Notes: generated by a model not told the origin, from the letters alone. Positions 1 to 64,000 are shown, numbered from the stretch's first letter. The stretch: 64,000 nucleotides of DNA from Candidatus Phelpsiimicrobium noxiivivens (GCA_001873995.1 MNVR01000035.1:1-64000); one strand, 5' to 3'. Program-made: numbers and translations.

Positions 1-205
1 TTCTTTTCTCATCCTATGCTTCTCTGACAAAGAACAACCAACAGGAGCTAAAAAACCTTAAAACAAAATCGCGAAAGAAGAAATTTTAACAAAGTACTGA
101 TGCGGGTTTTATAAACGTGAGGCGCAAAAATACGAAATTCGGCACTGCATTAATTATCGGTAGTAAAGCTACACGAAAAAAATAACAGCTCTTATACGAA
201 GCCTT
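1..205. other. left-edge non-coding stretch
   Basis: AT-rich sequence downstream of the minus-strand histidine kinase. No convincing reading frame, tRNA or stem followed by a U-tract was found. Either the operon ends here without an obvious intrinsic terminator, or the terminator lies outside the window. Confidence 0.4.
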
Positions 206-1555
206 TTATTTAGGAAGCATTATATAAAAAGTGCTTCCGTTCCCCTGCTCTGATTCAACCCAGATCTTTCCTTTATGCCTCTCTATTACCTGTTTAGCTA
301 TGGATAAACCCAGGCCCGTGCCGTCCCTCTCAATTTCTTTCGCGTTGGAAGCTCTGTAAAACTCGTCAAATACTTTCGGCAGTTCGTCTTTTGGTATACC
401 TATACCTGTGTCTTTGATCTGCAGAAGAATAGAGTTGCCTTTATCCGCGACGCTAACACTGATCCTGCCTTCTCTGGGCGTATATTTTACGGAATTCGCC
501 AGAAGATTCGCGATCATCTCCCGCAAATACTCTCTTGCCCCTCTTATCCTGTCAATGCTAGGTTCAACAGAAAAGACAAGCGATATATTTTTTGCCGCGG
601 CCTTTTGGGAAACTTGCTCTATAGCTTCAGAAACTATTTCCTTAAAAGAAAAATAGTCTATTTTTATCTCCTTGCTCAGTTTTATGCGCGTTATCTCCAG
701 AAGAGCCTTGACAAAAAACAGGAGTTTTGTCGTTCTCTGTACAGCCCTCTGGATCAGATCCAGCTGTTTGGGATTGAGCGCTCCTGTAATACCTACTTCA
801 ACGGGCTCAAGACAACTTTGGATCGCCGCAAGATCCTCTTTAATATCATGTGAAACCCGTAAAACATACTCGCTCTTGGCGCGGTCCCTTTCTTTCAGCA
901 ACTCGTTTGTCTGCCTCAAGGATCTTTCACGCTGCCTTAGCCTAATAGATATAGAAGTCGCCATATATACCGCTATATATAAAGTAGTGACAAAAACAAA
1001 AAAGATACCACCAATATAAGTAAGATTTCTATGAAGGTCTACGAGGATAAAACCCTTCAAGCAATAATGAGGCAAAGCTCCGAGATATTCCAATGCAACA
1101 ACAACGATGAATAACGCGCTTGCAAATGTAGCCTGAAGAAAACTTTCCCTCCTGGAGAGCAAAATGCTTGCGATGATCATATGGAATATAGAATAAAAGA
1201 TAAATGGATTTTCTATGCCTCCTGAAAAATGGATCAGAGCTGCAAGGGCCAGCATATCCAGGGTTATTTGGGCATTAGCTATACCATTAATTATCCCGAA
1301 CGACTCGCTATCAGCCATAGCCGGCTCAAATATCTTACAAACAGAGGCAAAACGATCCAGCAATCTGATGTAGAGTATATTGGAAACTACGAGGAAAATT
1401 ACGACAATATAAAGCGGAAAAAATGGCAGTTGAAATTTAAAAACCTGGCCAATCAGAAAAATAGTCAATAAAACGCCTGCAGCCGCGATCCATCTTAATC
1501 TTATAAGCCAGAAAAGCCTCTCAACAAGCCCTGTGCAAGGATTGAGGTCTTCCAT
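206..1555 (-). CDS. RegB-like membrane sensor histidine kinase
   Basis: 449-residue sensor kinase. Residues ~15-200 hold about six hydrophobic membrane segments. Between two of them, at residues 112-118, is GGIENPF, which matches the GGxxNPF quinone-binding heptad of RegB/PrrB/ActS redox kinases. A short coiled linker (~205-230) leads to an H-box with the phospho-acceptor at His236 (SHDIKEDL, unlike the usual HELRTPL). The HATPase domain has its N box (NLLANSVKYTP), G1 (DTGIGIP) and G2 (GTGLGLSI). It lies 21 bp behind the response regulator and has a purine-rich RBS (AGAGAGGT). Seen: kinase motifs and the heptad. Known: in RegB the heptad senses ubiquinone redox state. Inferred: this kinase reads the menaquinone pool. 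A RegA-type DNA-binding partner is absent here. Confidence 0.88.
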   Translation of the reverse strand: MEDLNPCTGLVERLFWLIRLRWIAAAGVLLTIFLIGQVFKFQLPFFPLYIVVIFLVVSNILYIRLLDRFASVCKIFEPAMADSESFGIINGIANAQITLDMLALAALIHFSGGIENPFIFYSIFHMIIASILLSRRESFLQATFASALFIVVVALEYLGALPHYCLKGFILVDLHRNLTYIGGIFFVFVTTLYIAVYMATSISIRLRQRERSLRQTNELLKERDRAKSEYVLRVSHDIKEDLAAIQSCLEPVEVGITGALNPKQLDLIQRAVQRTTKLLFFVKALLEITRIKLSKEIKIDYFSFKEIVSEAIEQVSQKAAAKNISLVFSVEPSIDRIRGAREYLREMIANLLANSVKYTPREGRISVSVADKGNSILLQIKDTGIGIPKDELPKVFDEFYRASNAKEIERDGTGLGLSIAKQVIERHKGKIWVESEQGNGSTFYIMLPK

Positions 1556-1576
1556 ACACCTCTCTACGTTCCTAAG

Positions 1577-1966
1577 CTATTTTTTGCTCAATAATTGTTC
1601 AACCTTACGTATAAGCTCGCGCGGTTTAAGCGGTTTATCGCAATAATCATCCACAGGCAGCCAGTCCTTATCTCCGGCTTCGCCCTTAAAATCAAGCCCG
1701 GTCCTATCCCTTATAGCGGTCACCATAAGTATTGGAATATCTTTTGTTTTCTGATGTTTTTTGATGTCGCGCGCTACTTCAAAACCTTCGTTGATAGTAG
1801 TCATCATGACGTCTAAAATAATGAGGTCCGGCCTCTCCTCCTTTACCTTCTTCAACCCTTCCTTGCCGTTTGGCGCGACACTTATCTGGTGCTGCTTGCT
1901 TTCCAACACCACCTTCATACCCTCTACAATATCTGGGTCATCGTCAATAATTAATATCTTTGCCAT
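1577..1966 (-). CDS. single-domain response regulator (CheY-like receiver)
   Basis: 129-residue receiver domain with no output domain. It has the acidic pocket DDDPD near the N-terminus, the phospho-acceptor Asp in LIILDVMM (~residue 52) and the conserved Lys in CDKPLKP near the C-terminus. An insertion (DKDWLPVDDY) precedes the Lys, as in many stand-alone receivers. The start is set by an AAGGAGG ribosome site just upstream. It is followed directly by the RegB-like kinase, so the two probably form a pair. Without an effector domain the signal must pass to another protein, by interaction or phosphorelay. Paired identity is inferred from adjacency. Confidence 0.88.
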   Translation of the reverse strand: MAKILIIDDDPDIVEGMKVVLESKQHQISVAPNGKEGLKKVKEERPDLIILDVMMTTINEGFEVARDIKKHQKTKDIPILMVTAIRDRTGLDFKGEAGDKDWLPVDDYCDKPLKPRELIRKVEQLLSKK

Positions 1967-1980
1967 CCATTGCCTCCTTT

Positions 1981-3042
1981 TTAAAATCTCTGTTTATAAA
2001 TATCGTCACATATAGAATGTATCCTGTCCACCGGGATCCTTGATAAACCCTCACCATCCTCTTTGCGCTTTATATAAGAAGCAAAATAAGAAATGATCTC
2101 TCTGCCTGCTAACTTATAATTATCCATGGAACTCTGATAACCAGCTGAAATGATAAGTTCTAAAGAATCATAAGGCATAGGCCCATATCTTAATTCCGTG
2201 AGAAAAGCAAACATCTCTTCTTCTGAAGAATCTTTCAGTTTAAGATATCTATTTACAAAGACGTGCCCCGCTTCATGAAAAATACTATTTTCTTTTAATA
2301 CAGCCGCTACTTTATCAATAAACTGCGCTTTGGCATCATTTAAGTTTTCCTTTTCTTTAATAGAAGCAGAGTACAAACCTCCCCAAATCCTATAATATAG
2401 GCGCCTACGCAAACGATTAACCCTTGAAGGATCATAGCGTTTATACCTATTTTCCTTAATTCTATCGATAAAAAAATCCCAAATAGTATTCGCGTGGATA
2501 CTATATGACTCTAAATTATAGTATATTACTTCTCCTCTTGTGCCTACCTGCAAAGACTCCTTGCCTTTATTTAAATAATAAGTGAAGTCTCTGATATTCA
2601 GATTATCTATTCCCTTAGAATAAAACTCAATTTCTTTATTCCAGATATTTCTTTTTTCTATCTTCTCTTCGGCTAGATCTCCCAGCCAGCAATTTACTAT
2701 GCTTGAACCTTCTACAGTGAATATATTGATAGATTTACCATAATTATTAAGATATTTATCAAGAAAATTAGTCAAATCATCAAGGTTATCTTTCCCGGCC
2801 AATCCTTCCTTATCTATGCCATCACAGTACTTTAATGTCATCTCCTTGATATCTTTTAAAACCTGCTCTTGTGAAACAGCCGCCTCGCCCGTTTCCGACC
2901 GTGAATAATAAACATAGAAATAATTTTGAAGGCCATCAATGAAAAGTTTCGGGAAGAAACTATTATTTTGCGCGAATGTTGGGCTTAAAATACAAATTAA
3001 TCCAAACAAGCATACCGCGTAACTAATTATTTTCTTTTTCAA
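1981..3042 (-). CDS. secreted HEAGH (gluzincin-like) putative zinc metallopeptidase
   Basis: 353 residues, starting at TTG. The N-terminal segment KKKIISYAVCLFGLICILSP is a signal peptide (likely cleaved after PTFA), so the protein is exported. The only catalytic signature is FHEAGHVF at residues 256-260, an HExxH zinc motif, with Glu residues at 274-276 and 283 that could supply the third ligand as in gluzincins. The rest is rich in Tyr, Lys and Glu and matches no family I can name. The start overlaps the end of the lipoprotein gene by 20 bp, so translation is probably coupled. Peptidase activity is an inference from one motif; substrate unknown. Confidence 0.6.
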   Translation of the reverse strand: MKKKIISYAVCLFGLICILSPTFAQNNSFFPKLFIDGLQNYFYVYYSRSETGEAAVSQEQVLKDIKEMTLKYCDGIDKEGLAGKDNLDDLTNFLDKYLNNYGKSINIFTVEGSSIVNCWLGDLAEEKIEKRNIWNKEIEFYSKGIDNLNIRDFTYYLNKGKESLQVGTRGEVIYYNLESYSIHANTIWDFFIDRIKENRYKRYDPSRVNRLRRRLYYRIWGGLYSASIKEKENLNDAKAQFIDKVAAVLKENSIFHEAGHVFVNRYLKLKDSSEEEMFAFLTELRYGPMPYDSLELIISAGYQSSMDNYKLAGREIISYFASYIKRKEDGEGLSRIPVDRIHSICDDIYKQRF

Positions 3043-3526
3043 GGCTTAATTGTAACGCGTCAAAGGTTTCTTTTTCTTTTGTGCCATCAGTCAAGATATT
3101 TATCCACCTCGCGCCCGACGCGTTATATCCTTGCAGATAGGCGATCATTTTTACTTGCGTTTCTGTCTCAGAAACAGGATATAGAAAATAATCAATCTTG
3201 ATCCTGGCGTAAAGCCAAGCCCCGGCAAGACCGCTGCTTTGAAATAAAGGAGGCATTTGGGAAATACGTTTTAACTCTGCTACGGTAATCTTGTCGTACC
3301 CAGTCAAGATCATGCGCTTTTCTTCATTCTTTTTAACGATCGTATCCCCTTCTTTAAAAATTACATTAATTAAGCCCGCCCAAACCTTATCGTATGGATA
3401 ATTGAATATCTTCGTAGCCCTCGACTCATCTCGTTTAACAGCTAGCGTAGAACAACCGGATATAAACAACAAAACTACCAAGGAACAAAGTACTTTTTTA
3501 TAACTACTGACGGACGCGATGAACAT
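3023..3526 (-). CDS. hypothetical outer-membrane-type lipoprotein
   Basis: 167 residues with a type II signal peptide: a basic, hydrophobic N-terminus and lipobox FISGC around residue 25, so the mature protein should be lipidated on Cys. The remaining ~140 residues (start YDKVWAGLINVIF) look like a small alpha/beta domain. The YDKVWxxLxxV phrase recurs in unassigned periplasmic lipoproteins, but I do not recognise the family. It has a G-rich ribosome site (GGGGGG) directly after a strong hairpin (3542-3591) and overlaps the metallopeptidase gene. Co-transcription with the porin upstream is likely. Function unknown. Confidence 0.65.
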   Translation of the reverse strand: MFIASVSSYKKVLCSLVVLLFISGCSTLAVKRDESRATKIFNYPYDKVWAGLINVIFKEGDTIVKKNEEKRMILTGYDKITVAELKRISQMPPLFQSSGLAGAWLYARIKIDYFLYPVSETETQVKMIAYLQGYNASGARWINILTDGTKEKETFDALQLSLEKENN

Positions 3527-3541
3527 ACCCCCCCTATTCGC

Positions 3542-3591
3542 GGTATATCAAGCTGGGCCGCCGAAATAAGCCATTGGCCCAGCCTGATACC
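3542..3591 (-). other. strong intercistronic hairpin between porin and lipoprotein genes
   Basis: Inverted repeat with left arm 3542-3559 (GGTATATCAAGCTGGGCC) and right arm 3576-3591 (GGCCCAGCCTGATACC). The eight-base GGCCCAGC/GCTGGGCC core is perfect and the outer arm continues with one mismatch and a bulge. The loop is ~16 nt. No T-run follows on either strand, so it is not a standard intrinsic terminator. It sits just ahead of the lipoprotein ribosome site and could stabilise the porin mRNA 3' end or tune relative expression. Confidence 0.6.
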
Positions 3592-3663
3592 TTAAAATCA
3601 GCAAGCCATCTTTAACGGACGCACGTTCATCGCCAAAAATGAGCCTGGTAGTTTATTACAGCC

Positions 3664-5037
3664 CTAAAATTGTGTTGACATCTGGATAGCTAATCTATCC
3701 TCTTTCGTTATGCTGGTAGGCGCATTCGCAGCCCCGCCATAAAATTCATACTCAAGGACTATATTCGTACTATTCCAGATATTGAACCTAACCCCAGGCG
3801 TAATACCAAAAGAATTATTTCTGCCTATTTTTGTATCTGGATCATAGTAATCATACCTTAAGAAACCCAACAGTTTATCTTTTTTCAACGCGGCATCCAG
3901 CTCAATATAACCACCACGCACGTGTTGCGATACATTCGCGGCCGCTATATCACGATTGGCATTATTATCGCCCAAAATAAACTCTCCCCAGAGCAACCAA
4001 GGCTTTCCTCCGAGAGAAATATCTTGGCTTGGAAAAGTCACATCGGGATATTTAAAATGCACACCGTAACGTATTATATCTCTCCTATGCGCCGTGTTAT
4101 TAGTATTCGCCGTTACGCCTCGAGTATGAGGAGCTAACAGATAAGAAACACCTACTACCGCGTCTTTATACTTCGCTTCTATGCGGGTTGCTAAATCCTT
4201 AGCCTGGTCTCTGTCAGAGCCACTATAATGGTTGGCATCTCCATTACCATTAAACACGCCGGCAACCCATGAAATGTTCAGGTCCCTCATTGGGTCAAAA
4301 TTATAGTAAGCAGCTAAACCAACTTGCCTTTCGCGCAACCTCCAGCCATCAATTCGCTGTCCTCTAATCAAGGATGTATTCGCTGAGGTACGCCCGCCAT
4401 AAACATAACCTTCCTCATCATCATTATCCCAACCAAAAGGATAGTGAAAAGTACCAATCTTCATACCTGTCCCGCCGGCAAAGGCGAGAAGGCCTTCATC
4501 AGTATGCAGGTCTATCCAAACATCTTCTGCCTGAGCGTGAGTTTCGTGGATAAGGTCATATTCCGAGTAAATAGAAACATTTTTATGCAATGCCGCGTCC
4601 AAAAACAATTCTAGTTCATAAAATTGAAAACCCGGGGTTGTCGCGTCTGTATTTTGATTCTGCCGGTATCGCATTGTGATTTCACCTGCCATATTTAACT
4701 TGGAATCTTCCTCTAGGCCTAACGCGTCGCGCAACTTAAAACTGCCGCTTTTCATTGCCTTATCATACCAAGGTTTAACTTTTGCTTCCAGTTTCGCGAG
4801 TTTAAGGTCTTTCTCCTTAGACTCTGTGCTTTGAACAGCGATCTGACCCTTAAGTACGTCCAGCTGAACCTGCAGAGCCTGCATTTGTCTCTGGTTTTGA
4901 TCTTGCAAAACCTTAATTTGCGCCTCTAAACTTCCGATCTTTGCCTGAGTATCCTGGTCTAAACTAGCAAAAACCGAAGATACTGGCAGACTTGAACACA
5001 TAATAATTGCTATAGCTATTATTGACTTACGCATCAT
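3664..5037 (-). CDS. outer-membrane porin with N-terminal coiled coil
   Basis: 457 residues. A signal peptide (MMRKSIIAIAIIMCSSLP...) is followed by a heptad-type coiled coil rich in Gln, Leu and Lys (~residues 28-90). After that comes a barrel-like region with alternating polar/aromatic strands, many Tyr/Trp/Asp residues and a C-terminal Phe (QMSTQF), typical of beta-barrel outer-membrane proteins. Coiled-coil-plus-barrel architecture resembles SLH-less and OprP-like porins; substrate specificity cannot be read. The AAGGGGG ribosome site and tandem ATGATG mark the start. The 225-nt gap upstream holds a hairpin and a mini-ORF that copies the gene's start. Its place beside an FMN-binding exported protein suggests a shared extracytoplasmic role, but this is inference. 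Confidence 0.75.
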   Translation of the reverse strand: MMRKSIIAIAIIMCSSLPVSSVFASLDQDTQAKIGSLEAQIKVLQDQNQRQMQALQVQLDVLKGQIAVQSTESKEKDLKLAKLEAKVKPWYDKAMKSGSFKLRDALGLEEDSKLNMAGEITMRYRQNQNTDATTPGFQFYELELFLDAALHKNVSIYSEYDLIHETHAQAEDVWIDLHTDEGLLAFAGGTGMKIGTFHYPFGWDNDDEEGYVYGGRTSANTSLIRGQRIDGWRLRERQVGLAAYYNFDPMRDLNISWVAGVFNGNGDANHYSGSDRDQAKDLATRIEAKYKDAVVGVSYLLAPHTRGVTANTNNTAHRRDIIRYGVHFKYPDVTFPSQDISLGGKPWLLWGEFILGDNNANRDIAAANVSQHVRGGYIELDAALKKDKLLGFLRYDYYDPDTKIGRNNSFGITPGVRFNIWNSTNIVLEYEFYGGAANAPTSITKEDRLAIQMSTQF

Positions 5038-5084
5038 TATTTATTCCCCCTTCCACGTAGCATTAATTAGGACACCTTCAAGCA

Positions 5085-5099
5085 TTAAGCCTTACGCAT
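5085..5099 (-). promoter_or_regulatory. candidate four-codon upstream ORF in the porin leader
   Basis: The porin leader contains ATG CGT AAG GCT TAA preceded by GAGGGGG. The 11-bp word CTTACGCATCA (plus strand) occurs here at 5091-5101 and again at the porin start (5026-5036), so the leader mimics the true initiation region. It could compete for ribosomes. It is too short to be more than a suggestion. Confidence 0.3.
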
Positions 5100-5168
5100 C
5101 ACCCCCTCGCATCCTCTTAGAAGTATACAATCTCACCTTACCATAATAATAGGCCAACTTCTCCTTTT

Positions 5169-5198
5169 CCAGGCAAAGAGTTGTTTCTTTCTGCCTGG
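5169..5198. other. hairpin in the gap between FMN-protein and porin genes
   Basis: CCAGGCA (5169-5175) and TGCCTGG (5192-5198) form a 7-bp perfect stem, extendable through AAAG/CTTT with one bulge. No T-run follows on either strand. It may protect a processed mRNA end or be a weak terminator between the FMN-protein gene and the porin gene. Confidence 0.4.
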
Positions 5199-5262
5199 CG
5201 CCATAAACCTGCCTGTCCTTTCAAAATCTGCTTAAGAGCCTTCCAATAATAACGCGTCCGTA

Positions 5263-5892
5263 TTATTTCTTATACAGCTCATTGAAAACATAGACTAATT
5301 TCCTGACACCGTTTGTCATGCCGCGCGAAGAGATCGTAGCGCCAGCCACTCCATTGATATCTTTTTTTAATTTGACCTGGTCATTCATTGTCTTACCAAC
5401 AAACTGGTCTAAAAACCTGCGATTTTTGACAGGCCTGCCGCGTTTTTCTTTAAGTTCCAGCACCAGAACGTCCTTAACCTTACCGTCAGGCTCAAAGGAT
5501 AGCATATACTTAATAATACCCCACTTTCCCTTGACATTATCCACAACAGCGTAACCTATTATTTTTCCATCAACTTCACCTATAGAAAAACAATATTCTT
5601 TATCTAATCCAGGGTCAAACTGTATATCCGCGGCTTTAGCAATCGCATTTTTTTGCTCCTGAGTCAATGTTTTAACCTCTTCTTTTACATTCTGCGCCTC
5701 AGGCAAAAGTATCTTAACAGCGTCTTGAATAGAGCAAAGAGTTTCTGCGGACGCGTCTTCTGGGCCTAAATTAATAAGCTCGCGCGGGAATAGTTCCACG
5801 TAAAAATGCCGCTCTATATTCACGGGATAAAACGCTGAAAAAAAGATAAGGCATATGTTCAACATCAAAATTTTTCTAAATACCTTCGCCAT
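5263..5892 (-). CDS. exported FMN-binding domain protein (RnfG/NqrC-like)
   Basis: 209 residues. The N-terminus (KILMLNICLIFFSAFYP) is a signal peptide or anchor, placing the domain outside the cytoplasmic membrane. The C-terminal half is an FMN_bind domain: it has GYAVVDNVKGKWG-type strands and ends with DINGVAGATISS. GATIS at residues 184-188 is the flavinylation signature in which ApbE links FMN to the Ser/Thr. Known: such domains occur in RnfG, NqrC and in extracytosolic flavin relays. Here no Rnf or Nqr genes and no ApbE are nearby. The gene starts 2 bp after the four-TM protein, so the two are one unit. The electron donor and acceptor are unknown. Confidence 0.8.
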   Translation of the reverse strand: MAKVFRKILMLNICLIFFSAFYPVNIERHFYVELFPRELINLGPEDASAETLCSIQDAVKILLPEAQNVKEEVKTLTQEQKNAIAKAADIQFDPGLDKEYCFSIGEVDGKIIGYAVVDNVKGKWGIIKYMLSFEPDGKVKDVLVLELKEKRGRPVKNRRFLDQFVGKTMNDQVKLKKDINGVAGATISSRGMTNGVRKLVYVFNELYKK

Positions 5893-5894
5893 TT

Positions 5895-6368
5895 TTATAT
5901 TTTCCTTTCGCCTTGTTCACATTTCCTGAACAATACGTTAATTACGGTCAACAGGAATATTGTCAAAAAACATATCGCCAGAAGAAAGCCTGAGAACCAT
6001 AGCTGCCAACAAAATATTTTTGGCGCAAAACGAATAAGCCACATTGATCCAATATCAGAAATTATAAGAACGAACGGCAGCACCGCGAACACACTTTTTA
6101 CTTTCTGGGAATAATTCGTAGTCAAAAGGAAGGTCAAGACAGCCAATCCGAAAGTAAACGCAAACCAGGAAATATGCTTTCCGGTATGCTCAACCATCTC
6201 AGCAAATTCAAAACCTCCGTATGCCTGCTGAATATTACAGACTTTCATCTCCGTATCTATCCATATACTTAAAAGAAGCGGTATATAGCTTAATCCTAAA
6301 ACACACATAAAACTCGCTACAAATAATTTAGTGCTTTTAGAAAAACAGAAATTCTCACCTATGTTCAT
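5895..6368 (-). CDS. hypothetical four-TM membrane protein
   Basis: 157 residues with four hydrophobic segments (~13-36, 64-84, 92-114, 121-147). The loop between TM1 and TM2 carries EHTGKHISWF, placing two His residues at the membrane edge where heme or quinone contacts would fit; this is speculation. I do not recognise the family. The start has a clear ribosome site (AAAGGAGG) and its own promoter (6412-6440). It is the first gene of the unit that also encodes the FMN-binding exported protein, so it is a candidate membrane partner passing electrons to that protein. Confidence 0.65.
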   Translation of the reverse strand: MNIGENFCFSKSTKLFVASFMCVLGLSYIPLLLSIWIDTEMKVCNIQQAYGGFEFAEMVEHTGKHISWFAFTFGLAVLTFLLTTNYSQKVKSVFAVLPFVLIISDIGSMWLIRFAPKIFCWQLWFSGFLLAICFLTIFLLTVINVLFRKCEQGERKI

Positions 6369-6411
6369 TTTATACCTCCTTTAAAATCAGGTATCCACAT
6401 TTTAATTTATG

Positions 6412-6440
6412 TATATAGCCCAGCTGAGGCTATTAGTCAA
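6412..6440 (-). promoter_or_regulatory. sigma70-type promoter with a palindrome in its spacer
   Basis: On the minus strand TTGACT (6440-6435) and TATATA (6417-6412) are separated by 17 bp. The inverted repeat ATAGCC-n7-GGCTAT (6415-6433) lies across the spacer, where MerR-type or other repressors bind. The expected start is ~37 nt upstream of the four-TM protein ATG. It separates this unit from the Flx-Hdr operon upstream. Confidence 0.5.
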
Positions 6441-6442
6441 TC

Positions 6443-7429
6443 TTATACTTTCATCCTGTCAACAACATAATCCGCCAACTCGAATAAACTCTGTTTAAAC
6501 AATGAATCCTTTACCGCTCCTAAAGCATCCTTCGCTTTTCTCACATAAAAACCCGCCTCTTCTTTGGTTTTTCTTAATGCATGAGAATTTATAAATATTT
6601 TTCTAACCTCCCGGAACGCCTTCACGTTGTTCTTCTGAGATATCAGTTCTCTCCTCTTGTCACAATTTTTTAGCTCTGAAATAAGGTTAAGAACCGGCAG
6701 CGTCAATTCACCCATTTTAAAATCCGCCCCGGGTTCTTTTCCAAGAGAGCTCATATCACCTATCAAATCAAGCGAATCATCAACGATCTGGAACGCGACG
6801 CCCAAATTCAACCCGTATTCTTTCAATATTGCCTGAAGAGTTGAATTTTGGCCAACCGCTAAAACCCCTGCCTGGCATGAAGCGGCGAATAGATTAGCTG
6901 TCTTATTTTTTATGATCGCGAAATAGCGCTCTTTCAATATATCAAAATCGTCCCTCTCGCAGACTTGGATCAATTCACCTTCGCACATCCAACGTGTCGC
7001 CTGGCTGATACAGGTTAAGATGTCAAAATTCCTACAGGAAGATATCAAGTCAAACCCAACCGAATAAAGATAATCGCCTAAAATAATAGAAACATCATCT
7101 CCCCATTTTGAATTGACCGTGGGCTTATTATGGCGAATTTGTGAATGGTCAACGACATCATCGTGTATTAAGGAAGCAAGATGGATCAATTCAACAGCGG
7201 AAGCTATTTTGTTCACCTGCCCGGAGATCGTTCTCCGATTGGAACCCAAAGCTGCCTTGGCTGATAAAATAACCAAAGCCGGCCTTAGCCTTTTGCCGCC
7301 CGCGCGCAGAAGAAAATCAGTTATCTTTAAGACTGACGCGTTAGCGCCGCTCGCTATATTCAATTTGATAGTACGTTCAATACCAGCCAGGTCTTTCTTG
7401 ATTGGACGGTAAATTTCTTCTAATAGCAT
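6443..7429 (-). CDS. polyprenyl diphosphate synthase (octaprenyl/heptaprenyl type)
   Basis: 328 residues, normal for the trans-prenyl synthase family. It carries GGKRLRP near residue 45, the first aspartate-rich motif LIHDDVVDHS (~88-97) and the second, QIVDDSLDLIGD. These bind the Mg-diphosphates of allylic and isopentenyl substrates. It starts 4 bp after menA and ends the Flx-Hdr operon, so the product is most likely the side chain that MenA attaches to the quinone head group. Chain length cannot be read reliably. A second, divergent paralogue is at 48412. Confidence 0.88.
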   Translation of the reverse strand: MLLEEIYRPIKKDLAGIERTIKLNIASGANASVLKITDFLLRAGGKRLRPALVILSAKAALGSNRRTISGQVNKIASAVELIHLASLIHDDVVDHSQIRHNKPTVNSKWGDDVSIILGDYLYSVGFDLISSCRNFDILTCISQATRWMCEGELIQVCERDDFDILKERYFAIIKNKTANLFAASCQAGVLAVGQNSTLQAILKEYGLNLGVAFQIVDDSLDLIGDMSSLGKEPGADFKMGELTLPVLNLISELKNCDKRRELISQKNNVKAFREVRKIFINSHALRKTKEEAGFYVRKAKDALGAVKDSLFKQSLFELADYVVDRMKV

Positions 7430-7433
7430 ACAC

Positions 7434-8363
7434 CTATCTCCTAAGTATTAAAAACTTATCCACTGCTATGCCGGCGCACAAAAGAGATCCTATTATTGAA
7501 TGCAGGCTTATCGTAGCCGCGTTCACAGGCAACAGCTCATAAATCTTTTCATAATTATACCCCGAAGCCATGAATGCCTTGAATGCCACAGGCAAAGTAA
7601 GGAGCGAAAAAAGGCATAAATAAGGCAAAAATTTAACCACTACCAACGCTATGATAATAACATACAGCGCGACAAGCAGCGCCTGATAAAGGATAACCGC
7701 GTTCTTCTTTCCTAAAAATACTACTAACGTCCGTTTTCCAACGGCTTTATCTCCGTCATGATCTGGAAATTCGTTAATAAAAAGAACTAACGCTATTAAA
7801 ATTCCAACCGGTATAGAAACAAGAAATACCTTAAAAGACAACTGTCGCGCGCCTACAAAATACGCGCCCATGGCCATTATAGGCCCGAAACCTAAGCCCG
7901 TAGAGACCTCGCCAAAACATTTATAACCGATCTTAAACGGCCTGGCACTATAAAAAAAAGCGAGAAAAATACCTATAGCCCCTAACACGAGAATAACATT
8001 TTTTCCGCTTACATAATTCAGATAAAAGCCTATTATAGCGCCCAAAATAAAAAAGGTCAAAGAAACGCACAGAATTTTTTTGGGGCTGATAAGGCCATCC
8101 TGGATCACCCGGCTGCCTCCGCTAAATGGAGTCGGCGTAAGATTCGCCTCATCGCAGCCCATCAGATGATCAAAAAAATCATTCGCCAAATTAGTACCGA
8201 TATGGATAAATATAGCCCCGCTAAGCGCTAGCAAAAACAACTGCCATACAAAAGTTGACGTATCATGCCATGCTAATAAATAACCCATAAGAACGGGGAT
8301 TATCGTAGCCGTAAGAAAAGGCGCTCGTACCGCTTTTAACCAAACCTTGATGCCCATATTCAT
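7434..8363 (-). CDS. menA: 1,4-dihydroxy-2-naphthoate polyprenyltransferase (UbiA family)
   Basis: 309 residues, integral membrane, with about eight to nine hydrophobic segments. Two aspartate-rich UbiA motifs are present: NDFFDHLMGCD (~62-72) and NEFPDHDGDKAVGKRT (~195-210), which coordinate Mg and the prenyl diphosphate. MenA transfers a polyprenyl chain to dihydroxynaphthoate in menaquinone synthesis. The gene lies between flxA (7-bp gap) and a polyprenyl synthase. No other men or mqn gene is in the window. UbiA-family paralogues differ in aromatic acceptor, so the naphthoquinone assignment rests on motif style and context. Confidence 0.82.
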   Translation of the reverse strand: MNMGIKVWLKAVRAPFLTATIIPVLMGYLLAWHDTSTFVWQLFLLALSGAIFIHIGTNLANDFFDHLMGCDEANLTPTPFSGGSRVIQDGLISPKKILCVSLTFFILGAIIGFYLNYVSGKNVILVLGAIGIFLAFFYSARPFKIGYKCFGEVSTGLGFGPIMAMGAYFVGARQLSFKVFLVSIPVGILIALVLFINEFPDHDGDKAVGKRTLVVFLGKKNAVILYQALLVALYVIIIALVVVKFLPYLCLFSLLTLPVAFKAFMASGYNYEKIYELLPVNAATISLHSIIGSLLCAGIAVDKFLILRR

Positions 8364-8370
8364 ATTTTAT

Positions 8371-9177
8371 CTAACTGACGTAATTTTTAACTTGGGCGTA
8401 ACTAAACACCGGCCCATCTTTGCAGATATAAAGAGGCCCGATATTGCACCTTCCGCACTTACCCATGCCGCATTTCATCTTCATTTCTAATGTGGTCATT
8501 ATTGCCTCGGGGCAAAATCCCAGTTTTAGAAGGACGGGCATCGTGTATTTGATCATTATCGGAGGCCCGCAGACTATCGCTACGCTATCCTGACAAACCG
8601 GTTTTATTTGCTCTAAGATCCTCGGCACAACGCCTACCATACACGACCAATTATCCTCCTGGCAATCCACAGTTAAATAAAGGCGCGTATCTTTCGCCTT
8701 TTCCCAGATAGGATATTCGTCCTTATAGACCAGGTCATTTGAACTCCGCGCGCCATTGACAATAGTAATGCTCTTAAAATCTTCTCTGCGGTCAAGGCAA
8801 TAATTGATCAATGACCTCAAAGGCGCCAGGCCAATACCTCCGGCAACAAATAAAATATTTTTGTTCTTTAAATTTTCCACAGGAAAACCATTGCCGTAAG
8901 GGCCTCTTATCCCAACTGTATCGCCGATATTTAATTCATGCAGGGCCTGAGTGACTTTTCCTGTCATTTTTACGCTGCACTCTATACCTGGCCCGCGAGT
9001 CGGAGAATTTGATATACAAAACGGCGCCTCGCCCTCTCCAAAAACTGAAAATTCAACGAATTGGCCAGGCTTATAAACAAGGGATAATTTCAATTTAAAT
9101 GTTTTTATATCCGGCGTCTCTTGTTTGATATCCGTAATTTCAGCTAACCGCGGCAAATAAATATTTTTGGTTTCCAC
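8371..9177 (-). CDS. flxA: FlxA-like NAD(P)H:flavin oxidoreductase subunit
   Basis: 268 residues of the ferredoxin-reductase fold. The FAD site is PGQF...PFCISNSP (~37-59), the NAD(P) site is VAGGIGLAPLRS (~111-122) and CGPP occurs near 203. The C-terminus has Cys236, 241, 244 and 252 (CGMGKCGRC...C), the [2Fe-2S] pattern of AsrB, HydG and PyrK relatives. Alone it would be called sulfite reductase subunit B or sulfhydrogenase gamma, but there is no AsrC or hydrogenase next to it. Its position beside FlxB-, FrhB- and MvhD-like genes and HdrABC matches FlxABCD-HdrABC, where this subunit takes electrons from NAD(P)H. Confidence 0.82.
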   Translation of the reverse strand: METKNIYLPRLAEITDIKQETPDIKTFKLKLSLVYKPGQFVEFSVFGEGEAPFCISNSPTRGPGIECSVKMTGKVTQALHELNIGDTVGIRGPYGNGFPVENLKNKNILFVAGGIGLAPLRSLINYCLDRREDFKSITIVNGARSSNDLVYKDEYPIWEKAKDTRLYLTVDCQEDNWSCMVGVVPRILEQIKPVCQDSVAIVCGPPIMIKYTMPVLLKLGFCPEAIMTTLEMKMKCGMGKCGRCNIGPLYICKDGPVFSYAQVKNYVS

Positions 9178-9179
9178 GC

Positions 9180-10181
9180 TTATTTTCCCGCGCCTGATGG
9201 CGCATTAGACACTATTTCAGAAATATCCATCTTCACAGGGCAATGCCTGATACATCTGCCGCAGCCAACACAAAGGTTCTCGCCAAATATTTTTTTAAAA
9301 TAATCAAATTTATGGAATACTCTTTGGCGATAACGCTCTTTTTTCGTAGGCCTTGGGTTCCAGCCTGACGCCTCAAGCGTAAAATTACTAAAGGCGCATC
9401 CATCGTTACAGCGGTACATCTTTCTTCCTTCATCAACCAGCTCAAAACAATGGCAGGTCGGACAAAGATAGGTGCAAACGCCGCAGCTCAAACAAGGAAA
9501 AGAAACTTTATCCCAATAATCGCTTTCGAAGATCGGCGAAAGATCTCCGGGCACTTTAAAATTTTTCCCGATCAATTCGCTTCTTTTTTGTTTATAAGCG
9601 CTCAACGTTTTATTCTGATGCTCATCGGGCTCCTTACCCAAAGAACTAAAGGCCTCTTTTCCTTTATCCGAGTATATCTCCACGATGAAGCCATCTTCTA
9701 CCGCGAAAAGCAAAACATCCATGCCCCTTGACCCTGTAGGTGAACCGTCCATCGAAGTACAAAAGCAACTCTTGTCCGGCTTAGCGCATGCCAGGCCCAC
9801 AATAACCGACTTCTCGCGGTTATTAATATAAGACCTATCTTTGTACTCAGAGTCAAAAACCTTATCCAATAAAATTAAACCCTTTGCTTCGCAGGGCCTC
9901 AGGCCAATAATTATCCTTCTTTTATCCGGCAAAGGCGCGTCTTGTACCGTAGCCTTTCCATCCAGGAACCCGCTATGAAACAGGCATTCTGAAGACTCTA
10001 AGAAAAATTTCTTTGCCGGCTCTATGGCGAAGAGCTCTCCGAGATACAGATCTTCTATACTCTCCAGCGGCTCATAAAATATGCCTTTATTAGCTATTTG
10101 CTTGGGCCCAATAATTTCAAAATCTTTCAGAAAGGAATTAAGCAATTTATATAGATCTTCTTTTTTAATGAACTTCGTCAT
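9180..10181 (-). CDS. flxB: FlxB-like iron-sulfur subunit (AsrA/HydB family)
   Basis: 333 residues from the ATG at 10181 (MTKFIKKEDL). A longer frame from 10256 would overlap flxC by 44 bp and adds no conserved sequence. The N-terminal part resembles AsrA/HydB (LRPCEAKGL motif near residue 98). The C-terminal half carries two ferredoxin-like clusters, CLSCGVCTYLCPTCHC and CVGCGRCIRHCP. It should relay electrons between the flavin subunit FlxA and the Hdr core. The gene ends 2 bp before flxA. Confidence 0.82.
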   Translation of the reverse strand: MTKFIKKEDLYKLLNSFLKDFEIIGPKQIANKGIFYEPLESIEDLYLGELFAIEPAKKFFLESSECLFHSGFLDGKATVQDAPLPDKRRIIIGLRPCEAKGLILLDKVFDSEYKDRSYINNREKSVIVGLACAKPDKSCFCTSMDGSPTGSRGMDVLLFAVEDGFIVEIYSDKGKEAFSSLGKEPDEHQNKTLSAYKQKRSELIGKNFKVPGDLSPIFESDYWDKVSFPCLSCGVCTYLCPTCHCFELVDEGRKMYRCNDGCAFSNFTLEASGWNPRPTKKERYRQRVFHKFDYFKKIFGENLCVGCGRCIRHCPVKMDISEIVSNAPSGAGK

Positions 10182-10212
10182 ATTCTTTTTTAAAAGAGTA
10201 TCAGTTTTAACT

Positions 10213-11100
10213 CTATTTAATAAAATCCTCAGGGTCATTTTTATCAAAGCAGGCAAGGAACGGTTTCGCGTCTGTCTTCATGCCGGCTTCATAACCAAAC
10301 AACTCTTTAATATCTTTTTCGATCTTCCTGTTTATATCCCTCAGAGGTATGCCTACGGGGCATGCCCTTTCGCATTCACCGCAGTCAATGCACCTTCCTG
10401 CCAAATGCATGGCCCGCGCCACATTCCAGGAAAAATTCCCTTCTATGCCGCCAGCCTTAGAGAACCAGACAGGCATGAATTGATCAGCCACGCACCTCGG
10501 GCAATAGCACATCGGGCACACCTGCCTACAGGCGTAACAGCGAATGCATCTTTTAAATTCATCTTTCCAGGACTTTGACTTCTCGGACAATGACTTTGCC
10601 TCCAACTTGCGCACTGGCTCATATTTATCCTTATCCGCGTCTTCACTGACCTTCGCCTTTTCTCTTTTTTCTTTTATCAGACAGTCATAGGCCAGAGGCA
10701 CGCAAGAAGCGCAACTCTTACATTTATCCGCGGAGCTTATATCACTGCCATCCCTACCGGAAACCCGCGCCCTTTTCTCATCAACAACCCCGCAACATTC
10801 CATGCCAATGATAAAAACATCGTCCCTGTTTAACTGGTTCTCCGAAATTAAAACAATCATAGCTCTCACATCACAGGCCTTAGCCACTATACCTAACTTC
10901 TTAGCGCGAAAATCCTTCAGATAACCGCAGAGATTGTAAACACAGGCAGCATCCCATATCAAACGGCCAGCTTCCTCTTCACTGCGAATAACGCAAGGTA
11001 TAGCGGATAGGCCATCAGACGCCCGTTGATAGCCGATTACCGCTTCAACCTGTTTAGTCTTTAATAATTCCCTTGCCTTATTTCTTAATTCTTCGATCAT
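10213..11100 (-). CDS. FlxC-like iron-sulfur protein (FrhB/ferredoxin-like)
   Basis: 295 residues. The N-terminal ~150 residues resemble the FrhB/FdhB-type fold (KACDVRAMIVLISENQ, MECCG) with a Cys cluster CKSCASC near residue 128. The C-terminal part contains CIRCYACRQVCPMCYCPRC and CIDCGECERACP, giving at least two [4Fe-4S] clusters. In Flx operons the middle subunits bear only Fe-S clusters, which fits, but this protein is longer than a small ferredoxin, so the FlxC name is by position. Start and stop overlap flxD by 4 bp (ATGA). Confidence 0.7.
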   Translation of the reverse strand: MIEELRNKARELLKTKQVEAVIGYQRASDGLSAIPCVIRSEEEAGRLIWDAACVYNLCGYLKDFRAKKLGIVAKACDVRAMIVLISENQLNRDDVFIIGMECCGVVDEKRARVSGRDGSDISSADKCKSCASCVPLAYDCLIKEKREKAKVSEDADKDKYEPVRKLEAKSLSEKSKSWKDEFKRCIRCYACRQVCPMCYCPRCVADQFMPVWFSKAGGIEGNFSWNVARAMHLAGRCIDCGECERACPVGIPLRDINRKIEKDIKELFGYEAGMKTDAKPFLACFDKNDPEDFIK

Positions 11101-11546
11101 GATTTTGCCAAGATAGGCCCTGCTTTTTTAATCTCTTCCACAAGCTCTTTGACCACTTTTACCCATTTATCACCTTCAGATGCGGAAACCCATGCCATCT
11201 GGAACCTCCTGGGGTCTATGCCCAAAAATTCAAACAACTTTTTTAAAATGGCAAAACGCCTGCGCGCGTAATAATTACCTTCGGAATAGTGGCAATCTCC
11301 AGTATGACAGCCCGCGATCAATACCCCGTCTGCGCCGTCCATAAGGCACTTTAATACAAAAAGAGGGTTCACCCTGCCAGAGCATGGAAGACGAATGATC
11401 CTGATATTGGGAGGATATTCCCTGCGGGATGTCCCAGCCAGATCGGCGCCGGCATAACTACACCAGTTGCACAAGAAAGCCGCGATCTTGGGTTCCCAAC
11501 TTTCTGCTCTTGAGTTCTTAAGTTCTTGAGTTCTTGGATTTATCAT
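11097..11546 (-). CDS. flxD: FlxD/MvhD-like delta subunit
   Basis: 149 residues of the MvhD family, with cysteines in FLCNWCSYAGAD, LPCSGRV and AGCHTGDCHY. In MvhD these hold a [2Fe-2S] cluster that docks the electron-donating module onto HdrA. The ATG overlaps the hdrA stop by 4 bp. The first ~15 codons (NPRTQELKNSRAES) are encoded by an imperfect octamer tandem repeat (11506-11537) and are not conserved in kind. The family core begins near residue 20. No alternative start lies between the repeat and the core. Confidence 0.85.
   Translation of the reverse strand: MINPRTQELKNSRAESWEPKIAAFLCNWCSYAGADLAGTSRREYPPNIRIIRLPCSGRVNPLFVLKCLMDGADGVLIAGCHTGDCHYSEGNYYARRRFAILKKLFEFLGIDPRRFQMAWVSASEGDKWVKVVKELVEEIKKAGPILAKS
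11506..11537 (-). repeat. four imperfect 8-bp tandem repeats inside the 5' end of flxD
   Basis: On the plus strand GCTCTTGA, GTTCTTAA, GTTCTTGA and GTTCTTGG follow each other without gap. They lie after the flxD start codon and before its conserved domain. Since 8 is not a multiple of 3, gain or loss of a unit would shift the frame. Confidence 0.7.
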
Positions 11547-13531
11547 AACGCTTCTATCTCTTCCATGATCTGCCGATTAGAAAATCCTTCTATGTCTATC
11601 GCTGACATACGGCATACAACCGTACAATTACCGCATCCCGTGCATACACCTTCAACGACTTCCGCCACATCTCTCTTACATTTAAGCGCCCTGTCTTCAA
11701 TTTCTTTCATATCTATGGCATTAAACGGGCATGCTACAACACAGGCCCTGCAGCCCGAGCAAAGGTTCCTGTCCACCTTGGCTATTAACGGCTCTTTTTC
11801 TAATTTATCCTGGAGCAAAAGGCCAAGAGCCTTAACGGACGCTGCTGACGCCGTAGCCACCGAATCCGGAATATCTTTAGGCGATTGACACGCCCCGGTT
11901 AAAAAGATACCGCTCGTTACGGTTTCCACGGGAGCGAGTTTTGGATGCGCTTCTGTGAACAATCTGTTCTGGTCATAGGGAATATGAAGCATCTGCGCGA
12001 GCTTCACGGTCTCGGGCCGCGCTATCAAGCCTGTTGCCAAAACTACCAGGTCCGCCTTTATCTCAATCTGCGCGCCGCTTAACGTATCCGCGCCGCGCAC
12101 GATGATCTTGCCTCCTTTTTCAAATATCCTTGAAACCCTGCCCCTTAGATAAATAGCGCCATATTCATCCTGCACCTTTTTCACAAACTCCTCATAATTT
12201 TTCCCGGCTGCCCTGATATCAATGTAAAAGACATAGGCTTGGGCGTCTTTATTATGCTCTTTTAACAAAAGAGCGTGTTTTGCCGTATACATACAACAGA
12301 TCCTTGAACAGTAAGGCACTCCTTTTTGCTCGTCGCGCGAACCTACGCACTGGATAAAAACAACATCCCGCGCCTCTTTGCCGTCAGAAGGCCTGATGAT
12401 CTTACCTCCTGTAGGGCCTGAAGAACTGGCCATCCTTTCAAAATGAAGCCCTGTGACTACATCTTTGTATTTTCCATAACCATACTCGCCGTATACGGAA
12501 TGGTCAAACTGAGTAAAACCTGTAGCTACGATAATAGCCCCGAATTTCTCTTCAATGATCTCATCCTGCATGTCATAATCAATAGCCCCAAAATTACATA
12601 TCTTTTTACAAAGGCCGCACGCTTTTTTAGTTCCGCCTGAGGCGTTTTTAGCGGAAAACCAGAGGCAATTCTGCCTGTCAATAACAGGGACATTAGGAAC
12701 GGCTTGTGGAAAAGGCACATAGATCGCTTTCCGCAGGCCCAAATTCATATCAAATTTAGCGCTTACTTTAACGGGGCACTTAGCGTAGCAGGCGCCGCAT
12801 CCAGTACATTTATTTATATCTACAGAACGAGCTCTTTTCCTGATCTTGACCTTGAAATCTCCCACATGGCCGCTAACCTCTTCTATCTCGGAGCAAGTAT
12901 AAATAGTGACATATTGACTTTGCGAAACAGTGACCATCTTTGGCGTCAGTATACAAGCCGCGCAATCCAATGTAGGAAATGTCTTATCAAACCTGGCCAT
13001 GCGGCCTCCTATGGACGACTCTCTTTCCACGATCGTCACGGGATATTTCGCAAAAGCAATATCAATGGCCGACTGGATACCCGAAATACCTCCGCCAATG
13101 ATCAAAACCCTTTTTTCTATCGGAACATAAGTCTTTACTAGCGGCTTGTCACGCGAGACTTTAGCAACAGCGAGCCGCACAATATCAATAGCCTTAAGGG
13201 TAGCCTCTTTCTTATCCCTATGCACCCAGGAACAATGTTCGCGGATATTCGCTATTTCCACCAGATAAGGATTTATTCCAGCTTCCTCCGCGCACTTTCT
13301 GAATGTCTTTTCATGAAGGCTGGGGCTGCATGAACAGACCACGATCCTGTCCAATCCCTTTTCTTTGATCGCTTTCTTTATTAATTCCTGGCCAGGATTA
13401 GAACACATATACAAATAAGTAGTGGAAAAATGGACTTTCGCGAGTTTGGATGTAACCTGGGCTACTTTTTCCACATCCACTGTGGCAGAAATATTTGTTC
13501 CGCAATGACAGATAAAAACACCGATCTTCAT
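11543..13531 (-). CDS. hdrA: heterodisulfide reductase subunit A-like flavoprotein
   Basis: 662 residues, the full bacterial/archaeal HdrA length. Features in order: an N-terminal Cys-rich domain (CHCGTN); FAD-binding GGGISGIQSAID around residue 146; an internal cysteine pair in LDCAACILTP; a ferredoxin cluster CTGCGACYAKCP; a second Cys group CGLCKKIC; and two C-terminal ferredoxin clusters, CSGCRACVVACP and CTGCGNCTVVC. HdrA is the flavin-based electron-bifurcating core, passing electrons to HdrBC and to ferredoxin. No in-frame stop suggests selenocysteine. It starts 2 bp after hdrB and overlaps flxD by 4 bp. Confidence 0.92.
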   Translation of the reverse strand: MKIGVFICHCGTNISATVDVEKVAQVTSKLAKVHFSTTYLYMCSNPGQELIKKAIKEKGLDRIVVCSCSPSLHEKTFRKCAEEAGINPYLVEIANIREHCSWVHRDKKEATLKAIDIVRLAVAKVSRDKPLVKTYVPIEKRVLIIGGGISGIQSAIDIAFAKYPVTIVERESSIGGRMARFDKTFPTLDCAACILTPKMVTVSQSQYVTIYTCSEIEEVSGHVGDFKVKIRKRARSVDINKCTGCGACYAKCPVKVSAKFDMNLGLRKAIYVPFPQAVPNVPVIDRQNCLWFSAKNASGGTKKACGLCKKICNFGAIDYDMQDEIIEEKFGAIIVATGFTQFDHSVYGEYGYGKYKDVVTGLHFERMASSSGPTGGKIIRPSDGKEARDVVFIQCVGSRDEQKGVPYCSRICCMYTAKHALLLKEHNKDAQAYVFYIDIRAAGKNYEEFVKKVQDEYGAIYLRGRVSRIFEKGGKIIVRGADTLSGAQIEIKADLVVLATGLIARPETVKLAQMLHIPYDQNRLFTEAHPKLAPVETVTSGIFLTGACQSPKDIPDSVATASAASVKALGLLLQDKLEKEPLIAKVDRNLCSGCRACVVACPFNAIDMKEIEDRALKCKRDVAEVVEGVCTGCGNCTVVCRMSAIDIEGFSNRQIMEEIEAL

Positions 13532-13533
13532 AA

Positions 13534-14418
13534 TTATGCCTTAGAAAATATAATTTCTTTTTCTTTTAATAATGGGCGCGGATCGACCATATGCTTCTCA
13601 AACCCTAATTTTTTCATTTCTACGCCAAGCGCCAAAGCAACCAACTGTGTAAAATAAATGATGGGCATATTGAAATTTTTCTTATATTTCTTGTTAACCA
13701 TCGCTTGCCTAATGTCTAAATTTGACTGGCACATCGGGCATGCCACAACTATAGCCTGAGCGCCTTCATCATACGCCATCTGCAGTATATCTCCCGACAG
13801 CTTAAGCACGACATCAGTTTTAGTCAAAGAAAAACTGGCACCGCAACATTCGGTCTTATAGGGCCATTTAACAGCTTCAGCGCCAAGAACCTCCATAAGA
13901 TCATCTATCATGCGCGGTTCTTCTTCATCATCAAGCCCGGTAACGTCTTTAAGCCGGTTCAAAAGACAGCCATAGTAAGACGCGACTTTTAACCCTTTCA
14001 ATCTTTTGATCACGCGGGTTTCCAGATTTTTTGATCCAAATACATTAACGAGCACATCCAGAAAGTGCCTTACCTCAACTTCGCCTCTATAGGGCTCACC
14101 CAATATTTTTTCGATCTTCAGCTGTTCTTCTCCGCGCTGCTTCATGAACTTATTCGCTGTTTTGAGGCGGTTAAAACAAGCGGCGCAGCAAGTTACCACT
14201 TCGCAAGCCTCCATCTTCTTTGCCAACAGGAGATTCTTGACGGGAAGCGCTATAGACAAAAGCTGCATCGTAATATGGGCGGGCGTCGCTCCGCAGCATA
14301 TCCAATCGGGAATTTCAGCCAGTTCTATGCCAAGAGCGAGAGCTACTTCTTTCGCGGAACGATCATACTCTCTGGCGGTAGAATGCAGAGAACAACCTGG
14401 AAAATAAGCGTATTTCAT
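13534..14418 (-). CDS. hdrB: heterodisulfide reductase subunit B (CCG domains)
   Basis: 294 residues with two CCG domains: PGCSLHS...WICCGATPAH...CCAAC in the N-terminal half and YGCLLNR...TECCGASFS...CPMC in the C-terminal half. In methanogen HdrB these cysteines hold two noncubane [4Fe-4S] clusters that cleave the CoM-S-S-CoB disulfide. Bacteria lack those thiols, so the physiological disulfide is unknown. The gene ends 2 bp before hdrA and begins 25 bp after hdrC. Confidence 0.92.
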   Translation of the reverse strand: MKYAYFPGCSLHSTAREYDRSAKEVALALGIELAEIPDWICCGATPAHITMQLLSIALPVKNLLLAKKMEACEVVTCCAACFNRLKTANKFMKQRGEEQLKIEKILGEPYRGEVEVRHFLDVLVNVFGSKNLETRVIKRLKGLKVASYYGCLLNRLKDVTGLDDEEEPRMIDDLMEVLGAEAVKWPYKTECCGASFSLTKTDVVLKLSGDILQMAYDEGAQAIVVACPMCQSNLDIRQAMVNKKYKKNFNMPIIYFTQLVALALGVEMKKLGFEKHMVDPRPLLKEKEIIFSKA

Positions 14419-14443
14419 CGCTGTCCTATCCGAGGCCTAAAGA

Positions 14444-15091
14444 TCATTTCAGTTTTTCTATCTTACCGATAAATTTTTTTGATAAATTTAAAAAAATAAG
14501 TTTAGGGTATAGCAACCTGCCCCTTTGCGCCTTTTCCAAACCGCCTGATCTTCTGAAAATATCTTTAAGCGCCTTCGCGTTTTTATTTCTCCACGGAAAT
14601 ATCCCTATTTTTTGTTTTAAGAACATCTTGGGCGCTACAGTAAAGTCTTTAAAAAATTCTCCGCTCAAAAGATTGAACATTCCGATAAGGCCAACCTCAT
14701 AAAGCCTGCCGAATAATTCAATGTTCCTTAAAAATATCTTATTGAATAGCGGGATCTCAGTATCTCCGCTGGGTATGATCCGCGTCCGATAAGCGTGCCT
14801 TCTTAAAAAATCCATGATCTCAGCAACGTTGATCTCGCGAGGGCATCTGGCTGTGCAGGTAAAGCACGAAGCGCAAAGCCAGATCGTCTTGCTCGATAGG
14901 ACCTCTTTTTCCATGCCAAGCTGGATCATTCTTATGATCTGATTGGGGAGGTAGTCCATTTGAAAAGCCATAGGGCAGCCTGCTGAACATTTGCCGCATT
15001 GATAACAACGCGCGACTTTTTCCCCACAGCCCTTCTCAAGAATTTTCTGGAATGGCGCCTTGATCGTCTCTTGCGAAATAAACCATTTCAT
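14444..15091 (-). CDS. hdrC: heterodisulfide reductase subunit C
   Basis: 215 residues. Two [4Fe-4S] motifs, CYQCGKCSAGCP (~residues 30-41) and CASCFTCTARCP, form the electron wire between HdrA and HdrB. The C-terminal ~100 residues are basic and hydrophobic (LLSGEFFKDF, MFLKQKIGIFPWRNK) and could contact the membrane, but no clear TM helix is visible. It is the first gene of the Flx-Hdr-MenA operon, with its own promoter at 15141-15168. Confidence 0.9.
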   Translation of the reverse strand: MKWFISQETIKAPFQKILEKGCGEKVARCYQCGKCSAGCPMAFQMDYLPNQIIRMIQLGMEKEVLSSKTIWLCASCFTCTARCPREINVAEIMDFLRRHAYRTRIIPSGDTEIPLFNKIFLRNIELFGRLYEVGLIGMFNLLSGEFFKDFTVAPKMFLKQKIGIFPWRNKNAKALKDIFRRSGGLEKAQRGRLLYPKLIFLNLSKKFIGKIEKLK

Positions 15092-15140
15092 ACTCAGCTA
15101 AGATCCTCATTTTATGCCGCTTAAGCCTTTAAACCTGCCT

Positions 15141-15168
15141 ATTATATAATTTTAATCGTGATTGTAAA
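15141..15168 (-). promoter_or_regulatory. promoter of the hdr-flx-menA operon
   Basis: On the minus strand TTTACA (15168-15163), 16-bp spacer, TATAAT (15146-15141). The -10 is a perfect consensus. Transcription would start ~43 nt before the hdrC ATG. The gap to the upstream gene is 123 bp, so the Flx-Hdr operon is separable from it. Confidence 0.6.
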
Positions 15169-15214
15169 AGAGAAATTTCAGTCCACCCGGCCGCGGGCAA
15201 CCTGCGGATATTTA

Positions 15215-16717
15215 TTAACTCCTCTTGTTGATCTCTTTTATCAAATTATAGAAAATAAAATGATGGAAAGGCAAACACGCGTACCAATACAAACTGCCCA
15301 AAAGGCTCTTGGTGTCATAATGGGCTGTAACGCTGAGGTTTCTTTTTCCATCTTCTTCTCTGATGTTAAACTCCAACCACGCCCTGCCAGGCAGGCGCAT
15401 TTCAGCGCGCAAGAGTAAGCGCTTATTCTCCTGTATGTCTTCTATCCTCCAAAAATCTATGACATCATTGGCCTTTAAGCTGATGTCAGATCTTCTTCCG
15501 CGGGCAGACCCTACCCCAAGCAGCGCGCGGTCAATGCCCCCTCTAAGACGCCACAGCCAATTGCTATAGAACCAGCCCTCCTTGCCGCCTATCTTGCATA
15601 TGGACCCAAAAAGCCGCGAGGCATCTTTTACTGTTGTTATAGAATAGCTCACTGTATAGGCCGGCTTTTTTTTGAGTTCATGGAGTTTTAGCATCAGTTC
15701 GTAAGCCGGATAATAGGCATCGGACCATCTTGTATAAACCTTATCCTGCTCTTCTCTGGACATGGCCCTTATGACCGCTTCCCTGTAAGAAATTGGCTCA
15801 AACGGTATAAGGCTTCTGATGCTTGTGTCCTGGCAAACTACATCATTTTTTAGCCCTTCCATCAGGCACTCTGTGATAGATTCAGGAACCGGAGTAAAAA
15901 GACTCGCCATATAGGCATAAAATGGAATATTCAAAACCGGGCAAGGCACAAAAAGGATCTTTTTTTGCCTGAGTTCTGAGAGTATTTTGACCATCATTTC
16001 ATACGTCAAAACATCTTTGCCGCCAATATCAAAATACCGGCCCGATGTTTCCGGCGTTTCCAAGACACCCACGAGGTATTTGATCACATCCCGGATCGCT
16101 ATCGGCTGGCATCTATTCCTCGCCCAGCGCGGTATCAAAATAATACGAAGTGTTTTTGCCAGATGCAGGATGATCTCATAGGAAGCGCTCCCTGATCCGA
16201 CAATGATCGCCGCGCGAAGGACCGTCACCGGTGTTTTTCCGCGTTTAAGTTCTTCGGCGACTTCAGCCCGATTGCGAAGATGCAGGGACAGCGAACCTCG
16301 TATATCGCCAAGGCCGCCAAGATAAATAACGCGTTTTAACTGCTTCTCTTCCGCGACTTTTCTGAAATTTCCCGCGGCATCTATGTCCGCCTGAGCGAAT
16401 CTCTTCGGCCCAAGCCGTAATGAATGGATCAAATAATAAGCTGAGTCTATATTCTCAAGCGCCTTTCTTAAACTATCTCTGTTAAGCGCGTCCGCTATTA
16501 CCACTTCCGCGTTAGGCCAGATAGAGTAATACTTAGAAAACGCGGCCCTGACCATGACTCGGACTTTATATCCTCTCGCCAATAATTCCGGGACTAATCT
16601 GCCTCCTATATAACCGGAGGCCCCTGTAACCAGGATCCTTCCTAACCGCGGCCAAATTTTAGCAGGCAGGTCATTACAAAATAATTCATTTTTGTCCCAT
16701 CGCGGTTTACTGTCCAT
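15215..16717 (-). CDS. NAD(P)-binding epimerase-like protein with DUF2867 domain
   Basis: 500 residues. The N-terminal ~250 residues are an atypical short-chain dehydrogenase fold with GASGYIGG (~residues 33-40), YYLIHSL and YLGGLGD. The C-terminal ~150 residues match the DUF2867 (SRPBCC-like) extension, including FWRIEDI and LPGRAWLEF. This is the YbjT-like two-domain arrangement of normal length. The reaction is not established; such proteins are often annotated as NAD(P)-dependent epimerase or NmrA-like. It is single, divergent from nuoA. A promoter 9 nt before the ATG would give an almost leaderless mRNA. Confidence 0.8.
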   Translation of the reverse strand: MDSKPRWDKNELFCNDLPAKIWPRLGRILVTGASGYIGGRLVPELLARGYKVRVMVRAAFSKYYSIWPNAEVVIADALNRDSLRKALENIDSAYYLIHSLRLGPKRFAQADIDAAGNFRKVAEEKQLKRVIYLGGLGDIRGSLSLHLRNRAEVAEELKRGKTPVTVLRAAIIVGSGSASYEIILHLAKTLRIILIPRWARNRCQPIAIRDVIKYLVGVLETPETSGRYFDIGGKDVLTYEMMVKILSELRQKKILFVPCPVLNIPFYAYMASLFTPVPESITECLMEGLKNDVVCQDTSIRSLIPFEPISYREAVIRAMSREEQDKVYTRWSDAYYPAYELMLKLHELKKKPAYTVSYSITTVKDASRLFGSICKIGGKEGWFYSNWLWRLRGGIDRALLGVGSARGRRSDISLKANDVIDFWRIEDIQENKRLLLRAEMRLPGRAWLEFNIREEDGKRNLSVTAHYDTKSLLGSLYWYACLPFHHFIFYNLIKEINKRS

Positions 16718-16726
16718 AGGCGTGTC

Positions 16727-16755
16727 AGTTTACGCTTTTTTATGTATTTTTGCAA
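16727..16755 (-). promoter_or_regulatory. candidate promoter of the DUF2867 gene (near-leaderless)
   Basis: On the minus strand TTGCAA (16755-16750), 17-bp spacer, TAAACT (16732-16727). The -10 ends 9 nt before the ATG at 16717, so the transcript would begin about at the start codon. Confidence 0.35.
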
Positions 16756-16805
16756 TAAAAAAAGCCCCTATTCCAGAATACGAAAAATTTTTTATAAAAG
16801 CACCC

Positions 16806-16834
16806 TTGACACTTATACATAATCAATATATATA
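16806..16834 (+). promoter_or_regulatory. promoter of the nuo-ehr-nfn cluster
   Basis: TTGACA (16806-16811), 17-bp spacer, TATATA (16829-16834). The -35 is perfect and the spacing ideal. It lies in an AT-rich stretch, with the expected start ~47 nt upstream of nuoA. It is the best promoter for the long plus-strand run. Confidence 0.65.
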
Positions 16835-16887
16835 TATAAATGATTTGTTTTTTATATTCGTAAATTTACTGCCGGGAACCCTTCTTT

Positions 16888-17259
16888 ATGCCCCAAGCGC
16901 CTATAGTTACGGACTATAGTTTTGTAGGCTCATTTTTCATCTTCGGCATCGTCTTTGTCGCGGCAGCGTTCATTATATCCTGGATGCTTCGCCCAAATGA
17001 CCCCAATGCCGTCAAAACCGCTCCATATGAATGCGGTGAGATCGTCAAAGGGAACTCCAGGGTGCAGTTTAACGTAAGCTACTACCTTGTCGCCCTACTC
17101 TTTGTTATATTTGATATAGAAGCATTATTTCTTATCCCCTGGGCCGTGGTATTCCGCCAGCTCGGGATGATCTCCTACATAGAAATGATGGCCTTTATTT
17201 TCATACTTTTGATCGGCCTTTTCTATGCCTGGAAAAAAGGGATATTCCAATGGCAATGA
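16888..17259 (+). CDS. nuoA: NADH-quinone oxidoreductase subunit A
   Basis: 123 residues with three TM helices. The conserved loop [20 protein letters not shown] and the helix [15 protein letters not shown] are diagnostic for NuoA. It is a membrane-arm subunit next to the quinone channel. It overlaps nuoB by 10 bp and is first in an 11-gene complex I set that lacks nuoE, nuoF and nuoG. Confidence 0.95.
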
Positions 17260-17774
17260 TGGAAAGAATACCAGCGGCAGGCCTTATACAAAAATTTCCT
17301 GGAGGAAAGTTCTTCCTGGCATCAAGCGAAGCTGTCTTAAAATGGGGAAAGGCCTCATCTTTATGGCCTATGACATTCGGCCTGGCCTGTTGCGCCATTG
17401 AAATGATAGCCACCGGCGCTTCCCGTTTTGACATAGACAGGTTCGGCGCGGGAGTGTTTCGCGCGAGCCCAAGGCAGTGCGACGTCTTAATTGTAGCCGG
17501 CACTATCTGCGTCAAGATGAGTGATTGCGTCCGGCGCCTTTACGCGCAAATGCCTGAACCTAAATATGTGATGGCTATGGGAAATTGCGCTATTTCCGGC
17601 GGCATCTTCTATCATGACACGTATTCCGTAGTAAAAGGAACCGAGGCGCTTGGCATCCCCGTGGATGTTTACATCCCAGGCTGCCCGCCAAGGCCTGAAA
17701 ATCTCTTGCTCGGATTGATGAAATTACAAGAAAAAATATTGAACGAAGAAAATGCTAACAACAGAAATATTTGA
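17250..17774 (+). CDS. nuoB: NADH-quinone oxidoreductase subunit B
   Basis: 174 residues. All ligands of the N2 [4Fe-4S] cluster are present: the tandem Cys in LACCAIEM, the Cys in [24 protein letters not shown] and PGCPPRPE. N2 hands electrons to quinone. The end overlaps nuoC by 23 bp. An intact N2 site argues for a working quinone or quinone-like reductase rather than a degenerate set. Confidence 0.95.
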
Positions 17775-18204
17775 TCTGCTAAAAGCTAAATTTCCGCGGA
17801 TAGCAAAAGAAGAAGGAACTTCTGCCGTTATCATCCCCAAAGAGCTGCTCCTGGAATTTGGGCGATTTATCAAAGACGCCCCCCTTATCTTTGACGACCT
17901 GCATTGCGTGACAGCTATTGACAAAAAAGAAAAGATCGATCTGGTCTATATCTTTTACTCTAACCCCCTCCAACATAGCCTGACGCTAAAAATATACTTA
18001 GGCCCGGAAGATCCAAAAGTCGAAAGTTTGGCAGCGATCTGGAAGTCCGCGAATTGGCTTGAGCGCGAAACTTACGACCTCTTTGGCGTTACCTTCCTCA
18101 ATCATCCGGACCCAAGGCGTATATTAAATCCCTACGACTGGAAAGGCTATCCTTTAAGAAAAAATTATTCGGCCCCAAATTTTATCGCAAAACCAAAACT
18201 TTAA
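17752..18204 (+). CDS. nuoC: NADH-quinone oxidoreductase subunit C
   Basis: 150 residues of the 30-kDa subunit family, with [22 protein letters not shown] and GYPLRKNY near the C-terminus. It is a peripheral-arm scaffold next to NuoD. It is separate from NuoD here, unlike in E. coli, where nuoC and nuoD are fused. Confidence 0.93.
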
Positions 18205-18208
18205 CGTC

Positions 18209-19339
18209 ATGGCAGACTTGGATATAAAAGAAAAAAAAGATATTTTTACCGAAGAGTTCCTTATCAATATGGGGCCGCAGCATCCCTCAACCCATGGCGT
18301 ACTCTCGCTTGAATTAAAACTGGATGGCGAGATGGTCCTGGAATGCACTCCGCACATCGGCTATCTTCACCGCTCCTTTGAAAAATTAGCTGAAAACCGC
18401 ACCTATACGCAATTTATCCCATTCACGGACAGGTTAGACTACGTCGCGTCCATGAACAACAATTTGGGATATTGCATGGCTGTTGAAAATCTGCTCAAAT
18501 TAGATATTACTGACCGCGCGAAATACATCCGCGTTATCGTAGCAGAATTAAACAGGATCGCCAGCCACTTGATCGCCATAGGCACCTTCGCGCAAGATCT
18601 TGGGGCTTTCGCGACACCCCTGTTCTATTGCTTCAGGGAACGTGAGAAGATCGTAGATATATTCAATGAAATATGCGGTAACCGCCTCACTTATAATTAT
18701 ATACGCATAGGCGGCGTCCAATCTGACCTCCCCAAAGGCATAGAAGAAAAAATAAAAAATTTCATAAAATATATGCGCTCTAAAATAGATGAGTACGATT
18801 GGCTGTTAACCTATAATGTGATATTTCTGGCAAGGGCAAAGAATATCGGCCTGTTGCGAAAAGATATAGCCATCAACTATAGCGTTACAGGCCCGAACCT
18901 GCGCGCATCCGGGGTAAAGCGCGACCTAAGGAAAGACAGGCCTTATCTCGTATATGATAAATTTGAATTCAATGTTCCTGTCGGCGTAAACGGAGACGCG
19001 TGGGACAGATATAAAGTAAGAATTGAAGAAATGAGGCAAAGTTTAAAGATTGTTGAACAGGCCCTAGGTTCGCTCCCGCAAGGAGACCCAACCGTTAAGA
19101 CAGGCCGCGTTCATAAACCCGCGGCCGGTGAGGCCTACTTTAGAACGGAAAATCCGCGCGGCGAACTTGGTTTTTACATAGTCAGCGACGGGTCAGCGTA
19201 TCCATACAGGCTAAAAATAAGGGCTCCTTCTTTTTCAAATTTAGCAGTTCTGCCAGAATTGATCAAAGACGCCAAGATCGCTGATATCGTATGTATTTCA
19301 GGCAGCCTTGACATCCTTATGGGAGAAATAGACAGATAA
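18209..19339 (+). CDS. nuoD: NADH-quinone oxidoreductase subunit D
   Basis: 376 residues. NMGPQHPSTHGVL (~residues 16-28) carries the His of the quinone site, followed by HIGYLHRSFEKLAE. The C-terminus reads RAPSFSNLAVL and GSLDILMGEIDR. It forms the quinone pocket with NuoB and lacks Ni-Fe cysteines as expected of NuoD. Length is slightly below the ~400 residues common for separate NuoD proteins. It overlaps nuoH by one base. Confidence 0.95.
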   Translation: MADLDIKEKKDIFTEEFLINMGPQHPSTHGVLSLELKLDGEMVLECTPHIGYLHRSFEKLAENRTYTQFIPFTDRLDYVASMNNNLGYCMAVENLLKLDITDRAKYIRVIVAELNRIASHLIAIGTFAQDLGAFATPLFYCFREREKIVDIFNEICGNRLTYNYIRIGGVQSDLPKGIEEKIKNFIKYMRSKIDEYDWLLTYNVIFLARAKNIGLLRKDIAINYSVTGPNLRASGVKRDLRKDRPYLVYDKFEFNVPVGVNGDAWDRYKVRIEEMRQSLKIVEQALGSLPQGDPTVKTGRVHKPAAGEAYFRTENPRGELGFYIVSDGSAYPYRLKIRAPSFSNLAVLPELIKDAKIADIVCISGSLDILMGEIDR

Positions 19340-20298
19340 TGTTCACACTGCTTAACCTTACTAACATGATAACAACAGGGATCGCCGTCCTTGGTTTCAT
19401 AGCCATTTCAGCCATGTTTTTGATCTGGTGGGAAAGAAAAGTTTCAGCGCATATCCAAACTCGGCTTGGGCCAATGCGAGTCGGCTGGCACGGCATACTG
19501 CAATCAGTAGCCGACGCGATAAAACTTTTATTAAAAGAAGATATCCGGCCGGCCGGCGCGGATAAACTGGTGTGGTGGCTGGCGCCTTTCTTTGTAGTCG
19601 TTCCTTCGGTCATGGCGTTTGCTACTATCCCCTTTGGAAAAACTCTGATCCCGAAAGACCTCAACATCGGCGTATTATACATCCTGGCGGTCTCTTCTGT
19701 CTGCGTCCTGGGAGTATTTATGGCTGGCTGGGGTTCAAATAATAAATATTCTCTCTTAGGCGGAATACGAGCAGCAGCTCAGATCATAAGCTATGAGGTC
19801 CCTCTCATACTCTCAATGATAACAGTAGTGATGTACGCGAATACACTGTCAATGCAAAAGATCGTTGAATCGCAAAGCCACTCATGGAATATCCTCCATC
19901 CGAATTTGGCATTGGCAGGCCTGATCTATATCACCTCAGCTACCGCTGAAGTCAACCGGGCGCCATTTGATATACCTGAGGCGGAATCGGAGCTTGTGGC
20001 TGGATTTCATACAGAATATTCAGGGATGAAATTCGCTATGTTCTTTATCGGGGAATACACAAATCTTTTCATTATTTCGGCTATCGCGACAACTCTATTT
20101 TTCGGAGGCTGGAAAGGCCCTCTGCTGCCTGGGGTCATATGGTTCCTGATCAAAACTTATAGTATTATATATATCCTCATGTGGATCAGGTGGACCTTTC
20201 CCAGGCTTCGCGTAGATCAATTAATGGGATTCGCCTGGAAATTTTTAACACCAATATCTTTTCTAAATTTGGCTATTGCAGGATGGCTGCTTCTTTAA
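19339..20298 (+). CDS. nuoH: NADH-quinone oxidoreductase subunit H
   Basis: 319 residues with about eight TM helices. Conserved loops include WWERKVSAHIQTRLGPMRVG and NRAPFDIPEAESELVAGFHTE, which line the quinone entry and the first proton path. It ends MRWTFPRLRVDQLM...W, as in the family. Stop TAA shares its last A with the nuoI ATG. Confidence 0.95.
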   Translation: MFTLLNLTNMITTGIAVLGFIAISAMFLIWWERKVSAHIQTRLGPMRVGWHGILQSVADAIKLLLKEDIRPAGADKLVWWLAPFFVVVPSVMAFATIPFGKTLIPKDLNIGVLYILAVSSVCVLGVFMAGWGSNNKYSLLGGIRAAAQIISYEVPLILSMITVVMYANTLSMQKIVESQSHSWNILHPNLALAGLIYITSATAEVNRAPFDIPEAESELVAGFHTEYSGMKFAMFFIGEYTNLFIISAIATTLFFGGWKGPLLPGVIWFLIKTYSIIYILMWIRWTFPRLRVDQLMGFAWKFLTPISFLNLAIAGWLLL

Positions 20299-20738
20299 TG
20301 TTAAGATCAATGAACAACATTATTACCGGGATTTTAAGCCTTATCAAGGGGCTCATCATCACTTTTAATAATAATTTTACCTCTGCGACAACTCTCCAGT
20401 ACCCTGATGAAAAAAAAGCGATGACCGAACGTTTCCGTGGGCTCATCGATCTTTACCCGGAAAAATGCGTTGCCTGTTATCAGTGCGTAAAGGCCTGCCC
20501 TACGGCTTGCCTTGCAATGACGCATAAACAAACGGATGAAAAGAAAAAAATAACCAATACATTTACTTACAACATCGAACTCTGCTGTTTCTGCGGCTTA
20601 TGCCAACAAGTTTGCCCAACAGGGGCTATCTATATGAATAAGATCTACGAGATCACAACTTATGAACGTAATAAATTATATATTAACCTATTAAATCCTG
20701 AGAAATATGATGAGTGGCCTCATACATCTCCTAAATAG
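20298..20738 (+). CDS. nuoI: NADH-quinone oxidoreductase subunit I
   Basis: 146 residues from the ATG at 20298. The frame is open further upstream but would lie wholly inside nuoH, and no homologous sequence begins there. Two ferredoxin motifs, CVACYQCVKACP and CCFCGLCQQVCP, bind clusters N6a and N6b. In this complex, without NuoG, NuoI is the outermost Fe-S subunit, so it is the likely entry point for reduced ferredoxin or flavodoxin. Its C-terminus overlaps nuoJ by ~30 bp. Confidence 0.93.
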   Translation: MLRSMNNIITGILSLIKGLIITFNNNFTSATTLQYPDEKKAMTERFRGLIDLYPEKCVACYQCVKACPTACLAMTHKQTDEKKKITNTFTYNIELCCFCGLCQQVCPTGAIYMNKIYEITTYERNKLYINLLNPEKYDEWPHTSPK

Positions 20739-21252
20739 CCACGGGCTGACCGAAGACACTATCATAAAAGCCACCTTCTATGGCATTGCCGGCCTGACTG
20801 TACTCTTTGCTTTTTTTGTTGTTATCGCCCGGAACATCTTTCATAGCGCGTTGTCTCTCGCCGTAGTCTTAATAGGCGTAGCGTGCGCGTACCTATACTT
20901 GGACACCGAGTTCTTAGCAACTGTCCAGGTCTTAGTCTACGTAGGAGCCATCATGACCTTGTTCATATTTACGATCATGCTGACAGCGGATGTCCATAAA
21001 AAGATGTCTTTAAAGATAAACCCGCGTGTCCTGCTCTCGGCTTACGCCGCGGCGCTCATCCTGATCATACTGATCAAAATTATCAACGCGGGCCCATGGC
21101 TACCAGAGGTAAAAGACGCGGTACCCTTAGATCTCGCGCAACTGGGAAGGTCTTTGATGACAAATTATGGGCTTCCTTTTGAAGTAATATCTTTACTTTC
21201 TCTCGCCGCGCTCGTAGGCGCCATTGTCATAGGAAAGACAGAAAAAAAATGA
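20707..21252 (+). CDS. nuoJ: NADH-quinone oxidoreductase subunit J
   Basis: 181 residues, five TM helices. The motif FLATVQVLVYVGAIMTLFIF is diagnostic (pi-bulge helix TM3). A second possible ATG lies one codon later at 20710. Four-base overlap with nuoK (ATGA). Confidence 0.94.
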   Translation: MMSGLIHLLNSHGLTEDTIIKATFYGIAGLTVLFAFFVVIARNIFHSALSLAVVLIGVACAYLYLDTEFLATVQVLVYVGAIMTLFIFTIMLTADVHKKMSLKINPRVLLSAYAAALILIILIKIINAGPWLPEVKDAVPLDLAQLGRSLMTNYGLPFEVISLLSLAALVGAIVIGKTEKK

Positions 21253-21557
21253 TACCGCAAAACCACTTTTTGATCTTAAGCGCCATCCTTTTCGCGATCG
21301 GCATATTTGGCGTTTTGACGCGAAAGAACGCTATAGGCATACTTATGTCTATCGAACTGATCCTAAACGCCGCGAACATCAATCTCATAACATTCAATAA
21401 ATTCCAAAAGACCCCTGATGGGTTAGGGCAGATCTTCGCGCTCTTCGTGATAGCTATAGCAGCCGTATCAGCGGTAATAGGCCTGGCTCTGGTAATCTCT
21501 ATATACAGGAACGCCAAAACCATACTCGTAACTAAAATAAATTTAATGAAATGGTGA
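21249..21557 (+). CDS. nuoK: NADH-quinone oxidoreductase subunit K
   Basis: 102 residues, three TM helices, with the membrane Glu in MSIELILNAANINLI and the C-terminal VIAIAAVSAVIGLALVISIYR. It is an antiporter-like (MrpC-type) subunit. Overlaps nuoJ and nuoL by 4 and 7 bp. Confidence 0.95.
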   Translation: MIPQNHFLILSAILFAIGIFGVLTRKNAIGILMSIELILNAANINLITFNKFQKTPDGLGQIFALFVIAIAAVSAVIGLALVISIYRNAKTILVTKINLMKW

Positions 21558-23470
21558 AATTCGCTCATCTCATCCCCATTTTCCCGTTTTTGGCTTTTGC
21601 CATTCTAATACTCTTTGGCCGTAAGCTCAAAAGATCAAGCGCGATCATCTCTATCGCGGCATCATTGATATCTCTTCTTATAGTCATATTGACTTTTCAT
21701 GGCCTGCTCAAAGGCCAAGGCTCCTACAAATTGTTTGACTGGCTTGTTTTTAACGGCATTACATTACGCGTAGGCGTCATCGTAGACCCTTTAACATGCA
21801 CGATGCTTCTTGTTGTGGCAACAATAGGCAGCCTTATACAGGTCTATTCCATAGGCTATATGAGTGATGACCCGAGGTTCTCAAGGTTCTTCGCGTATAT
21901 GTCTCTTTTTATGGCATCCATGCTGGGGCTTCTGCTCGCGGATAACTTTGTCACTCTCTATATGTTCTGGGAAGGCGTCGGGCTTTGTTCATACCTGCTG
22001 ATCTCTTTCTGGTTTGAAAAGGCCTCCGCCGCGAAAGCCGGCATGAAAGCCTTCATCACGACCAGGATAGGAGACGCGGGCCTTCTCTTAGGGATATTTC
22101 TGTTATTTTTCTCAACACACGACCTTTCTTTCTCGGGACTTTCAGCCATAACCGGCCATCCGGCGTTATACACAACAGCCGCGTTATTGATCTTCTGCGG
22201 AGCTATCGGAAAATCAGCGCAGTTCCCTCTTCACGTCTGGCTGCCTGATGCCATGGAAGGCCCAACTCCGGTCTCAGCGCTTATCCATGCCGCGACGATG
22301 GTTGCCGCGGGAGTCTATTTGGTCGCCAGGTGTTTCGCCTTATTTTTCACGCATCAACCCGCGCTGGTCTGCGTTGCCTATATCGGAGCGATAACCGCCA
22401 TAATGGCAGCTTCTATCGCGACAGTCAATAACGACATTAAACGGGTCCTCGCGTACTCCACTATAAGCCAGCTGGGCCTTATGATGATCGGCCTCGGAGT
22501 CGGCGGATATTCAGCCTCTACATTCCATCTCGTGACGCACGCGTTCTTCAAAGCGCTCCTATTCCTCTGCGCTGGCAGCATAATACATTCAGTCCATACG
22601 CAGGAGATCAATAAAATGGGAGGAATTTTTCATAAAATGAAAATAACGGGCACCGCGTTCATCATCGCGAGCCTGGCTATTTCCGGAGTGCCTCCTTTCT
22701 CTGGATTTTGGTCAAAGGATGAGATCATGACAGAGATCTTGCGTAGCGGGCACCCTATGATATTTATTGCCGCGACGATAACGAACTTATTGACCGCGTT
22801 CTATATGTTCAGGCTGATATTTTTGGTATTATTCGGTAAACCGCGCTCAGAACTTCATCCCCATGAATCTCCCAAAACGATGGCAATACCGCTTATCATA
22901 TTATCCATATTCGCGATATTCATGGGCCTGCCAGGGTCACCATTAATGAACAACGTGTTCCAACGATTCATTTATTTTGGCGCGGAGCATACAGCTTTAT
23001 CTTCTAACCCTGATCATTTCGTAATGGGGATTTCCGTCATTGTGGCTTTTTTAGGCATAGGCATAGCGTACGCGCTTTATATGCTCAACAAAGAGATCTT
23101 ATCTAAAAGTATCAGAAATAGGTTTACAGGGCTCTACGATCTTGTATATAACAAATACTATGTCGACGAGCTTTATGAGTTCCTGTTCATAAGGCCATGC
23201 GCGCGCCTATCTAAAGCTTTTTCCGGATTTGATCTTAAAGTAATAGACGGCGCGGTCAACGCGAGTGCGTCGATGGTCGTTTTCTTAAGCAAGGCCAAAG
23301 CATGGATCGACTCTAACATAGTTGATGGAACAGTAAATATGATAGCGCGGGCCGTAGGCATGTTGTCAGGAGAATTGCGCAAGATGCAAACCGGTTATAT
23401 TCAATCTTATCTGCTAACCGCGTTCATGGGCCTTATACTTATCCTACTTTTAAAAATAATAGGAGGCTAA
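21551..23470 (+). CDS. nuoL: NADH-quinone oxidoreductase subunit L
   Basis: 639 residues, the largest antiporter-like subunit. It shows the MFWEGVGLCSYLLI motif with the pumping Glu, HVWLPDAMEGPTPVSALIHAATMVAAGVY, and the long C-terminal lateral helix region ending in a final TM. It forms the distal ion-pumping channel. It follows nuoK by an overlap of 7 bp and precedes nuoM by 2 bp. Confidence 0.95.
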   Translation: MVKFAHLIPIFPFLAFAILILFGRKLKRSSAIISIAASLISLLIVILTFHGLLKGQGSYKLFDWLVFNGITLRVGVIVDPLTCTMLLVVATIGSLIQVYSIGYMSDDPRFSRFFAYMSLFMASMLGLLLADNFVTLYMFWEGVGLCSYLLISFWFEKASAAKAGMKAFITTRIGDAGLLLGIFLLFFSTHDLSFSGLSAITGHPALYTTAALLIFCGAIGKSAQFPLHVWLPDAMEGPTPVSALIHAATMVAAGVYLVARCFALFFTHQPALVCVAYIGAITAIMAASIATVNNDIKRVLAYSTISQLGLMMIGLGVGGYSASTFHLVTHAFFKALLFLCAGSIIHSVHTQEINKMGGIFHKMKITGTAFIIASLAISGVPPFSGFWSKDEIMTEILRSGHPMIFIAATITNLLTAFYMFRLIFLVLFGKPRSELHPHESPKTMAIPLIILSIFAIFMGLPGSPLMNNVFQRFIYFGAEHTALSSNPDHFVMGISVIVAFLGIGIAYALYMLNKEILSKSIRNRFTGLYDLVYNKYYVDELYEFLFIRPCARLSKAFSGFDLKVIDGAVNASASMVVFLSKAKAWIDSNIVDGTVNMIARAVGMLSGELRKMQTGYIQSYLLTAFMGLILILLLKIIGG

Positions 23471-23472
23471 GA

Positions 23473-24951
23473 ATGTCTTTTCCGATCTTGACATGTATTG
23501 TATTCGCGCCGCTGGCCGGCAGTATGCTCATCTTATTCACGCCAAAGAAAAACGTAAATTTGATTAAGGTTATCGCGACGCTCGCGACCGCGGCCGCGCT
23601 TTGCCTTTCGGTCCTCTTACTCATCAAATTCAACTACAGCTCTCCTGCAATGCAATTCGAAGAGAAAGCGGCGTGGATACCTTCGATCAATGCGTGGTAT
23701 CATCTTGGCGCGGATGGGATAAGCGTCGGGCTCATATTCCTGACCACACTATTAAGTTTCCTGGCGTGCATTGGATCGTCCGGTATCAAGATCCGGCAAA
23801 AAGAATACTTCTTTTTGTACCTATTGCTGTCAACGGGAATGTTGGGTACTTTTACAGGCCTAGACATGGTCCTGTTCTATATGTTTTGGGAAATTGTCCT
23901 AGTGCCTATGTATTTTTTAATAGGGATATGGGGCGGACAAAGAAAAGAATACGCGGCTATAAAGTTCTTCATATACACACTTGCTGGGTCTGTTTTCATG
24001 TTGTTAGGTATCCTGGCGCTTTATTTCACATCCACACCGCACACTTTTGACATCCTTGAACTTACTAAAACGGGCGGCGCTTTGACACTTAGCGTTCAGA
24101 TCCTCATATTTATAGCCTTTTATCTGGGGTTCGCAGTAAAAGTGCCCGTGTTTCCTTTCCATACATGGTTGCCGGACGCGCATGTGGAAGCGCCCACTCC
24201 TATAAGTGTCTTGCTTGCCGGGGTATTGCTCAAAATGGGCGGATACGGCTTTTTTAGGATAAGTTTCCCTATCCTAAAAGACGCGGCGCATTACTTTATC
24301 CTGCCATTCGCTATTTTAGGAATGATAAACATCATCTATGGCGCTCTAGTGGCAATGGCACAGACAGATTTCAAAAAAATGGTAGCCTATTCATCCGTCA
24401 GCCATATGGGATTTGTCATGTTGGGTTTGGCCAGCATGACGGCAACGGGATTTAACGGCGCCCTGCTTGAGATGTTCAATCACGGTATCATTACCGCAGG
24501 CATGTTCTTTCTCGTAGGCGTTCTCTATGACCGCGCCCACACAAGAGAACTTGATAAATTCGGAGGGCTAGGCGTAAAAATGCCTGTCTATGCCGGTATG
24601 TTATCCGTATTCGCTCTCGCTTCTTTAGGCCTTCCAGGCCTAAGCGGATTTATCAGCGAATTCATGTCTCTCTTGGGAACATATCCAACATTTAAATTGA
24701 TAACGATCATCTCAAGCCTGGGTTTGATCATAACCGCGGGCTATTTCTTATACATGCTTCAACGGATCCTATTAGGCCCAGTGAATGAAAAATGGTCCGC
24801 GATATCCGATATAAATAAGCGCGAACTCCTGACACTCATACCGCTTTTGATAATAGTAGTCATTATAGGTATATATCCTTTATCAGCCCTTAAGTATCAG
24901 ATAGCGGCTATCAGCGCGCTTGTTCAAAACTTAGGAGGAATAGCATTTTGA
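23473..24951 (+). CDS. nuoM: NADH-quinone oxidoreductase subunit M
   Basis: 492 residues, about 14 TM helices. FYMFWEIVLVPMYFLIGIWGG holds the key Glu, and FHTWLPDAHVEAPTPISVLLAGVLLKMGGYG the conserved Lys-containing helix. It is a proton/sodium antiporter-like subunit. The stop overlaps the TTG start of nuoN. Confidence 0.95.
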   Translation: MSFPILTCIVFAPLAGSMLILFTPKKNVNLIKVIATLATAAALCLSVLLLIKFNYSSPAMQFEEKAAWIPSINAWYHLGADGISVGLIFLTTLLSFLACIGSSGIKIRQKEYFFLYLLLSTGMLGTFTGLDMVLFYMFWEIVLVPMYFLIGIWGGQRKEYAAIKFFIYTLAGSVFMLLGILALYFTSTPHTFDILELTKTGGALTLSVQILIFIAFYLGFAVKVPVFPFHTWLPDAHVEAPTPISVLLAGVLLKMGGYGFFRISFPILKDAAHYFILPFAILGMINIIYGALVAMAQTDFKKMVAYSSVSHMGFVMLGLASMTATGFNGALLEMFNHGIITAGMFFLVGVLYDRAHTRELDKFGGLGVKMPVYAGMLSVFALASLGLPGLSGFISEFMSLLGTYPTFKLITIISSLGLIITAGYFLYMLQRILLGPVNEKWSAISDINKRELLTLIPLLIIVVIIGIYPLSALKYQIAAISALVQNLGGIAF

Positions 24952-26381
24952 GCTTTATAGAAACATTTCAATTCATTTTGCCGGAAGTTATATTACTAGT
25001 CTTTGCTCTGGCCATCCTAGTCTGTTCTTTATTGATGAGAAGCAAAGGCCTCTTAGGCGCGCTCGCTCTCACGGCGGTCGTTCTAGCATCGCTCTTTTTG
25101 CCCCGCGTAAATACAACGCATGCCAGCCTATTTTTTAATATGCTCACGGATGACGCGTTCTCAACTTTTTTTAAAGTTATCTGCCTATTTATCACAGGCG
25201 TCATCATCCTGATCTCCATGGGCTATAAAACGTTACAGAGCGGTCATATTGGAGAATATTATTTTCTCCTTCTCAGCGCCACCATAGCCATGTTGTTGGC
25301 CGTGTCGTCCAACAACCTCATTATGATCTACATATCCTTAGAGATGCTCTCTTTGGCCTCCTACATCCTTGTGGGCTTTTTCAAACACGACGATCTTTCA
25401 AGCGAAGGCGCTTTAAAATATTTTATTTTCGGCGCGCTCTCAACAGGGATCATGCTCTACGGCATCTCACTTATTTATGGCGTGTTCGGCACTATGGATC
25501 TGTCAGCAATAGCCAACACACTAAAGACAGCCCCAACCAACGCTCTGATATCATCAGTTTTGCTTTTATTCATCCTGGCAGGCTTGAGTTTCAAATGCGC
25601 GCTTGTGCCCTTCCATATGTGGGCGCCGGATGCCTATCAGGGAGCGCCCACGTCTATCTCCGCGTTTATTTCCGTAGGGCCCAAAGCTGTAGGTTTCGCT
25701 GTGCTTCTGCGCATATTCACAAGAAATTTCTTACCTCTATACGCGGACTGTGTGACTATCATTATGCTCGTATCGGTCTTTACAATGACCATAGGGAATA
25801 TCATCGCCATCTCACAAACCAATATAAAACGCATGTTAGCCTATTCCTCCATAGCGCAGGCCGGTTATATACTGATCGGCTTTGTCGTAGGAACCGCGTC
25901 CGGCACAGAAGGCGCCTTGTATTATATTTTTGCCTACACCTTAATGAACCTTGGGGCTTTCGGATGCATAGTCCTTATTTCTAACTCAATAAGAAGCGAC
26001 AATATCGAAGATTACGCGGGACTCTCCAAAAAAGACCCAGTTTCGGCGTTTATGCTGGCTGTTTTTCTTTTGTCGCTTGCTGGGATCCCGCCCTTAGCAG
26101 GATTTTTTGGAAAATTCATGGTGTTCGCGGCTGCCATTGGATCAAAATTTATATTTTTAGCCGTTGCAGGCGCCTTAAACAGCGTTATCGCGGTTTATTA
26201 TTATGTTAAGGTCATAAAGTATATGTATTTAGATGAACCCAAAGCCACGGAAATGAAGAAAAACCCCGCGCCTCTTCAGATCGCGCTCATCATTATCATG
26301 ATAGGCGTGTTGATAGCCGGAATTTACCCATCCCCATTTTTGAATTGGATCAGGCTATCACAGGTTTTTTTCTTACAATAA
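24948..26381 (+). CDS. nuoN: NADH-quinone oxidoreductase subunit N
   Basis: 477 residues, starting at TTG (24948) in the TTGA overlap with nuoM. A strong ribosome site (TTAGGAGG) sits ahead of it, which decides the start. Motifs are ISLEMLSLASYILVGF with the pumping Glu, FHMWAPDAYQGAPTSISAFI and PPLAGFFGKF. It is the last subunit of the 11-subunit set. A 164-bp gap with a possible promoter follows. Confidence 0.95.
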   Translation: MSFIETFQFILPEVILLVFALAILVCSLLMRSKGLLGALALTAVVLASLFLPRVNTTHASLFFNMLTDDAFSTFFKVICLFITGVIILISMGYKTLQSGHIGEYYFLLLSATIAMLLAVSSNNLIMIYISLEMLSLASYILVGFFKHDDLSSEGALKYFIFGALSTGIMLYGISLIYGVFGTMDLSAIANTLKTAPTNALISSVLLLFILAGLSFKCALVPFHMWAPDAYQGAPTSISAFISVGPKAVGFAVLLRIFTRNFLPLYADCVTIIMLVSVFTMTIGNIIAISQTNIKRMLAYSSIAQAGYILIGFVVGTASGTEGALYYIFAYTLMNLGAFGCIVLISNSIRSDNIEDYAGLSKKDPVSAFMLAVFLLSLAGIPPLAGFFGKFMVFAAAIGSKFIFLAVAGALNSVIAVYYYVKVIKYMYLDEPKATEMKKNPAPLQIALIIIMIGVLIAGIYPSPFLNWIRLSQVFFLQ

Positions 26382-26456
26382 GGAACGCCGCGGTCAGGTC
26401 ATACCTCTCTCCCCCTTTTTAATAGGCCGATATATCTCATAGTTTTTCGAATTATA

Positions 26457-26491
26457 TTGATTTTAGTCGAGAAAGTGTTAATATTATTAAC
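26457..26491 (+). promoter_or_regulatory. candidate promoter and 15-bp palindrome before the ehr genes
   Basis: TTGATT (26457-26462), 16-bp spacer, TAATAT (26479-26484). The -10 is embedded in a perfect palindrome GTTAATA-T-TATTAAC (26477-26491), the size of a dimeric repressor or activator site. This would allow the hydrogenase-related genes to be controlled apart from nuo. The remaining gap between 26382 and 26545 shows no other feature. Confidence 0.42.
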
Positions 26492-26545
26492 TAGAAAAAA
26501 TCCCGAACTAAAAAAATAGAAAACATTTGCTAACGGCCGGTCAAA

Positions 26546-28381
26546 ATGTTAGATCTTTTACCAAAACATATTTTCCTATCCGATCCACTTTCGCTGTTCT
26601 TCCTTTTCGTCATCTTTATCGTTTCCCTCCCGTCAGCCATCTATTCCTTCGGCTATTTAAAAGGGGAATACCCGCTTAAAAAAATAATCCTTTCCTGGTT
26701 CCTGCTGGCTATTTTTATCTTATCAATGGCGGCAGTGGTAACAGCAGGTAACGTGTTGGTATTTCTTGTGGCATGGGAGATGATGTCTTTGGCCTCATAT
26801 TTCCTTGTAGTCTTTGATACCACGCATGAAAGATCTATCAAGGCTGGCACGATCTACGTAGTCATGACGCAGATCGGCGCTGCCTTTTTAATAGCCGCGT
26901 TCATGATCATGTATTCCTACGCGAGATCCTTTGATCTCTTTGCTTTAAAAAATGCCTGCCTGGCTATGCCTGCTCAGACTAAAAATATTATTTTTGTGTC
27001 ACTCTTGATCGGCTTCGGTACCAAGGCAGGTATTGTGCCATTGCATATATGGCTGCCCTATGCCCATCCTCAGGCGCCAAGCCATATTTCAAGCATCATG
27101 TCCGGTGTTATGATCAAAACGGCTATTTATGGTATCATCCGGTTTGTTATGTTTATCCTCGGAGTAAGCGCTGCCTGGTGGGGAGTTTTAGTCCTGATCC
27201 TCGCGGTGATCTCTTGTCTTGTAGGTGTTATCTACGCCCTTATGGAACACGATATAAAAAAATTGCTCGCTTACCATAGCGTGGAAAATATAGGAATTAT
27301 ACTGCTAGGAGTAGGGCTGGCGATGTTTTTTACCAGTCAGGGCCTGCCTTATCTAGCCGTATTCTCTTTGATGGCCGGTTTATATCATTTGGTAAACCAT
27401 GCCATTTTTAAAGGCCTGCTGTTTTTATGCGCCGGCAGTGTGTATAAAGCCACAGGCACGCGGGATATTGAAAAGTTGGGAGGCCTGATCAAAACAATGC
27501 CATACACCGCGGCTTATTTTTTATTAGGCGCTATGGCGATCTCCGCCTTGCCGCCCCTGAATGGTTTTGTCAGCGAGTGGCTGACTTTGCAGGCGTTCTT
27601 TTTAGGGGCTCTCAACGTCATAGGTGGAACCAAGCTTTTTCTGGGGTTCTGCGCGGTAATGCTGGCTTTAACCAGCGGCTTAGCTGCCGCCTGTTTTGTC
27701 AAGGCCTTCGGAATAACCTTCCTGGCCGGGCCTAGAAGCCATTACGCGAAAGAAGCGAAAGAAGTCTCTTTATCCATGAAAGCAGGCATGTTTTTCTTAT
27801 CGCTTCTAACGATCGTCTTCGGCCTGGCCGCGACGATGATCATAAGATACCTGACAAGGGCCGCGGGCTCTGCCATGGATATAGACATAAGCCACATGCA
27901 ATTTTCTTTGAATAATATCACTCTGAACCCACAGGCAGGCAAAAGTATTTATCTTTCCCCGCCATTGCTCGCGTTGGTGCTGCTTGTCCTGGGAATCACA
28001 GGCCTTGTTATCTTTTGTGCCTGGCGCAGAAAAAGATCAGTCCGTCACAATACCTGGGATTGCGGCTACTACAGATTAGACGCGCGCAACGAATATACAG
28101 CGACTGCTTTTTCAAAACCATTTAGGATAGCCTTCAGTTTTTTTCTTCTGCCTTACCGCAAGACGCAAAAGATCAGAGAGTCGTTTTATCACGTTAGATC
28201 ATTCACCTATGAAACGCATACGATCCAGGTTTTTAAAAAATACCTCTATGACCCAGTCCTGGTTTTAGTCTTTAGATCAGCCAAGTCCATGAGGCGCCTT
28301 CAGCCTGGCAGTATCCATCTATATTTGATGTACATCTTTATTACGATAATTTTATTGATCGTATTTATGCGGTGGTTTTAA
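26546..28381 (+). CDS. hyfB: Ehr complex membrane subunit, HyfB/HycC-like (antiporter-like)
   Basis: 611 residues, about 16 TM helices. The core is the NuoL/M antiporter domain: WEMMSLASYFLVVFD with the Glu, GIVPLHIWLPYAHPQAPSHISSIMSGVMIK, and YHLVNHAIFKGLLFLCAGS. The C-terminal extension RRLQPGSIHLYLMYIF is the hallmark of HyfB/HycC of hydrogenase-4 and formate hydrogenlyase. It should translocate ions in the hydrogenase-related complex. First of six tightly packed genes (1-3 bp gaps). Confidence 0.9.
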   Translation: MLDLLPKHIFLSDPLSLFFLFVIFIVSLPSAIYSFGYLKGEYPLKKIILSWFLLAIFILSMAAVVTAGNVLVFLVAWEMMSLASYFLVVFDTTHERSIKAGTIYVVMTQIGAAFLIAAFMIMYSYARSFDLFALKNACLAMPAQTKNIIFVSLLIGFGTKAGIVPLHIWLPYAHPQAPSHISSIMSGVMIKTAIYGIIRFVMFILGVSAAWWGVLVLILAVISCLVGVIYALMEHDIKKLLAYHSVENIGIILLGVGLAMFFTSQGLPYLAVFSLMAGLYHLVNHAIFKGLLFLCAGSVYKATGTRDIEKLGGLIKTMPYTAAYFLLGAMAISALPPLNGFVSEWLTLQAFFLGALNVIGGTKLFLGFCAVMLALTSGLAAACFVKAFGITFLAGPRSHYAKEAKEVSLSMKAGMFFLSLLTIVFGLAATMIIRYLTRAAGSAMDIDISHMQFSLNNITLNPQAGKSIYLSPPLLALVLLVLGITGLVIFCAWRRKRSVRHNTWDCGYYRLDARNEYTATAFSKPFRIAFSFFLLPYRKTQKIRESFYHVRSFTYETHTIQVFKKYLYDPVLVLVFRSAKSMRRLQPGSIHLYLMYIFITIILLIVFMRWF

Positions 28382-28382
28382 T

Positions 28383-29306
28383 ATGAACAAAATATTGCTA
28401 TTGACCCTTCAGTTGGCTTTTTTTATAACTGTAGCTCCGCTGTTAAGCGGCCTGATCACAAAAATAAAGAATAATATCAGGATGCGCGAGGGCCAAAGTG
28501 TTTTTCAGCCCTATTATAATTTAGTAAAGCTTTTTTCAAAGAGTGAGGTAATATCTGGGACTGCTTCCTGGATATTCAGGTCAGCGCCTTTTGTGGTGTT
28601 TTCTTCAACACTTACGGCGGCCCTTCTTATACCTGTATTTATTTTTACAAGCCCCGCTCATACCATGGGAGATCTTTTGGCCATGGTATTTATTTTTGCT
28701 TTAGGCCGTTTTTTCCTGGCTCTTGCTGCCCTGGACACAGGAAGTTCTTTCGGCGGCATGGGTTCATCAAGAGAAATGTTTATTTCAAGCCTGGTAGAAC
28801 CCGCGCTGTGCATGGTGATATTCGCGGTATCTCTGCAGTTCGGCTCAACGGATATTTCCACGTTCAGCGGCGCGCATGCAATATCGGTCTCTTCCATTGT
28901 AGCCGCGCTCGCTTTATTCCTTGTTTCCATAGCGGAAACTTCCCGCATACCTGTGGATAATCAAGAGACACATTTAGAATTGACCATGGTGCACGAGGCC
29001 ATGGTATTAGAGTATTCTGGCAGGCCGCTGGCATTGATCGAGATGGCTTCTTACATAAAACAGATGGTATTCTTTTTCCTGATCGCCCAGATAGTCTTCC
29101 CGATCTGCCTGCCTTCTTACGAAAATTTGGCACAGGCGTTCTCCTGGGCCTCATGGTATTGTGTCAGGATAATCCTTATTTCTATCGCAGCGGCTTTGGT
29201 AGAGGTGGCCGTCGCCAAGATGAGGCTGTTGCGGGTAGCAGATTTTCTGGAATTTGCTTTTGTTTTAGGTGTCATAGCTTGTGTATGCGCGATCGTAGGA
29301 GTATAA
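28383..29306 (+). CDS. hyfC: Ehr complex membrane subunit, HyfC/HycD-like (NuoH homologue)
   Basis: 307 residues, about eight TM helices. Diagnostic sequences are REGQSVFQPYYNLVKLFSK near residue 35 and DNQETHLELTMVHEAMVLEYSGRPLALIE in the NuoH-like loop. It anchors the peripheral catalytic subunits to the membrane. 3-bp gap from hyfB and 1-bp gap to hyfE. Confidence 0.9.
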   Translation: MNKILLLTLQLAFFITVAPLLSGLITKIKNNIRMREGQSVFQPYYNLVKLFSKSEVISGTASWIFRSAPFVVFSSTLTAALLIPVFIFTSPAHTMGDLLAMVFIFALGRFFLALAALDTGSSFGGMGSSREMFISSLVEPALCMVIFAVSLQFGSTDISTFSGAHAISVSSIVAALALFLVSIAETSRIPVDNQETHLELTMVHEAMVLEYSGRPLALIEMASYIKQMVFFFLIAQIVFPICLPSYENLAQAFSWASWYCVRIILISIAAALVEVAVAKMRLLRVADFLEFAFVLGVIACVCAIVGV

Positions 29307-29307
29307 C

Positions 29308-29943
29308 ATGCAGGGTATAATATTATTTACGGTTTTAGCCTCAACATATCTCATGGTCATCGCGAAAAGAATGCCTGCTTTGATCCGCGGCTTTCGTTTC
29401 CAGTCGTTCTGCCTATTCGCGCTGACTTTGATCATGGCGTTTAGCGAGCACAGGCTGGATCTATATATCATCGCGGTGCTGCTATTCGTTTTAAAAGTTT
29501 CTCTTATACCGCATTTTTTATACCGGACCATCAGAAGAATAAGGGCAAATGAAAACCTGGGCCTATTTATAAATCCACAGTTGTCCCTGATATGGGCTAT
29601 GGCGTTTACCTATTTGTCCTGGATCTTTGCCGCGCGTTTGGCTGTTTTTGGCCAAGCTATACTAATCGGTGTGATGGCCATAGCTTTTTTTATCATTTTG
29701 GCCGGTATGTTTTTAATGATGTCCCGGATGTCCGCGCTCGCGCAGATCATAGGGCTATTAGTCATGGAGAATGGGTTATTCATGCTTGCCTCAACGGTCT
29801 CCGGAGGTATGCCTTTTTTTGTGGAGATCGCCATCTTCTTTGACGTGTTCATGAGTGTTCTGATAATGGGCATTTTTGTCTTTCGTATCAACAAACTTTT
29901 TACGCACATTGATGTAAATAAACTTTCGCGTTTGAAGGGATAA
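29308..29943 (+). CDS. hyfE: Ehr complex membrane subunit, HyfE-like
   Basis: 211 residues, about six to seven TM helices. The motif LLVMENGLFMLAS with a membrane Glu resembles NuoK/HyfE, and the loop PHFLYRTIRRI is typical of HyfE. It provides part of the ion path in hydrogenase-4-type complexes. Confidence 0.85.
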   Translation: MQGIILFTVLASTYLMVIAKRMPALIRGFRFQSFCLFALTLIMAFSEHRLDLYIIAVLLFVLKVSLIPHFLYRTIRRIRANENLGLFINPQLSLIWAMAFTYLSWIFAARLAVFGQAILIGVMAIAFFIILAGMFLMMSRMSALAQIIGLLVMENGLFMLASTVSGGMPFFVEIAIFFDVFMSVLIMGIFVFRINKLFTHIDVNKLSRLKG

Positions 29944-29946
29944 GGC

Positions 29947-31404
29947 ATGCAGATATCTTTGATACTGGGAATACCAGCCTTGCTTTCCATAGGCGCATTG
30001 TTCCTCGGGAAGCGAAAGATCTTTGGGATAGTCAATTGCATCGGTTATCTGACGGTATTGTGTTGCGCGATAGGCCTGTTCATAGAAATGATATTATCAA
30101 ACAGCGCCAAGGTTTTTCGGAGTTTTATATACCTGGACCTCTTAAGCGCGTATTTCATACTGGTCATCTCAGTAGTAGCTTTCGCGGCATCCATTTATTC
30201 TATCGGCTACATCAAAAAAGACATCGCGAATAAGGCAATATCAGAGAATAAAGCCAGGTTCTATTACTGCCTTTTTGATCTGTTCTGCTTTTCCATGTTC
30301 TTAGTCCCTGCCGTGAATAACCTGGGCATACTATGGGTGGCCATTGAAATGACCACTCTTATCTCTGCGTTCCTTGTGGGATTTTATAATTCTAAAGAAT
30401 CAGTTGAGGCCGCGTGGAAATATATCATCATTTGTTCCGTGGGCATCATTTTCGCGCTTTTAGGCACAATACTTCTTGTCTACGCGCTTTCTATTTCCGG
30501 ATTGAGCAAGAGCCTCAACTGGTCGGACATTGTGCCAGTGGCGCATCTATTGGATAAAAATATCCTCAAAGTCGCGTTTATTTTTATCCTCGTAGGATAC
30601 GGGACAAAGGCAGGCCTGGCGCCCATGCATACCTGGCTGCCCGACGCGCATAGCCAGGCCGTGGCTCCCATAAGCGCGCTTCTCTCCGGGGTATTATTAA
30701 AAACTGCAATATACGCCATTTTAAGATTTGGCATTATCGTGATCAAGGGAGTTGGTTTTGCGTATTTTGGCAACCTGATGATCTTATTGGGTATGCTCTC
30801 TTTGGCTATATCATGCGGCTTTATTCTGGTACAGAAAGACCTAAAGAGATTGCTTGCTTATCATAGCATTGAACATGTAGGCATCATCTCTATCGGCTTT
30901 GGGATAGGCGGGGCATTAGGCATAGGCGGCGCCTTGCTGCATATATTTAATCATGCCGTAACAAAGTCACTTATGTTTTTTGGCGCCGGTAATGTCGTCA
31001 ATAAATACCAGACGCATAATATGCATATCATACGAGGAGTACTACGCGCGATGCCATTTACGGGGTTTATGCTTCTTATGGGAGCTTTTGCCCTCGCGGG
31101 CATGGCGCCTTTTTCTATTTTTATAAGCGAGATCTTGATCATATGCTCCGCTTTTCTTAAAGGGTCTTATCTTGTAGCTTTTTTATTATTGGGTTTTATC
31201 GCCATTATTTTTGGCGCGGTCGTGCATCATTTTAGTAAAATACTATTCGGCAACGCGCCTAAGGGCATGTCTGTGGAAAAAGAACCCTTAAGCGGAAAAC
31301 TGGCATTTTTATTCTTGTCCTTTCCGATCTGCGCGCTATGGATCGCTCTGCTTTTTACAAATAAGGACCTCACATGGATCATCCAGAAATTATTCCAGGC
31401 ATAA
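29947..31404 (+). CDS. hyfF: Ehr complex membrane subunit, HyfF-like (antiporter-like)
   Basis: 485 residues, about 14 TM helices. Antiporter motifs are WVAIEMTTLISAFLVGFYNS, APMHTWLPDAHSQAVAPISALLSGVLLK and HIFNHAVTKSLMFFGAGN. The HSQAVAPISALLSG variant separates HyfF-type from NuoM and NuoN. Together with HyfB it gives the complex two antiporter-like modules. It overlaps the large-subunit gene by 31 bp. Confidence 0.9.
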   Translation: MQISLILGIPALLSIGALFLGKRKIFGIVNCIGYLTVLCCAIGLFIEMILSNSAKVFRSFIYLDLLSAYFILVISVVAFAASIYSIGYIKKDIANKAISENKARFYYCLFDLFCFSMFLVPAVNNLGILWVAIEMTTLISAFLVGFYNSKESVEAAWKYIIICSVGIIFALLGTILLVYALSISGLSKSLNWSDIVPVAHLLDKNILKVAFIFILVGYGTKAGLAPMHTWLPDAHSQAVAPISALLSGVLLKTAIYAILRFGIIVIKGVGFAYFGNLMILLGMLSLAISCGFILVQKDLKRLLAYHSIEHVGIISIGFGIGGALGIGGALLHIFNHAVTKSLMFFGAGNVVNKYQTHNMHIIRGVLRAMPFTGFMLLMGAFALAGMAPFSIFISEILIICSAFLKGSYLVAFLLLGFIAIIFGAVVHHFSKILFGNAPKGMSVEKEPLSGKLAFLFLSFPICALWIALLFTNKDLTWIIQKLFQA

Positions 31405-32951
31405 AAAATAAGTTCGTGGATCTTAACCCGCTTTCCGTTTCCATGCCCTATCCGGATGAAGTGGTTTTACAAATAGATCCGCGGGATTTTAAAAATACCT
31501 GCCTGGCGCTGCATAAGATACTTTTTTCTCCGGTCATGGCGCTTTTTGCTCTGGATGAAAGAAGAGAAACAGGAAACTACAGGATCAATGCTATATTCTT
31601 AGATCTTAAGAACAGCCGCTGGATCACAGCCAGTATAGCTGTCGCTCAGGATGTTCCATGCTTTGATTCACTGGCAAAGAGCATATACTCAGCAAATCTC
31701 TTTGAAAGAGAGATCTGGGAAATGTTCGGGATCGAGCCAAAGGGCCATCCCGACCTGAGACGGCTGAGGCTGCACGATGAAGTCTGCGCCAAAGAAAATT
31801 ATCCCTTGCGTAAAGATTTTCAAAAAATACAATACGGCGATCCAAGCGATTATAAATTTGCCAGGGTGGAAGGCGATGGCATATTTGAAGTCCCTGTCGG
31901 GCCGGTGCACGCAGGAATAATTGAGCCTGGGCATTTCAGATTCAGCGTTGCCGGAGAGCCTATCATAAACTTAGAGCTAAGGCTTGGATTCACGCATAGG
32001 GGCGTAGAAAAACTCTTTGAAGGCAAGCGTTATCCTGACGCGATCAAGCTCTCAGAACGTATCTCAGGCGACTCAAGTTTTGCCCATAGCCTTGCTTTTA
32101 CCCAGGCCGCGGAAAAGATATCGGGCGCGCTTATACCAACACAAGCGGCTTATTTAAGATGCATCTTCTTAGAACTTGAACGCATGTATAATCACGCGAA
32201 TGATATAGGCGGCATAGCAACTGATGTAGGGTTTAGCTTCCCCTCTGCCTATGCCTCGATCATTAAAGAAGCGATCCTTCAATTAAACGATAGGCTTACC
32301 GGCAGCAGATATCTTAGATCGATCAATACCGTAGGGGGAGTTTTAACCGATATTGACGAAAACAAGAAACAAATACTTATTGATGCCCTGAAACACATAA
32401 AACATGATTTTGATGAATTGGTTAAAATGTTATATTCCAGCGTTTCTTTTATGGACAGAGTGGATACTACGGGAGTTTTACGCAGAAAAACCGCCGAGGA
32501 CTTGGGCGTAGTCGGCCTTATCGCGCGCGCTTCAGGCATACCTACGGATTTGAGAAAGTATTTTTCGGACATATACAAAGAAGCCAAACTTAAAATGGCA
32601 ACACAGGAATCCGGAGATGTCTTAGCCAGATTAAGGGTCAGGATCTCTGAATTCAAAGAATCATGCCGTTTGACTGAAGAATTCACGGCAAGGCTTAATA
32701 AAGGCGAAATATTAAGAACAGGGCCTGTATCAAAAGGCGGCAGTGCCTTAGGTTACGCGGAAGGATGGCGCGGGCCGGTTTTGTACTGGCTTAAAACAGA
32801 CCCCACGGGCTTGATCCAGAGATGCAAGATAGTTGACCCGTCTTTTCTCAACTGGCAAGGGCTATCGTATGCCGTATTAGGGAATATTATCCCTGATTTT
32901 CCGCTGTGTAACAAAAGCTTTGATCTGTCATATTCAGGAAACGATCTTTAA
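31374..32951 (+). CDS. hyfG: Ehr large subunit: HyfG-like protein lacking the Ni-Fe cysteines
   Basis: 525 residues. The N-terminal ~150 residues are a NuoC-like domain (LFEREIWEMFGIEPKGHPDLRRL) fused to a NuoD/hydrogenase-large-subunit domain (GPVHAGIIEPGHFRFSVAGE). In true group 4 hydrogenases the first motif reads RxCGxC and the last DPCxxC. Here the equivalents are RISGDSS (229-235) and DPSFLNW (~488-494), so all four Ni-Fe ligands are absent. This is the signature of Ehr (energy-converting hydrogenase-related) complexes. The redox partner or substrate is unknown, so it should not be annotated as hydrogenase. The start has an AAGGA ribosome site at good spacing inside the hyfF end. Confidence 0.88.
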   Translation: MDHPEIIPGIKNKFVDLNPLSVSMPYPDEVVLQIDPRDFKNTCLALHKILFSPVMALFALDERRETGNYRINAIFLDLKNSRWITASIAVAQDVPCFDSLAKSIYSANLFEREIWEMFGIEPKGHPDLRRLRLHDEVCAKENYPLRKDFQKIQYGDPSDYKFARVEGDGIFEVPVGPVHAGIIEPGHFRFSVAGEPIINLELRLGFTHRGVEKLFEGKRYPDAIKLSERISGDSSFAHSLAFTQAAEKISGALIPTQAAYLRCIFLELERMYNHANDIGGIATDVGFSFPSAYASIIKEAILQLNDRLTGSRYLRSINTVGGVLTDIDENKKQILIDALKHIKHDFDELVKMLYSSVSFMDRVDTTGVLRRKTAEDLGVVGLIARASGIPTDLRKYFSDIYKEAKLKMATQESGDVLARLRVRISEFKESCRLTEEFTARLNKGEILRTGPVSKGGSALGYAEGWRGPVLYWLKTDPTGLIQRCKIVDPSFLNWQGLSYAVLGNIIPDFPLCNKSFDLSYSGNDL

Positions 32952-32954
32952 GCT

Positions 32955-33464
32955 ATGCTGCATATACTAAAAAATAGGATCTTAAAAGGCGTCGTCACCC
33001 GGCACATTGGGCTTAAACTATCCAAAGAGATAGAGTCGGCCGGTTCTGAATTGAGCTCATTGATCCGGAAAAAATTCGGCAGGTCCCTGCATATACGCGA
33101 AGTTGACACCGGTTCTTGCGGGGCATGCGAATCAGAGATCATCGCGGCAAATAACCCTATTTATGACTTACAGCGGTTTGGCATCCAATTTGTAGCCTCG
33201 CCCAGGCACGCAGACTGCCTTTTGGCCACCGGCCCCGTATCCAAAAATATGTTTATGGCCCTCAAGAAGACCTATGAAGCCATGCCTGAGCCTAAATTTG
33301 TCATTACCTGCGGAGATTGCGCTTTAGACGGAGGATTATTTAAAGATTCTTATTACGTCCAAGGCCCTGTAAAAGATATCCTTCCGGTCGTCTTACATAT
33401 TCCAGGCTGCCCTCCGGATCCTTTAACGATAATAACAACCCTGCTGGATTTTTTAAGAAAATGA
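32955..33464 (+). CDS. hyfI: Ehr small subunit, HyfI-like (NuoB homologue)
   Basis: 169 residues. Four cysteine positions are intact: CGACESE (two Cys), ITCGDCALDGG and IPGCPPDP. It can therefore bind the proximal [4Fe-4S] cluster even though its large-subunit partner has lost the Ni-Fe site. The N-terminal ~50 residues precede the cluster. No HyfH/HycF-type ferredoxin subunit is encoded in the cluster, so the electron donor to this subunit is unknown. Confidence 0.9.
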   Translation: MLHILKNRILKGVVTRHIGLKLSKEIESAGSELSSLIRKKFGRSLHIREVDTGSCGACESEIIAANNPIYDLQRFGIQFVASPRHADCLLATGPVSKNMFMALKKTYEAMPEPKFVITCGDCALDGGLFKDSYYVQGPVKDILPVVLHIPGCPPDPLTIITTLLDFLRK

Positions 33465-33470
33465 AGCGCT

Positions 33471-34289
33471 ATGAAAATATTAAGTAAGGAAGTTTTGGCC
33501 AGCGATAAAGGCGCGCGGATAGTAAAGGTCATTGTCCAATCACCTGATATCGCCGCCAAAGCAAAGGCGGGACAGTTCGTTGTCCTGATGGTAAAGGAAG
33601 AAGGCGAAAGAATACCTTTGACCATCGTAAAGGCTGATCCAAGCAAAGGCTCTATTGAACTTATCGCGCAAGAAGCCGGGCTTACCACAAGGTTGCTGGC
33701 TGCTACAAAAACAGGAGACTCCCTCTATTCTATTACCGGACCTCTGGGACATCCTACTGACATCAAGCGCTACGGAAAAGTCATACTAGTAGGCGGAGGT
33801 GTAGGCATCGCTGAGATACTGCCTGTTGCCAAGGCATTAAAAGATGCCGGCAATAATGTTACCGCCATAATCGGATCTCGCAATAAAGAACTTTTAATCC
33901 TTGAACGCGAATTAAAAACAGCCTCAGACGAATGCATTGTCATAACAGACGATGGTTCATATGGCCGCAAGGGATTTGTAACCCAAGCCCTCAAAGAACT
34001 GCTTGAAAGCTCAAAATATGATCTTGTATATGCCGTAGGCCCCATACCCATGATGAAGACTGTTTCCGTAATAACAAAACCGTTAGGAGTGCTAACCCTT
34101 GTTTCTCTTAACGCTATCATGGTTGACGGTACCGGTATGTGCGGCTGCTGCAGGGTCAGCGTAAACAACGAAGTGAAATTCAGCTGTGTTGACGGCCCTG
34201 AATTTGACGCGAGCCAAATCGACTGGGATGAGCTCTCAAAACGTAATAGTATTTATTGTGAAAAAGAAAAACATATTTGCCGGATATGA
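33471..34289 (+). CDS. nfnA: NADH-dependent ferredoxin:NADP+ oxidoreductase, alpha subunit
   Basis: 272 residues. FAD/NAD domains of the ferredoxin-reductase fold are visible (AGQFVVLM, ERIPLTIVK, VGGGVGIAEILPVAKAL). The C-terminus carries a [2Fe-2S] set, MCGCCRVSV...FSCVDGPEF. This matches NfnA (also named SudB), which holds the NADH site of the bifurcating NfnAB enzyme. It begins 6 bp after hyfI and overlaps nfnB by 4 bp. Confidence 0.88.
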   Translation: MKILSKEVLASDKGARIVKVIVQSPDIAAKAKAGQFVVLMVKEEGERIPLTIVKADPSKGSIELIAQEAGLTTRLLAATKTGDSLYSITGPLGHPTDIKRYGKVILVGGGVGIAEILPVAKALKDAGNNVTAIIGSRNKELLILERELKTASDECIVITDDGSYGRKGFVTQALKELLESSKYDLVYAVGPIPMMKTVSVITKPLGVLTLVSLNAIMVDGTGMCGCCRVSVNNEVKFSCVDGPEFDASQIDWDELSKRNSIYCEKEKHICRI

Positions 34290-35713
34290 AAAAAGAACCA
34301 ATTAGGCCTAAGGAAAAAGACATCATTCCCAGGGTTAAGGGTTTTGATGAAGTAGTACAGGGCTTTTCCGAACAAGAAGCGCTGCAAGAGGCGGCGCGTT
34401 GCATCCAATGTAAAGACCCCAAATGCATAGCGGGTTGCCCTGTCGGTATTGATATTAAGGCATTTATAAACCAGATAACTAAAAAAGATCACGACGGCGC
34501 GTATTTTACCATCTGTCAAAAGAATAACTTCCCTTCTATCTGCGGACGGATATGCCCGGCCGAATATCAATGCCGCAAGGCCTGTGTGTTTACTAATAAA
34601 CGATCACCATTTGCGTCTAAAGAGGCCATAAATATCCATTTTCTAGAAAGATTTGTAGGAGACAACGGCGCCCGTAAAGGCCTCCAGGCAAAAGCAGAAG
34701 GCAATAATAAATATTCTGGGATGAAAGTAGCTGTCGTCGGTTCAGGCCCAGCCGGCTTATGCTGCGCCGGAGAACTGGCAAAGCGCGGTATTAAGGCCGT
34801 CATTTTCGAAGGGCTGCATAAAACTGGCGGGGTCTTAAGATACGGCATCCCTCCTTTCAGGCTTCCGAACAATATTTTGGATCTTGAGATAGATTCGCTT
34901 AAAAAACTAGGCGTTGAAATAAAAACTAATTACATTATCGGCAGAGTAAAAACGATAGATGAGCTTTTCGCCGAAGGTTTTCGCGCCATTTTCCTTGGAC
35001 TTGGCGCAGGCGTGCCTTCTTTTATAGGTATTCCTGGCGAAAATTTGTGCAATATTTATTCGGCGAATGAATTTTTAACCAGAGTTAACCTGATGCGCGC
35101 CCATAAATTTCCCGAATACCACACACCGGTCAATATAGGCAAACATATAATAGTTATAGGGGGCGGGAATACGGCGATAGACGCGGCACGTGTTGCCCTA
35201 AGGCTCCAGCATATGAATGGAATTGAGCAGGATACCTCTATTTCCTATAGGCGCACTGAGGCAGAGATGCCGGCGCGCCGGCTTGAAATAGAACATGCCA
35301 GGGAAGAAGGCGTCAAATTCGACCTTTTAGTAAAACCTGAAAGCTTCGTAGGCGATGAAAAAGGTTTTGTCAGAAAGATGCGTTCTTCGCGGTGTAAACT
35401 CGCAGAGCAGGATAACAGCGGCAGGCGCAGGCCGATCGTCATTCCTGACAGCTCTTTTGAAGCTGATTGCGATCTTGCTATAATAGCTATAGGATCAGGG
35501 GCCAACAAAATACTTACCAGCGTTACGCCTCGGCTTGCAATTGATCAATACGGCAACGTCACGATCAACCCTGAGACTATGGAAACTTCCATAAAGGGAG
35601 TTTTCGCCGGAGGAGATATTACCGCGGGTGAAGGAACTGTTATAGAAGCAATGGGGATGGCCAAAAAAGCGTCTTGCGCTATTTTGAATTATTTAGAAAA
35701 ACGCTATAATTAA
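34286..35713 (+). CDS. nfnB: NADH-dependent ferredoxin:NADP+ oxidoreductase, beta subunit
   Basis: 475 residues from the ATG at 34286 (ATGA overlap with nfnA); a TTG three codons earlier is less likely. The N-terminal Fe-S domain has CIQCKDPKCIAGCP and CGRICPAEYQCRKAC. The FAD site is AVVGSGPAGLCCAGELA (~residue 150) and an NADPH-binding GGGNTAIDAARVA follows. The C-terminus is FAGGDITAGEGTVIEAMGMAK. The same fold occurs in glutamate synthase small chain (GltD), but the immediate nfnA partner favours NfnB. The electron-bifurcating reaction links NADPH, NAD and ferredoxin. Confidence 0.88.
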   Translation: MKKEPIRPKEKDIIPRVKGFDEVVQGFSEQEALQEAARCIQCKDPKCIAGCPVGIDIKAFINQITKKDHDGAYFTICQKNNFPSICGRICPAEYQCRKACVFTNKRSPFASKEAINIHFLERFVGDNGARKGLQAKAEGNNKYSGMKVAVVGSGPAGLCCAGELAKRGIKAVIFEGLHKTGGVLRYGIPPFRLPNNILDLEIDSLKKLGVEIKTNYIIGRVKTIDELFAEGFRAIFLGLGAGVPSFIGIPGENLCNIYSANEFLTRVNLMRAHKFPEYHTPVNIGKHIIVIGGGNTAIDAARVALRLQHMNGIEQDTSISYRRTEAEMPARRLEIEHAREEGVKFDLLVKPESFVGDEKGFVRKMRSSRCKLAEQDNSGRRRPIVIPDSSFEADCDLAIIAIGSGANKILTSVTPRLAIDQYGNVTINPETMETSIKGVFAGGDITAGEGTVIEAMGMAKKASCAILNYLEKRYN

Positions 35714-35716
35714 AAC

Positions 35717-35744
35717 TTGACATCTGGGAGAAGTATGTTAAACT
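35717..35744 (+). promoter_or_regulatory. candidate promoter in the nfnB-csp gap
   Basis: TTGACA (35717-35722), 16-bp spacer, TAAACT (35739-35744). A transcript from here would begin ~175 nt before the cold-shock gene and read first into the terminator at 35782. It could make a short RNA or a long attenuated leader. Confidence 0.4.
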
Positions 35745-35781
35745 TATTTTCGTAGTAAACAAAAGATTAGAAGTCTAGACA

Positions 35782-35816
35782 CCGCAAGGGAAGGATATCT
35801 AACCTTGCGGTTTTTT
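35782..35816 (+). terminator. intrinsic terminator after nfnB
   Basis: Perfect 8-bp stem CCGCAAGG (35782-35789) / CCTTGCGG (35803-35810), 13-nt loop, followed by TTTTTT. It could end the nuo-ehr-nfn transcript or attenuate the cold-shock leader. Confidence 0.82.
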
Positions 35817-35833
35817 ATTCAAGTCATTGTTTG

Positions 35834-35890
35834 CCCCGTTAGAAAGCTAAATTATCTAGCAGGTAAAGGTGATAAAGGCTTCTAACGGGG
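35834..35890 (+). repeat. inverted repeat CCCCGTTAGAA...TTCTAACGGGG in the csp leader
   Basis: An 11-bp perfect stem (35834-35844 with 35880-35890) continues by AGC/GC with one bulge around a ~30-nt loop. The word CCCCGTTAGA also occurs at 47187-47196. On the plus strand it lies between the terminator and the csp ribosome site, so it may fold in the mRNA leader or be a dispersed repeat. Confidence 0.6.
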
Positions 35891-35926
35891 TTTACTATAA
35901 TTTTGCGCAAAGGAGGTAACAAGATA

Positions 35927-36127
35927 ATGGCAAAGGGAGTTGTTAAGTGGTTTAGTAACCAAAAAGGTTACGGTTTCATCACTCCAGAGAATGGTAAGGA
36001 TGTATTCGTGCATCACACTGCTATTCAGGGAGAAGGTTACAAATCTTTAGACGAAGGCCAGCAAGTAGAGTTTGAAATAGAAAAAGGCCCTAAAGGTGAA
36101 CAGGCTACGAACGTAGTCAAACTATAA
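35927..36127 (+). CDS. cold-shock domain protein (CspA family)
   Basis: 66 residues, typical CspA length. RNA-binding motifs are KGYGFI (RNP1) and VFVHHTAI (RNP2). The start is the ATG at 35927, six-plus bases after a strong AAAGGAGG ribosome site; a TTG eight codons earlier overlaps that site and is rejected. Role: single-stranded RNA/DNA binding, mRNA unfolding. The ~110-nt region ahead holds a stem-loop. A terminator follows. Confidence 0.95.
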
Positions 36128-36141
36128 CCTAGAACGGAAAA

Positions 36142-36182
36142 ATAAGGTCCGGTCTCTTTATAGAGCCGGGCCTTATTTTTTT
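36142..36182 (+). terminator. intrinsic terminator between the two cold-shock genes
   Basis: Stem ATAAGGTCCGGTCTC (36142-36156) with GAGCCGGGCCTTAT (36163-36176), allowing G-U pairs and one bulge, followed by a long T-run. The second csp gene starts only ~19 nt later, so it depends on read-through. Confidence 0.78.
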
Positions 36183-36200
36183 ATAACAAGGAGGCTCAAA

Positions 36201-36413
36201 GTGCATACAGGAAAAATAAAGAAATTGGTAAACGACAGAGGCTTTGGTTTCATAGCCGATACTGACGGCAGAGAAGTATTTTTTCATCAGTCCAGCCTTG
36301 TAGAAGTATCTTTCTCTGATCTTACAGAAAGCCAAGACGTAGAATTTGACGTTGAAAATTCTGCCAAAGGCCCGCGCGCCATCAATGTGCGTAAGATAGT
36401 AGTCCCTGCTTAA
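36201..36413 (+). CDS. divergent cold-shock domain protein
   Basis: 70 residues, GTG start preceded by AAGGAGG at good spacing. The cold-shock fold is recognisable (GKIKKLVNDRGFGFI as RNP1, REVFFHQSSL as RNP2), but it differs from the first copy: FFHQS for FVHHT. Ends VRKIVV. Probably an RNA-binding paralogue. Confidence 0.88.
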   Translation: MHTGKIKKLVNDRGFGFIADTDGREVFFHQSSLVEVSFSDLTESQDVEFDVENSAKGPRAINVRKIVVPA

Positions 36414-36427
36414 GCACAGTGCTCAAG

Positions 36428-37717
36428 ATGAAAATAGTGCTTATAGAACCTCGTTCAAGCGAGGCCAATGTCTATAGCAAAATATCCATGCCCCTATTAG
36501 GCCCTGTTTATCTGGGGACTATACTAAAAAACAGGGGCCATGAAGTAGAGATATATAACGAAGACATCCTCGCGCCTGACTATCAACACTTGGGCGCGGA
36601 TGTCGTCGGTATCTCAATCTTGACCTCCACAGCTCAGCGCGGCTACGAAATAGCCAAAAAATTCCCTAAAAATAAGGTAATAATCGGCGGCGTCCACGCC
36701 AGCCTCCTGCCCGAAGAAGCGCTAAAGTTCGCCAGGCAGGCCGTTGTCGGAGAAGCTGAAGGTGTCATTATTGACGTTGTTGAGGGCAAAAGGCCTGAAC
36801 CAATAGTCTTTGGCTCACCCATAGAAGATCTTGATACCTTACCAATCCCTGATTTTTCATTGATAAAAGGATATGGCTCAAGGCCCCTCATCATGCCTGT
36901 CTCCACTTCCCGCGGTTGTCCTTTTGATTGCAGTTTCTGTTCCGTCACCAAAATGTTTGGCCGCAAATACCGTTTTCGCAGCGCGGAAAACATCATAGAA
37001 GAATTAAAAGCCAGAAACACAAAGGCATTCTTCTTCTGCGATGATAACTTTACCGCGGATCCCAAACGCACTAAAATTTTGTTAGGGCTGATGTTATTAA
37101 ATAAAATAGATGACTGGGTCTGCCAGGTCCGTTGCGACGTCACAAAAGATAGCGAACTATTAGACTTAATGAGCCGCGCCGGATGTAAAGTCGCCTGCGT
37201 AGGTTTTGAATCTATCAACCCAATGACACTAAAGGCGTATCAAAAAAAACAGACCCTTGAAGACATAATAAGCGCTGTCCGCTCTTTTCATAAAAGAAGG
37301 ATCAAGATCCACGGCATGTTCGTGCTCGGCGGTGATGACGACAGTAAAAAGACTATCTTAGACACCTTAAAATTTGCCATAAAACAGAGGATCGATACTA
37401 TTCAAATGATGATACTCACGCCCCTTCCAGGCACAAAAGTCTATGAAGTGCTGGAAGCGCAGAAGCGCATATTCACCAAAGACTGGAGCTTATACGACGG
37501 CCAGCACATCGTATTCAAACCTAAATTATTATCCGCCCGAGAGCTACAGACAAGCGTCATGAAGGCATACGCTAAATTTTATTCTCTCTACCGATCATTC
37601 TCTTTACTCCTCAATCTGCATTTCAGAAATGCCGCATTCCGCCTTGTCGGCCATGTCATAATAAAAAAATGGATGAAACAAAACCGCAGAATGCCCTGGT
37701 TACTTTTTGAAAGTTAA
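36428..37717 (+). CDS. B12-binding-type radical SAM protein
   Basis: 429 residues from ATG 36428 (MKIVLIEP); a GTG three codons upstream is the alternative. Neither has a clear ribosome site. The N-terminal ~130 residues form a Rossmann-like B12-binding domain (GPVYLGTILKNRGHEVEIYNEDI, VVGISILTSTAQRGYEIAK). The radical SAM motif is CPFDCSFCS (CxxxCxxC) near residue 157. The lipid- or cofactor-modifying substrate is unknown; these B12-radical SAM proteins include methyltransferases and oxidoreductases. It shares a stop/start base (TAATG) with the AsmA gene, so it may act in envelope lipid modification. Confidence 0.85.
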   Translation: MKIVLIEPRSSEANVYSKISMPLLGPVYLGTILKNRGHEVEIYNEDILAPDYQHLGADVVGISILTSTAQRGYEIAKKFPKNKVIIGGVHASLLPEEALKFARQAVVGEAEGVIIDVVEGKRPEPIVFGSPIEDLDTLPIPDFSLIKGYGSRPLIMPVSTSRGCPFDCSFCSVTKMFGRKYRFRSAENIIEELKARNTKAFFFCDDNFTADPKRTKILLGLMLLNKIDDWVCQVRCDVTKDSELLDLMSRAGCKVACVGFESINPMTLKAYQKKQTLEDIISAVRSFHKRRIKIHGMFVLGGDDDSKKTILDTLKFAIKQRIDTIQMMILTPLPGTKVYEVLEAQKRIFTKDWSLYDGQHIVFKPKLLSARELQTSVMKAYAKFYSLYRSFSLLLNLHFRNAAFRLVGHVIIKKWMKQNRRMPWLLFES

Positions 37718-40419
37718 TGAAAATAAAGAACATCCATATTGTTCTTGTAGTGCTTTTCCTTTGGGCAGCTGGCGGCCTCTATTACATAAATGAAATATTC
37801 CTGCCCACTTTTGTAGAAAAAAAGATCGTCTCAGGATTATCCAGTATTACCAAAGGAAGGGTCACTCTTGGAAAACTGAGTTTCAACATCTTGCGCGGCC
37901 TGGTAGCAAACGATATTGTATTATTTGATAAGGGAGACCCCAAAAAAGAACTCTGTTTTGTAAAAGAAGCCTCGGCGTCATTTCTTATCTTGCCCTTCTT
38001 AAAGGAAAAAAAGATAGTAGTGCCATCCATAAAGATCGCAGGCCTGCGCCTGGATATAATACGCCGGCAAGACAACACCCTCAACATCTCATACCTCGTC
38101 AACAAACCAGACAAACCATCCGAAAACAAAACGCCTGTTTTTCTTATAAAAAACCTAAATATAAACGGCTCTGAAATAACCTTTACGGACAACTCTTTTC
38201 AGGCGCCTGTTTCTATGGCTCTGAAATTAAACAACCTATTATGCGGCCTGTCGTGGAATAAAATAAACGCGCAGGCTGATATTGAGCTTATAAAAAATAC
38301 AAAGAAAACAAACATATCTGTCAAAGCCTCATATTCTTTCGCTAACCAAAATATTACAGCTCTAGCTTCTGCAAAAAATTTTGACGCAAAGGCTTACGAA
38401 CCATACTTAAAAGCCGCAGCCCCATGGTTAGATAACGCCACTCTCACAGAACTGAAGGCGGGTTATACCAGGACAAAAAACAATTCCATCATCAATGCCC
38501 AATTCACGATCCAGGACGCTAACGCGCGAGATCAAAACATCTGGCTCCGGGATGCTGATTGCTTTGGAACAATGACTATGGAAATTATCGCGGACGACTT
38601 TAAAAAAGCTGTTTATCACGGAAAGATAACTTGCGACAATGCCATATTAGATATTAAAAATACAGCTGAAACTAACGCAAAAATAGAAAAGAGTATTTTT
38701 GACTTTTTCTTAAAAGATAATATCGCGAAAATATCAGGAGTTATAGGCCTCTCAGGTATAAACGCCAAAAAAGACGCGCTAACACTTCAAAATGGGGCTT
38801 TAGAAAGCTATATCTGGCTGACTATACCCTTCGGGACTTCTGAGACTTTTGAAACTCAGAGCGACAAAATTTTCTCTTACGAAGGAACAGCTAAAATAAA
38901 AAGCGCGGATATATCAGGCATTAACAATATAGGCAAAATATCCGGTATCACATCAAATTTAAAATTTAAGGACAACAATGTGACAATTGAAAACGCTGAG
39001 TTCAAGGCCCTTGGATCAACGATAACAGCCGAAGGTAAAATAAAACAAAACATTCTTGATCTTGATCTAAGCGGCATTTTAGACCTGCAAAAACTGCCAT
39101 CCCTCTTGCCCAAGGATGCCAAACTTCCGGCTTTTGATATCTCCGGGACAACAGATGTCAAGATCCACGTAAAGTTAGGCCTGACAGGCAACACCACGCC
39201 TTTAATATCCGGAGAGGCTAAATTGGAAAACATGGGCCTGACCCTGCCGGAAAATGACCTAAAATTTGAAACTGAGTCAGGCCATCTTAAATTTGACTTA
39301 GCGGCCCAAAGCTGCCAATTGCATATTGACGCCTTTAAATATCAAAATGATACTTATAGTTTTGACGGCACGCTCAAAGACTTCAGCGCCCCTGCTGTCA
39401 GCGTGATCATTATTGGCAAAATATCAAAACTTCAATCGGAATTTACAAAAGATGGAAATATCCTGCGTGTCACCTCCCTAAAAGGCCAATTGGAGAACTC
39501 AGGGTTAAACATAAAGGGTGAGTTTAACAGCTCAAAGGGGAACATGAACCTGCAGGGATCGATGATCTTAGACATATCAGACATAGCAGGGCCCAAGTAT
39601 GTTGGAAAATGCGTTCTTGATATTGAAGCCTCCGGGCCTGTAAAAAATTATAAGATCTGGAACGCTAAAGTAACGGGCCATAGCAAGACTTTAAAATTCT
39701 CAGGCTATACAATAAAAAATATCGCGTTAAACTATAGCCAGGCCCAAAAGGAAGGCCTTATAAACGGTTTGTATTTTGACGCCTACGGCGGCAAGGGCCT
39801 TATAAAAGGCAGCGTCAAATTCTTAGATAATACAACTACATACTCCGCTAAAGGCATCCTGCAGGATATAGACCTATCGCTCCTAAGGCTTGATATGCCG
39901 ATAAAAGACAAGAATTTTTACGGGGTAGCGGCATTGAATATATCCGTCAATGGCAAAGACAACGATTTAAACAGTATAAAGGGCAACGGCGCCTTTGTCA
40001 TTAAAGACGGCAGCGTAGGAGAGTTCAACCCATTAAAAGGACTGGGCAACTTCTTATTTATATCAAGATTCAGCCATGTAGTTTTTACCCGCGCGCAAGG
40101 CGACTTCTATATTGCTGACAGTTGCGCCACTACTAATAATCTGGAGCTTTTAGGGCCTGAGCTAGGGCTTATAGCTGAAGGAAAGATATCATTTGACGGT
40201 ACGCTGGACTTTATTGTGAACACGCAGGTCTCTTTGCCGGGCCCTAATGGAGAAATAAACAACGTTGAACAAAAAGCCACGGAGACCATCAGTAAAGCGG
40301 CCGGCTTGACCGCCATCAAAGTAACGGGCACGGTCAAAGAACCTAAATATAAACTCCAGCCCATCGGTGAGAATATTATGAAGAAACTCGGTGAGATCTT
40401 TTCAAATATCGTCCCATAA
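37717..40419 (+). CDS. AsmA-family envelope protein, 900 residues
   Basis: One N-terminal TM segment (IHIVLVVLFLWAAGGLYYI) anchors a long, beta-rich periplasmic region. AsmA-type features include GRVTLGKLSFNILRGLVANDIVLFD, DITFKDN-like repeats and a C-terminal domain (RFSHVVFTRAQGDFYI, LDFIVNTQVSLPGPNGEINN) found in AsmA/DUF3971 proteins. These are thought to bridge membranes and move lipids. The 3' end overlaps rdgB on the other strand by 44 bp. A second AsmA-like protein is at 59732. Confidence 0.8.
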   Translation: MKIKNIHIVLVVLFLWAAGGLYYINEIFLPTFVEKKIVSGLSSITKGRVTLGKLSFNILRGLVANDIVLFDKGDPKKELCFVKEASASFLILPFLKEKKIVVPSIKIAGLRLDIIRRQDNTLNISYLVNKPDKPSENKTPVFLIKNLNINGSEITFTDNSFQAPVSMALKLNNLLCGLSWNKINAQADIELIKNTKKTNISVKASYSFANQNITALASAKNFDAKAYEPYLKAAAPWLDNATLTELKAGYTRTKNNSIINAQFTIQDANARDQNIWLRDADCFGTMTMEIIADDFKKAVYHGKITCDNAILDIKNTAETNAKIEKSIFDFFLKDNIAKISGVIGLSGINAKKDALTLQNGALESYIWLTIPFGTSETFETQSDKIFSYEGTAKIKSADISGINNIGKISGITSNLKFKDNNVTIENAEFKALGSTITAEGKIKQNILDLDLSGILDLQKLPSLLPKDAKLPAFDISGTTDVKIHVKLGLTGNTTPLISGEAKLENMGLTLPENDLKFETESGHLKFDLAAQSCQLHIDAFKYQNDTYSFDGTLKDFSAPAVSVIIIGKISKLQSEFTKDGNILRVTSLKGQLENSGLNIKGEFNSSKGNMNLQGSMILDISDIAGPKYVGKCVLDIEASGPVKNYKIWNAKVTGHSKTLKFSGYTIKNIALNYSQAQKEGLINGLYFDAYGGKGLIKGSVKFLDNTTTYSAKGILQDIDLSLLRLDMPIKDKNFYGVAALNISVNGKDNDLNSIKGNGAFVIKDGSVGEFNPLKGLGNFLFISRFSHVVFTRAQGDFYIADSCATTNNLELLGPELGLIAEGKISFDGTLDFIVNTQVSLPGPNGEINNVEQKATETISKAAGLTAIKVTGTVKEPKYKLQPIGENIMKKLGEIFSNIVP

Positions 40420-41002
40420 GAAAGCGCAATTTCATTAACGCCTTATAGCGATGGCTCATAGTATGTTTCACTGCGGGCCCCAATTCGGCAAAAGTCTTGC
40501 CATATTTCTCAATAACAAATACTGGATCATAGCCAAAACCACATCTGCCCTTCGGCCTAAAGCCTATTACCCCATCGCACTGCCCTGAAACAACACCTAC
40601 AAGGCCTCCTTGATCAACCAGGGCCACGCTACATTGATAACGAGCCATTCTTTTCTTTAGAGGCACATTTTTAAGTTCTTTAAGCAATTTTAAGTTGTTC
40701 TTTTTATCCGTTGCGCCGGCTCCTGAGTAACGAGCCGAATACACACCAGGCCTATTGCCCAAGGCTTTCACCTGAAGGCCAGAATCCTCGCCTAACACAA
40801 GTTTTTTTGTAAATTGAGCTATAGTAGAGGCCTTGATAATGGCGTTACGCGCGAAAGTCCTGCCGTCTTCTACTATACAGGGCATATTTTTATAATCAGC
40901 CAAAGAGGTTATCTTAAGCTTCATATACGCGAGTATCTCTTTGATCTCTTTTAATTTTTTTTTATTTCTGGTAGCGACTAAAAGTTCTAAGCGATGCGGC
41001 AT
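40376..41002 (-). CDS. rdgB: non-canonical purine NTP pyrophosphatase (RdgB/HAM1)
   Basis: 208 residues, normal length. Motifs are VATRNKKKLKEI (substrate/triphosphate site), VLGEDSGLQVKALG and GFGYDPVFV, with SHRYKAL near the end. It hydrolyses ITP/XTP to the monophosphate, cleaning the nucleotide pool. It is last in an 11-gene minus-strand operon, 3 bp after rph, and its 3' end overlaps the AsmA gene (convergent). Confidence 0.93.
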   Translation of the reverse strand: MPHRLELLVATRNKKKLKEIKEILAYMKLKITSLADYKNMPCIVEDGRTFARNAIIKASTIAQFTKKLVLGEDSGLQVKALGNRPGVYSARYSGAGATDKKNNLKLLKELKNVPLKKRMARYQCSVALVDQGGLVGVVSGQCDGVIGFRPKGRCGFGYDPVFVIEKYGKTFAELGPAVKHTMSHRYKALMKLRFLMGRYLKRSHRVSS

Positions 41003-41005
41003 AAT

Positions 41006-41722
41006 TTATTTGACGTCTTTCAATAATTCCTTCTGCATACTAATAAGCGACCCAACGCCTTTCGCGGCTATTACCAGCAGTTCATCCAACTCCTGCTTTG
41101 AAAAAGGTTTGCGCTCAGCAGTCCCCTGGATCTCAATAAAATCACCGCTTGATACCATGACAACGTTTAAGTCCACGTCGGCCTTTGAATCTTCCTCATA
41201 GGTCAGATCCAGGATCTTTGAACCCTCAACAATGCCTACGCTGGTCGCGGCTACGAATTCAGTAATAGGGAACCTGGATATCAGCCTCTTTTTCTTCATC
41301 GCGCTCAGGCAATCAACAAGCGCTATAAAGCTCCCCGTTATAGAAGCAGTCCTGGTGCCGCCGTCTGCCTGGATAACATCGCAATCTATATAAATAGTCC
41401 TCTCCCCTAATTCTTTCATAGCTACAGCTGAACGCAAAGACCTGCCCACGAGGCGCTGTATCTCAAAAACCCTGCCTGACTTGGACCGGTCGCGGTTTAC
41501 GCGCGAACAACAGGAACGCGGCAGCATGCCGTATTCCGCGGTCACCCAACCTGTACCCTTACCTTTTAAAAATGGCGGTACGCCCTCTTCAAAGCCCGCC
41601 GAGCAAACTACTCTTGTATCACCTATTTCTATAAGGCATGAACCTTCCGCGTGTTTTAAATATTTCCTGGCAACTGTCACTTTACGCATGTTGCAATACC
41701 CGCGCCCATCCTGCCTCATCAT
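41006..41722 (-). CDS. rph: ribonuclease PH
   Basis: 238 residues. N-terminal [23 protein letters not shown] and the arginine-rich strand GMLPRSC...[17 protein letters not shown] are family hallmarks. [17 protein letters not shown] follows. The phosphorolytic exonuclease trims tRNA 3' ends. It overlaps the fumarase beta gene by 4 bp (ATGA). Confidence 0.94.
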
Positions 41723-42270
41723 GATCTGCCTCTCTTAAAAATATCCGTGCCTCGCGAATCAATGCCAACTATCAAAGGAAAATCTTTTACGCTGACCTTA
41801 TAGACAGCCTCCGGGCCAAGCTCTTTGAAACAAACAGGTTTTACAGATAACACCCGCTTTGACAAAAAAGCTCCGGCGCCGCCTGTCGCCAGAAAATAGA
41901 CGGCTTTATGTTTTTTTATAAGCCCCCTGACCTCTTCACTGCGCCTGCCCTTTCCTATCATGCCTTTTAACCCACAGGCAAGCAAAGGCTTAGTCATCTT
42001 ATCCATGCGCGCGCTCGTCGTAGGGCCGCAAGAACCTATTGTTTTTCCTGGCGGGGTACGCGTAGGCCCACAGTAATAAATGATCTGCCCCTTTAAGTCA
42101 AAAGGTAATTTCGCGCCTTTTTTGATCAACGCTGCCAACCGCTTATGCGCCTGGTCCCTGGCAGTAAAGATCTCACCGGTCAATAAGACTTCATCGCCTG
42201 CGCGTAGACGCGAGAATACCTTATCCTCAGGCGTTTGAAGTTTAACCAGATCTCTAAGAAAGTAAAGCAC
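41719..42270 (-). CDS. class I fumarate hydratase beta subunit (TtdB-like)
   Basis: 183 residues, the C-terminal half of two-subunit class I fumarases/tartrate dehydratases. Motifs are [26 protein letters not shown] and [24 protein letters not shown]. It overlaps the alpha gene by 17 bp. Substrate (fumarate or tartrate) cannot be read from sequence; fumarase is more likely in central metabolism. Confidence 0.9.
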
Positions 42271-43099
42271 TGGCGCTCCTTAAGGCATGACAACTAATAT
42301 TGACGCATATGGGAAACCCGGCGATATGCGTAGAATGCGCCAGAATATTTACTCCAAGCACAGTCGTTTTACCACCTAAACCCATAGGCCCGATATCAAG
42401 CTTATTAGCCTCTTTTAACAACTCCTCTTCCAGCCTCGCCACATGTTTGAGCCCGCTTTTTTTATCAATAGGCCTCAAAAGCGCTTTTTTGGAAAGCTGG
42501 CAGGCATAATCAGCAGAACCCCCTATGCCTATGCCTAAGATATAAGGCGGGCACGCGTCAGGGCCGGCTTCTATCACGGCAGAAATAATGGATTTCTTTA
42601 TCTCTGCCATCGTAGCGGTAGGATACAACATAATAAGTTTCGTCTTGTTCTCACAGCCAAAACCCTTAGGCAGCACAGTCAATCTTAAACCTTTATGACG
42701 GCCTAGCCCAAAATGTATAACGCAGGGCGTAAAACCTGAAAGTAAACTGCGCTGTAACGGGTCGCGGACTACAGAATTCCTCAAAAACCCTCGATCGTAG
42801 CCATCTCTGACGCCTCTATTGATAGCGCTCTCCATATCAAGGCCTGTTATATCAACTCCACGCCCAATATCCACAAAAACAATAGGCAGGCCGGTATCCT
42901 GGCAGAGCGGAATACGCTCTGACTTTGCTATCTTGGCATTTTCCAATAACTGCTTTAATATCTTGCGCGCCTGTTTATTATTTTCTTTCTCCACAGCCCG
43001 AAGGAGAGCTTTTTCAACATCTCTGCGTAAATTGATATTAGAATCCAGGCAAAGACGGCTGATAGTATCAATAATATTTTTTTCAGTGATCTTTCTCAT
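42254..43099 (-). CDS. class I fumarate hydratase alpha subunit (TtdA-like)
   Basis: 281 residues. CQDTGLPIVFVDIGRG carries the first cluster Cys, and GFGCENKTKL plus PDACPPYILGIGIGGSADYAC the others, for the oxygen-sensitive [4Fe-4S] site. It converts fumarate and malate with the beta subunit. It starts 3 bp after queF. Confidence 0.92.
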   Translation of the reverse strand: MRKITEKNIIDTISRLCLDSNINLRRDVEKALLRAVEKENNKQARKILKQLLENAKIAKSERIPLCQDTGLPIVFVDIGRGVDITGLDMESAINRGVRDGYDRGFLRNSVVRDPLQRSLLSGFTPCVIHFGLGRHKGLRLTVLPKGFGCENKTKLIMLYPTATMAEIKKSIISAVIEAGPDACPPYILGIGIGGSADYACQLSKKALLRPIDKKSGLKHVARLEEELLKEANKLDIGPMGLGGKTTVLGVNILAHSTHIAGFPICVNISCHALRSASALLS

Positions 43100-43102
43100 C
43101 CG

Positions 43103-43504
43103 CTATTCTTTCGTGTTCTTTGACTCCCTTGTCACGGTCGTTGTAATGCCGCCCCTGGGATTAAACCGCGTAGTTATCTTAACCCAGCGCGGTTTACATG
43201 AACCTACAAGATCATCAAAAAGTTTATTGGCAAAATGTTCGTGAAAAATGCCTACATTACGATAAAAAGTAATATATTCTTTCAGAGACCTTAATTCCAC
43301 GCAGTATTTTGATGGCATGTATTCTATCAATATAACAGCAAAATCCGGCAATCCGGTCTTAGGGCAGATACAGGTAAATTCCGGAATATCAATGGTTATG
43401 ACATATTTTTTGTCAGGATATTGGTTTTTCCATACCTCAATATCCGGCGTCTTTAAACGGCGTATATGCCCCTGTAACCCTTCATAAGATAATTTTTTCT
43501 TCAT
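43103..43504 (-). CDS. queF: NADPH-dependent 7-cyano-7-deazaguanine reductase
   Basis: 133 residues from ATG 43504, the short single-domain (YkvM-type) QueF. The catalytic Cys is in FTCICPKTGLPDFA, and the NADPH-binding ELRSLKEYITFYRN and FHEHFAN follow. It reduces preQ0 to preQ1, the only known nitrile reduction of this kind. An upstream in-frame start (43552) would reach into an octamer repeat and is rejected. Confidence 0.93.
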   Translation of the reverse strand: MKKKLSYEGLQGHIRRLKTPDIEVWKNQYPDKKYVITIDIPEFTCICPKTGLPDFAVILIEYMPSKYCVELRSLKEYITFYRNVGIFHEHFANKLFDDLVGSCKPRWVKITTRFNPRGGITTTVTRESKNTKE

Positions 43505-43521
43505 AGTATCCCACGCGCCTA

Positions 43522-43553
43522 AACTCGTGAACTCGTGAACTCGATAACTCATA
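43522..43553. repeat. 8-bp tandem repeats between queE and queF
   Basis: AACTCGTG, AACTCGTG, AACTCGAT and AACTCATA follow without gap in the short queE-queF intergenic space. Two units are identical and two diverged. The octamer family resembles the AACTC-containing repeat in flxD. Confidence 0.6.
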
Positions 43554-43563
43554 ACTGGCGCAC

Positions 43564-44238
43564 TTATTTAATTCCAGCTACCTTATGCGCTTGCGGCAAG
43601 ATCCTTACATCGTGTATACCGTATAATACAAGCTCCCTCTTAAAAGATACCATCTTATCTAAAAGTGTCGCGCAACCGTCATGCCAATCCGGCTGCAAGA
43701 TAACGGAAATACATGGATTCGCCTTTCTTATAATGGCGCGCGCCCTAAAAATATCTTCAAGCTCAGTTTCTTTCGTTATGACCATTTTTATAAAGACTCC
43801 CTTCTTCAAAGCCACTTTCAAAAAACCCTCGTGTTGCGGCCATTGCGAAGAACCCCGTGTTGATGACGGTAATTTCATGTCCATGGCGATAATATCCACG
43901 CCGTCAATGATCTTTTGCAATTCTTGCGGTAACGCGCCGTTCGTCTCAAGATAGATCTTGTGTTGTAAGGCGCGCGTACGCGGCAGAAGATCCTTTAGAA
44001 AATCGGCCTGGCACAAAGGTTCACCGCCGGTCAGCGAAATAGAATGAAAATTGCTATATTTTGAGATCTCAGAGCACAACTCATCCGGCGTTTTTTCAAA
44101 ATATGCCGCCAAAGGGGTATCACAGAACGAACATTTTAGATTACAGCCAAAAAATCTTACAAAGACCTGCCTTACTCCGGCATAGATACCTTCACCCTGG
44201 ACACTATCAAATATTTCCGCTATCTTTGCTATTTTCAT
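43564..44238 (-). CDS. queE: 7-carboxy-7-deazaguanine synthase
   Basis: 224 residues, radical SAM. SVQGEG begins the protein, and FFGCNLKCSFCDT supplies the CxxxCxxC cluster ligands; SLTGGEPLCQ binds SAM. It rearranges 6-carboxytetrahydropterin to 7-carboxy-7-deazaguanine. Overlaps queC by 4 bp. Confidence 0.93.
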   Translation of the reverse strand: MKIAKIAEIFDSVQGEGIYAGVRQVFVRFFGCNLKCSFCDTPLAAYFEKTPDELCSEISKYSNFHSISLTGGEPLCQADFLKDLLPRTRALQHKIYLETNGALPQELQKIIDGVDIIAMDMKLPSSTRGSSQWPQHEGFLKVALKKGVFIKMVITKETELEDIFRARAIIRKANPCISVILQPDWHDGCATLLDKMVSFKRELVLYGIHDVRILPQAHKVAGIK

Positions 44239-44933
44239 GATCTCGCTAAAGAACCCAACAAGGGGTCTGTTGAGCGCGCTTCTCTAAAACCTTTGGCGCG
44301 AAAAACACAACTGTCGCATCTGCCGCAGGGCCTCTTTCCACCCGCGTAACACGACCAGGTCTTACTATAAGGCACCCCTAATTTTAAACCTAATTTTATG
44401 ATCTCTGACTTCCTTAAACGCGCGAGCGGCGTTTGTATCCTGATATCTTCGCGTTCTATGCCGCGCTTCGTGGCTAATCTGGCCAATCTATTAAACTGCT
44501 TAAAATACGCCGGCCTGCAATCAGGATACCCCGAATAATCCAGGGCATTAGCGCCAATAAAAATATCCGACGCCCCTATCGCTTCCGCGTAAGAGAGAGC
44601 GAAACTTAAAAAGATCGTGTTCCTCGCCGGCACATACGTTGATGGTATCTCTTTGGCAACCAGCTTGGAAACCGGCTTTCTGGCGCCGTTGACGCGCGGT
44701 ATCTTAAACTCCTTATCCAATAACGATGATCCCTTCCAGGGCAAGGTTATCTTAAGCACCGTAAAACGGCTTAGGGAGGCGCGCGCGATCATTTTGGCTG
44801 ACTCTAATTCCCTTTTATGACGCTGGCCATAATCAAAAATGAGACAATTAATATCAAAACCTTGGCGCTTGACGATATAAAGCACAGTGGATGAATCCAG
44901 CCCCCCGGATAAAAGAACGATGGCCTTCTTCAT
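44235..44933 (-). CDS. queC: 7-cyano-7-deazaguanine synthase
   Basis: 232 residues. The N-terminal P-loop-like PP motif is LLSGGLDSSTVLY. The C-terminal zinc site is CYAGGKRPCGRCDSC. It converts 7-carboxy-7-deazaguanine to preQ0 using ATP and ammonia. Overlaps queD and queE by 4 bp each. Confidence 0.94.
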   Translation of the reverse strand: MKKAIVLLSGGLDSSTVLYIVKRQGFDINCLIFDYGQRHKRELESAKMIARASLSRFTVLKITLPWKGSSLLDKEFKIPRVNGARKPVSKLVAKEIPSTYVPARNTIFLSFALSYAEAIGASDIFIGANALDYSGYPDCRPAYFKQFNRLARLATKRGIEREDIRIQTPLARLRKSEIIKLGLKLGVPYSKTWSCYAGGKRPCGRCDSCVFRAKGFREARSTDPLLGSLARS

Positions 44934-45301
44934 GGCTCATAATACGTAGCACAGCTATTTTCCGTCTCCCAAACCTTAACCGAGCGCACGATCGCAGGCC
45001 CATCCTCTAGCCTTTCCTTCATCTTGGCATAAATAAGCTTTGCGATATTCTCAGAAGTCGGATTCGCCTTTTTAAAATAAGGCAGGCAATTTAAATATTT
45101 ATGGTCAAAAAGCGAAAGGCAGCTCTTAAGCTTCTCTTTGATAACGGAGAAATCCTCTACCATACCTACCCCATCCATATGCTCTGACCTCAGCGACAAT
45201 TCTACCTTCCAATTATGGCCATGAAGCACTTCACACTTGCCCTTATAACCTTTAAGATTATGGGCGGCGCTAAAATTCATACAGACCGCGACTTCAAACA
45301 T
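44930..45301 (-). CDS. queD: 6-carboxytetrahydropterin synthase
   Basis: 123 residues from the ATG at 45301 (MFEVAVCMNFSAAHN), with AAAGG ribosome site at 7-nt spacing; a TTG two codons earlier is less likely. Zinc His residues are in FSAAHNL and LHGHNWKVE; the catalytic Cys is in GKCEVLHGH. It makes 6-carboxytetrahydropterin from dihydroneopterin triphosphate. FolE, the preceding enzyme, is not in the window. Overlaps the murI stop by 8 bp. Confidence 0.93.
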   Translation of the reverse strand: MFEVAVCMNFSAAHNLKGYKGKCEVLHGHNWKVELSLRSEHMDGVGMVEDFSVIKEKLKSCLSLFDHKYLNCLPYFKKANPTSENIAKLIYAKMKERLEDGPAIVRSVKVWETENSCATYYEP

Positions 45302-46091
45302 TGGCAACCTTTCTTACATCTTTTAGTTCAGAGCCTAAGAACATTTTCGCCACATTCTTAAAGATAGCGACTTCGTCGCTGACAAAATACTCGCGTGACG
45401 GCGCAAGGCGACCGTTATTTAATAGGCCCTCCTGCGATAACACCTGCTTGACTTCAACTGCCACCTGCTGCGCTGAATCTATTAACTTGACGCCTGAGCC
45501 TACGACCTGCTGGATCTTACGTTTGAGCAATGGATAATGAGTGCAACCTAAGATAAGTGTATCTATGCCCTTAGCTTTCAGAGGCGACAGGTATTTTTCG
45601 GCGACTTTGCTTGCGATACCATCGTTTATCCAGCCTTCTTCAACAATAGGGACAAACATGGGGCACGACTGGCTATAGACTTTAATACCACCCTCCAGCC
45701 TCTTAATCTCTTCTTCATAGGCGCGGCTATTTATAGTCGCTCGCGTGCCTATAACGCCTATCTTGCCATTCTTCGTCGCGTAAACCGCTTCTTTAGCCCC
45801 AGGCATAATAACGCCGATAATAGGTATCTTAAAATGCTTACGTATAATAGGAAGCGCAAGGCTTGATGAAGTATTGCACGCCACTACGATCATCTTCACG
45901 TCTTTTTGCAGAAGAAAAAGCGTGTTCTCCAAAGAAAATTTGATGATAGTCTCTTTAGATTTTATCCCATAAGGTACGCGCGCCGTATCGCCGAAGTAAA
46001 CGATGTTTTCATATGGCAGGAGCTTTATGACTTCCTTGACAACGGTCAAGCCGCCTATGCCGGAATCAAATATCCCAATCGGTTTATCCAT
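45294..46091 (-). CDS. murI: glutamate racemase
   Basis: 265 residues from ATG 46091 (MDKPIGIFDSGIGG); the longer frame starts inside the amidase gene and lacks family sequence. Both catalytic cysteines are present: VACNTSSSLAL and LGCTHYPLL. It supplies D-glutamate for peptidoglycan. Starts 1 bp from the amidase stop. Confidence 0.94.
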   Translation of the reverse strand: MDKPIGIFDSGIGGLTVVKEVIKLLPYENIVYFGDTARVPYGIKSKETIIKFSLENTLFLLQKDVKMIVVACNTSSSLALPIIRKHFKIPIIGVIMPGAKEAVYATKNGKIGVIGTRATINSRAYEEEIKRLEGGIKVYSQSCPMFVPIVEEGWINDGIASKVAEKYLSPLKAKGIDTLILGCTHYPLLKRKIQQVVGSGVKLIDSAQQVAVEVKQVLSQEGLLNNGRLAPSREYFVSDEVAIFKNVAKMFLGSELKDVRKVANV

Positions 46092-46092
46092 G

Positions 46093-47187
46093 TTACTTCC
46101 TTCCTTCAGAATAATTCTTAAAATCCACAATACCCGCGGCAATGGCCTCAGCCATGCGGCCGCGATATTCACCATCGCGCAGTTTCCTTTCGCCTTCTTT
46201 GTTGGATATGTACCCGATCTCAACCAAAACAGCCGGCATCTTAGCCCCCTTCAAAACAGCAAAAGGCGCGCCTTTGACACCGAGCAACTTCAAGCCCATC
46301 TTTTTAGATACGGCGGATCCTATATAACGCGCCAATTCAATAGATTCTTTCCTGTTCTCAGTATAGATCATATCCCAAACTATGGCTTTTAGGGAAAGCA
46401 TAGAATTTGAAAATGAAGGGCTGACAACCCCCGCGGGGGCATTCTCAGCCGCGGCCAAAGCCCTTGCGTCATCATCAACGGCTTCTGTCAAATAATATAC
46501 TTCAAAACCCTCTATCCATCTAGAACGATTAGCGTTAGCGTGAATACTTACAAATAGGTCGGCTTTATTACGATTGGCAAAAGCCGGCCTTTCCTGCAGC
46601 ACCACGAACTGGTCTTGCGCGCGCGTCAAAGATACCTTCATGCCGCAACGCTCCAATTCCTGCTTAACGCGTTCAGCCATATCTAAAACCACGCCTTTTT
46701 CCTTTAGGCCTTGTTTACCTATAGCGCCTGGGTCCTTGCCGCCATGGCCCGCGTCCAGGACAACAGATCCAACTGAACGTAAATACAAAGCCCCCGGTTG
46801 CTTAACAGGGAACTTACAAACAGGTTCAATAAGATAACTCCTGACATCTACAGGCGCGTATATAACGCTGTCCTTTATCTCAACAGGGCCAGGCAAATGC
46901 GTGATAATATTATTGCTGACAGCCACGTCGCTGCCTATAAGAAGCCTTACCTCTTTGGCATTTTTCTTTAAAATGACCTGCTGGCTTAGGGGGTCATAAT
47001 CCCACCCGACGCCTTCCTTATCGCACATATTGACCAGAGCAAAGTAAGCGTTTTCATGCAACGTGACGGTCTCGTAAGGAAACCTCTCTGTAGTACTTGG
47101 CACTGTGGCGCATCCGGCAAACAGTAAAACGCTTAAAAGATATAAAATAGATCTTCTCAAGCCCTTATCCTTCCTATTTTTGTTCAC
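46093..47187 (-). CDS. N-acetylmuramoyl-L-alanine amidase (AmiC-type) lipoprotein
   Basis: 364 residues from GTG 47187, with a lipobox signal (LLFAGC, Cys ~25). Residues ~35-125 resemble a copper-amine-oxidase-N-type domain (YDPLSQQVILKKN, PVDVRSYL). The amidase_3 domain begins at SVVLDAGHGGKDPGAIG with zinc His/Glu, then FVSIHANANRS, and has a catalytic Glu in LVEIGYISN. It cleaves the peptide stem from glycan in the periplasm. The upstream word CCCCGTTAGA abuts its start. 4-bp gap to ndh. Confidence 0.9.
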   Translation of the reverse strand: MNKNRKDKGLRRSILYLLSVLLFAGCATVPSTTERFPYETVTLHENAYFALVNMCDKEGVGWDYDPLSQQVILKKNAKEVRLLIGSDVAVSNNIITHLPGPVEIKDSVIYAPVDVRSYLIEPVCKFPVKQPGALYLRSVGSVVLDAGHGGKDPGAIGKQGLKEKGVVLDMAERVKQELERCGMKVSLTRAQDQFVVLQERPAFANRNKADLFVSIHANANRSRWIEGFEVYYLTEAVDDDARALAAAENAPAGVVSPSFSNSMLSLKAIVWDMIYTENRKESIELARYIGSAVSKKMGLKLLGVKGAPFAVLKGAKMPAVLVEIGYISNKEGERKLRDGEYRGRMAEAIAAGIVDFKNYSEGRK

Positions 47188-47196
47188 CCCGTTAGA
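47187..47196. repeat. second copy of the CCCCGTTAGA word
   Basis: This 10-mer on the plus strand spans the amidase start codon and ndh stop region. It is followed by a weak inverted repeat (GAGCTCT, CTTTAGCGGG). The same word opens the csp leader hairpin at 35834. Confidence 0.35.
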
Positions 47197-48352
47197 GAGC
47201 TCTGTTCTTTAGCGGGATAAAGGCATCGCCAAAGATACCTAACTTATTATCCAGGCTTAAGCTCCTGCTAATACACATAACATAATACAGGAACCATCCA
47301 AGAAATCCGCTCACCCTGAAAATAAGGACCTTGCCGCAAGCATCTCTGTCAGCCATAGGCACCAAAAAACCAAAGTCTATTGGGTGATACTTAACTAACC
47401 TTTTTACGCCTTTTACTCCTCTAAGAATATTTGCAACGGCCACCCTTGCTTGCGCCACTGAAAATGGGGCCGCCATACGCAAAATAGAGTTACCGTTCTT
47501 AACAGCAGCGGCGTCTCCTACCGCAAAACAATGCCCGCTAAACATCATGTGTTCATCCACGCTCAGCCGGCCTTGTTTATCTTTTTCAAATTTTAGGTCC
47601 CTTACAAAGGCAGGCGTCACAACACCGGCTGCCCAAACCAGGATGTAATCCTCAAACATCATACCATTAGAAAGTTTGACGCGCTGGTCTGAAACTTCTT
47701 CTATTGAACACTCCGTATAGGCGTTAACGCGAAGCTTAGAGAGATTGACGCGGCAATGATCCCTAGCCCACTCAGGCAACGAGCTTAATATATCGTCAGC
47801 TCGTTCTATCACGTTTATGCTGTATTTCTTTATCTTTTTGCGCCTTAATAAATAAGCCAGGTTAGACGCTATCTCAATACCTGTATAGCCGCCACCGACA
47901 ATAATGATCTTTTTGTTAGGATATGTGATAACGACGTTCCGCAAAATAACAGCATCTTCTGCCGTATCAAGCTTCAAAGAACGACGTTGAACGTCATCCA
48001 TGCCGAAAAAATTAGTGACAGACCCGCAGGCTATTACCAAGAACTCATAGTACAAAACACCGCCACTTTTTAAAAAGACCTCTTTTGTCCCAATATCCAC
48101 CCTGACAACTTCATCCTGCTCAAAATTAACACGCAATGACTCAAGGTAGTAAGCCAGGTCCAAAACGGCGTTCTTCTTCTGGACATAGCCGCCAGCCACT
48201 TCAGGCAAAACAGGAAGAAAGTCAAACGTCTTTTTGGCATCAACAACAATGACGCGCCTGTTATTTAACCTGGCCCGTTTCTTAGAGAGCAGACGGGCCG
48301 CTTCCAACCCGGCAAAGCCGCCGCCGATAATAACAATATCACCTTCTAACAT
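47192..48352 (-). CDS. ndh: type II NADH dehydrogenase (NDH-2)
   Basis: 386 residues from ATG 48352 (MLEGDIVIIGGGFAGLE). The FAD dinucleotide fold is GGGFAGLEAA and the NADH fold VGGGYTGIEIA; VWAAGVVTP and FAVGDAAA are conserved. The C-terminal region has hydrophobic residues (FLGWFLYYVMCISRS) that would insert at the membrane. It oxidises NADH and reduces quinone without pumping. Promoter TTGAAA-17-TATGAT ends 7 nt before the start codon, so the mRNA is probably leaderless. It heads the operon through rdgB. Confidence 0.9.
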   Translation of the reverse strand: MLEGDIVIIGGGFAGLEAARLLSKKRARLNNRRVIVVDAKKTFDFLPVLPEVAGGYVQKKNAVLDLAYYLESLRVNFEQDEVVRVDIGTKEVFLKSGGVLYYEFLVIACGSVTNFFGMDDVQRRSLKLDTAEDAVILRNVVITYPNKKIIIVGGGYTGIEIASNLAYLLRRKKIKKYSINVIERADDILSSLPEWARDHCRVNLSKLRVNAYTECSIEEVSDQRVKLSNGMMFEDYILVWAAGVVTPAFVRDLKFEKDKQGRLSVDEHMMFSGHCFAVGDAAAVKNGNSILRMAAPFSVAQARVAVANILRGVKGVKRLVKYHPIDFGFLVPMADRDACGKVLIFRVSGFLGWFLYYVMCISRSLSLDNKLGIFGDAFIPLKNRAL

Positions 48353-48359
48353 AAGCAAT

Positions 48360-48388
48360 ATCATAGTATAAGTATAGGTTGTTTTCAA
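48360..48388 (-). promoter_or_regulatory. promoter of the ndh operon (leaderless type)
   Basis: Minus strand TTGAAA (48388-48383), 17 bp, TATGAT (48365-48360); 7 nt separate the -10 from ATG 48352. No ribosome site is visible. Confidence 0.55.
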
Positions 48389-48411
48389 TGTAAAATAACC
48401 GCAACAGTTAC

Positions 48412-49512
48412 TTGAGAAAAAAAGCCTTTTATGATAACATAAGCCACGTGATAAACACTTATATAAAAAAGATCAATTCCGCCCTCAGGGACTTCTTAAC
48501 CGATACTAACAGGCGCTATTCGCTAAGGTTAATATCGGATGCCCTATTACTGGCAAGCAAAGATTTTATCCTGCGCAAAGGTAAGCGCGTACGCCCGCTC
48601 CTATTCGTCTTGAGTTATAAGGGCTATACCGGGAGAAAATCATATTCGGATAAACGGCTCTTTACATCAGCAGCCGCCATAGAGCTCCTGCACGATTTCA
48701 TGCTCATCCACGATGATGTAATAGATAATTCAAGCCTGCGCCGTGGAAAACCCACCCTGCACAAGATCTTTGACCGCAGTATACGGCTGCCTGACAAGGC
48801 CTTGATAGGCGAATCGCTGGCTATAGTCGCAGGCGATATACTCTTCGCCCTCGCGATAGAATCACTGCTCTCAATTAATGAAAGTATGAATAGAAAAGAA
48901 AATGCCTTAAGGAATTTGGTCCAGACAGCGGCTTACACAGGCGCCGGAGAATTCATTGACGTAGTCTTCGGCCACAGGACAATAGATCAACTATCAGAAC
49001 AAGACATTTTCCTGGCATACACGCTTAAGACCGCTAAATACACCTTTGAATGCCCTCTTTTGATGGGGGCTATACTTGCCGGAACGCCTGATCAGGAGCT
49101 TAAGAAGCTTTCACAATTAGGCCTCGCAGCTGGCCAGGCCTTTCAGATCTATGACGACTTCCTTAACCTGTTCGCCTCAAAAAAAACCATAGGCAAACCA
49201 ATATTGACAGACCTTACTGAATCAAAAAAGACACTTTTGGTATTCAAGGCATACAAAAATTCTGGACGGAACGAAAAAAAACGCTTTAGGAAGATCTTTG
49301 AGAAAAAAACTAAAACCCTCTCAGACTTAGATGCCCTGCGGCGCATCGTAATTAAAAGCGGCTCTTATGACTATTGCCTGAAAAAAATGTCATCCCTGCA
49401 AGAAAAAGCAACGCGCCTGTGCAACAGCCTAAAAATGAAAAAGGCATATAAGAAAGCGCTTGAATACGTTATCTTCAAGCTTTCACCTTCCAGCATGCCT
49501 TTTAACCCGTGA
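48412..49512 (+). CDS. second polyprenyl diphosphate synthase
   Basis: 366 residues, TTG start (no in-frame ATG or better site nearby). Motifs are GKRVRPLLF, LIHDDVIDNSSLRRG and IYDDFLNLF, the two aspartate-rich substrate sites. It is longer than the 6443 copy with a lysine-rich C-terminal extension. It may make a shorter chain (geranylgeranyl/farnesyl) or a quinone tail; its head-to-head location with NDH-2 hints at the quinone, but this is inference. Confidence 0.85.
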   Translation: MRKKAFYDNISHVINTYIKKINSALRDFLTDTNRRYSLRLISDALLLASKDFILRKGKRVRPLLFVLSYKGYTGRKSYSDKRLFTSAAAIELLHDFMLIHDDVIDNSSLRRGKPTLHKIFDRSIRLPDKALIGESLAIVAGDILFALAIESLLSINESMNRKENALRNLVQTAAYTGAGEFIDVVFGHRTIDQLSEQDIFLAYTLKTAKYTFECPLLMGAILAGTPDQELKKLSQLGLAAGQAFQIYDDFLNLFASKKTIGKPILTDLTESKKTLLVFKAYKNSGRNEKKRFRKIFEKKTKTLSDLDALRRIVIKSGSYDYCLKKMSSLQEKATRLCNSLKMKKAYKKALEYVIFKLSPSSMPFNP

Positions 49513-49516
49513 CCTT

Positions 49517-49996
49517 CTAAGCCACGCTCTGCAAAAACAACAACTCGCTTGACCCGCTATATCCTATCTTTTTAACTCTCCAATCTTTCAATTCTTTAAC
49601 AAACTCAAATTCTATCTTGCCGGGATCATAATATAGTTTTTCATCACCTATCTGCCTAAAGTAACATATAAACCAAACTTTTCCAGCCGCCTCGGCCCCG
49701 TTGGCCTTGACTTTTAATTTTTTAACAATGACTTTAAAATCTTTAAAATCTTTGAAGATCCCCGAAAGAAACCTTAAAACCGACGCCTTATCATTGCCGA
49801 AGGTATCTTCATAGCCATCTGAGATAAGCGGCGCGCACTTTTGGATATCCTTTTTTTCGATCAAGACTATGCCAGCGTAGACCGCTCTCCTGACGCGCGA
49901 CTCATCGTTCTCGGAAAAAACCCTTATAAGCGTATACGCTAAGATCGCGCCTAAAGTAACACCCAGAATAACTACTAACTGTCTTTTTTGGCTCAT
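49517..49996 (-). CDS. membrane-anchored NTF2-like protein
   Basis: 159 residues: one N-terminal TM (LVVILGVTLGAILAYTLI) then ~115 residues with the pattern of an NTF2-like/nuclear-transport-factor fold (DGYEDTFGNDKASVLRFLSG, WRVKKIGY). No catalytic residues recognised. Last in the PPOX-to-GreA operon, overlapping greA by 4 bp. Function unknown. Confidence 0.6.
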   Translation of the reverse strand: MSQKRQLVVILGVTLGAILAYTLIRVFSENDESRVRRAVYAGIVLIEKKDIQKCAPLISDGYEDTFGNDKASVLRFLSGIFKDFKDFKVIVKKLKVKANGAEAAGKVWFICYFRQIGDEKLYYDPGKIEFEFVKELKDWRVKKIGYSGSSELLFLQSVA

Positions 49997-50469
49997 CGGC
50001 TGATCTTTAAGACCTGATAGGTCAAAATACCAGCAGGCACATTTATCTCCACCACGTCACCTTCCTTATGGCCCATCAGCGCTTTTCCTATAGGAGATTC
50101 CATAGAGACCTTGTTCTGAGTATAATCAGCTTCCGGAGGAGATACCATCACATATTCCAAGACTTCATCAGTATCTTTATCAAGCAATTTTACAAGCGCG
50201 CCGACATAAACTTTATCCGTAGGTATATTCTCATGTTCTATGATCCTGGCGCGGGAAAGCTTATCTTCTAATTCGGCGATATTTTTTTCAAGATACGCCT
50301 GCGCCTCTTTGGCCGCGTCGTATTCCGCGTTCTCCGAAAGGTCGCCCATAGCCCTAGCTTTTTCAAGCTGCCTGGCTACTTCCCTTCTTTTAACTTTTTT
50401 TAAATGATCCAACTTATCTTTTAACTTCTCAAATCCCTTTTGGGTCAGGAAAACATCGCCTATGCTCAT
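49993..50469 (-). CDS. greA: transcription elongation factor GreA
   Basis: 158 residues, standard length. The N-terminal coiled coil carries ARAMGDLSENAEYDAAKEAQAYLE, and its acidic tip (DLSENAEYD) enters the RNA polymerase secondary channel to trigger transcript cleavage. The C-terminal FKBP-like domain ends SPIGKALMGHKEGDVVEINVPAG. Directly adjacent to the OmpA gene. Confidence 0.95.
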   Translation of the reverse strand: MSIGDVFLTQKGFEKLKDKLDHLKKVKRREVARQLEKARAMGDLSENAEYDAAKEAQAYLEKNIAELEDKLSRARIIEHENIPTDKVYVGALVKLLDKDTDEVLEYVMVSPPEADYTQNKVSMESPIGKALMGHKEGDVVEINVPAGILTYQVLKISR

Positions 50470-51159
50470 TTAACGCGCCCCCTGAAAAATATGTTTCAAC
50501 CGCTGGGACGACACAATGATCTCTACCCTGCGATTCAAATTTCTGCCTTCTTTAGTATCATTGGTCGTGCGCGGCCTATACCTGCCGAATCCTGAAGCAG
50601 ATAACTTTAAAGGATCCATATTCTTCTTCATCGTAAAATAATCCACAACGCTTAAAGCGCGCGCGAATGAAAAATCCCAATCTGATTTCCATTCAAAAAC
50701 AGCCAGAGACTGGTTATCAGTATGCCCTTCTATATAAAGATAATTGTCTGGGAACTCAACACGGCAGAGCTCAAATACCCTGTCCAAAAACGCCTTGCCT
50801 TCATCGCTTAATGCGTTACTGCCTGAAATAAACAACTTTCCCGCTGAAACTGTTATCACCAGGCCGCGGTCAGTTATACTGACCCAGGCTTCTTTCTTGG
50901 CGATATCATCAGAAAATTCATTCTCAAATATATCCAAAGCTTCAATGAATCTCTTGGTATCAATATCCTGAGATTTTTTATAAAGCACAAGTTCCCTTTT
51001 AAGGGCCAAATTCTGTTTTTTGGCAGACTCAAATTTAGCCGAAACCACGCTCAATTGTTCCTTTAGGCCATCTATGTCAGAAACGATGATCCGGCCCTTG
51101 CCTGACGCGCAACCCGCGAAACAAAACAATAGCATAAGCACTGCCGCTCTAAATTTCAT
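50470..51159 (-). CDS. OmpA-family peptidoglycan-associated lipoprotein
   Basis: 229 residues from ATG 51159 (AAGG ribosome site); the longer frame begins inside the neighbouring gene. Signal MKFRAAVLMLLFCFAGC ends in a lipobox Cys (~17). A coiled-coil linker (~30-65) precedes the OmpA domain with YIEGHTDNQSL, GFGRYRPRTTNDTKEGRNLNRRVEIIV. It anchors the outer membrane to peptidoglycan, or is a MotB-like paralogue. Shares one base with the upstream stop (TGATG). Confidence 0.87.
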   Translation of the reverse strand: MKFRAAVLMLLFCFAGCASGKGRIIVSDIDGLKEQLSVVSAKFESAKKQNLALKRELVLYKKSQDIDTKRFIEALDIFENEFSDDIAKKEAWVSITDRGLVITVSAGKLFISGSNALSDEGKAFLDRVFELCRVEFPDNYLYIEGHTDNQSLAVFEWKSDWDFSFARALSVVDYFTMKKNMDPLKLSASGFGRYRPRTTNDTKEGRNLNRRVEIIVSSQRLKHIFQGAR

Positions 51160-51551
51160 CAACGCCTTTCTGACGAGTCTTGCGCGATCAGGCTCATGGC
51201 CACGTCTTCGCAAAGCCTCTTGAATTCCGCGAGCGTCCGCCCACCGAACATCTTTTTAGTTATGGCTTCAACCGCTTCCAATTTTAAACAAAGGAACTGA
51301 TACCCAGCGTCAAGCGAACCGTCGCTTGAAAATTTTGATTTTAGCGCGCCGCTCTCCTTATTCAGAATATAATCCTTCCACTCTTTCAACGGCGCGGATA
51401 TCCCTTTTTTTCCGCTCAATATCTTCTCTATTTTTCTATCAATATCTAGCTGAGTGAACTTCCTGTCTACTTTATCAAGCTCACCCTTGGTAGTCTTATA
51501 AAGCCAGAAAAGATACCTCTTGTAGAGCGGCCTTTTATCACGCGTGTTCAT
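51159..51551 (-). CDS. hypothetical protein
   Basis: 130 residues, highly charged and probably helical (LDIDRKIEKILSGKKG, LKLEAVEAITKKMF). No signal or domain recognised. It lies between a PfkB kinase and an OmpA lipoprotein with overlapping or adjacent ends and shares the operon. Confidence 0.55.
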   Translation of the reverse strand: MNTRDKRPLYKRYLFWLYKTTKGELDKVDRKFTQLDIDRKIEKILSGKKGISAPLKEWKDYILNKESGALKSKFSSDGSLDAGYQFLCLKLEAVEAITKKMFGGRTLAEFKRLCEDVAMSLIAQDSSERR

Positions 51552-51561
51552 TCATGCCTCA

Positions 51562-52461
51562 TCAGAAACAAGCTATCTGGCGAAAGCGTTTAAGCCTAGC
51601 CTCAACGTCTTTTAGCGTGGCCTTTGAACTACGCTCAACGCCAAACCCCTCTACATTAAAAGACGCCATTACGATGCCATACGTCACAGCTTTTTTCAGC
51701 GCATTACCGTTGATCTTCTTTACTTTCGTCAAATAGCCCATAAAACCTCCGGCAAACGTATCTCCCGCGCCTGTCGGGTCCACAACTTTTTCCACCGGGT
51801 ATGCCGGCAGAGATAAAATAAGATGATCACTGTATACCAACACCCCGTGCTCGCCTTTCTTAATGATTATAATAGGCGCTCCCATCCGGCGCAAACACTT
51901 TGCCGCTTTTAAAAGATGCGATTCACCGGAAAGACTGCGCGCCTCAGCATCGTTAGCGACATAGATGTCTACTCTTTTAATAAGTTTCAAAAGGGATCTC
52001 TTCTTATGGTCTATCCAGTAATTCATACTGTCTAACCCCACCAATCGCGGGCTGCGCATTTTAGAAAGAAGCGAGATCTGCAGATCAGGGTCTACGTTAG
52101 CTAAAAATATATTCTTTATCACTCTTTGGTGTTCCGCTACGTTAGGCTTAAAGATAGACAAGACGCCTAATTCCGTGCCTAAAGTAAGGGCTAAATTCAG
52201 GTCTCCTGTATATTCACCCTTCCACCGAAAAGTCCTTCCGGGCTCTATTACAAACGATGTTAAAATGATATTCTTTTTGCTCAAAAATTCAATATATTTC
52301 CTGGGAAAATCACGCCCAACTATAGCCACGAGATCTATCTTTGTAAAAAAAGAAGCGCTCATTGAAAAATGTACTGCTGAGCCGCCCAGCATTTCATGGC
52401 GCTCGCCGAAAGGTGTCTTTACAGTATCCAATGCCACTGTGCCTAAGACAAGCAAGCTCAC
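51562..52461 (-). CDS. PfkB-family carbohydrate kinase
   Basis: 299 residues from GTG 52461, which overlaps the YkgJ stop (GTGA); an earlier TTG start lies inside that gene. N-terminal LGTVALDTVKTPFG and GGSAVHFS bind the sugar; the C-terminal DPTGAGDTFAGGF holds the catalytic Asp and the anion hole. Ribokinase-like; substrate unknown. Confidence 0.87.
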   Translation of the reverse strand: MSLLVLGTVALDTVKTPFGERHEMLGGSAVHFSMSASFFTKIDLVAIVGRDFPRKYIEFLSKKNIILTSFVIEPGRTFRWKGEYTGDLNLALTLGTELGVLSIFKPNVAEHQRVIKNIFLANVDPDLQISLLSKMRSPRLVGLDSMNYWIDHKKRSLLKLIKRVDIYVANDAEARSLSGESHLLKAAKCLRRMGAPIIIIKKGEHGVLVYSDHLILSLPAYPVEKVVDPTGAGDTFAGGFMGYLTKVKKINGNALKKAVTYGIVMASFNVEGFGVERSSKATLKDVEARLKRFRQIACF

Positions 52462-52814
52462 TTTTGGCCCCGCTTTCTTATACTTTTTTTCTTCTTGCCG
52501 TGATAACAAAGCCTATGATAATAAGGCGCTTTTTTGCCGTCCTCAAGAGGGAACTCTTCGCAGTAACGCGGCCTGATCTCATAAATTACACAGCGATTTT
52601 GTTTGTTTTGAAAAATACAGCGCCTATTCTTTAATACGGTGCTGAATTTATATCCCGATGGGAATCTTTTATCCCTTCCCAGATATTTAAACCACGGCCT
52701 GGGTATATTTAAAGGCTCTTCCAGGATGCGTCCGGCCTCCCAAAGGTCCACCTCAACGCCTTCTCTGCAGCAAGCCCCGTATCCGCAAAATTTACAAACA
52801 ACTTCTTTAACCAA
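52458..52814 (-). CDS. YkgJ-family cysteine-cluster protein
   Basis: 118 residues, TTG start. Cys-rich N-terminus CKFCGYGACC and later CIFQNKQNRCVIYEIRPRYC...C match UPF0153/YkgJ (CxxCx4-5CC...CxxY/RPxxC), which binds a zinc or iron-sulfur centre. Role unknown. Overlaps PPOX-fold gene by 8 bp. Confidence 0.8.
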   Translation of the reverse strand: MVKEVVCKFCGYGACCREGVEVDLWEAGRILEEPLNIPRPWFKYLGRDKRFPSGYKFSTVLKNRRCIFQNKQNRCVIYEIRPRYCEEFPLEDGKKAPYYHRLCYHGKKKKSIRKRGQK

Positions 52815-53217
52815 TCTTTACCTCCGCGTAATCCCTGTCACCTATATTCATCATCATTATTTTTGTAGGCTTGATCAATATCAGGACAAACTTTGGGTCG
52901 TCACTGCCTGAAAAAAACTGCCTCAGCATCATCTGCTTATTCCACAATTCCTCTTTTAACGCCTTATCCTGGCTTATTACAGCTTCGCCCTCTATGCGGC
53001 AGTGGCTTAATTTGCGGTCCACAAAACAGATCTCTACTTTCGGGTTCTTTGTGATCTGGCCGACCTTTTTAGTATTAGGGAAAGTAGCCGCTAAAAGTGT
53101 TCCGTCGTCCCTTAAAATAGGCATCATCGCGCGCACGCGCGGCTGGTCCCCATCGCACGTAGCCAAATATCCCATCCCCGCGTCCAGCACCATCTGCTTT
53201 ACCACATCTAAAGACAT
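52807..53217 (-). CDS. pyridoxamine 5'-phosphate oxidase-fold protein
   Basis: 136 residues. YLATCDGDQPRVRAMMPI and LLAATFPNTKKVGQITKNPKVEICF are typical of the split-barrel flavin-binding PPOX family (FMN or F420-type). Substrate unknown. G-rich ribosome site (GAGGGGG) precedes ATG 53217; it is the first gene of its operon. Confidence 0.85.
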   Translation of the reverse strand: MSLDVVKQMVLDAGMGYLATCDGDQPRVRAMMPILRDDGTLLAATFPNTKKVGQITKNPKVEICFVDRKLSHCRIEGEAVISQDKALKEELWNKQMMLRQFFSGSDDPKFVLILIKPTKIMMMNIGDRDYAEVKIG

Positions 53218-53338
53218 GCTAACCCCCTCGATTTTGTATATTGTAGGTCTCTATTCCTTGCAAAATTGACTCCGAAGCTTGCGAAATAAATATTGCCCGG
53301 CAAACCAGGGCAAAATTTACGAGCGTTTAAGCAAGGAG
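53218..53338. other. intergenic gap between xdhC and PPOX genes
   Basis: About 120 bp, AT-balanced, without a clear stem plus T-run or promoter on either strand. Confidence 0.4.
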
Positions 53339-54106
53339 CTAATCATTCTTCCTGTTAACTTGTATTATTTCCGCGGCTATCGCCACCGCTATCTCTTCCG
53401 GCGTTTCCGCGCCAATATCAAGGCCGACAGGTGTATGAATTATGGCCAGCTTATCTTTTTTAAAACCTTTTTTCATAAGCGCGTTAAAAACTAATTTTAT
53501 TTTAGCATCAGAGCCTATCATCCCGATATAACCGGCTTTTGTCTTTAAAGCTGCCTCCAGGCTCTCTTGATCAAATACGTGGCCGTGCGTTACAATAACT
53601 ATAAAAGTATTTTTATCTATTTGTGTTTTTTTGAAACCCTCTTTGTAAGGCGCGCAGATTATTTTGTCCACGTGCGGAAACCGCGCGGGGCTCGTGAATT
53701 CTCGGCGATTGTCCAGGACAACGGTTTCAAACCCTAAAAGTTTCGAGATAAAAGAAAGCGCCAGGCCTATGTGCCCTGCGCCGGCAATAACTATTTTCTT
53801 ATCAGACTCCAACACCTCAATAAAAATCGAGGCCTCGCCGCCGCACACCTGTATGCCTGACTTTCCGCCCAGCGGATAAGTCTTTAAAATTGACTTTCCC
53901 CTTTTTAAAGCGTCAAGCGCGTCTGCTATAACTGTCTTTTCAAGCCTTCCTCCGCCGATAGTCCCTTCAATGGAGGCGTCTTTATAGATGATCATCTTCG
54001 CGCCTATCTTGCGCGGAGACGAACCCTTTGAAGATACGATAGTCGCCAATACACATGAATTATTCCGTGCCAAAACCCTAAGAATCTTATTGAATAACAT
54101 AACCAT
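53339..54106 (-). CDS. xdhC: XdhC/CoxI-family molybdenum cofactor insertion protein
   Basis: 255 residues. N-terminal LATIVSSKGSSPRKIGAKMI and GTIGGGRLE, then a Rossmann domain VIAGAGHIGLALSF. XdhC binds and sulfurates Mo cofactor before insertion into xanthine-dehydrogenase-type enzymes. ATG 54106 and 54100 (MVM) are both possible. Divergent from mocA with a 19-bp gap and a shared -10 region. Confidence 0.88.
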   Translation of the reverse strand: MVMLFNKILRVLARNNSCVLATIVSSKGSSPRKIGAKMIIYKDASIEGTIGGGRLEKTVIADALDALKRGKSILKTYPLGGKSGIQVCGGEASIFIEVLESDKKIVIAGAGHIGLALSFISKLLGFETVVLDNRREFTSPARFPHVDKIICAPYKEGFKKTQIDKNTFIVIVTHGHVFDQESLEAALKTKAGYIGMIGSDAKIKLVFNALMKKGFKKDKLAIIHTPVGLDIGAETPEEIAVAIAAEIIQVNRKND

Positions 54107-54118
54107 TGTGTTCTATAC
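54089..54118 (+). promoter_or_regulatory. mocA promoter, overlapping the xdhC start
   Basis: TTGAAT (54089-54094), 18 bp, TATACT (54113-54118), 7 nt before the mocA ATG at 54126, so leaderless. On the opposite strand TATAGA (54116-54111) could serve as the -10 for xdhC, giving a bidirectional promoter. Confidence 0.5.
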
Positions 54119-54125
54119 TACTTGT

Positions 54126-54737
54126 ATGATCTCCTGTATCCTATTGGCCGCCGGAGCAAGTACCAGATTCGGCTCACCTAAAGCCCTGGTCCGTATTGGC
54201 GCTAATTCTGTTATTGAGCGCATCCTGACAATGTTGTTTTGCTCAAAGATATCTGAGGTTATTGTAGTGCTCGGAGCGGATGCCGAAAAAATAGCTCCAA
54301 AAATACCTAATAATTCAGGCATCAGGGTCGTAACCAACGAAAGCTTCTCTCAGGGCCAGACCTCTTCATTCAAGGCCGGGCTTACGAACCTGGACTCAAA
54401 TACCGAAGGCATACTTCTTATGCCTGTTGATATGCCATTTATCAAGAAAGAAACAATAGACCTCTTGATAGAAGTTTTTCTAAAGAACCGGCCTTTGATC
54501 GTAGTGCCTACATATGAAGGCAAAAACGGCCACCCGCCTGTCTTTTCAAAAATGTTATTCCGGGATCTTAAATGCCTAAAAAACGATGAGCCCCTGTCAA
54601 CGCTTCTCAGTAAATACGAAAAAGAAACCTTAAAACTCCCTGTCAACGACGCCGGGGTCATCAGGTCCTTCAATACAATGCAAGAATTCAAACAGCTTCT
54701 TTCTCTTTTAACGCCTTCAAAACTTTCTGGGGCGTGA
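54126..54737 (+). CDS. mocA: molybdenum cofactor cytidylyltransferase (MocA-like)
   Basis: 203 residues from ATG 54126 (MISCILLAAGASTRFGSPKALV). The nucleotidyltransferase signature is LAAGASTRFGSPKAL and the metal-binding Asp is in MPVDMPFI. It makes the CMP-form of the Mo cofactor used by xanthine dehydrogenase-family enzymes. A long frame upstream is inside xdhC on the other strand and rejected. Convergent with xdhA by a 50-bp overlap. Confidence 0.88.
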   Translation: MISCILLAAGASTRFGSPKALVRIGANSVIERILTMLFCSKISEVIVVLGADAEKIAPKIPNNSGIRVVTNESFSQGQTSSFKAGLTNLDSNTEGILLMPVDMPFIKKETIDLLIEVFLKNRPLIVVPTYEGKNGHPPVFSKMLFRDLKCLKNDEPLSTLLSKYEKETLKLPVNDAGVIRSFNTMQEFKQLLSLLTPSKLSGA

Positions 54738-57003
54738 TAGGCAGGTCTTTTATCTGAACGCCTATAGCGTCATAGACAGCGTTAGCAATAGCCGCGGCAG
54801 TCGGCAATAAAGACGCCTCACCCATACCCTTCGCGCCAAAAGGCCCCTGTGGATCGTTAGTCTCTATAAAAATTGACTCTATGGGTATTGTATCAGTCGC
54901 GCGTGGTATCCTGTATTTTGAAAAGCTGGGGTTCACAACACGCCCTTCGCTGAATTTCAGGTCCTCATAAAGAGTATAGCCTATACCCATAATAATAGAC
55001 CCCTCTATCTGGCCATGCACACTCGCCGGATTAATAGGATACCCTATATCATGGACATCATACATCTTTAAAACCTTAACTTGCCCTGTTTTCTTGTTCA
55101 CTTCAACTTCAGCGACTTGAGCTTCAAAACCATAGCTGCCTGAAACATTTCCCTCTCCAGTCCTAAAATCTATAGGTGTTGTCTTGGGATTATAGCTACC
55201 ACGGCCGATTATTAAATGGCCATAATTAAATGAGTAACAAAGCTGTATTGCCCGGTCAAAAGATATAATAACTGAGCCGTCTTGTTTTTTTACGACTTGC
55301 TCATCTCGAATATCAAGCTCGTCTTTTTCCAATTTTAGCTCGCAGGCTACCACTTCTAATATCTGCCTCTTGGCATCTGCCGCGGCATTCTTCGTAGCGT
55401 TACCTGAGATAAAAGTCACACGTGAGGCAAAACTACCTGTATCAAAAGGCGTTATTTCTGTATCCGCGGCTTTTACCCTGACGCGCTCATAAGCAATACC
55501 CAGCTCCTGGGCTGCTATCTGAGCCATGGCTGTATCCGAACCCTGGCCAGTATCCGCCGCGCCCGTAAAAAGATAAACAGACCCATCCTCTTCCACTTTA
55601 ATAATGGAACCGGCAGACTCATGGGCCTTATACATCTTTGACCCCATGACGTCAGCGGCAACTGCCATGCCTATGCCCTTAACCGTGTTTTTTGATCCAT
55701 CTTTAGCCTTGGCGTATTTATTTTTCCAACCACTCGCCTCCGCGGCTTTTTTAATACAATCTTTAAGGCCATTCGAAGAAAGTATGAGCTTGTTTATAGT
55801 AGTCATGTCAGGGTCTGTGGCGTTCTTGAGACGGAATTCCACAGGGTCCATACCTATGCCCCGCGCGAGCATGTCCATGTGCGACTCAAAGGCAAAACCT
55901 GATTGCACACCGCCAAACCCGCGGATAGCCCCGCAGATAGGATTATTAGTATATACGCGAAAACCCATAATACGAATATTGGTTATCTTATACACCATGA
56001 AAATACGCATGATAGCCGCCGCGATGACTGTCGGGCCATAACTGCAATAAGCGCCGCCGTCCGCGATGACCTCGCCTGTTATTGCCATAAGCGTGCCATC
56101 GCGCTTGACTCCTGACTTAAGCTTATATATCATCGGATGTTTGCGCCTGGTAAAAGAAAACTCCTCATGGCGCGTACAGTATATCTTGACAGGCAAACCG
56201 CCGCTTTTTTTTGACAGAAGGCAGGCGGCAAAGTCCATAGGGAACATCTCCAATTTACCTCCAAAACCGCCGCCTACATCAAGTTTGACTACGCGTATAT
56301 CAGTCTCAGCCATCTTTAAAACCTTAGCTAACGCCTCGCGGACCTTAAAAGGGGCCTGAGTTGATGTCCATAAAGTGACACGACCGCCTGAGACTTCATA
56401 TCGCCCAAGCGATACGTGCGACTCCAGCGCGCAATGGGCCGCGCTCTGAAGGACAAACACGTCTTCCCTGATATAATCTGATGCTTTAAGCGCTTTATCC
56501 GCGTCGCCGAACTGAACAGGCATCATGACACCGATATTATTCATAGCGTTATGGATCTGCGGCGCGCCTGGTTTCATGGCTGAAACCGCGTCAAACACAG
56601 CCGGCAAAACTTCATACTTGACGCTGATAAGAGAAAGCGCTTTTTGGGCTGTCTCTTCGTCCACAGCGGCCACAGCGGCAATTTCGTCGCCGATATAGCG
56701 CACTTTTTCTGATTCAAGCGCCATCTGATCAACGGTATTAGGGAAGAAAAATTCATTGGACCCGAATTTTATCTTGAACGTGTCTTCGGCAGTTATCACA
56801 GCAGCCACGCCTTCTAAATTTTGCGCTTTAGACGTATCAATACTTAATATCTTCGCGTGCGGATGAGGGCTGCGTAACATTTTCCCTACCAGCATACCAG
56901 GCATATTCAGATCAAAGGCATAGACAGCCTCACCTGTAGCCTTTTTACGGGCATCAACGCGGGGCACGCTTTTTCCAACAGGGCTTGTAGTTCTATTTTC
57001 CAT
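54688..57003 (-). CDS. molybdenum hydroxylase large subunit (xanthine dehydrogenase family)
   Basis: 771 residues. Mo-pterin motifs include GGGFGGKLEMFP (~242-253), GAIRGFGGVQS, TGAADTGQGSDTAMAQIAA and the active-site Glu729 in GPFGAKGMGEAS. The AYxCSFR loop of aerobic CO dehydrogenase is absent, so it is a xanthine/aldehyde/nicotinate-type hydroxylase with unknown substrate. The N-terminal KATGEAVYAFDLNMPGML precedes the first Mo-binding domain. It overlaps the small subunit by 11 bp. Confidence 0.88.
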   Translation of the reverse strand: MENRTTSPVGKSVPRVDARKKATGEAVYAFDLNMPGMLVGKMLRSPHPHAKILSIDTSKAQNLEGVAAVITAEDTFKIKFGSNEFFFPNTVDQMALESEKVRYIGDEIAAVAAVDEETAQKALSLISVKYEVLPAVFDAVSAMKPGAPQIHNAMNNIGVMMPVQFGDADKALKASDYIREDVFVLQSAAHCALESHVSLGRYEVSGGRVTLWTSTQAPFKVREALAKVLKMAETDIRVVKLDVGGGFGGKLEMFPMDFAACLLSKKSGGLPVKIYCTRHEEFSFTRRKHPMIYKLKSGVKRDGTLMAITGEVIADGGAYCSYGPTVIAAAIMRIFMVYKITNIRIMGFRVYTNNPICGAIRGFGGVQSGFAFESHMDMLARGIGMDPVEFRLKNATDPDMTTINKLILSSNGLKDCIKKAAEASGWKNKYAKAKDGSKNTVKGIGMAVAADVMGSKMYKAHESAGSIIKVEEDGSVYLFTGAADTGQGSDTAMAQIAAQELGIAYERVRVKAADTEITPFDTGSFASRVTFISGNATKNAAADAKRQILEVVACELKLEKDELDIRDEQVVKKQDGSVIISFDRAIQLCYSFNYGHLIIGRGSYNPKTTPIDFRTGEGNVSGSYGFEAQVAEVEVNKKTGQVKVLKMYDVHDIGYPINPASVHGQIEGSIIMGIGYTLYEDLKFSEGRVVNPSFSKYRIPRATDTIPIESIFIETNDPQGPFGAKGMGEASLLPTAAAIANAVYDAIGVQIKDLPITPQKVLKALKEKEAV

Positions 57004-57466
57004 CTTTTAACCTTTGCGACGCTTGGCGCACAGCGTCTATGATCTTGATATATCCCGTGCAACGGCAGAGATTGCCGTCAAGCCCGCTTGCTATCTCTCC
57101 ATCCGTTGGGCTTGGATCCTTGTCTAAAAGGGCTTTAGCCGCCAGGATCATACCCGGCGTGCAAAAACCACACTGTATAGCGCCGTTCTTGACAAAAGAT
57201 TCCTGCAAAGGGTGAAGTACGCCTTTTTGCGCTATTCCCTCAATGGTCGTGACCTCATGGCCGTCCGCATCCGCGGCCAAAATAAGGCACGAAAGAACAT
57301 TTTTGCCGTCCAAAAGAACAGTACAAACACCGCAATCTCCCTCAAGACAGCTGTATTTTGTGCCCAACAATCCGAGCCTGTCACGCAGCATTTCTATTAA
57401 TAGCTCGGAATCCCGGACCGCGAGTTCGCGCGTTTTATTATTTATCTTTAATTTTATATTTTTCAT
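56993..57466 (-). CDS. molybdenum hydroxylase [2Fe-2S] subunit
   Basis: 157 residues. Plant-type ferredoxin cluster CLEGDCGVCTVLLDG...C and the second CGFCTPGM...CRC cluster are both complete. Electrons flow from Mo through these to the FAD subunit. 15 bp downstream of the FAD-subunit gene. Confidence 0.93.
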   Translation of the reverse strand: MKNIKLKINNKTRELAVRDSELLIEMLRDRLGLLGTKYSCLEGDCGVCTVLLDGKNVLSCLILAADADGHEVTTIEGIAQKGVLHPLQESFVKNGAIQCGFCTPGMILAAKALLDKDPSPTDGEIASGLDGNLCRCTGYIKIIDAVRQASQRLKDGK

Positions 57467-57481
57467 TTTAATGAGATATCA

Positions 57482-58327
57482 TTACGCCCCAGTTCCAAAA
57501 GTCCCTAAAAGAGACTCCAGGTCTGTGGCCAGACAATGCAGGCGATATTCATCAAGCCTCAAATTTTGAGCGTCAATATTTAAGGCCAGTAAAACGCTCT
57601 TTAACGAAACCTCTTTGGGCCGCAAACCCTCCATAGCAGCAGCCGCTTCTTTAAGTATTACGGGAAAAGACACAGTGGTGTTAACAGCCAGGACAACTGC
57701 CGTTAACCTTCCCTTGTTCAAAGAGGCAAAAAAAGCGAGCGCCAAAGACGGCACATCAACAGGCATGGCCTTTGTATGCCTGAAATAAAAACTCAAACAA
57801 TCACTCTTAGGAATGATAATTTTGGTAATTATAAATTTTTTAGGCGGCTTAGATCCTAGAAATTCATGAACGCTGGCAGCTTTTTCCAGGCCTCGCTTAT
57901 CCATAGGCCCAGCGATAGATATCTTAGCGCCTAAAGAAATAAGCACGGCAGGAAGGTCAACCCAGAAAAAACGTGAGGCCACATTGCCTCCTATGGTAGC
58001 CATGTTCCTTATGGGAGTTGTAGCTGACTGAGAACAAGCTTCAACAAGCGAGGGAAAATTTTTTCGTATAATACCCGAGGCGCAGATCTCTGCCATTGTG
58101 GTCATGGCTCCTATAGACACAGAGCCTTTTAAATCTTTTATACCGCGTAGAGCTGAAACCTTTTTAAGGCCAATGACATCTGTCGGATATTTAGTAGATT
58201 TTTTAAGGCGGTTTAAAGAAAATGTTCCGCCTCCTAAGACAAGCGGGCAGTTGAGCTTCTTCAATAACCCCAGGGCCTCTTTTAATGTTACAGGCGTATG
58301 ATACTTAAAATCCTTCAATAAACCCAT
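57482..58327 (-). CDS. molybdenum hydroxylase FAD subunit
   Basis: 281 residues of the CoxM/XdhB family: VLGGGTFSLNR (pyrophosphate loop) and TIGGNVAS bind FAD. The C-terminal ~100 residues form the CO_deh_flav_C domain. Order FAD, 2Fe-2S, Mo subunits is transcriptional. No clear -10/-35 located. Confidence 0.88.
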   Translation of the reverse strand: MGLLKDFKYHTPVTLKEALGLLKKLNCPLVLGGGTFSLNRLKKSTKYPTDVIGLKKVSALRGIKDLKGSVSIGAMTTMAEICASGIIRKNFPSLVEACSQSATTPIRNMATIGGNVASRFFWVDLPAVLISLGAKISIAGPMDKRGLEKAASVHEFLGSKPPKKFIITKIIIPKSDCLSFYFRHTKAMPVDVPSLALAFFASLNKGRLTAVVLAVNTTVSFPVILKEAAAAMEGLRPKEVSLKSVLLALNIDAQNLRLDEYRLHCLATDLESLLGTFGTGA

Positions 58328-58416
58328 ATAATCGTTCGCTTAGATTAGCTCCACGTAAAACCCACGGGGATTTCGCTAGAATAGTTAATTTTGGTGCTCA
58401 AGATTATACCAAAAAA

Positions 58417-58944
58417 TCAAACAAACCGCAAGAAAGCGCCCAAAAGGCCGGCAAATACAATAATAATGGCGGGTTCTATCTTAGTGAACATAAAAAGGCT
58501 AAATGCCGCTGCAACGATCAAAAGCGCGGCCCAGCTTCTTAATTGAGCAAAAGATATAGTCTGAAAAGCAACAGCGATTATCATAGCGAAAATAACAAGT
58601 TGTATAACTTTAAAAGCGCCTTTTAATTGAGATGTTGAATTAAACCGAGTATACAAAACAGTCGCTGCCATTACAAAACAAACTGGCGCCAGGAGATTCG
58701 CTAGATTAGCTATAGCAACGCCAAAATACCCTCCCATTTTATAACCAACGCAGGTCGCGTACTTAACAGAAATAGCTCCGGGTAAAATGTTGACAAATCC
58801 TGAAATATCCAAAAATTCAGGCTTTGACAACCAGTGGTATCTCTCAACAATTTCCTTTTCAGTCAGAGGCAAGAACGAGTAAGCTCCGCCTATCGCGAAT
58901 AATCCGATCTTAAAAAACGATAAAAACAATTGCCAGTAGATCAT
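58417..58944 (-). CDS. chromate transporter (single CHR domain)
   Basis: 175 residues, about six TM segments. The CHR motif FFKIGLFAIGGAYSFLPL and FVNILPGAISVKYATCVGYKMGG are clear. Short CHR proteins normally work in pairs encoded together, but only one copy is here. Substrate may be chromate, sulfate or another oxyanion. Confidence 0.85.
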   Translation of the reverse strand: MIYWQLFLSFFKIGLFAIGGAYSFLPLTEKEIVERYHWLSKPEFLDISGFVNILPGAISVKYATCVGYKMGGYFGVAIANLANLLAPVCFVMAATVLYTRFNSTSQLKGAFKVIQLVIFAMIIAVAFQTISFAQLRSWAALLIVAAAFSLFMFTKIEPAIIIVFAGLLGAFLRFV

Positions 58945-59009
58945 TTCTATCTTTCAAAGATTGACTATTCTGTTCTTGCTGTCCCTATACACTATTTACT
59001 ATAAACTAT

Positions 59010-59507
59010 TTAATGCCCTTCCCCACTGATCATCGCGAACGCGTGCGGAATAATATCAGCTATTATCTCAAAAGATTCCGCGGATCCCCTGGGGCTTCCA
59101 GGCAAGTTGATGATCAGCGTATTTTTCCTTACACCTGCCACAGAACGAGATAGAACAGCGTATTTTGTATGCCTAAAACCCTCCAGCCTTAAGAGCTCAG
59201 CGATGCCTGGGGCCTCTCTTTCAATTACTTCTTTTGTAGCCTCAGGTGTCACGTCGCGGGACGAAAGCCCGGTCCCTCCGGTAGTTAATATAAGTTTTAT
59301 CTTAAGCTCGTCGGCAATAAATTTTAAGAGCCCAGCTATCTTTTTCTTACTATCTTCTACGATCTCTTCCCGCAACACGCGCGCGCCCCTGGCTTTAAGC
59401 AACCGCGCCAAAGCTTTGCCTGAAACATCTTCGCGGGCACCTTTCGCGCAAGAATCACTCACCGTCAAAACCGCGGCAGTAATTCCCTTAAAAGACGATG
59501 ACTTCAT
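59010..59507 (-). CDS. MogA/MoaB molybdenum cofactor biosynthesis protein
   Basis: 165 residues from ATG 59507, chosen because GGTGGAG lies 8 nt upstream; a GTG four codons earlier overlaps that site. Motifs AAVLTVSDSCAKG, LTTGGTGLSSRDVTPEAT and NLPGSPRGS match the molybdopterin adenylyltransferase fold. Supports molybdenum hydroxylase maturation. Confidence 0.9.
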   Translation of the reverse strand: MKSSSFKGITAAVLTVSDSCAKGAREDVSGKALARLLKARGARVLREEIVEDSKKKIAGLLKFIADELKIKLILTTGGTGLSSRDVTPEATKEVIEREAPGIAELLRLEGFRHTKYAVLSRSVAGVRKNTLIINLPGSPRGSAESFEIIADIIPHAFAMISGEGH

Positions 59508-59529
59508 TAATTTCTCCACCCATCAGGTT

Positions 59530-59721
59530 ACGCAAAAGTAATGGAAGATTCTTTAAGCCCACAATCAGGAACTTTTTAGCAAAAGTCTGCAAGCCTGCCG
59601 GTAGGCAGGGAATTAGGGCGAGCGAAGTCCCGACACTTTTGTCGGGTGAAACGAGCGAACCCTAAACCGCAACAGACGGCAAAAAGTTCCGTGGGCAAAG
59701 AAGCTTGCGTTGCTTTTGCGT
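59530..59721. repeat. 192-bp imperfect inverted-repeat element
   Basis: Outer arms ACGCAAAAG (59530-59538) and CTTTTGCGT (59713-59721) match. Inside, the arms continue as imperfect inverted repeats, GGAACTTTTT with AAAAAGTTCC and TTAGGG with CCCTAA. The centre has the hairpins CCTGCC-GGTA-GGCAGG and CCCGACA-CTTT-TGTCGGG. No coding frame. It may be a MITE/REP-like repeat or a structured RNA; only one copy is in the window. Confidence 0.75.
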
Positions 59722-59731
59722 TATTCAATAT

Positions 59732-61831
59732 TTACTCCGTTTTCATGTTCTCTACCATGCTATTGACTTGGCGCTGAAGAGAACGTTTGTTGCGTTCAGG
59801 CAAAAGGTTCTGAAGCTTCTCCTTAAATTCATTTTTTAGCCATAAAACTCGCGGACTATTAAGATAAGAAGATATCTTAAATGCGAAGATAACAGATGGC
59901 TCATCATGCTTTATGTATATGAGGATCTTCCTGAATTGCTTTGATTCATCCAACAACTTAGTAGACAGGCTCGTGGACAAATAACCGTCTAACTTTTCAT
60001 AGTTAGTCACCTTTCCGTCCAGGACCCCTATAACATCAGGCGATTGCAACTTCACCTGCGCGGCATACTCACCACGGCCTCCGCTAAAGAACATTGAAAG
60101 GTCATCAAAGGCTATCTTTTTAAGCGAAGGCACTCCGAGAAAATCAGAAACAGCGTTCAAAAGAGGATTCTGTTCCACAACTCCGTGTTCTACGAACGCC
60201 TGGCCTTTAAATATATCAGATTTACTTGTATCAAATCTTAAGTCCCCCGCAAGCTTTCCAGAAAGAACGCGCTGTACCTCCGGCGACCTCCTAAAAAATT
60301 CGTCAAGATCAACATCCCTCAGATGCGCCTCGCCGTTTACGGCTATACGCCCATCTACAGGAGTAAAATTAATTTGCCCCTCCAGCGTTCCTCCATAGCA
60401 AATACCCTTAAGGCCGTCTAATATAAAACCGTCTTTTTGCCTGCGTATAGTAGAAAAAACATGCTCAAAACTCAAGCCATTGTTTGAGGCCTTCGTTTTA
60501 TCGTTAACTTCAGAGCTTTGCACATTGAGGTTAACTATAATATCTCCGGCGTTAAAAAAGAGGTTCTCATAATATCCTAATCGAAATTTTTTAAGCTCAA
60601 CATCTAAAGTGTTAACCGCGTCTTTGGATGAATATCTCAGCTTAGACCTGATATCCCCGGATAGCCCACTGTCTACCCAATCGGCTGAAAGATCCAAGAC
60701 AAACGCTGGCGGCATTACAGCGCCCTTTATGAGAGGCAACGCCGCGCCCTTAGGAGAGGCCGATGATAGCTCAAGTTTTACATGAGGATTGTCCGCCTGA
60801 TAGATCGCGAAATCAGAGCTAAATGGCATACCATTTACCGTAAGATTAAAATCCTGGCCCACTATATGGTCACGGCTCGCGACCGCGGACCCGCTGACCG
60901 AATCAATGGAAAGCGAATCAAAAAAAGTAAAATTCGCGTTTGATACTTTTAAGCTTAATAAAGTCTTTAAGTCGCCAAAGGTGCCGAAAGCCTTAAAAAC
61001 CGCGTCAATAACCCCCCGCGACTGTAAGCTCTCGTTATTAAGCGACGGGAAATCATCCAATATGATATTCATAAAATTCATCTCAAAATCCATGCTTGGA
61101 TCTTTTCCGAGATCGGCTATATGCCCGTTTCCGATAAATTTCAAAGACGGATTACTAAATTCAAGGCGCGATATCTTAAAACCCCCGCCGTCTGATTCAA
61201 CATCAAAGACAAGATCAAACGGTTTATAGAAACTGCTGCCCTTTAAAAAGTCCGCGTCGTTAAAGGCCGGGATGCTGACTTTCTTCAATAAAAATTGCCC
61301 TCGTGTTATCAAAAGGCTACCTTTGACGCAAGATAAATAACCCTGAATGTCCGATCGCACGATATCGCCAAAATACAGGTCAATGGCTTTAAAATATGTC
61401 GTCGGAAAGAAACCTATAGACTTATCCATTTTAGGTAAAACTTCCGCGATCAGCTCTGCTAGATCAGAAACCCGGCTCATATCAACGCGGGTGGGGCCAA
61501 AAGAGATATTTTTAATAAGCGCCTTGCGCTTCAAAAGAGACAAAACGTCAAGTCCTATGTCTATGTTTTTGGACACTAAAAGAGGCTGCGCGCCGCGCGT
61601 TAGCTTAACGCCCACTATGGAAAAACCCTTAAAAACATTAAAATAAACAAACCTGGCCCTAAAAGAAAAGCTATTGGTCCCTGCGATAATGCGGCTTGCG
61701 TCGGAAATTATATTATTAAGGACTATTGAAAAGACTATATTAACTGAAACTACGAAAAGCGTGAGGCATAAGACAACATAGAGTATAAAACGTATCTTAT
61801 TATGGTGAGAGCTCAAAGAAAATTTTATCAT
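59732..61831 (-). CDS. AsmA/DUF3971-like envelope protein
   Basis: 699 residues from ATG 61831 (MIKFSLSSHHNKIRF); the 13-residue longer frame overlaps the lipoprotein gene more. One N-terminal TM (FILYVVLCLTLFVVSVNIVF) leads to a long beta-rich periplasmic domain with AsmA-like features (LKGVKLTRG, GNGHIADLGKDPSMDFEMNF, SGKLAGDLRF, GGTLEGQINF). The C-terminus is basic with a charged helix. It probably spans the periplasm in lipid transport or outer-membrane assembly. Overlaps the BamD-like gene by 32 bp. Confidence 0.75.
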   Translation of the reverse strand: MIKFSLSSHHNKIRFILYVVLCLTLFVVSVNIVFSIVLNNIISDASRIIAGTNSFSFRARFVYFNVFKGFSIVGVKLTRGAQPLLVSKNIDIGLDVLSLLKRKALIKNISFGPTRVDMSRVSDLAELIAEVLPKMDKSIGFFPTTYFKAIDLYFGDIVRSDIQGYLSCVKGSLLITRGQFLLKKVSIPAFNDADFLKGSSFYKPFDLVFDVESDGGGFKISRLEFSNPSLKFIGNGHIADLGKDPSMDFEMNFMNIILDDFPSLNNESLQSRGVIDAVFKAFGTFGDLKTLLSLKVSNANFTFFDSLSIDSVSGSAVASRDHIVGQDFNLTVNGMPFSSDFAIYQADNPHVKLELSSASPKGAALPLIKGAVMPPAFVLDLSADWVDSGLSGDIRSKLRYSSKDAVNTLDVELKKFRLGYYENLFFNAGDIIVNLNVQSSEVNDKTKASNNGLSFEHVFSTIRRQKDGFILDGLKGICYGGTLEGQINFTPVDGRIAVNGEAHLRDVDLDEFFRRSPEVQRVLSGKLAGDLRFDTSKSDIFKGQAFVEHGVVEQNPLLNAVSDFLGVPSLKKIAFDDLSMFFSGGRGEYAAQVKLQSPDVIGVLDGKVTNYEKLDGYLSTSLSTKLLDESKQFRKILIYIKHDEPSVIFAFKISSYLNSPRVLWLKNEFKEKLQNLLPERNKRSLQRQVNSMVENMKTE

Positions 61832-62351
61832 TACGAAAAACTTTGATCTTATCCACATAGTCATAGACAAGATAAGAATTATGAAAGAGGGATCTATATA
61901 AGCGCGGTGATTTCTTATCGTAAAATACCAGAAAGAGAGGTTGAGAAAACAGCTCTTTTCTTATCTCTTTAATGAGGGCGTCTTCTTGAGGGCCTAATGC
62001 CTCTTCATTTTTAAATTCAGCAATGATCTTATAAATAATGAGTTTCGCGAAAATAACGCCTTTATGCTTAGGGTAGCTATGGATATAGTCCGAAAACATC
62101 TTTATTGAGTTAAAATAATCGGAGTTGTCAAAATAGTATTCGCCCAGGGCAAACATCGCCGTGGGGACATATGGCGAACGAGGGTTATCTTTGACTATAG
62201 ACTGGAGATTTAGAGTGGCGAAATCGATCCTGCCGTCCCTTATGTCCTGGAGACTCTCCCTATAGAGGTCTCCGGTCTCAGTCAGGGTCGCGCAACCAAA
62301 AGGAAAAAATAGAAGAAAACCCAATGTTATTACGCCGAGCCTAATTTTCAT
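61800..62351 (-). CDS. BamD-like TPR lipoprotein
   Basis: 183 residues from ATG 62351. Lipobox FFPFGC (~20), then TPR-like helices: RDGRIDFATLNLQSIVKDNPRSPYVPTAMFALGEYYF and NSIKMFSDYIHSYPKHK. BamD/YfiO and YbgF relatives share this pattern. The promoter leaves only 6 nt to the ATG and makes the transcript leaderless. Paired with an AsmA protein, it suggests an outer-membrane assembly unit. Confidence 0.75.
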   Translation of the reverse strand: MKIRLGVITLGFLLFFPFGCATLTETGDLYRESLQDIRDGRIDFATLNLQSIVKDNPRSPYVPTAMFALGEYYFDNSDYFNSIKMFSDYIHSYPKHKGVIFAKLIIYKIIAEFKNEEALGPQEDALIKEIRKELFSQPLFLVFYDKKSPRLYRSLFHNSYLVYDYVDKIKVFRNDKIFFELSP

Positions 62352-62357
62352 GTTGTA

Positions 62358-62386
62358 ATTATACAACGAGCGCGCGCCCCGAACAA
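62358..62386 (-). promoter_or_regulatory. promoter of the BamD-like gene (leaderless) inside an inverted repeat
   Basis: Minus strand TTGTTC (62386-62381), 17 bp, TATAAT (62363-62358). The -10 lies in GTTGTA-n4-TACAAC (62352-62367). Six nt separate the -10 from the ATG. Confidence 0.55.
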
Positions 62387-62387
62387 G

Positions 62388-64000
62388 TTAAATCTTACCC
62401 AAAACGCATTCTATCCGCTCAACGACACCCGACCTGACCATCTCGGCATATGGCGAACGGACAACGCCGCCTTCTGCTTCGGCTATAAGGCCTTCGGGCC
62501 CAAAAAGACGAATGCGCGCTGGCCCAACGCCGCCTTTACCGAAAGTATCTTTGCCTTTTGGGTTTATATACGTAACCCGCGTCTTACCCAAAAATAAGAA
62601 ACTGTATTCAGGCGCCCCGCGCTTTGCGCGCTCCGCGGTTCCAGGGCCGCTCGCGAAAAGTTTCCCGCAAAGAGCCGGCTTAAACCTTAAAGAAAGAGCC
62701 CCATCATTATCCAAAAAAAATGGTTCGCTCCCTACGTTCATTAACAACCACATATGAATAAATTCAGCCGTTGAACCGCTCAGGCGCGCGACGAACCCAG
62801 CGCCGTGAAGAGACTTATCCGGATGGATACTTGAAACTATAAAAGAAGAATTCTCCAGAATGCTGCGGCCATAAACAGAAGGCTTTTGGAATGGGACAAG
62901 CACCTGAAAAAAATCCTCATAAAATTCATCGTAAAGGCCATTTTTTAAAAGTTCAACAATATATTTATATTCCATGTGCAGCCAGATAGACCCGTTCTCC
63001 AGCCAGCCCGGCACGAAAGCTTTAGCGCGCCCGATCTCAAAACTCTCGCTATCTAATGACGCGTTGACCTTATACATCTTGAGCTTCTTATCCCACAACG
63101 GACTCTTCTTCAACGCCTTGTGTATAGATGAAGCCTTATTTTTTTCTGTCCTCATGGCATGCACAAAACCCTCAAGAAACAACGGCAGCCTCTCCTGCGT
63201 GAACTCTATATCCGAAGGCCCGCGCCGGACAGCTTTATGATAAAAATATGTGCAATAACAACCGGTCTTCGCGTCAAAACTCTTAGCTATCGCCAAATTT
63301 AACTTGATAAGCGCCAAATCAAACAATTCTTGTATTTTTGAAACAGGAATATCCTTAAGATCTCCAGACACGCCCCTTCTTACCCTAAGGCGGTAAGATT
63401 CTTTCAAAGAGTTAGCCTTGTCCCAATATTCAAGATCAGAGGCGTCAGTCGCAAGCAGGCCAAGCAAGCCTTCAAAAAATTCAACGGCCTCAACAATAAC
63501 CGCAACCTGCTTATCTGCCTCAACACCCCATTTCAGGAACAGGCCTCTAAGCAAGAGTATCAAACGCTTTAATTCAAAAGCCTCAGAAGCCGAAGAACCA
63601 AAAAGGCCCGGAAGGCCGTTTAAGGCGTCATACCAGCCCGGTTTATCAGCCTCCATCTCTATACCCGCGCCAAAAGGATCAAGAGTGCTTAATTTATTTA
63701 AGATGAGTGTAAGCAGCTTGTCCACAAGAGTAGTTTTAAAAATATCTCCCTCGCCAAAATGCATCCTGACTTTATTCTTAGCCTCGTGCCTGCGCGAAAT
63801 AAGCGCGTTTTTCTCCTCGTCAAGAAAGATAGAACGATACTGGCGCATCTCTCCGCGCTGGACCGTATAACGCTCCGCCCTAGGCTTGACAAAAACGTGC
63901 GTGTCAAAATACGTAAAGATCTTCTTCTCAAATAATAGCTCTTTGGCGCGATCGGGATATACTGAGATAAAACTCTCCAAAAGATCAATATTATACGTCC
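62388..64000 (-). CDS. GH94-like (cellobiose phosphorylase family) protein, C-terminal part
   Basis: The reading frame has no stop up to the right edge, so this is the C-terminal ~537 residues of a longer gene; the TTG at 63980 is not a real start. It resembles the (alpha/alpha)6 C-terminal part of GH94 phosphorylases: ENGSIWLHMEYKYIV, YGRSILENSSFIVSS and LSGSTAEFIHMW stand where ENGGQYTHA, VAADVY and TGSAGW stand in GH94. Likely an oligosaccharide phosphorylase or glycosyltransferase-type enzyme; substrate unknown and the sequence divergent. Confidence 0.5.
   Translation of the reverse strand, partial: TYNIDLLESFISVYPDRAKELLFEKKIFTYFDTHVFVKPRAERYTVQRGEMRQYRSIFLDEEKNALISRRHEAKNKVRMHFGEGDIFKTTLVDKLLTLILNKLSTLDPFGAGIEMEADKPGWYDALNGLPGLFGSSASEAFELKRLILLLRGLFLKWGVEADKQVAVIVEAVEFFEGLLGLLATDASDLEYWDKANSLKESYRLRVRRGVSGDLKDIPVSKIQELFDLALIKLNLAIAKSFDAKTGCYCTYFYHKAVRRGPSDIEFTQERLPLFLEGFVHAMRTEKNKASSIHKALKKSPLWDKKLKMYKVNASLDSESFEIGRAKAFVPGWLENGSIWLHMEYKYIVELLKNGLYDEFYEDFFQVLVPFQKPSVYGRSILENSSFIVSSIHPDKSLHGAGFVARLSGSTAEFIHMWLLMNVGSEPFFLDNDGALSLRFKPALCGKLFASGPGTAERAKRGAPEYSFLFLGKTRVTYINPKGKDTFGKGGVGPARIRLFGPEGLIAEAEGGVVRSPYAEMVRSGVVERIECVLGKI

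Follow-up and report, generated by a model that had tools for sequence, protein, structure and literature searches.

Loss of the last iron-sulphur ligands in some relatives suggests that Ehr complexes may move ions without electron chemistry

A complete Ehr operon in an Omnitrophota-like genome

The window analysed here, a 64,000-nucleotide stretch of DNA (MNVR01000035.1:1-64000), belongs to a 1.56 Mb genome of 39 contigs that is 91% complete. The host genome is Omnitrophota-like, with an Omnitrophota MAG as the closest named relative among the rows of the large-subunit tree. Within the window lies a complete Ehr operon of six genes, hyfB-C-E-F-G-I (26546-33464, all on the same strand), flanked by complex I genes upstream and a pair of nfn-like genes downstream:

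16888-26381, plus strand: complex I of the 11-subunit type (nuoA, B, C, D, H, I, J, K, L, M, N), an upstream neighbour and a separate complex
26546-28381, plus strand: hyfB-like antiporter-type membrane subunit, 611 aa (NCBIfam hydrogenase 4 subunit B, E 5e-189, below the curated cut-off; Proton_antipo_M)
28383-29306, plus strand: hyfC (NuoH-like) membrane anchor (PF00146, E 3e-33)
29308-29943, plus strand: hyfE membrane subunit (NCBIfam hydrogenase 4 membrane subunit, E 7e-24, below cut-off)
29947-31404, plus strand: hyfF antiporter-type membrane subunit (NCBIfam hydrogenase 4 subunit F, E 7e-139, below cut-off)
31374-32951, plus strand: Ehr large subunit hyfG (NuoC + NuoD type fusion), 525 aa, Ni-Fe ligands lost
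32058-32078, plus strand: former L1 motif RISGDSS, residues 229-235
32835-32855, plus strand: DPSFLNW, residues 488-494, upstream of L2 and not itself L2
32916-32945, plus strand: true former L2, SFDLSYSGND, residues 515-524, placed by HMMER alignment to HycE
32955-33464, plus strand: hyfI small subunit with four [4Fe-4S] cysteines
33471-34289, plus strand: nfnA-like FAD/NAD(P)/2Fe-2S subunit, adjacent, outside the conserved core
34277-35713, plus strand: nfnB-like (gltA-type) subunit (NCBIfam gltA above cut-off), adjacent, outside the conserved core

The hyfF and large-subunit genes overlap by 31 bp, and hyfE occupies the same position in nearly all related operons. Across a gene-order survey of ~100 loci, some truncated by contig ends, the conserved block is either hyfB-C-E-F-G-I or hyfI-B-C-E-F-G. 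The second order, found in several loci, is presumably also that of the Mycobacterium tuberculosis Rv0082-Rv0087 "formate hydrogenlyase-like" cluster, which we take to encode the same subunit set. Charged residues of the membrane arm are strongly retained: hyfB E78, K160, K238, H285, K289 and E344 are invariant in 87 homologues, as is the hyfC acidic chain of E139, E185, E199, E205 and E274 in 89, and hyfF E134, K158, K221, H228 and K340 are each kept in 93-95 of 95.

The large-subunit reading frame, placed at 31374-32951 by the first-pass annotation, is exact in its boundaries, real and under purifying selection, and, compared with the nearest relative, the large subunit has a dN/dS of ~0.09 and the small subunit one of ~0.11. 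Close orthologues occur in ~29 of 147 relatives by profile search, and a pattern scan raises the number of relatives to at least 568, spread over many phyla of both bacteria and archaea. Loci L069-L148 were found through the patterns GPVHAGII and CNKSF[DN]LS, so these two stretches owe part of their conservation to the way the loci were chosen, a bias that touches neither L1 nor the profile-found loci. An origin in a 39-contig assembly might invite the suspicion of a sequencing error or of a decaying pseudogene that has shed its ligands, but conservation has already refuted this negligible prospect: identical substitutions recur in independent assemblies across phyla, which argues against both chance and assembly error, dN/dS is ~0.1, the operon is intact and the predicted fold is confident. 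A second large subunit pairing with the operon, raised in the first-pass annotation as the way its account might fail, was sought genome-wide with PF00374 and PF00346, and none was found in the 91%-complete assembly. Apart from the window's gene, these families match only NuoD of complex I and, on contig C2, a soluble [NiFe] hydrogenase that is intact (RICGIC, DPCISC) and is accompanied by a small subunit of its own; the small-subunit profile matches HyfI and NuoB alone in the genome.

A metal-free polar pocket at the former Ni-Fe site

The large subunit is a NuoC+NuoD fusion of the HycE/HyfG type, with Complex1_30kDa and Complex1_49kDa domains and a weak NiFe-hydrogenase match. E. coli HycE (7z0s_E) is both its best solved relative by sequence (E 2e-61) and the best PDB fold match (TM 0.93) to an AlphaFold model built with 82 sequences (pLDDT 90.7). 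At L1 the window's SERISGDSSFAH aligns to HycE SDRVCGICGFAH, with Ser231 and Ser234 in place of the two cysteines, which bears out the earlier reading of RISGDSS as a replaced L1. The earlier choice of DPSFLNW as L2 is ruled out by the HycE alignment, in which it pairs with ATYANW upstream of L2; DPSFhNW is itself a motif conserved family-wide. True L2 is SFDLSYSGND, which pairs with HycE SLDPCYSCTD in the HMMER alignment and substitutes Ser519 and Gly522 for its cysteines. Despite the misplaced L2, the claim that every Ni-Fe ligand has gone therefore holds (Ser231, Ser234, Ser519, Gly522).

Such losses are general in the family. Among ~105 readable large subunits at most one of the four cysteines survives, namely the first L1 Cys in three relatives of the window's own class (G137, G146, G141); the family L1 reads [SAC]-G-D-[STNE] and the family L2 reads NKSF[DN]LSYxGxDL followed by a stop. 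The window's chain ends at residue 525, one residue past L2, with the maturation tail absent; residues beyond L2 number 0 in 92 of 109 aligned copies and 1 in 14; the three copies with a longer extension include truncated ones.

Residues around the former active site can be followed from HycE by the numbering of PMC9474812 (chain number minus 12). For example, HycE C531 falls on Ser519, and canopy residues R478, D529 and S283 and loop residue E193 fall on R466, D517, N273 and E184. R466 is invariant across 105 homologues; position 517 is Asn in 77 and Asp in 25, position 184 carries Glu in 82 copies and Gly in 21, and 95 of 105 share with complex I an Asn at position 273. The quinone-site residues of complex I, given as Nqo4 H38 and Y87 in PMC7684303, fall on Ile183 and Gly232, both invariant in the 105 homologues. 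The former Ni-Fe site is now a metal-free polar pocket, lined by Ser231-Gly232-Asp233-Ser234 from L1 and by Asn513-Lys514, Ser519-Tyr520 and Asp524 from L2, with the hydrogenase canopy Arg466 and loop glutamate Glu184 retained.

Gene content, fold, motif loss and tree agree that the complex is of the Ehr type, as the first-pass annotation proposed; Marreiros 2013 is reportedly the Ehr "missing link" paper. The operon joins a large subunit of group-4 type, devoid of the four Ni-Fe cysteines, to membrane subunits that resemble antiporters and NuoH and to a small subunit that resembles NuoB. On the tree the window's large subunit shares a clade with sequences from Geobacteraceae, Nitrospirae, Nitrososphaerota and candidate phyla, all groups with published Ehr; the published accessions themselves lie outside the tree. 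The large subunit cannot be a [NiFe] hydrogenase: CxxC at L1 and L2 and the endopeptidase-cleaved tail of group 4 are missing, and the window's Ehr operon holds no polyferredoxin electron-input subunit. Nor does the complex have the quinone His/Tyr, tandem Cys-Cys or NuoI partner of complex I. The earlier warning against automatic annotation as a hydrogenase was thus sound as to what the protein is not, but the label "NADH-quinone oxidoreductase" would be no less probable an error; the nearest curated models are those of complex I (NuoD below cut-off, NuoB just above).

Formate hydrogenlyase and hydrogenases-3 and -4 (HycE/HycG; HyfG/HyfI) give the best sequence and fold match and share the 30 kDa + 49 kDa fusion, with R478 and E193 kept as R466 and E184, whereas the window lacks their Ni-Fe ligands, the tail beyond L2 and the HycB/HycF-type ferredoxin subunits. 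Complex I (NuoB/C/D/H/L/M) has a homologous Q-module fold and membrane arm and is likewise without Ni-Fe ligands, but differs at Nqo4 H38 and Y87 (Ile183 and Gly232 here), in NuoI, and in a small subunit with tandem CC where the window has CGAC at the spacing of MBH and FHL. The Pyrococcus membrane-bound sulfane reductase, MBS, is also hydrogenase-derived with an altered Ni-Fe pocket; unlike the window, which keeps none, it retains two of the four cysteines and carries three [4Fe-4S] clusters and a three-cysteine proximal cluster (PMC7684303).

Ehr complexes free of Ni-Fe ligands are already published, and the window adds one more. They are described in Geobacter (PMC7894505), in Margulisbacteria and Saganbacteria (PMC6349859), in comammox Nitrospira (PMC10284858), in ammonia-oxidising archaea (PMC10432482) and in candidate phyla, where the metal-binding cysteines of the large subunit are absent and the sequences form their own clade (PMC7304191). 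Function is given there as unknown or as a proposal only. Like these systems, including Geobacter sulfurreducens GSU0739-45, the window combines group-4-type subunits and lost Ni-Fe cysteines with an antiporter-like membrane arm; nothing sets it apart in kind, and nfnAB lies just downstream.

Small subunits without cluster ligands, and the neighbours of Ehr

The window's small subunit keeps its four cluster cysteines, as had been noted, at C55, C58, C122 and C152, with the spacing of MbhJ and HycG, which also provide its nearest solved chains (6cfw_J and 7z0s_G). Most Ehr small subunits keep theirs too, under purifying selection, a sign that the cluster functions in the majority of the family. 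Eight relatives have lost at least three of the four [4Fe-4S] ligands, with the following residues in their place:

L074, L079, L081, L093: GS[T]NACEQE, VGD[D]A, IPG[D]PP
L112: GSSNAEE, VGDGA, IPGDPP
L128, L136: GSDN[SA]TE, GDDA, PGNPP
L130: GGATDCA, GDAA, PGSPP

On the large-subunit tree these loci form three separate clades: one of Levybacteria, Daviesbacteria, a Thermoleophilia MAG and two further MAGs; one of two archaeal MAGs; and Agromyces bauzanensis, whose genome comes from an isolate. Most actinobacterial relatives retain the cysteines. The ligands have been lost in at least three separate lineages. Three more candidate-phyla genomes (L184-L186) likewise encode HyfI without [4Fe-4S] ligands. 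Left out of the count were L195 (G221), which lacks cluster ligands and is a divergent actinobacterial relative, and L090, which was set aside because of a tandem Cys (GSPNCCE). Passages from open papers on Ehr yielded no mention of small-subunit ligand loss, which, seen only in relatives of the window, would be new.

Not only are the cysteines gone from these small subunits, but a genome-wide search of the eight genomes found no spare of the Ehr type; extra small subunits in two archaeal genomes among them (G152, G154) belong to ordinary Ech hydrogenases with L1 intact. The rest of the machine is kept. G232, D233, R466, N513, K514, S519, Y520 and D524 are present in all eight large subunits, the charged channel residues of HyfB, HyfC and HyfF are retained with few exceptions, and one cluster-less pair gives a dN/dS of ~0.07, at near-saturated dS.

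Neighbour genes only suggest function. In the window, the nfnA-like gene starts 7 bp after hyfI and overlaps nfnB on the same strand. Among the other Ehr loci examined, the sole Nfn neighbour is a 30%-identical nfnB-like gene near the L047/L048 operon. Of 39 relatives, 30 have an NfnB orthologue, many of them without Ehr, and in two genomes (G004, G006) the gene lies far from Ehr. Nfn is thus present irrespective of Ehr and unlinked to it, which makes NfnAB beside Ehr a local arrangement; gene order in the other loci rules it out as a family-wide electron-input module. Complex I genes adjoin the core in none of the other ~100 loci, and neither they nor nfnAB are conserved partners of Ehr; the window's complex I cluster (16888-26381) itself has no nuoE, F or G. 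Within the conserved block of the ~100 loci there is no HyfA/HyfH/NuoI-type ferredoxin, dehydrogenase or Nfn.

The immediate same-strand neighbours (n=92) include PTS_EIIA_2 in 10 cases, SulP in 7, HTH_17 in 7 and ArsR-type HTH in ~6, and no electron carriers are found among the recurrent operon-like ones. Same-strand SulP genes adjoin Ehr in Terriglobia, Methylococcales, second-type Omnitrophota, Agromyces and Geobacteraceae, groups that are separate on the tree (about five clades), with an overlap or a gap below 150 bp in several cases. These genomes hold 1-7 SulP matches each, a copy number from which, without a matched background, we judge chance adjacency unlikely. Three cluster-less operons of candidate phyla adjoin ATP-synthase genes: atpD in L192, and, in L187 and L191, an atpC identified by eye. 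Conserved neighbours of the response-regulator type (cluster c0) were left out as generic.

Ion movement with or without electrons

The first-pass annotation described an Ehr complex whose redox reaction is unknown. The type is right; the wording presupposes redox chemistry, yet at least eight relatives in three clades have no cluster to support it. Because these relatives keep the rest of the complex, head redox is evidently not essential to all Ehr complexes, and selection on the whole machine after ligand loss suggests that no electrons pass through the head in those lineages. Since the pocket has the same form with and without a cluster, it probably does not serve to hand electrons to a substrate. 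Ion translocation, gated or supported by the head, would be the simplest function common to both forms. We therefore favour, with a probability of roughly 0.43, a complex-I-type ion translocator whose head carries out no redox chemistry at the old Ni-Fe site. The membrane arm would move H+ or Na+ along its conserved Lys/Glu/His path, and the hydrogenase-derived head would act as a coupling or gating element, reducing no substrate at that site. In the window's copy the remaining [4Fe-4S] cluster may be a redox gate or a structural part, one dispensed with in other lineages. The missing quinone His/Tyr, tail and ferredoxin gene count in favour of this translocator alongside the cluster-less relatives, as do neighbours that carry no electrons (SulP, PTS_EIIA_2, ArsR and the ATP-synthase genes). 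Against it count the four cysteines of most Ehr small subunits and the possibility that a soluble ferredoxin feeds the cluster without a dedicated subunit; a literature search found no measurement of ion transport by any Ehr complex.

A redox-driven pump is a strong competitor, itself short of even odds, and for the window's own four-cysteine copy it is nearly as likely as the ion translocator. Here reduced ferredoxin or another low-potential donor would pass electrons through the HyfI cluster to a small acceptor in the former Ni-Fe pocket, pumping H+ or Na+, and the cluster-less relatives would be a derived branch of changed function. The MBH-type spacing of the cysteines here and in most relatives, and purifying selection, fit such a pump. 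So does the precedent of MBS, which reduces polysulphide after Ni-Fe ligand loss (PMC7684303), as does the rise of Geobacter Ehr subunits in formate-grown cells (PMC7894505), which speaks against the ion translocator. Harder to reconcile with a redox pump are the absence of a conserved electron-input subunit or dehydrogenase neighbour in ~100 loci and 92 neighbours, the identity of the pocket residues where no cluster can form, and the want of a quinone His/Tyr.

Two narrower proposals would supply an electron donor. In this genome alone, NfnAB might dock on the Ehr head as input, to give an ion-translocating NADPH or NADH:ferredoxin complex; the tight same-strand run of hyfI-nfnA-nfnB and the Pyrococcus Mbx, described as a ferredoxin:NADP+ oxidoreductase complex in PMC6349859, lend this some appeal, but we consider it improbable given that other Ehr loci lack such a neighbour, bar the 30%-identical gene in two, and that NfnB also occurs in Ehr-free genomes and apart from Ehr. 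Slimmer still are the prospects of a formate dehydrogenase-Ehr complex. The same source proposes one for the sister lineages Margulisbacteria and Saganbacteria, and the Saganbacteria Ehr lies close to the window's on the tree; set against this, fdhA and nuoE/F-like genes are absent next to the operon in the window, and no dehydrogenase recurs among the 92 neighbours. More doubtful than either the favoured translocator or the redox pump, but well ahead of these two donor schemes, is a broader form of the translocator reading in which Ehr complexes at large are non-redox, complex-I-like H+/Na+ translocators with the head as a gate, perhaps serving bicarbonate or ion homeostasis via SulP, and with several lineages devoid of any redox cofactor.

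Found in many phyla of bacteria and archaea, Ehr complexes stand between [NiFe] hydrogenases and complex I. The signature [SA]GD[ST] ... CNKSF[DN]LSYxGxDL-end separates them from both in annotation. If the cluster-less relatives work, the complex can do without electron transfer through its head, and the loss of their last iron-sulphur cluster suggests that Ehr machines may move ions without electron chemistry. Dispensable electron transfer in the head would, if true, bear on how the head of complex I is coupled to ion movement; and on the non-redox reading, Ehr would be a complex I relative that runs without electrons.

Small and large subunits of Ehr complexes

Loss of cofactor ligands among Ehr complexes can extend to the small subunit, HyfI. 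The cysteine ligands of its [4Fe-4S] cluster are gone, with the other Ehr parts retained, in 11 of the loci compared (L074, L079, L081, L093, L112, L128, L130, L136, L184, L185 and L186), and this loss is spread over at least three separate lineages.

Among large subunits, the close relatives L009, L015 and L017 retain the first cysteine of the L1 motif (VCGDS, VCGNS and VCGDA), the other three Ni-Fe ligands being absent. Residue 184 of the protein encoded at 31374-32951 is a glutamate, the counterpart of the loop glutamate E193 of HycE, the large subunit of Escherichia coli hydrogenase-3; at this position, most of the window's nearest relatives carry glycine and most other phyla glutamate.

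Gene neighborhoods of Ehr operons

Three further gene sets lie in the window, the second and third of them recognized by eye:

16888-26381, an 11-subunit-type complex I lacking nuoE, nuoF and nuoG; the Ehr operon follows it directly, after a gap of 165 bp
8371-15091, minus strand, genes resembling HdrA, HdrB, HdrC, an MvhD-like protein, iron-sulphur proteins and a FAD/NAD reductase; possibly a heterodisulphide-reductase-type electron module
53339-58327, what appears to be a molybdenum hydroxylase locus of the xanthine/CO dehydrogenase type, accessory genes included

Elsewhere, SulP-family transporter genes neighbor the Ehr operons of L059, L094, L102, L108, L130, L142, L145, L146 and L148, an adjacency spanning approximately five unrelated clades; between transporter gene and operon, L059 and L146 encode an HTH_17 + PTS-EIIA protein. 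ATP-synthase genes (atpC or atpD) adjoin candidate-phyla Ehr operons of the cluster-less kind in L187, L191 and L192. Tandem pairs of Ehr-like operons occur in Geobacteraceae and an Altiarchaeales MAG (L108, L124, L136).

A [NiFe] hydrogenase in the same genome

A second contig of the window's own genome (C2, locus L005, 553-2755) encodes a soluble [NiFe] hydrogenase with intact RICGIC and DPCISC motifs, accompanied by a small subunit, a gamma-like subunit and an apparent maturation protease gene. With an intact enzyme and this apparent protease gene at its disposal, the host organism is therefore probably able to make real Ni-Fe sites.
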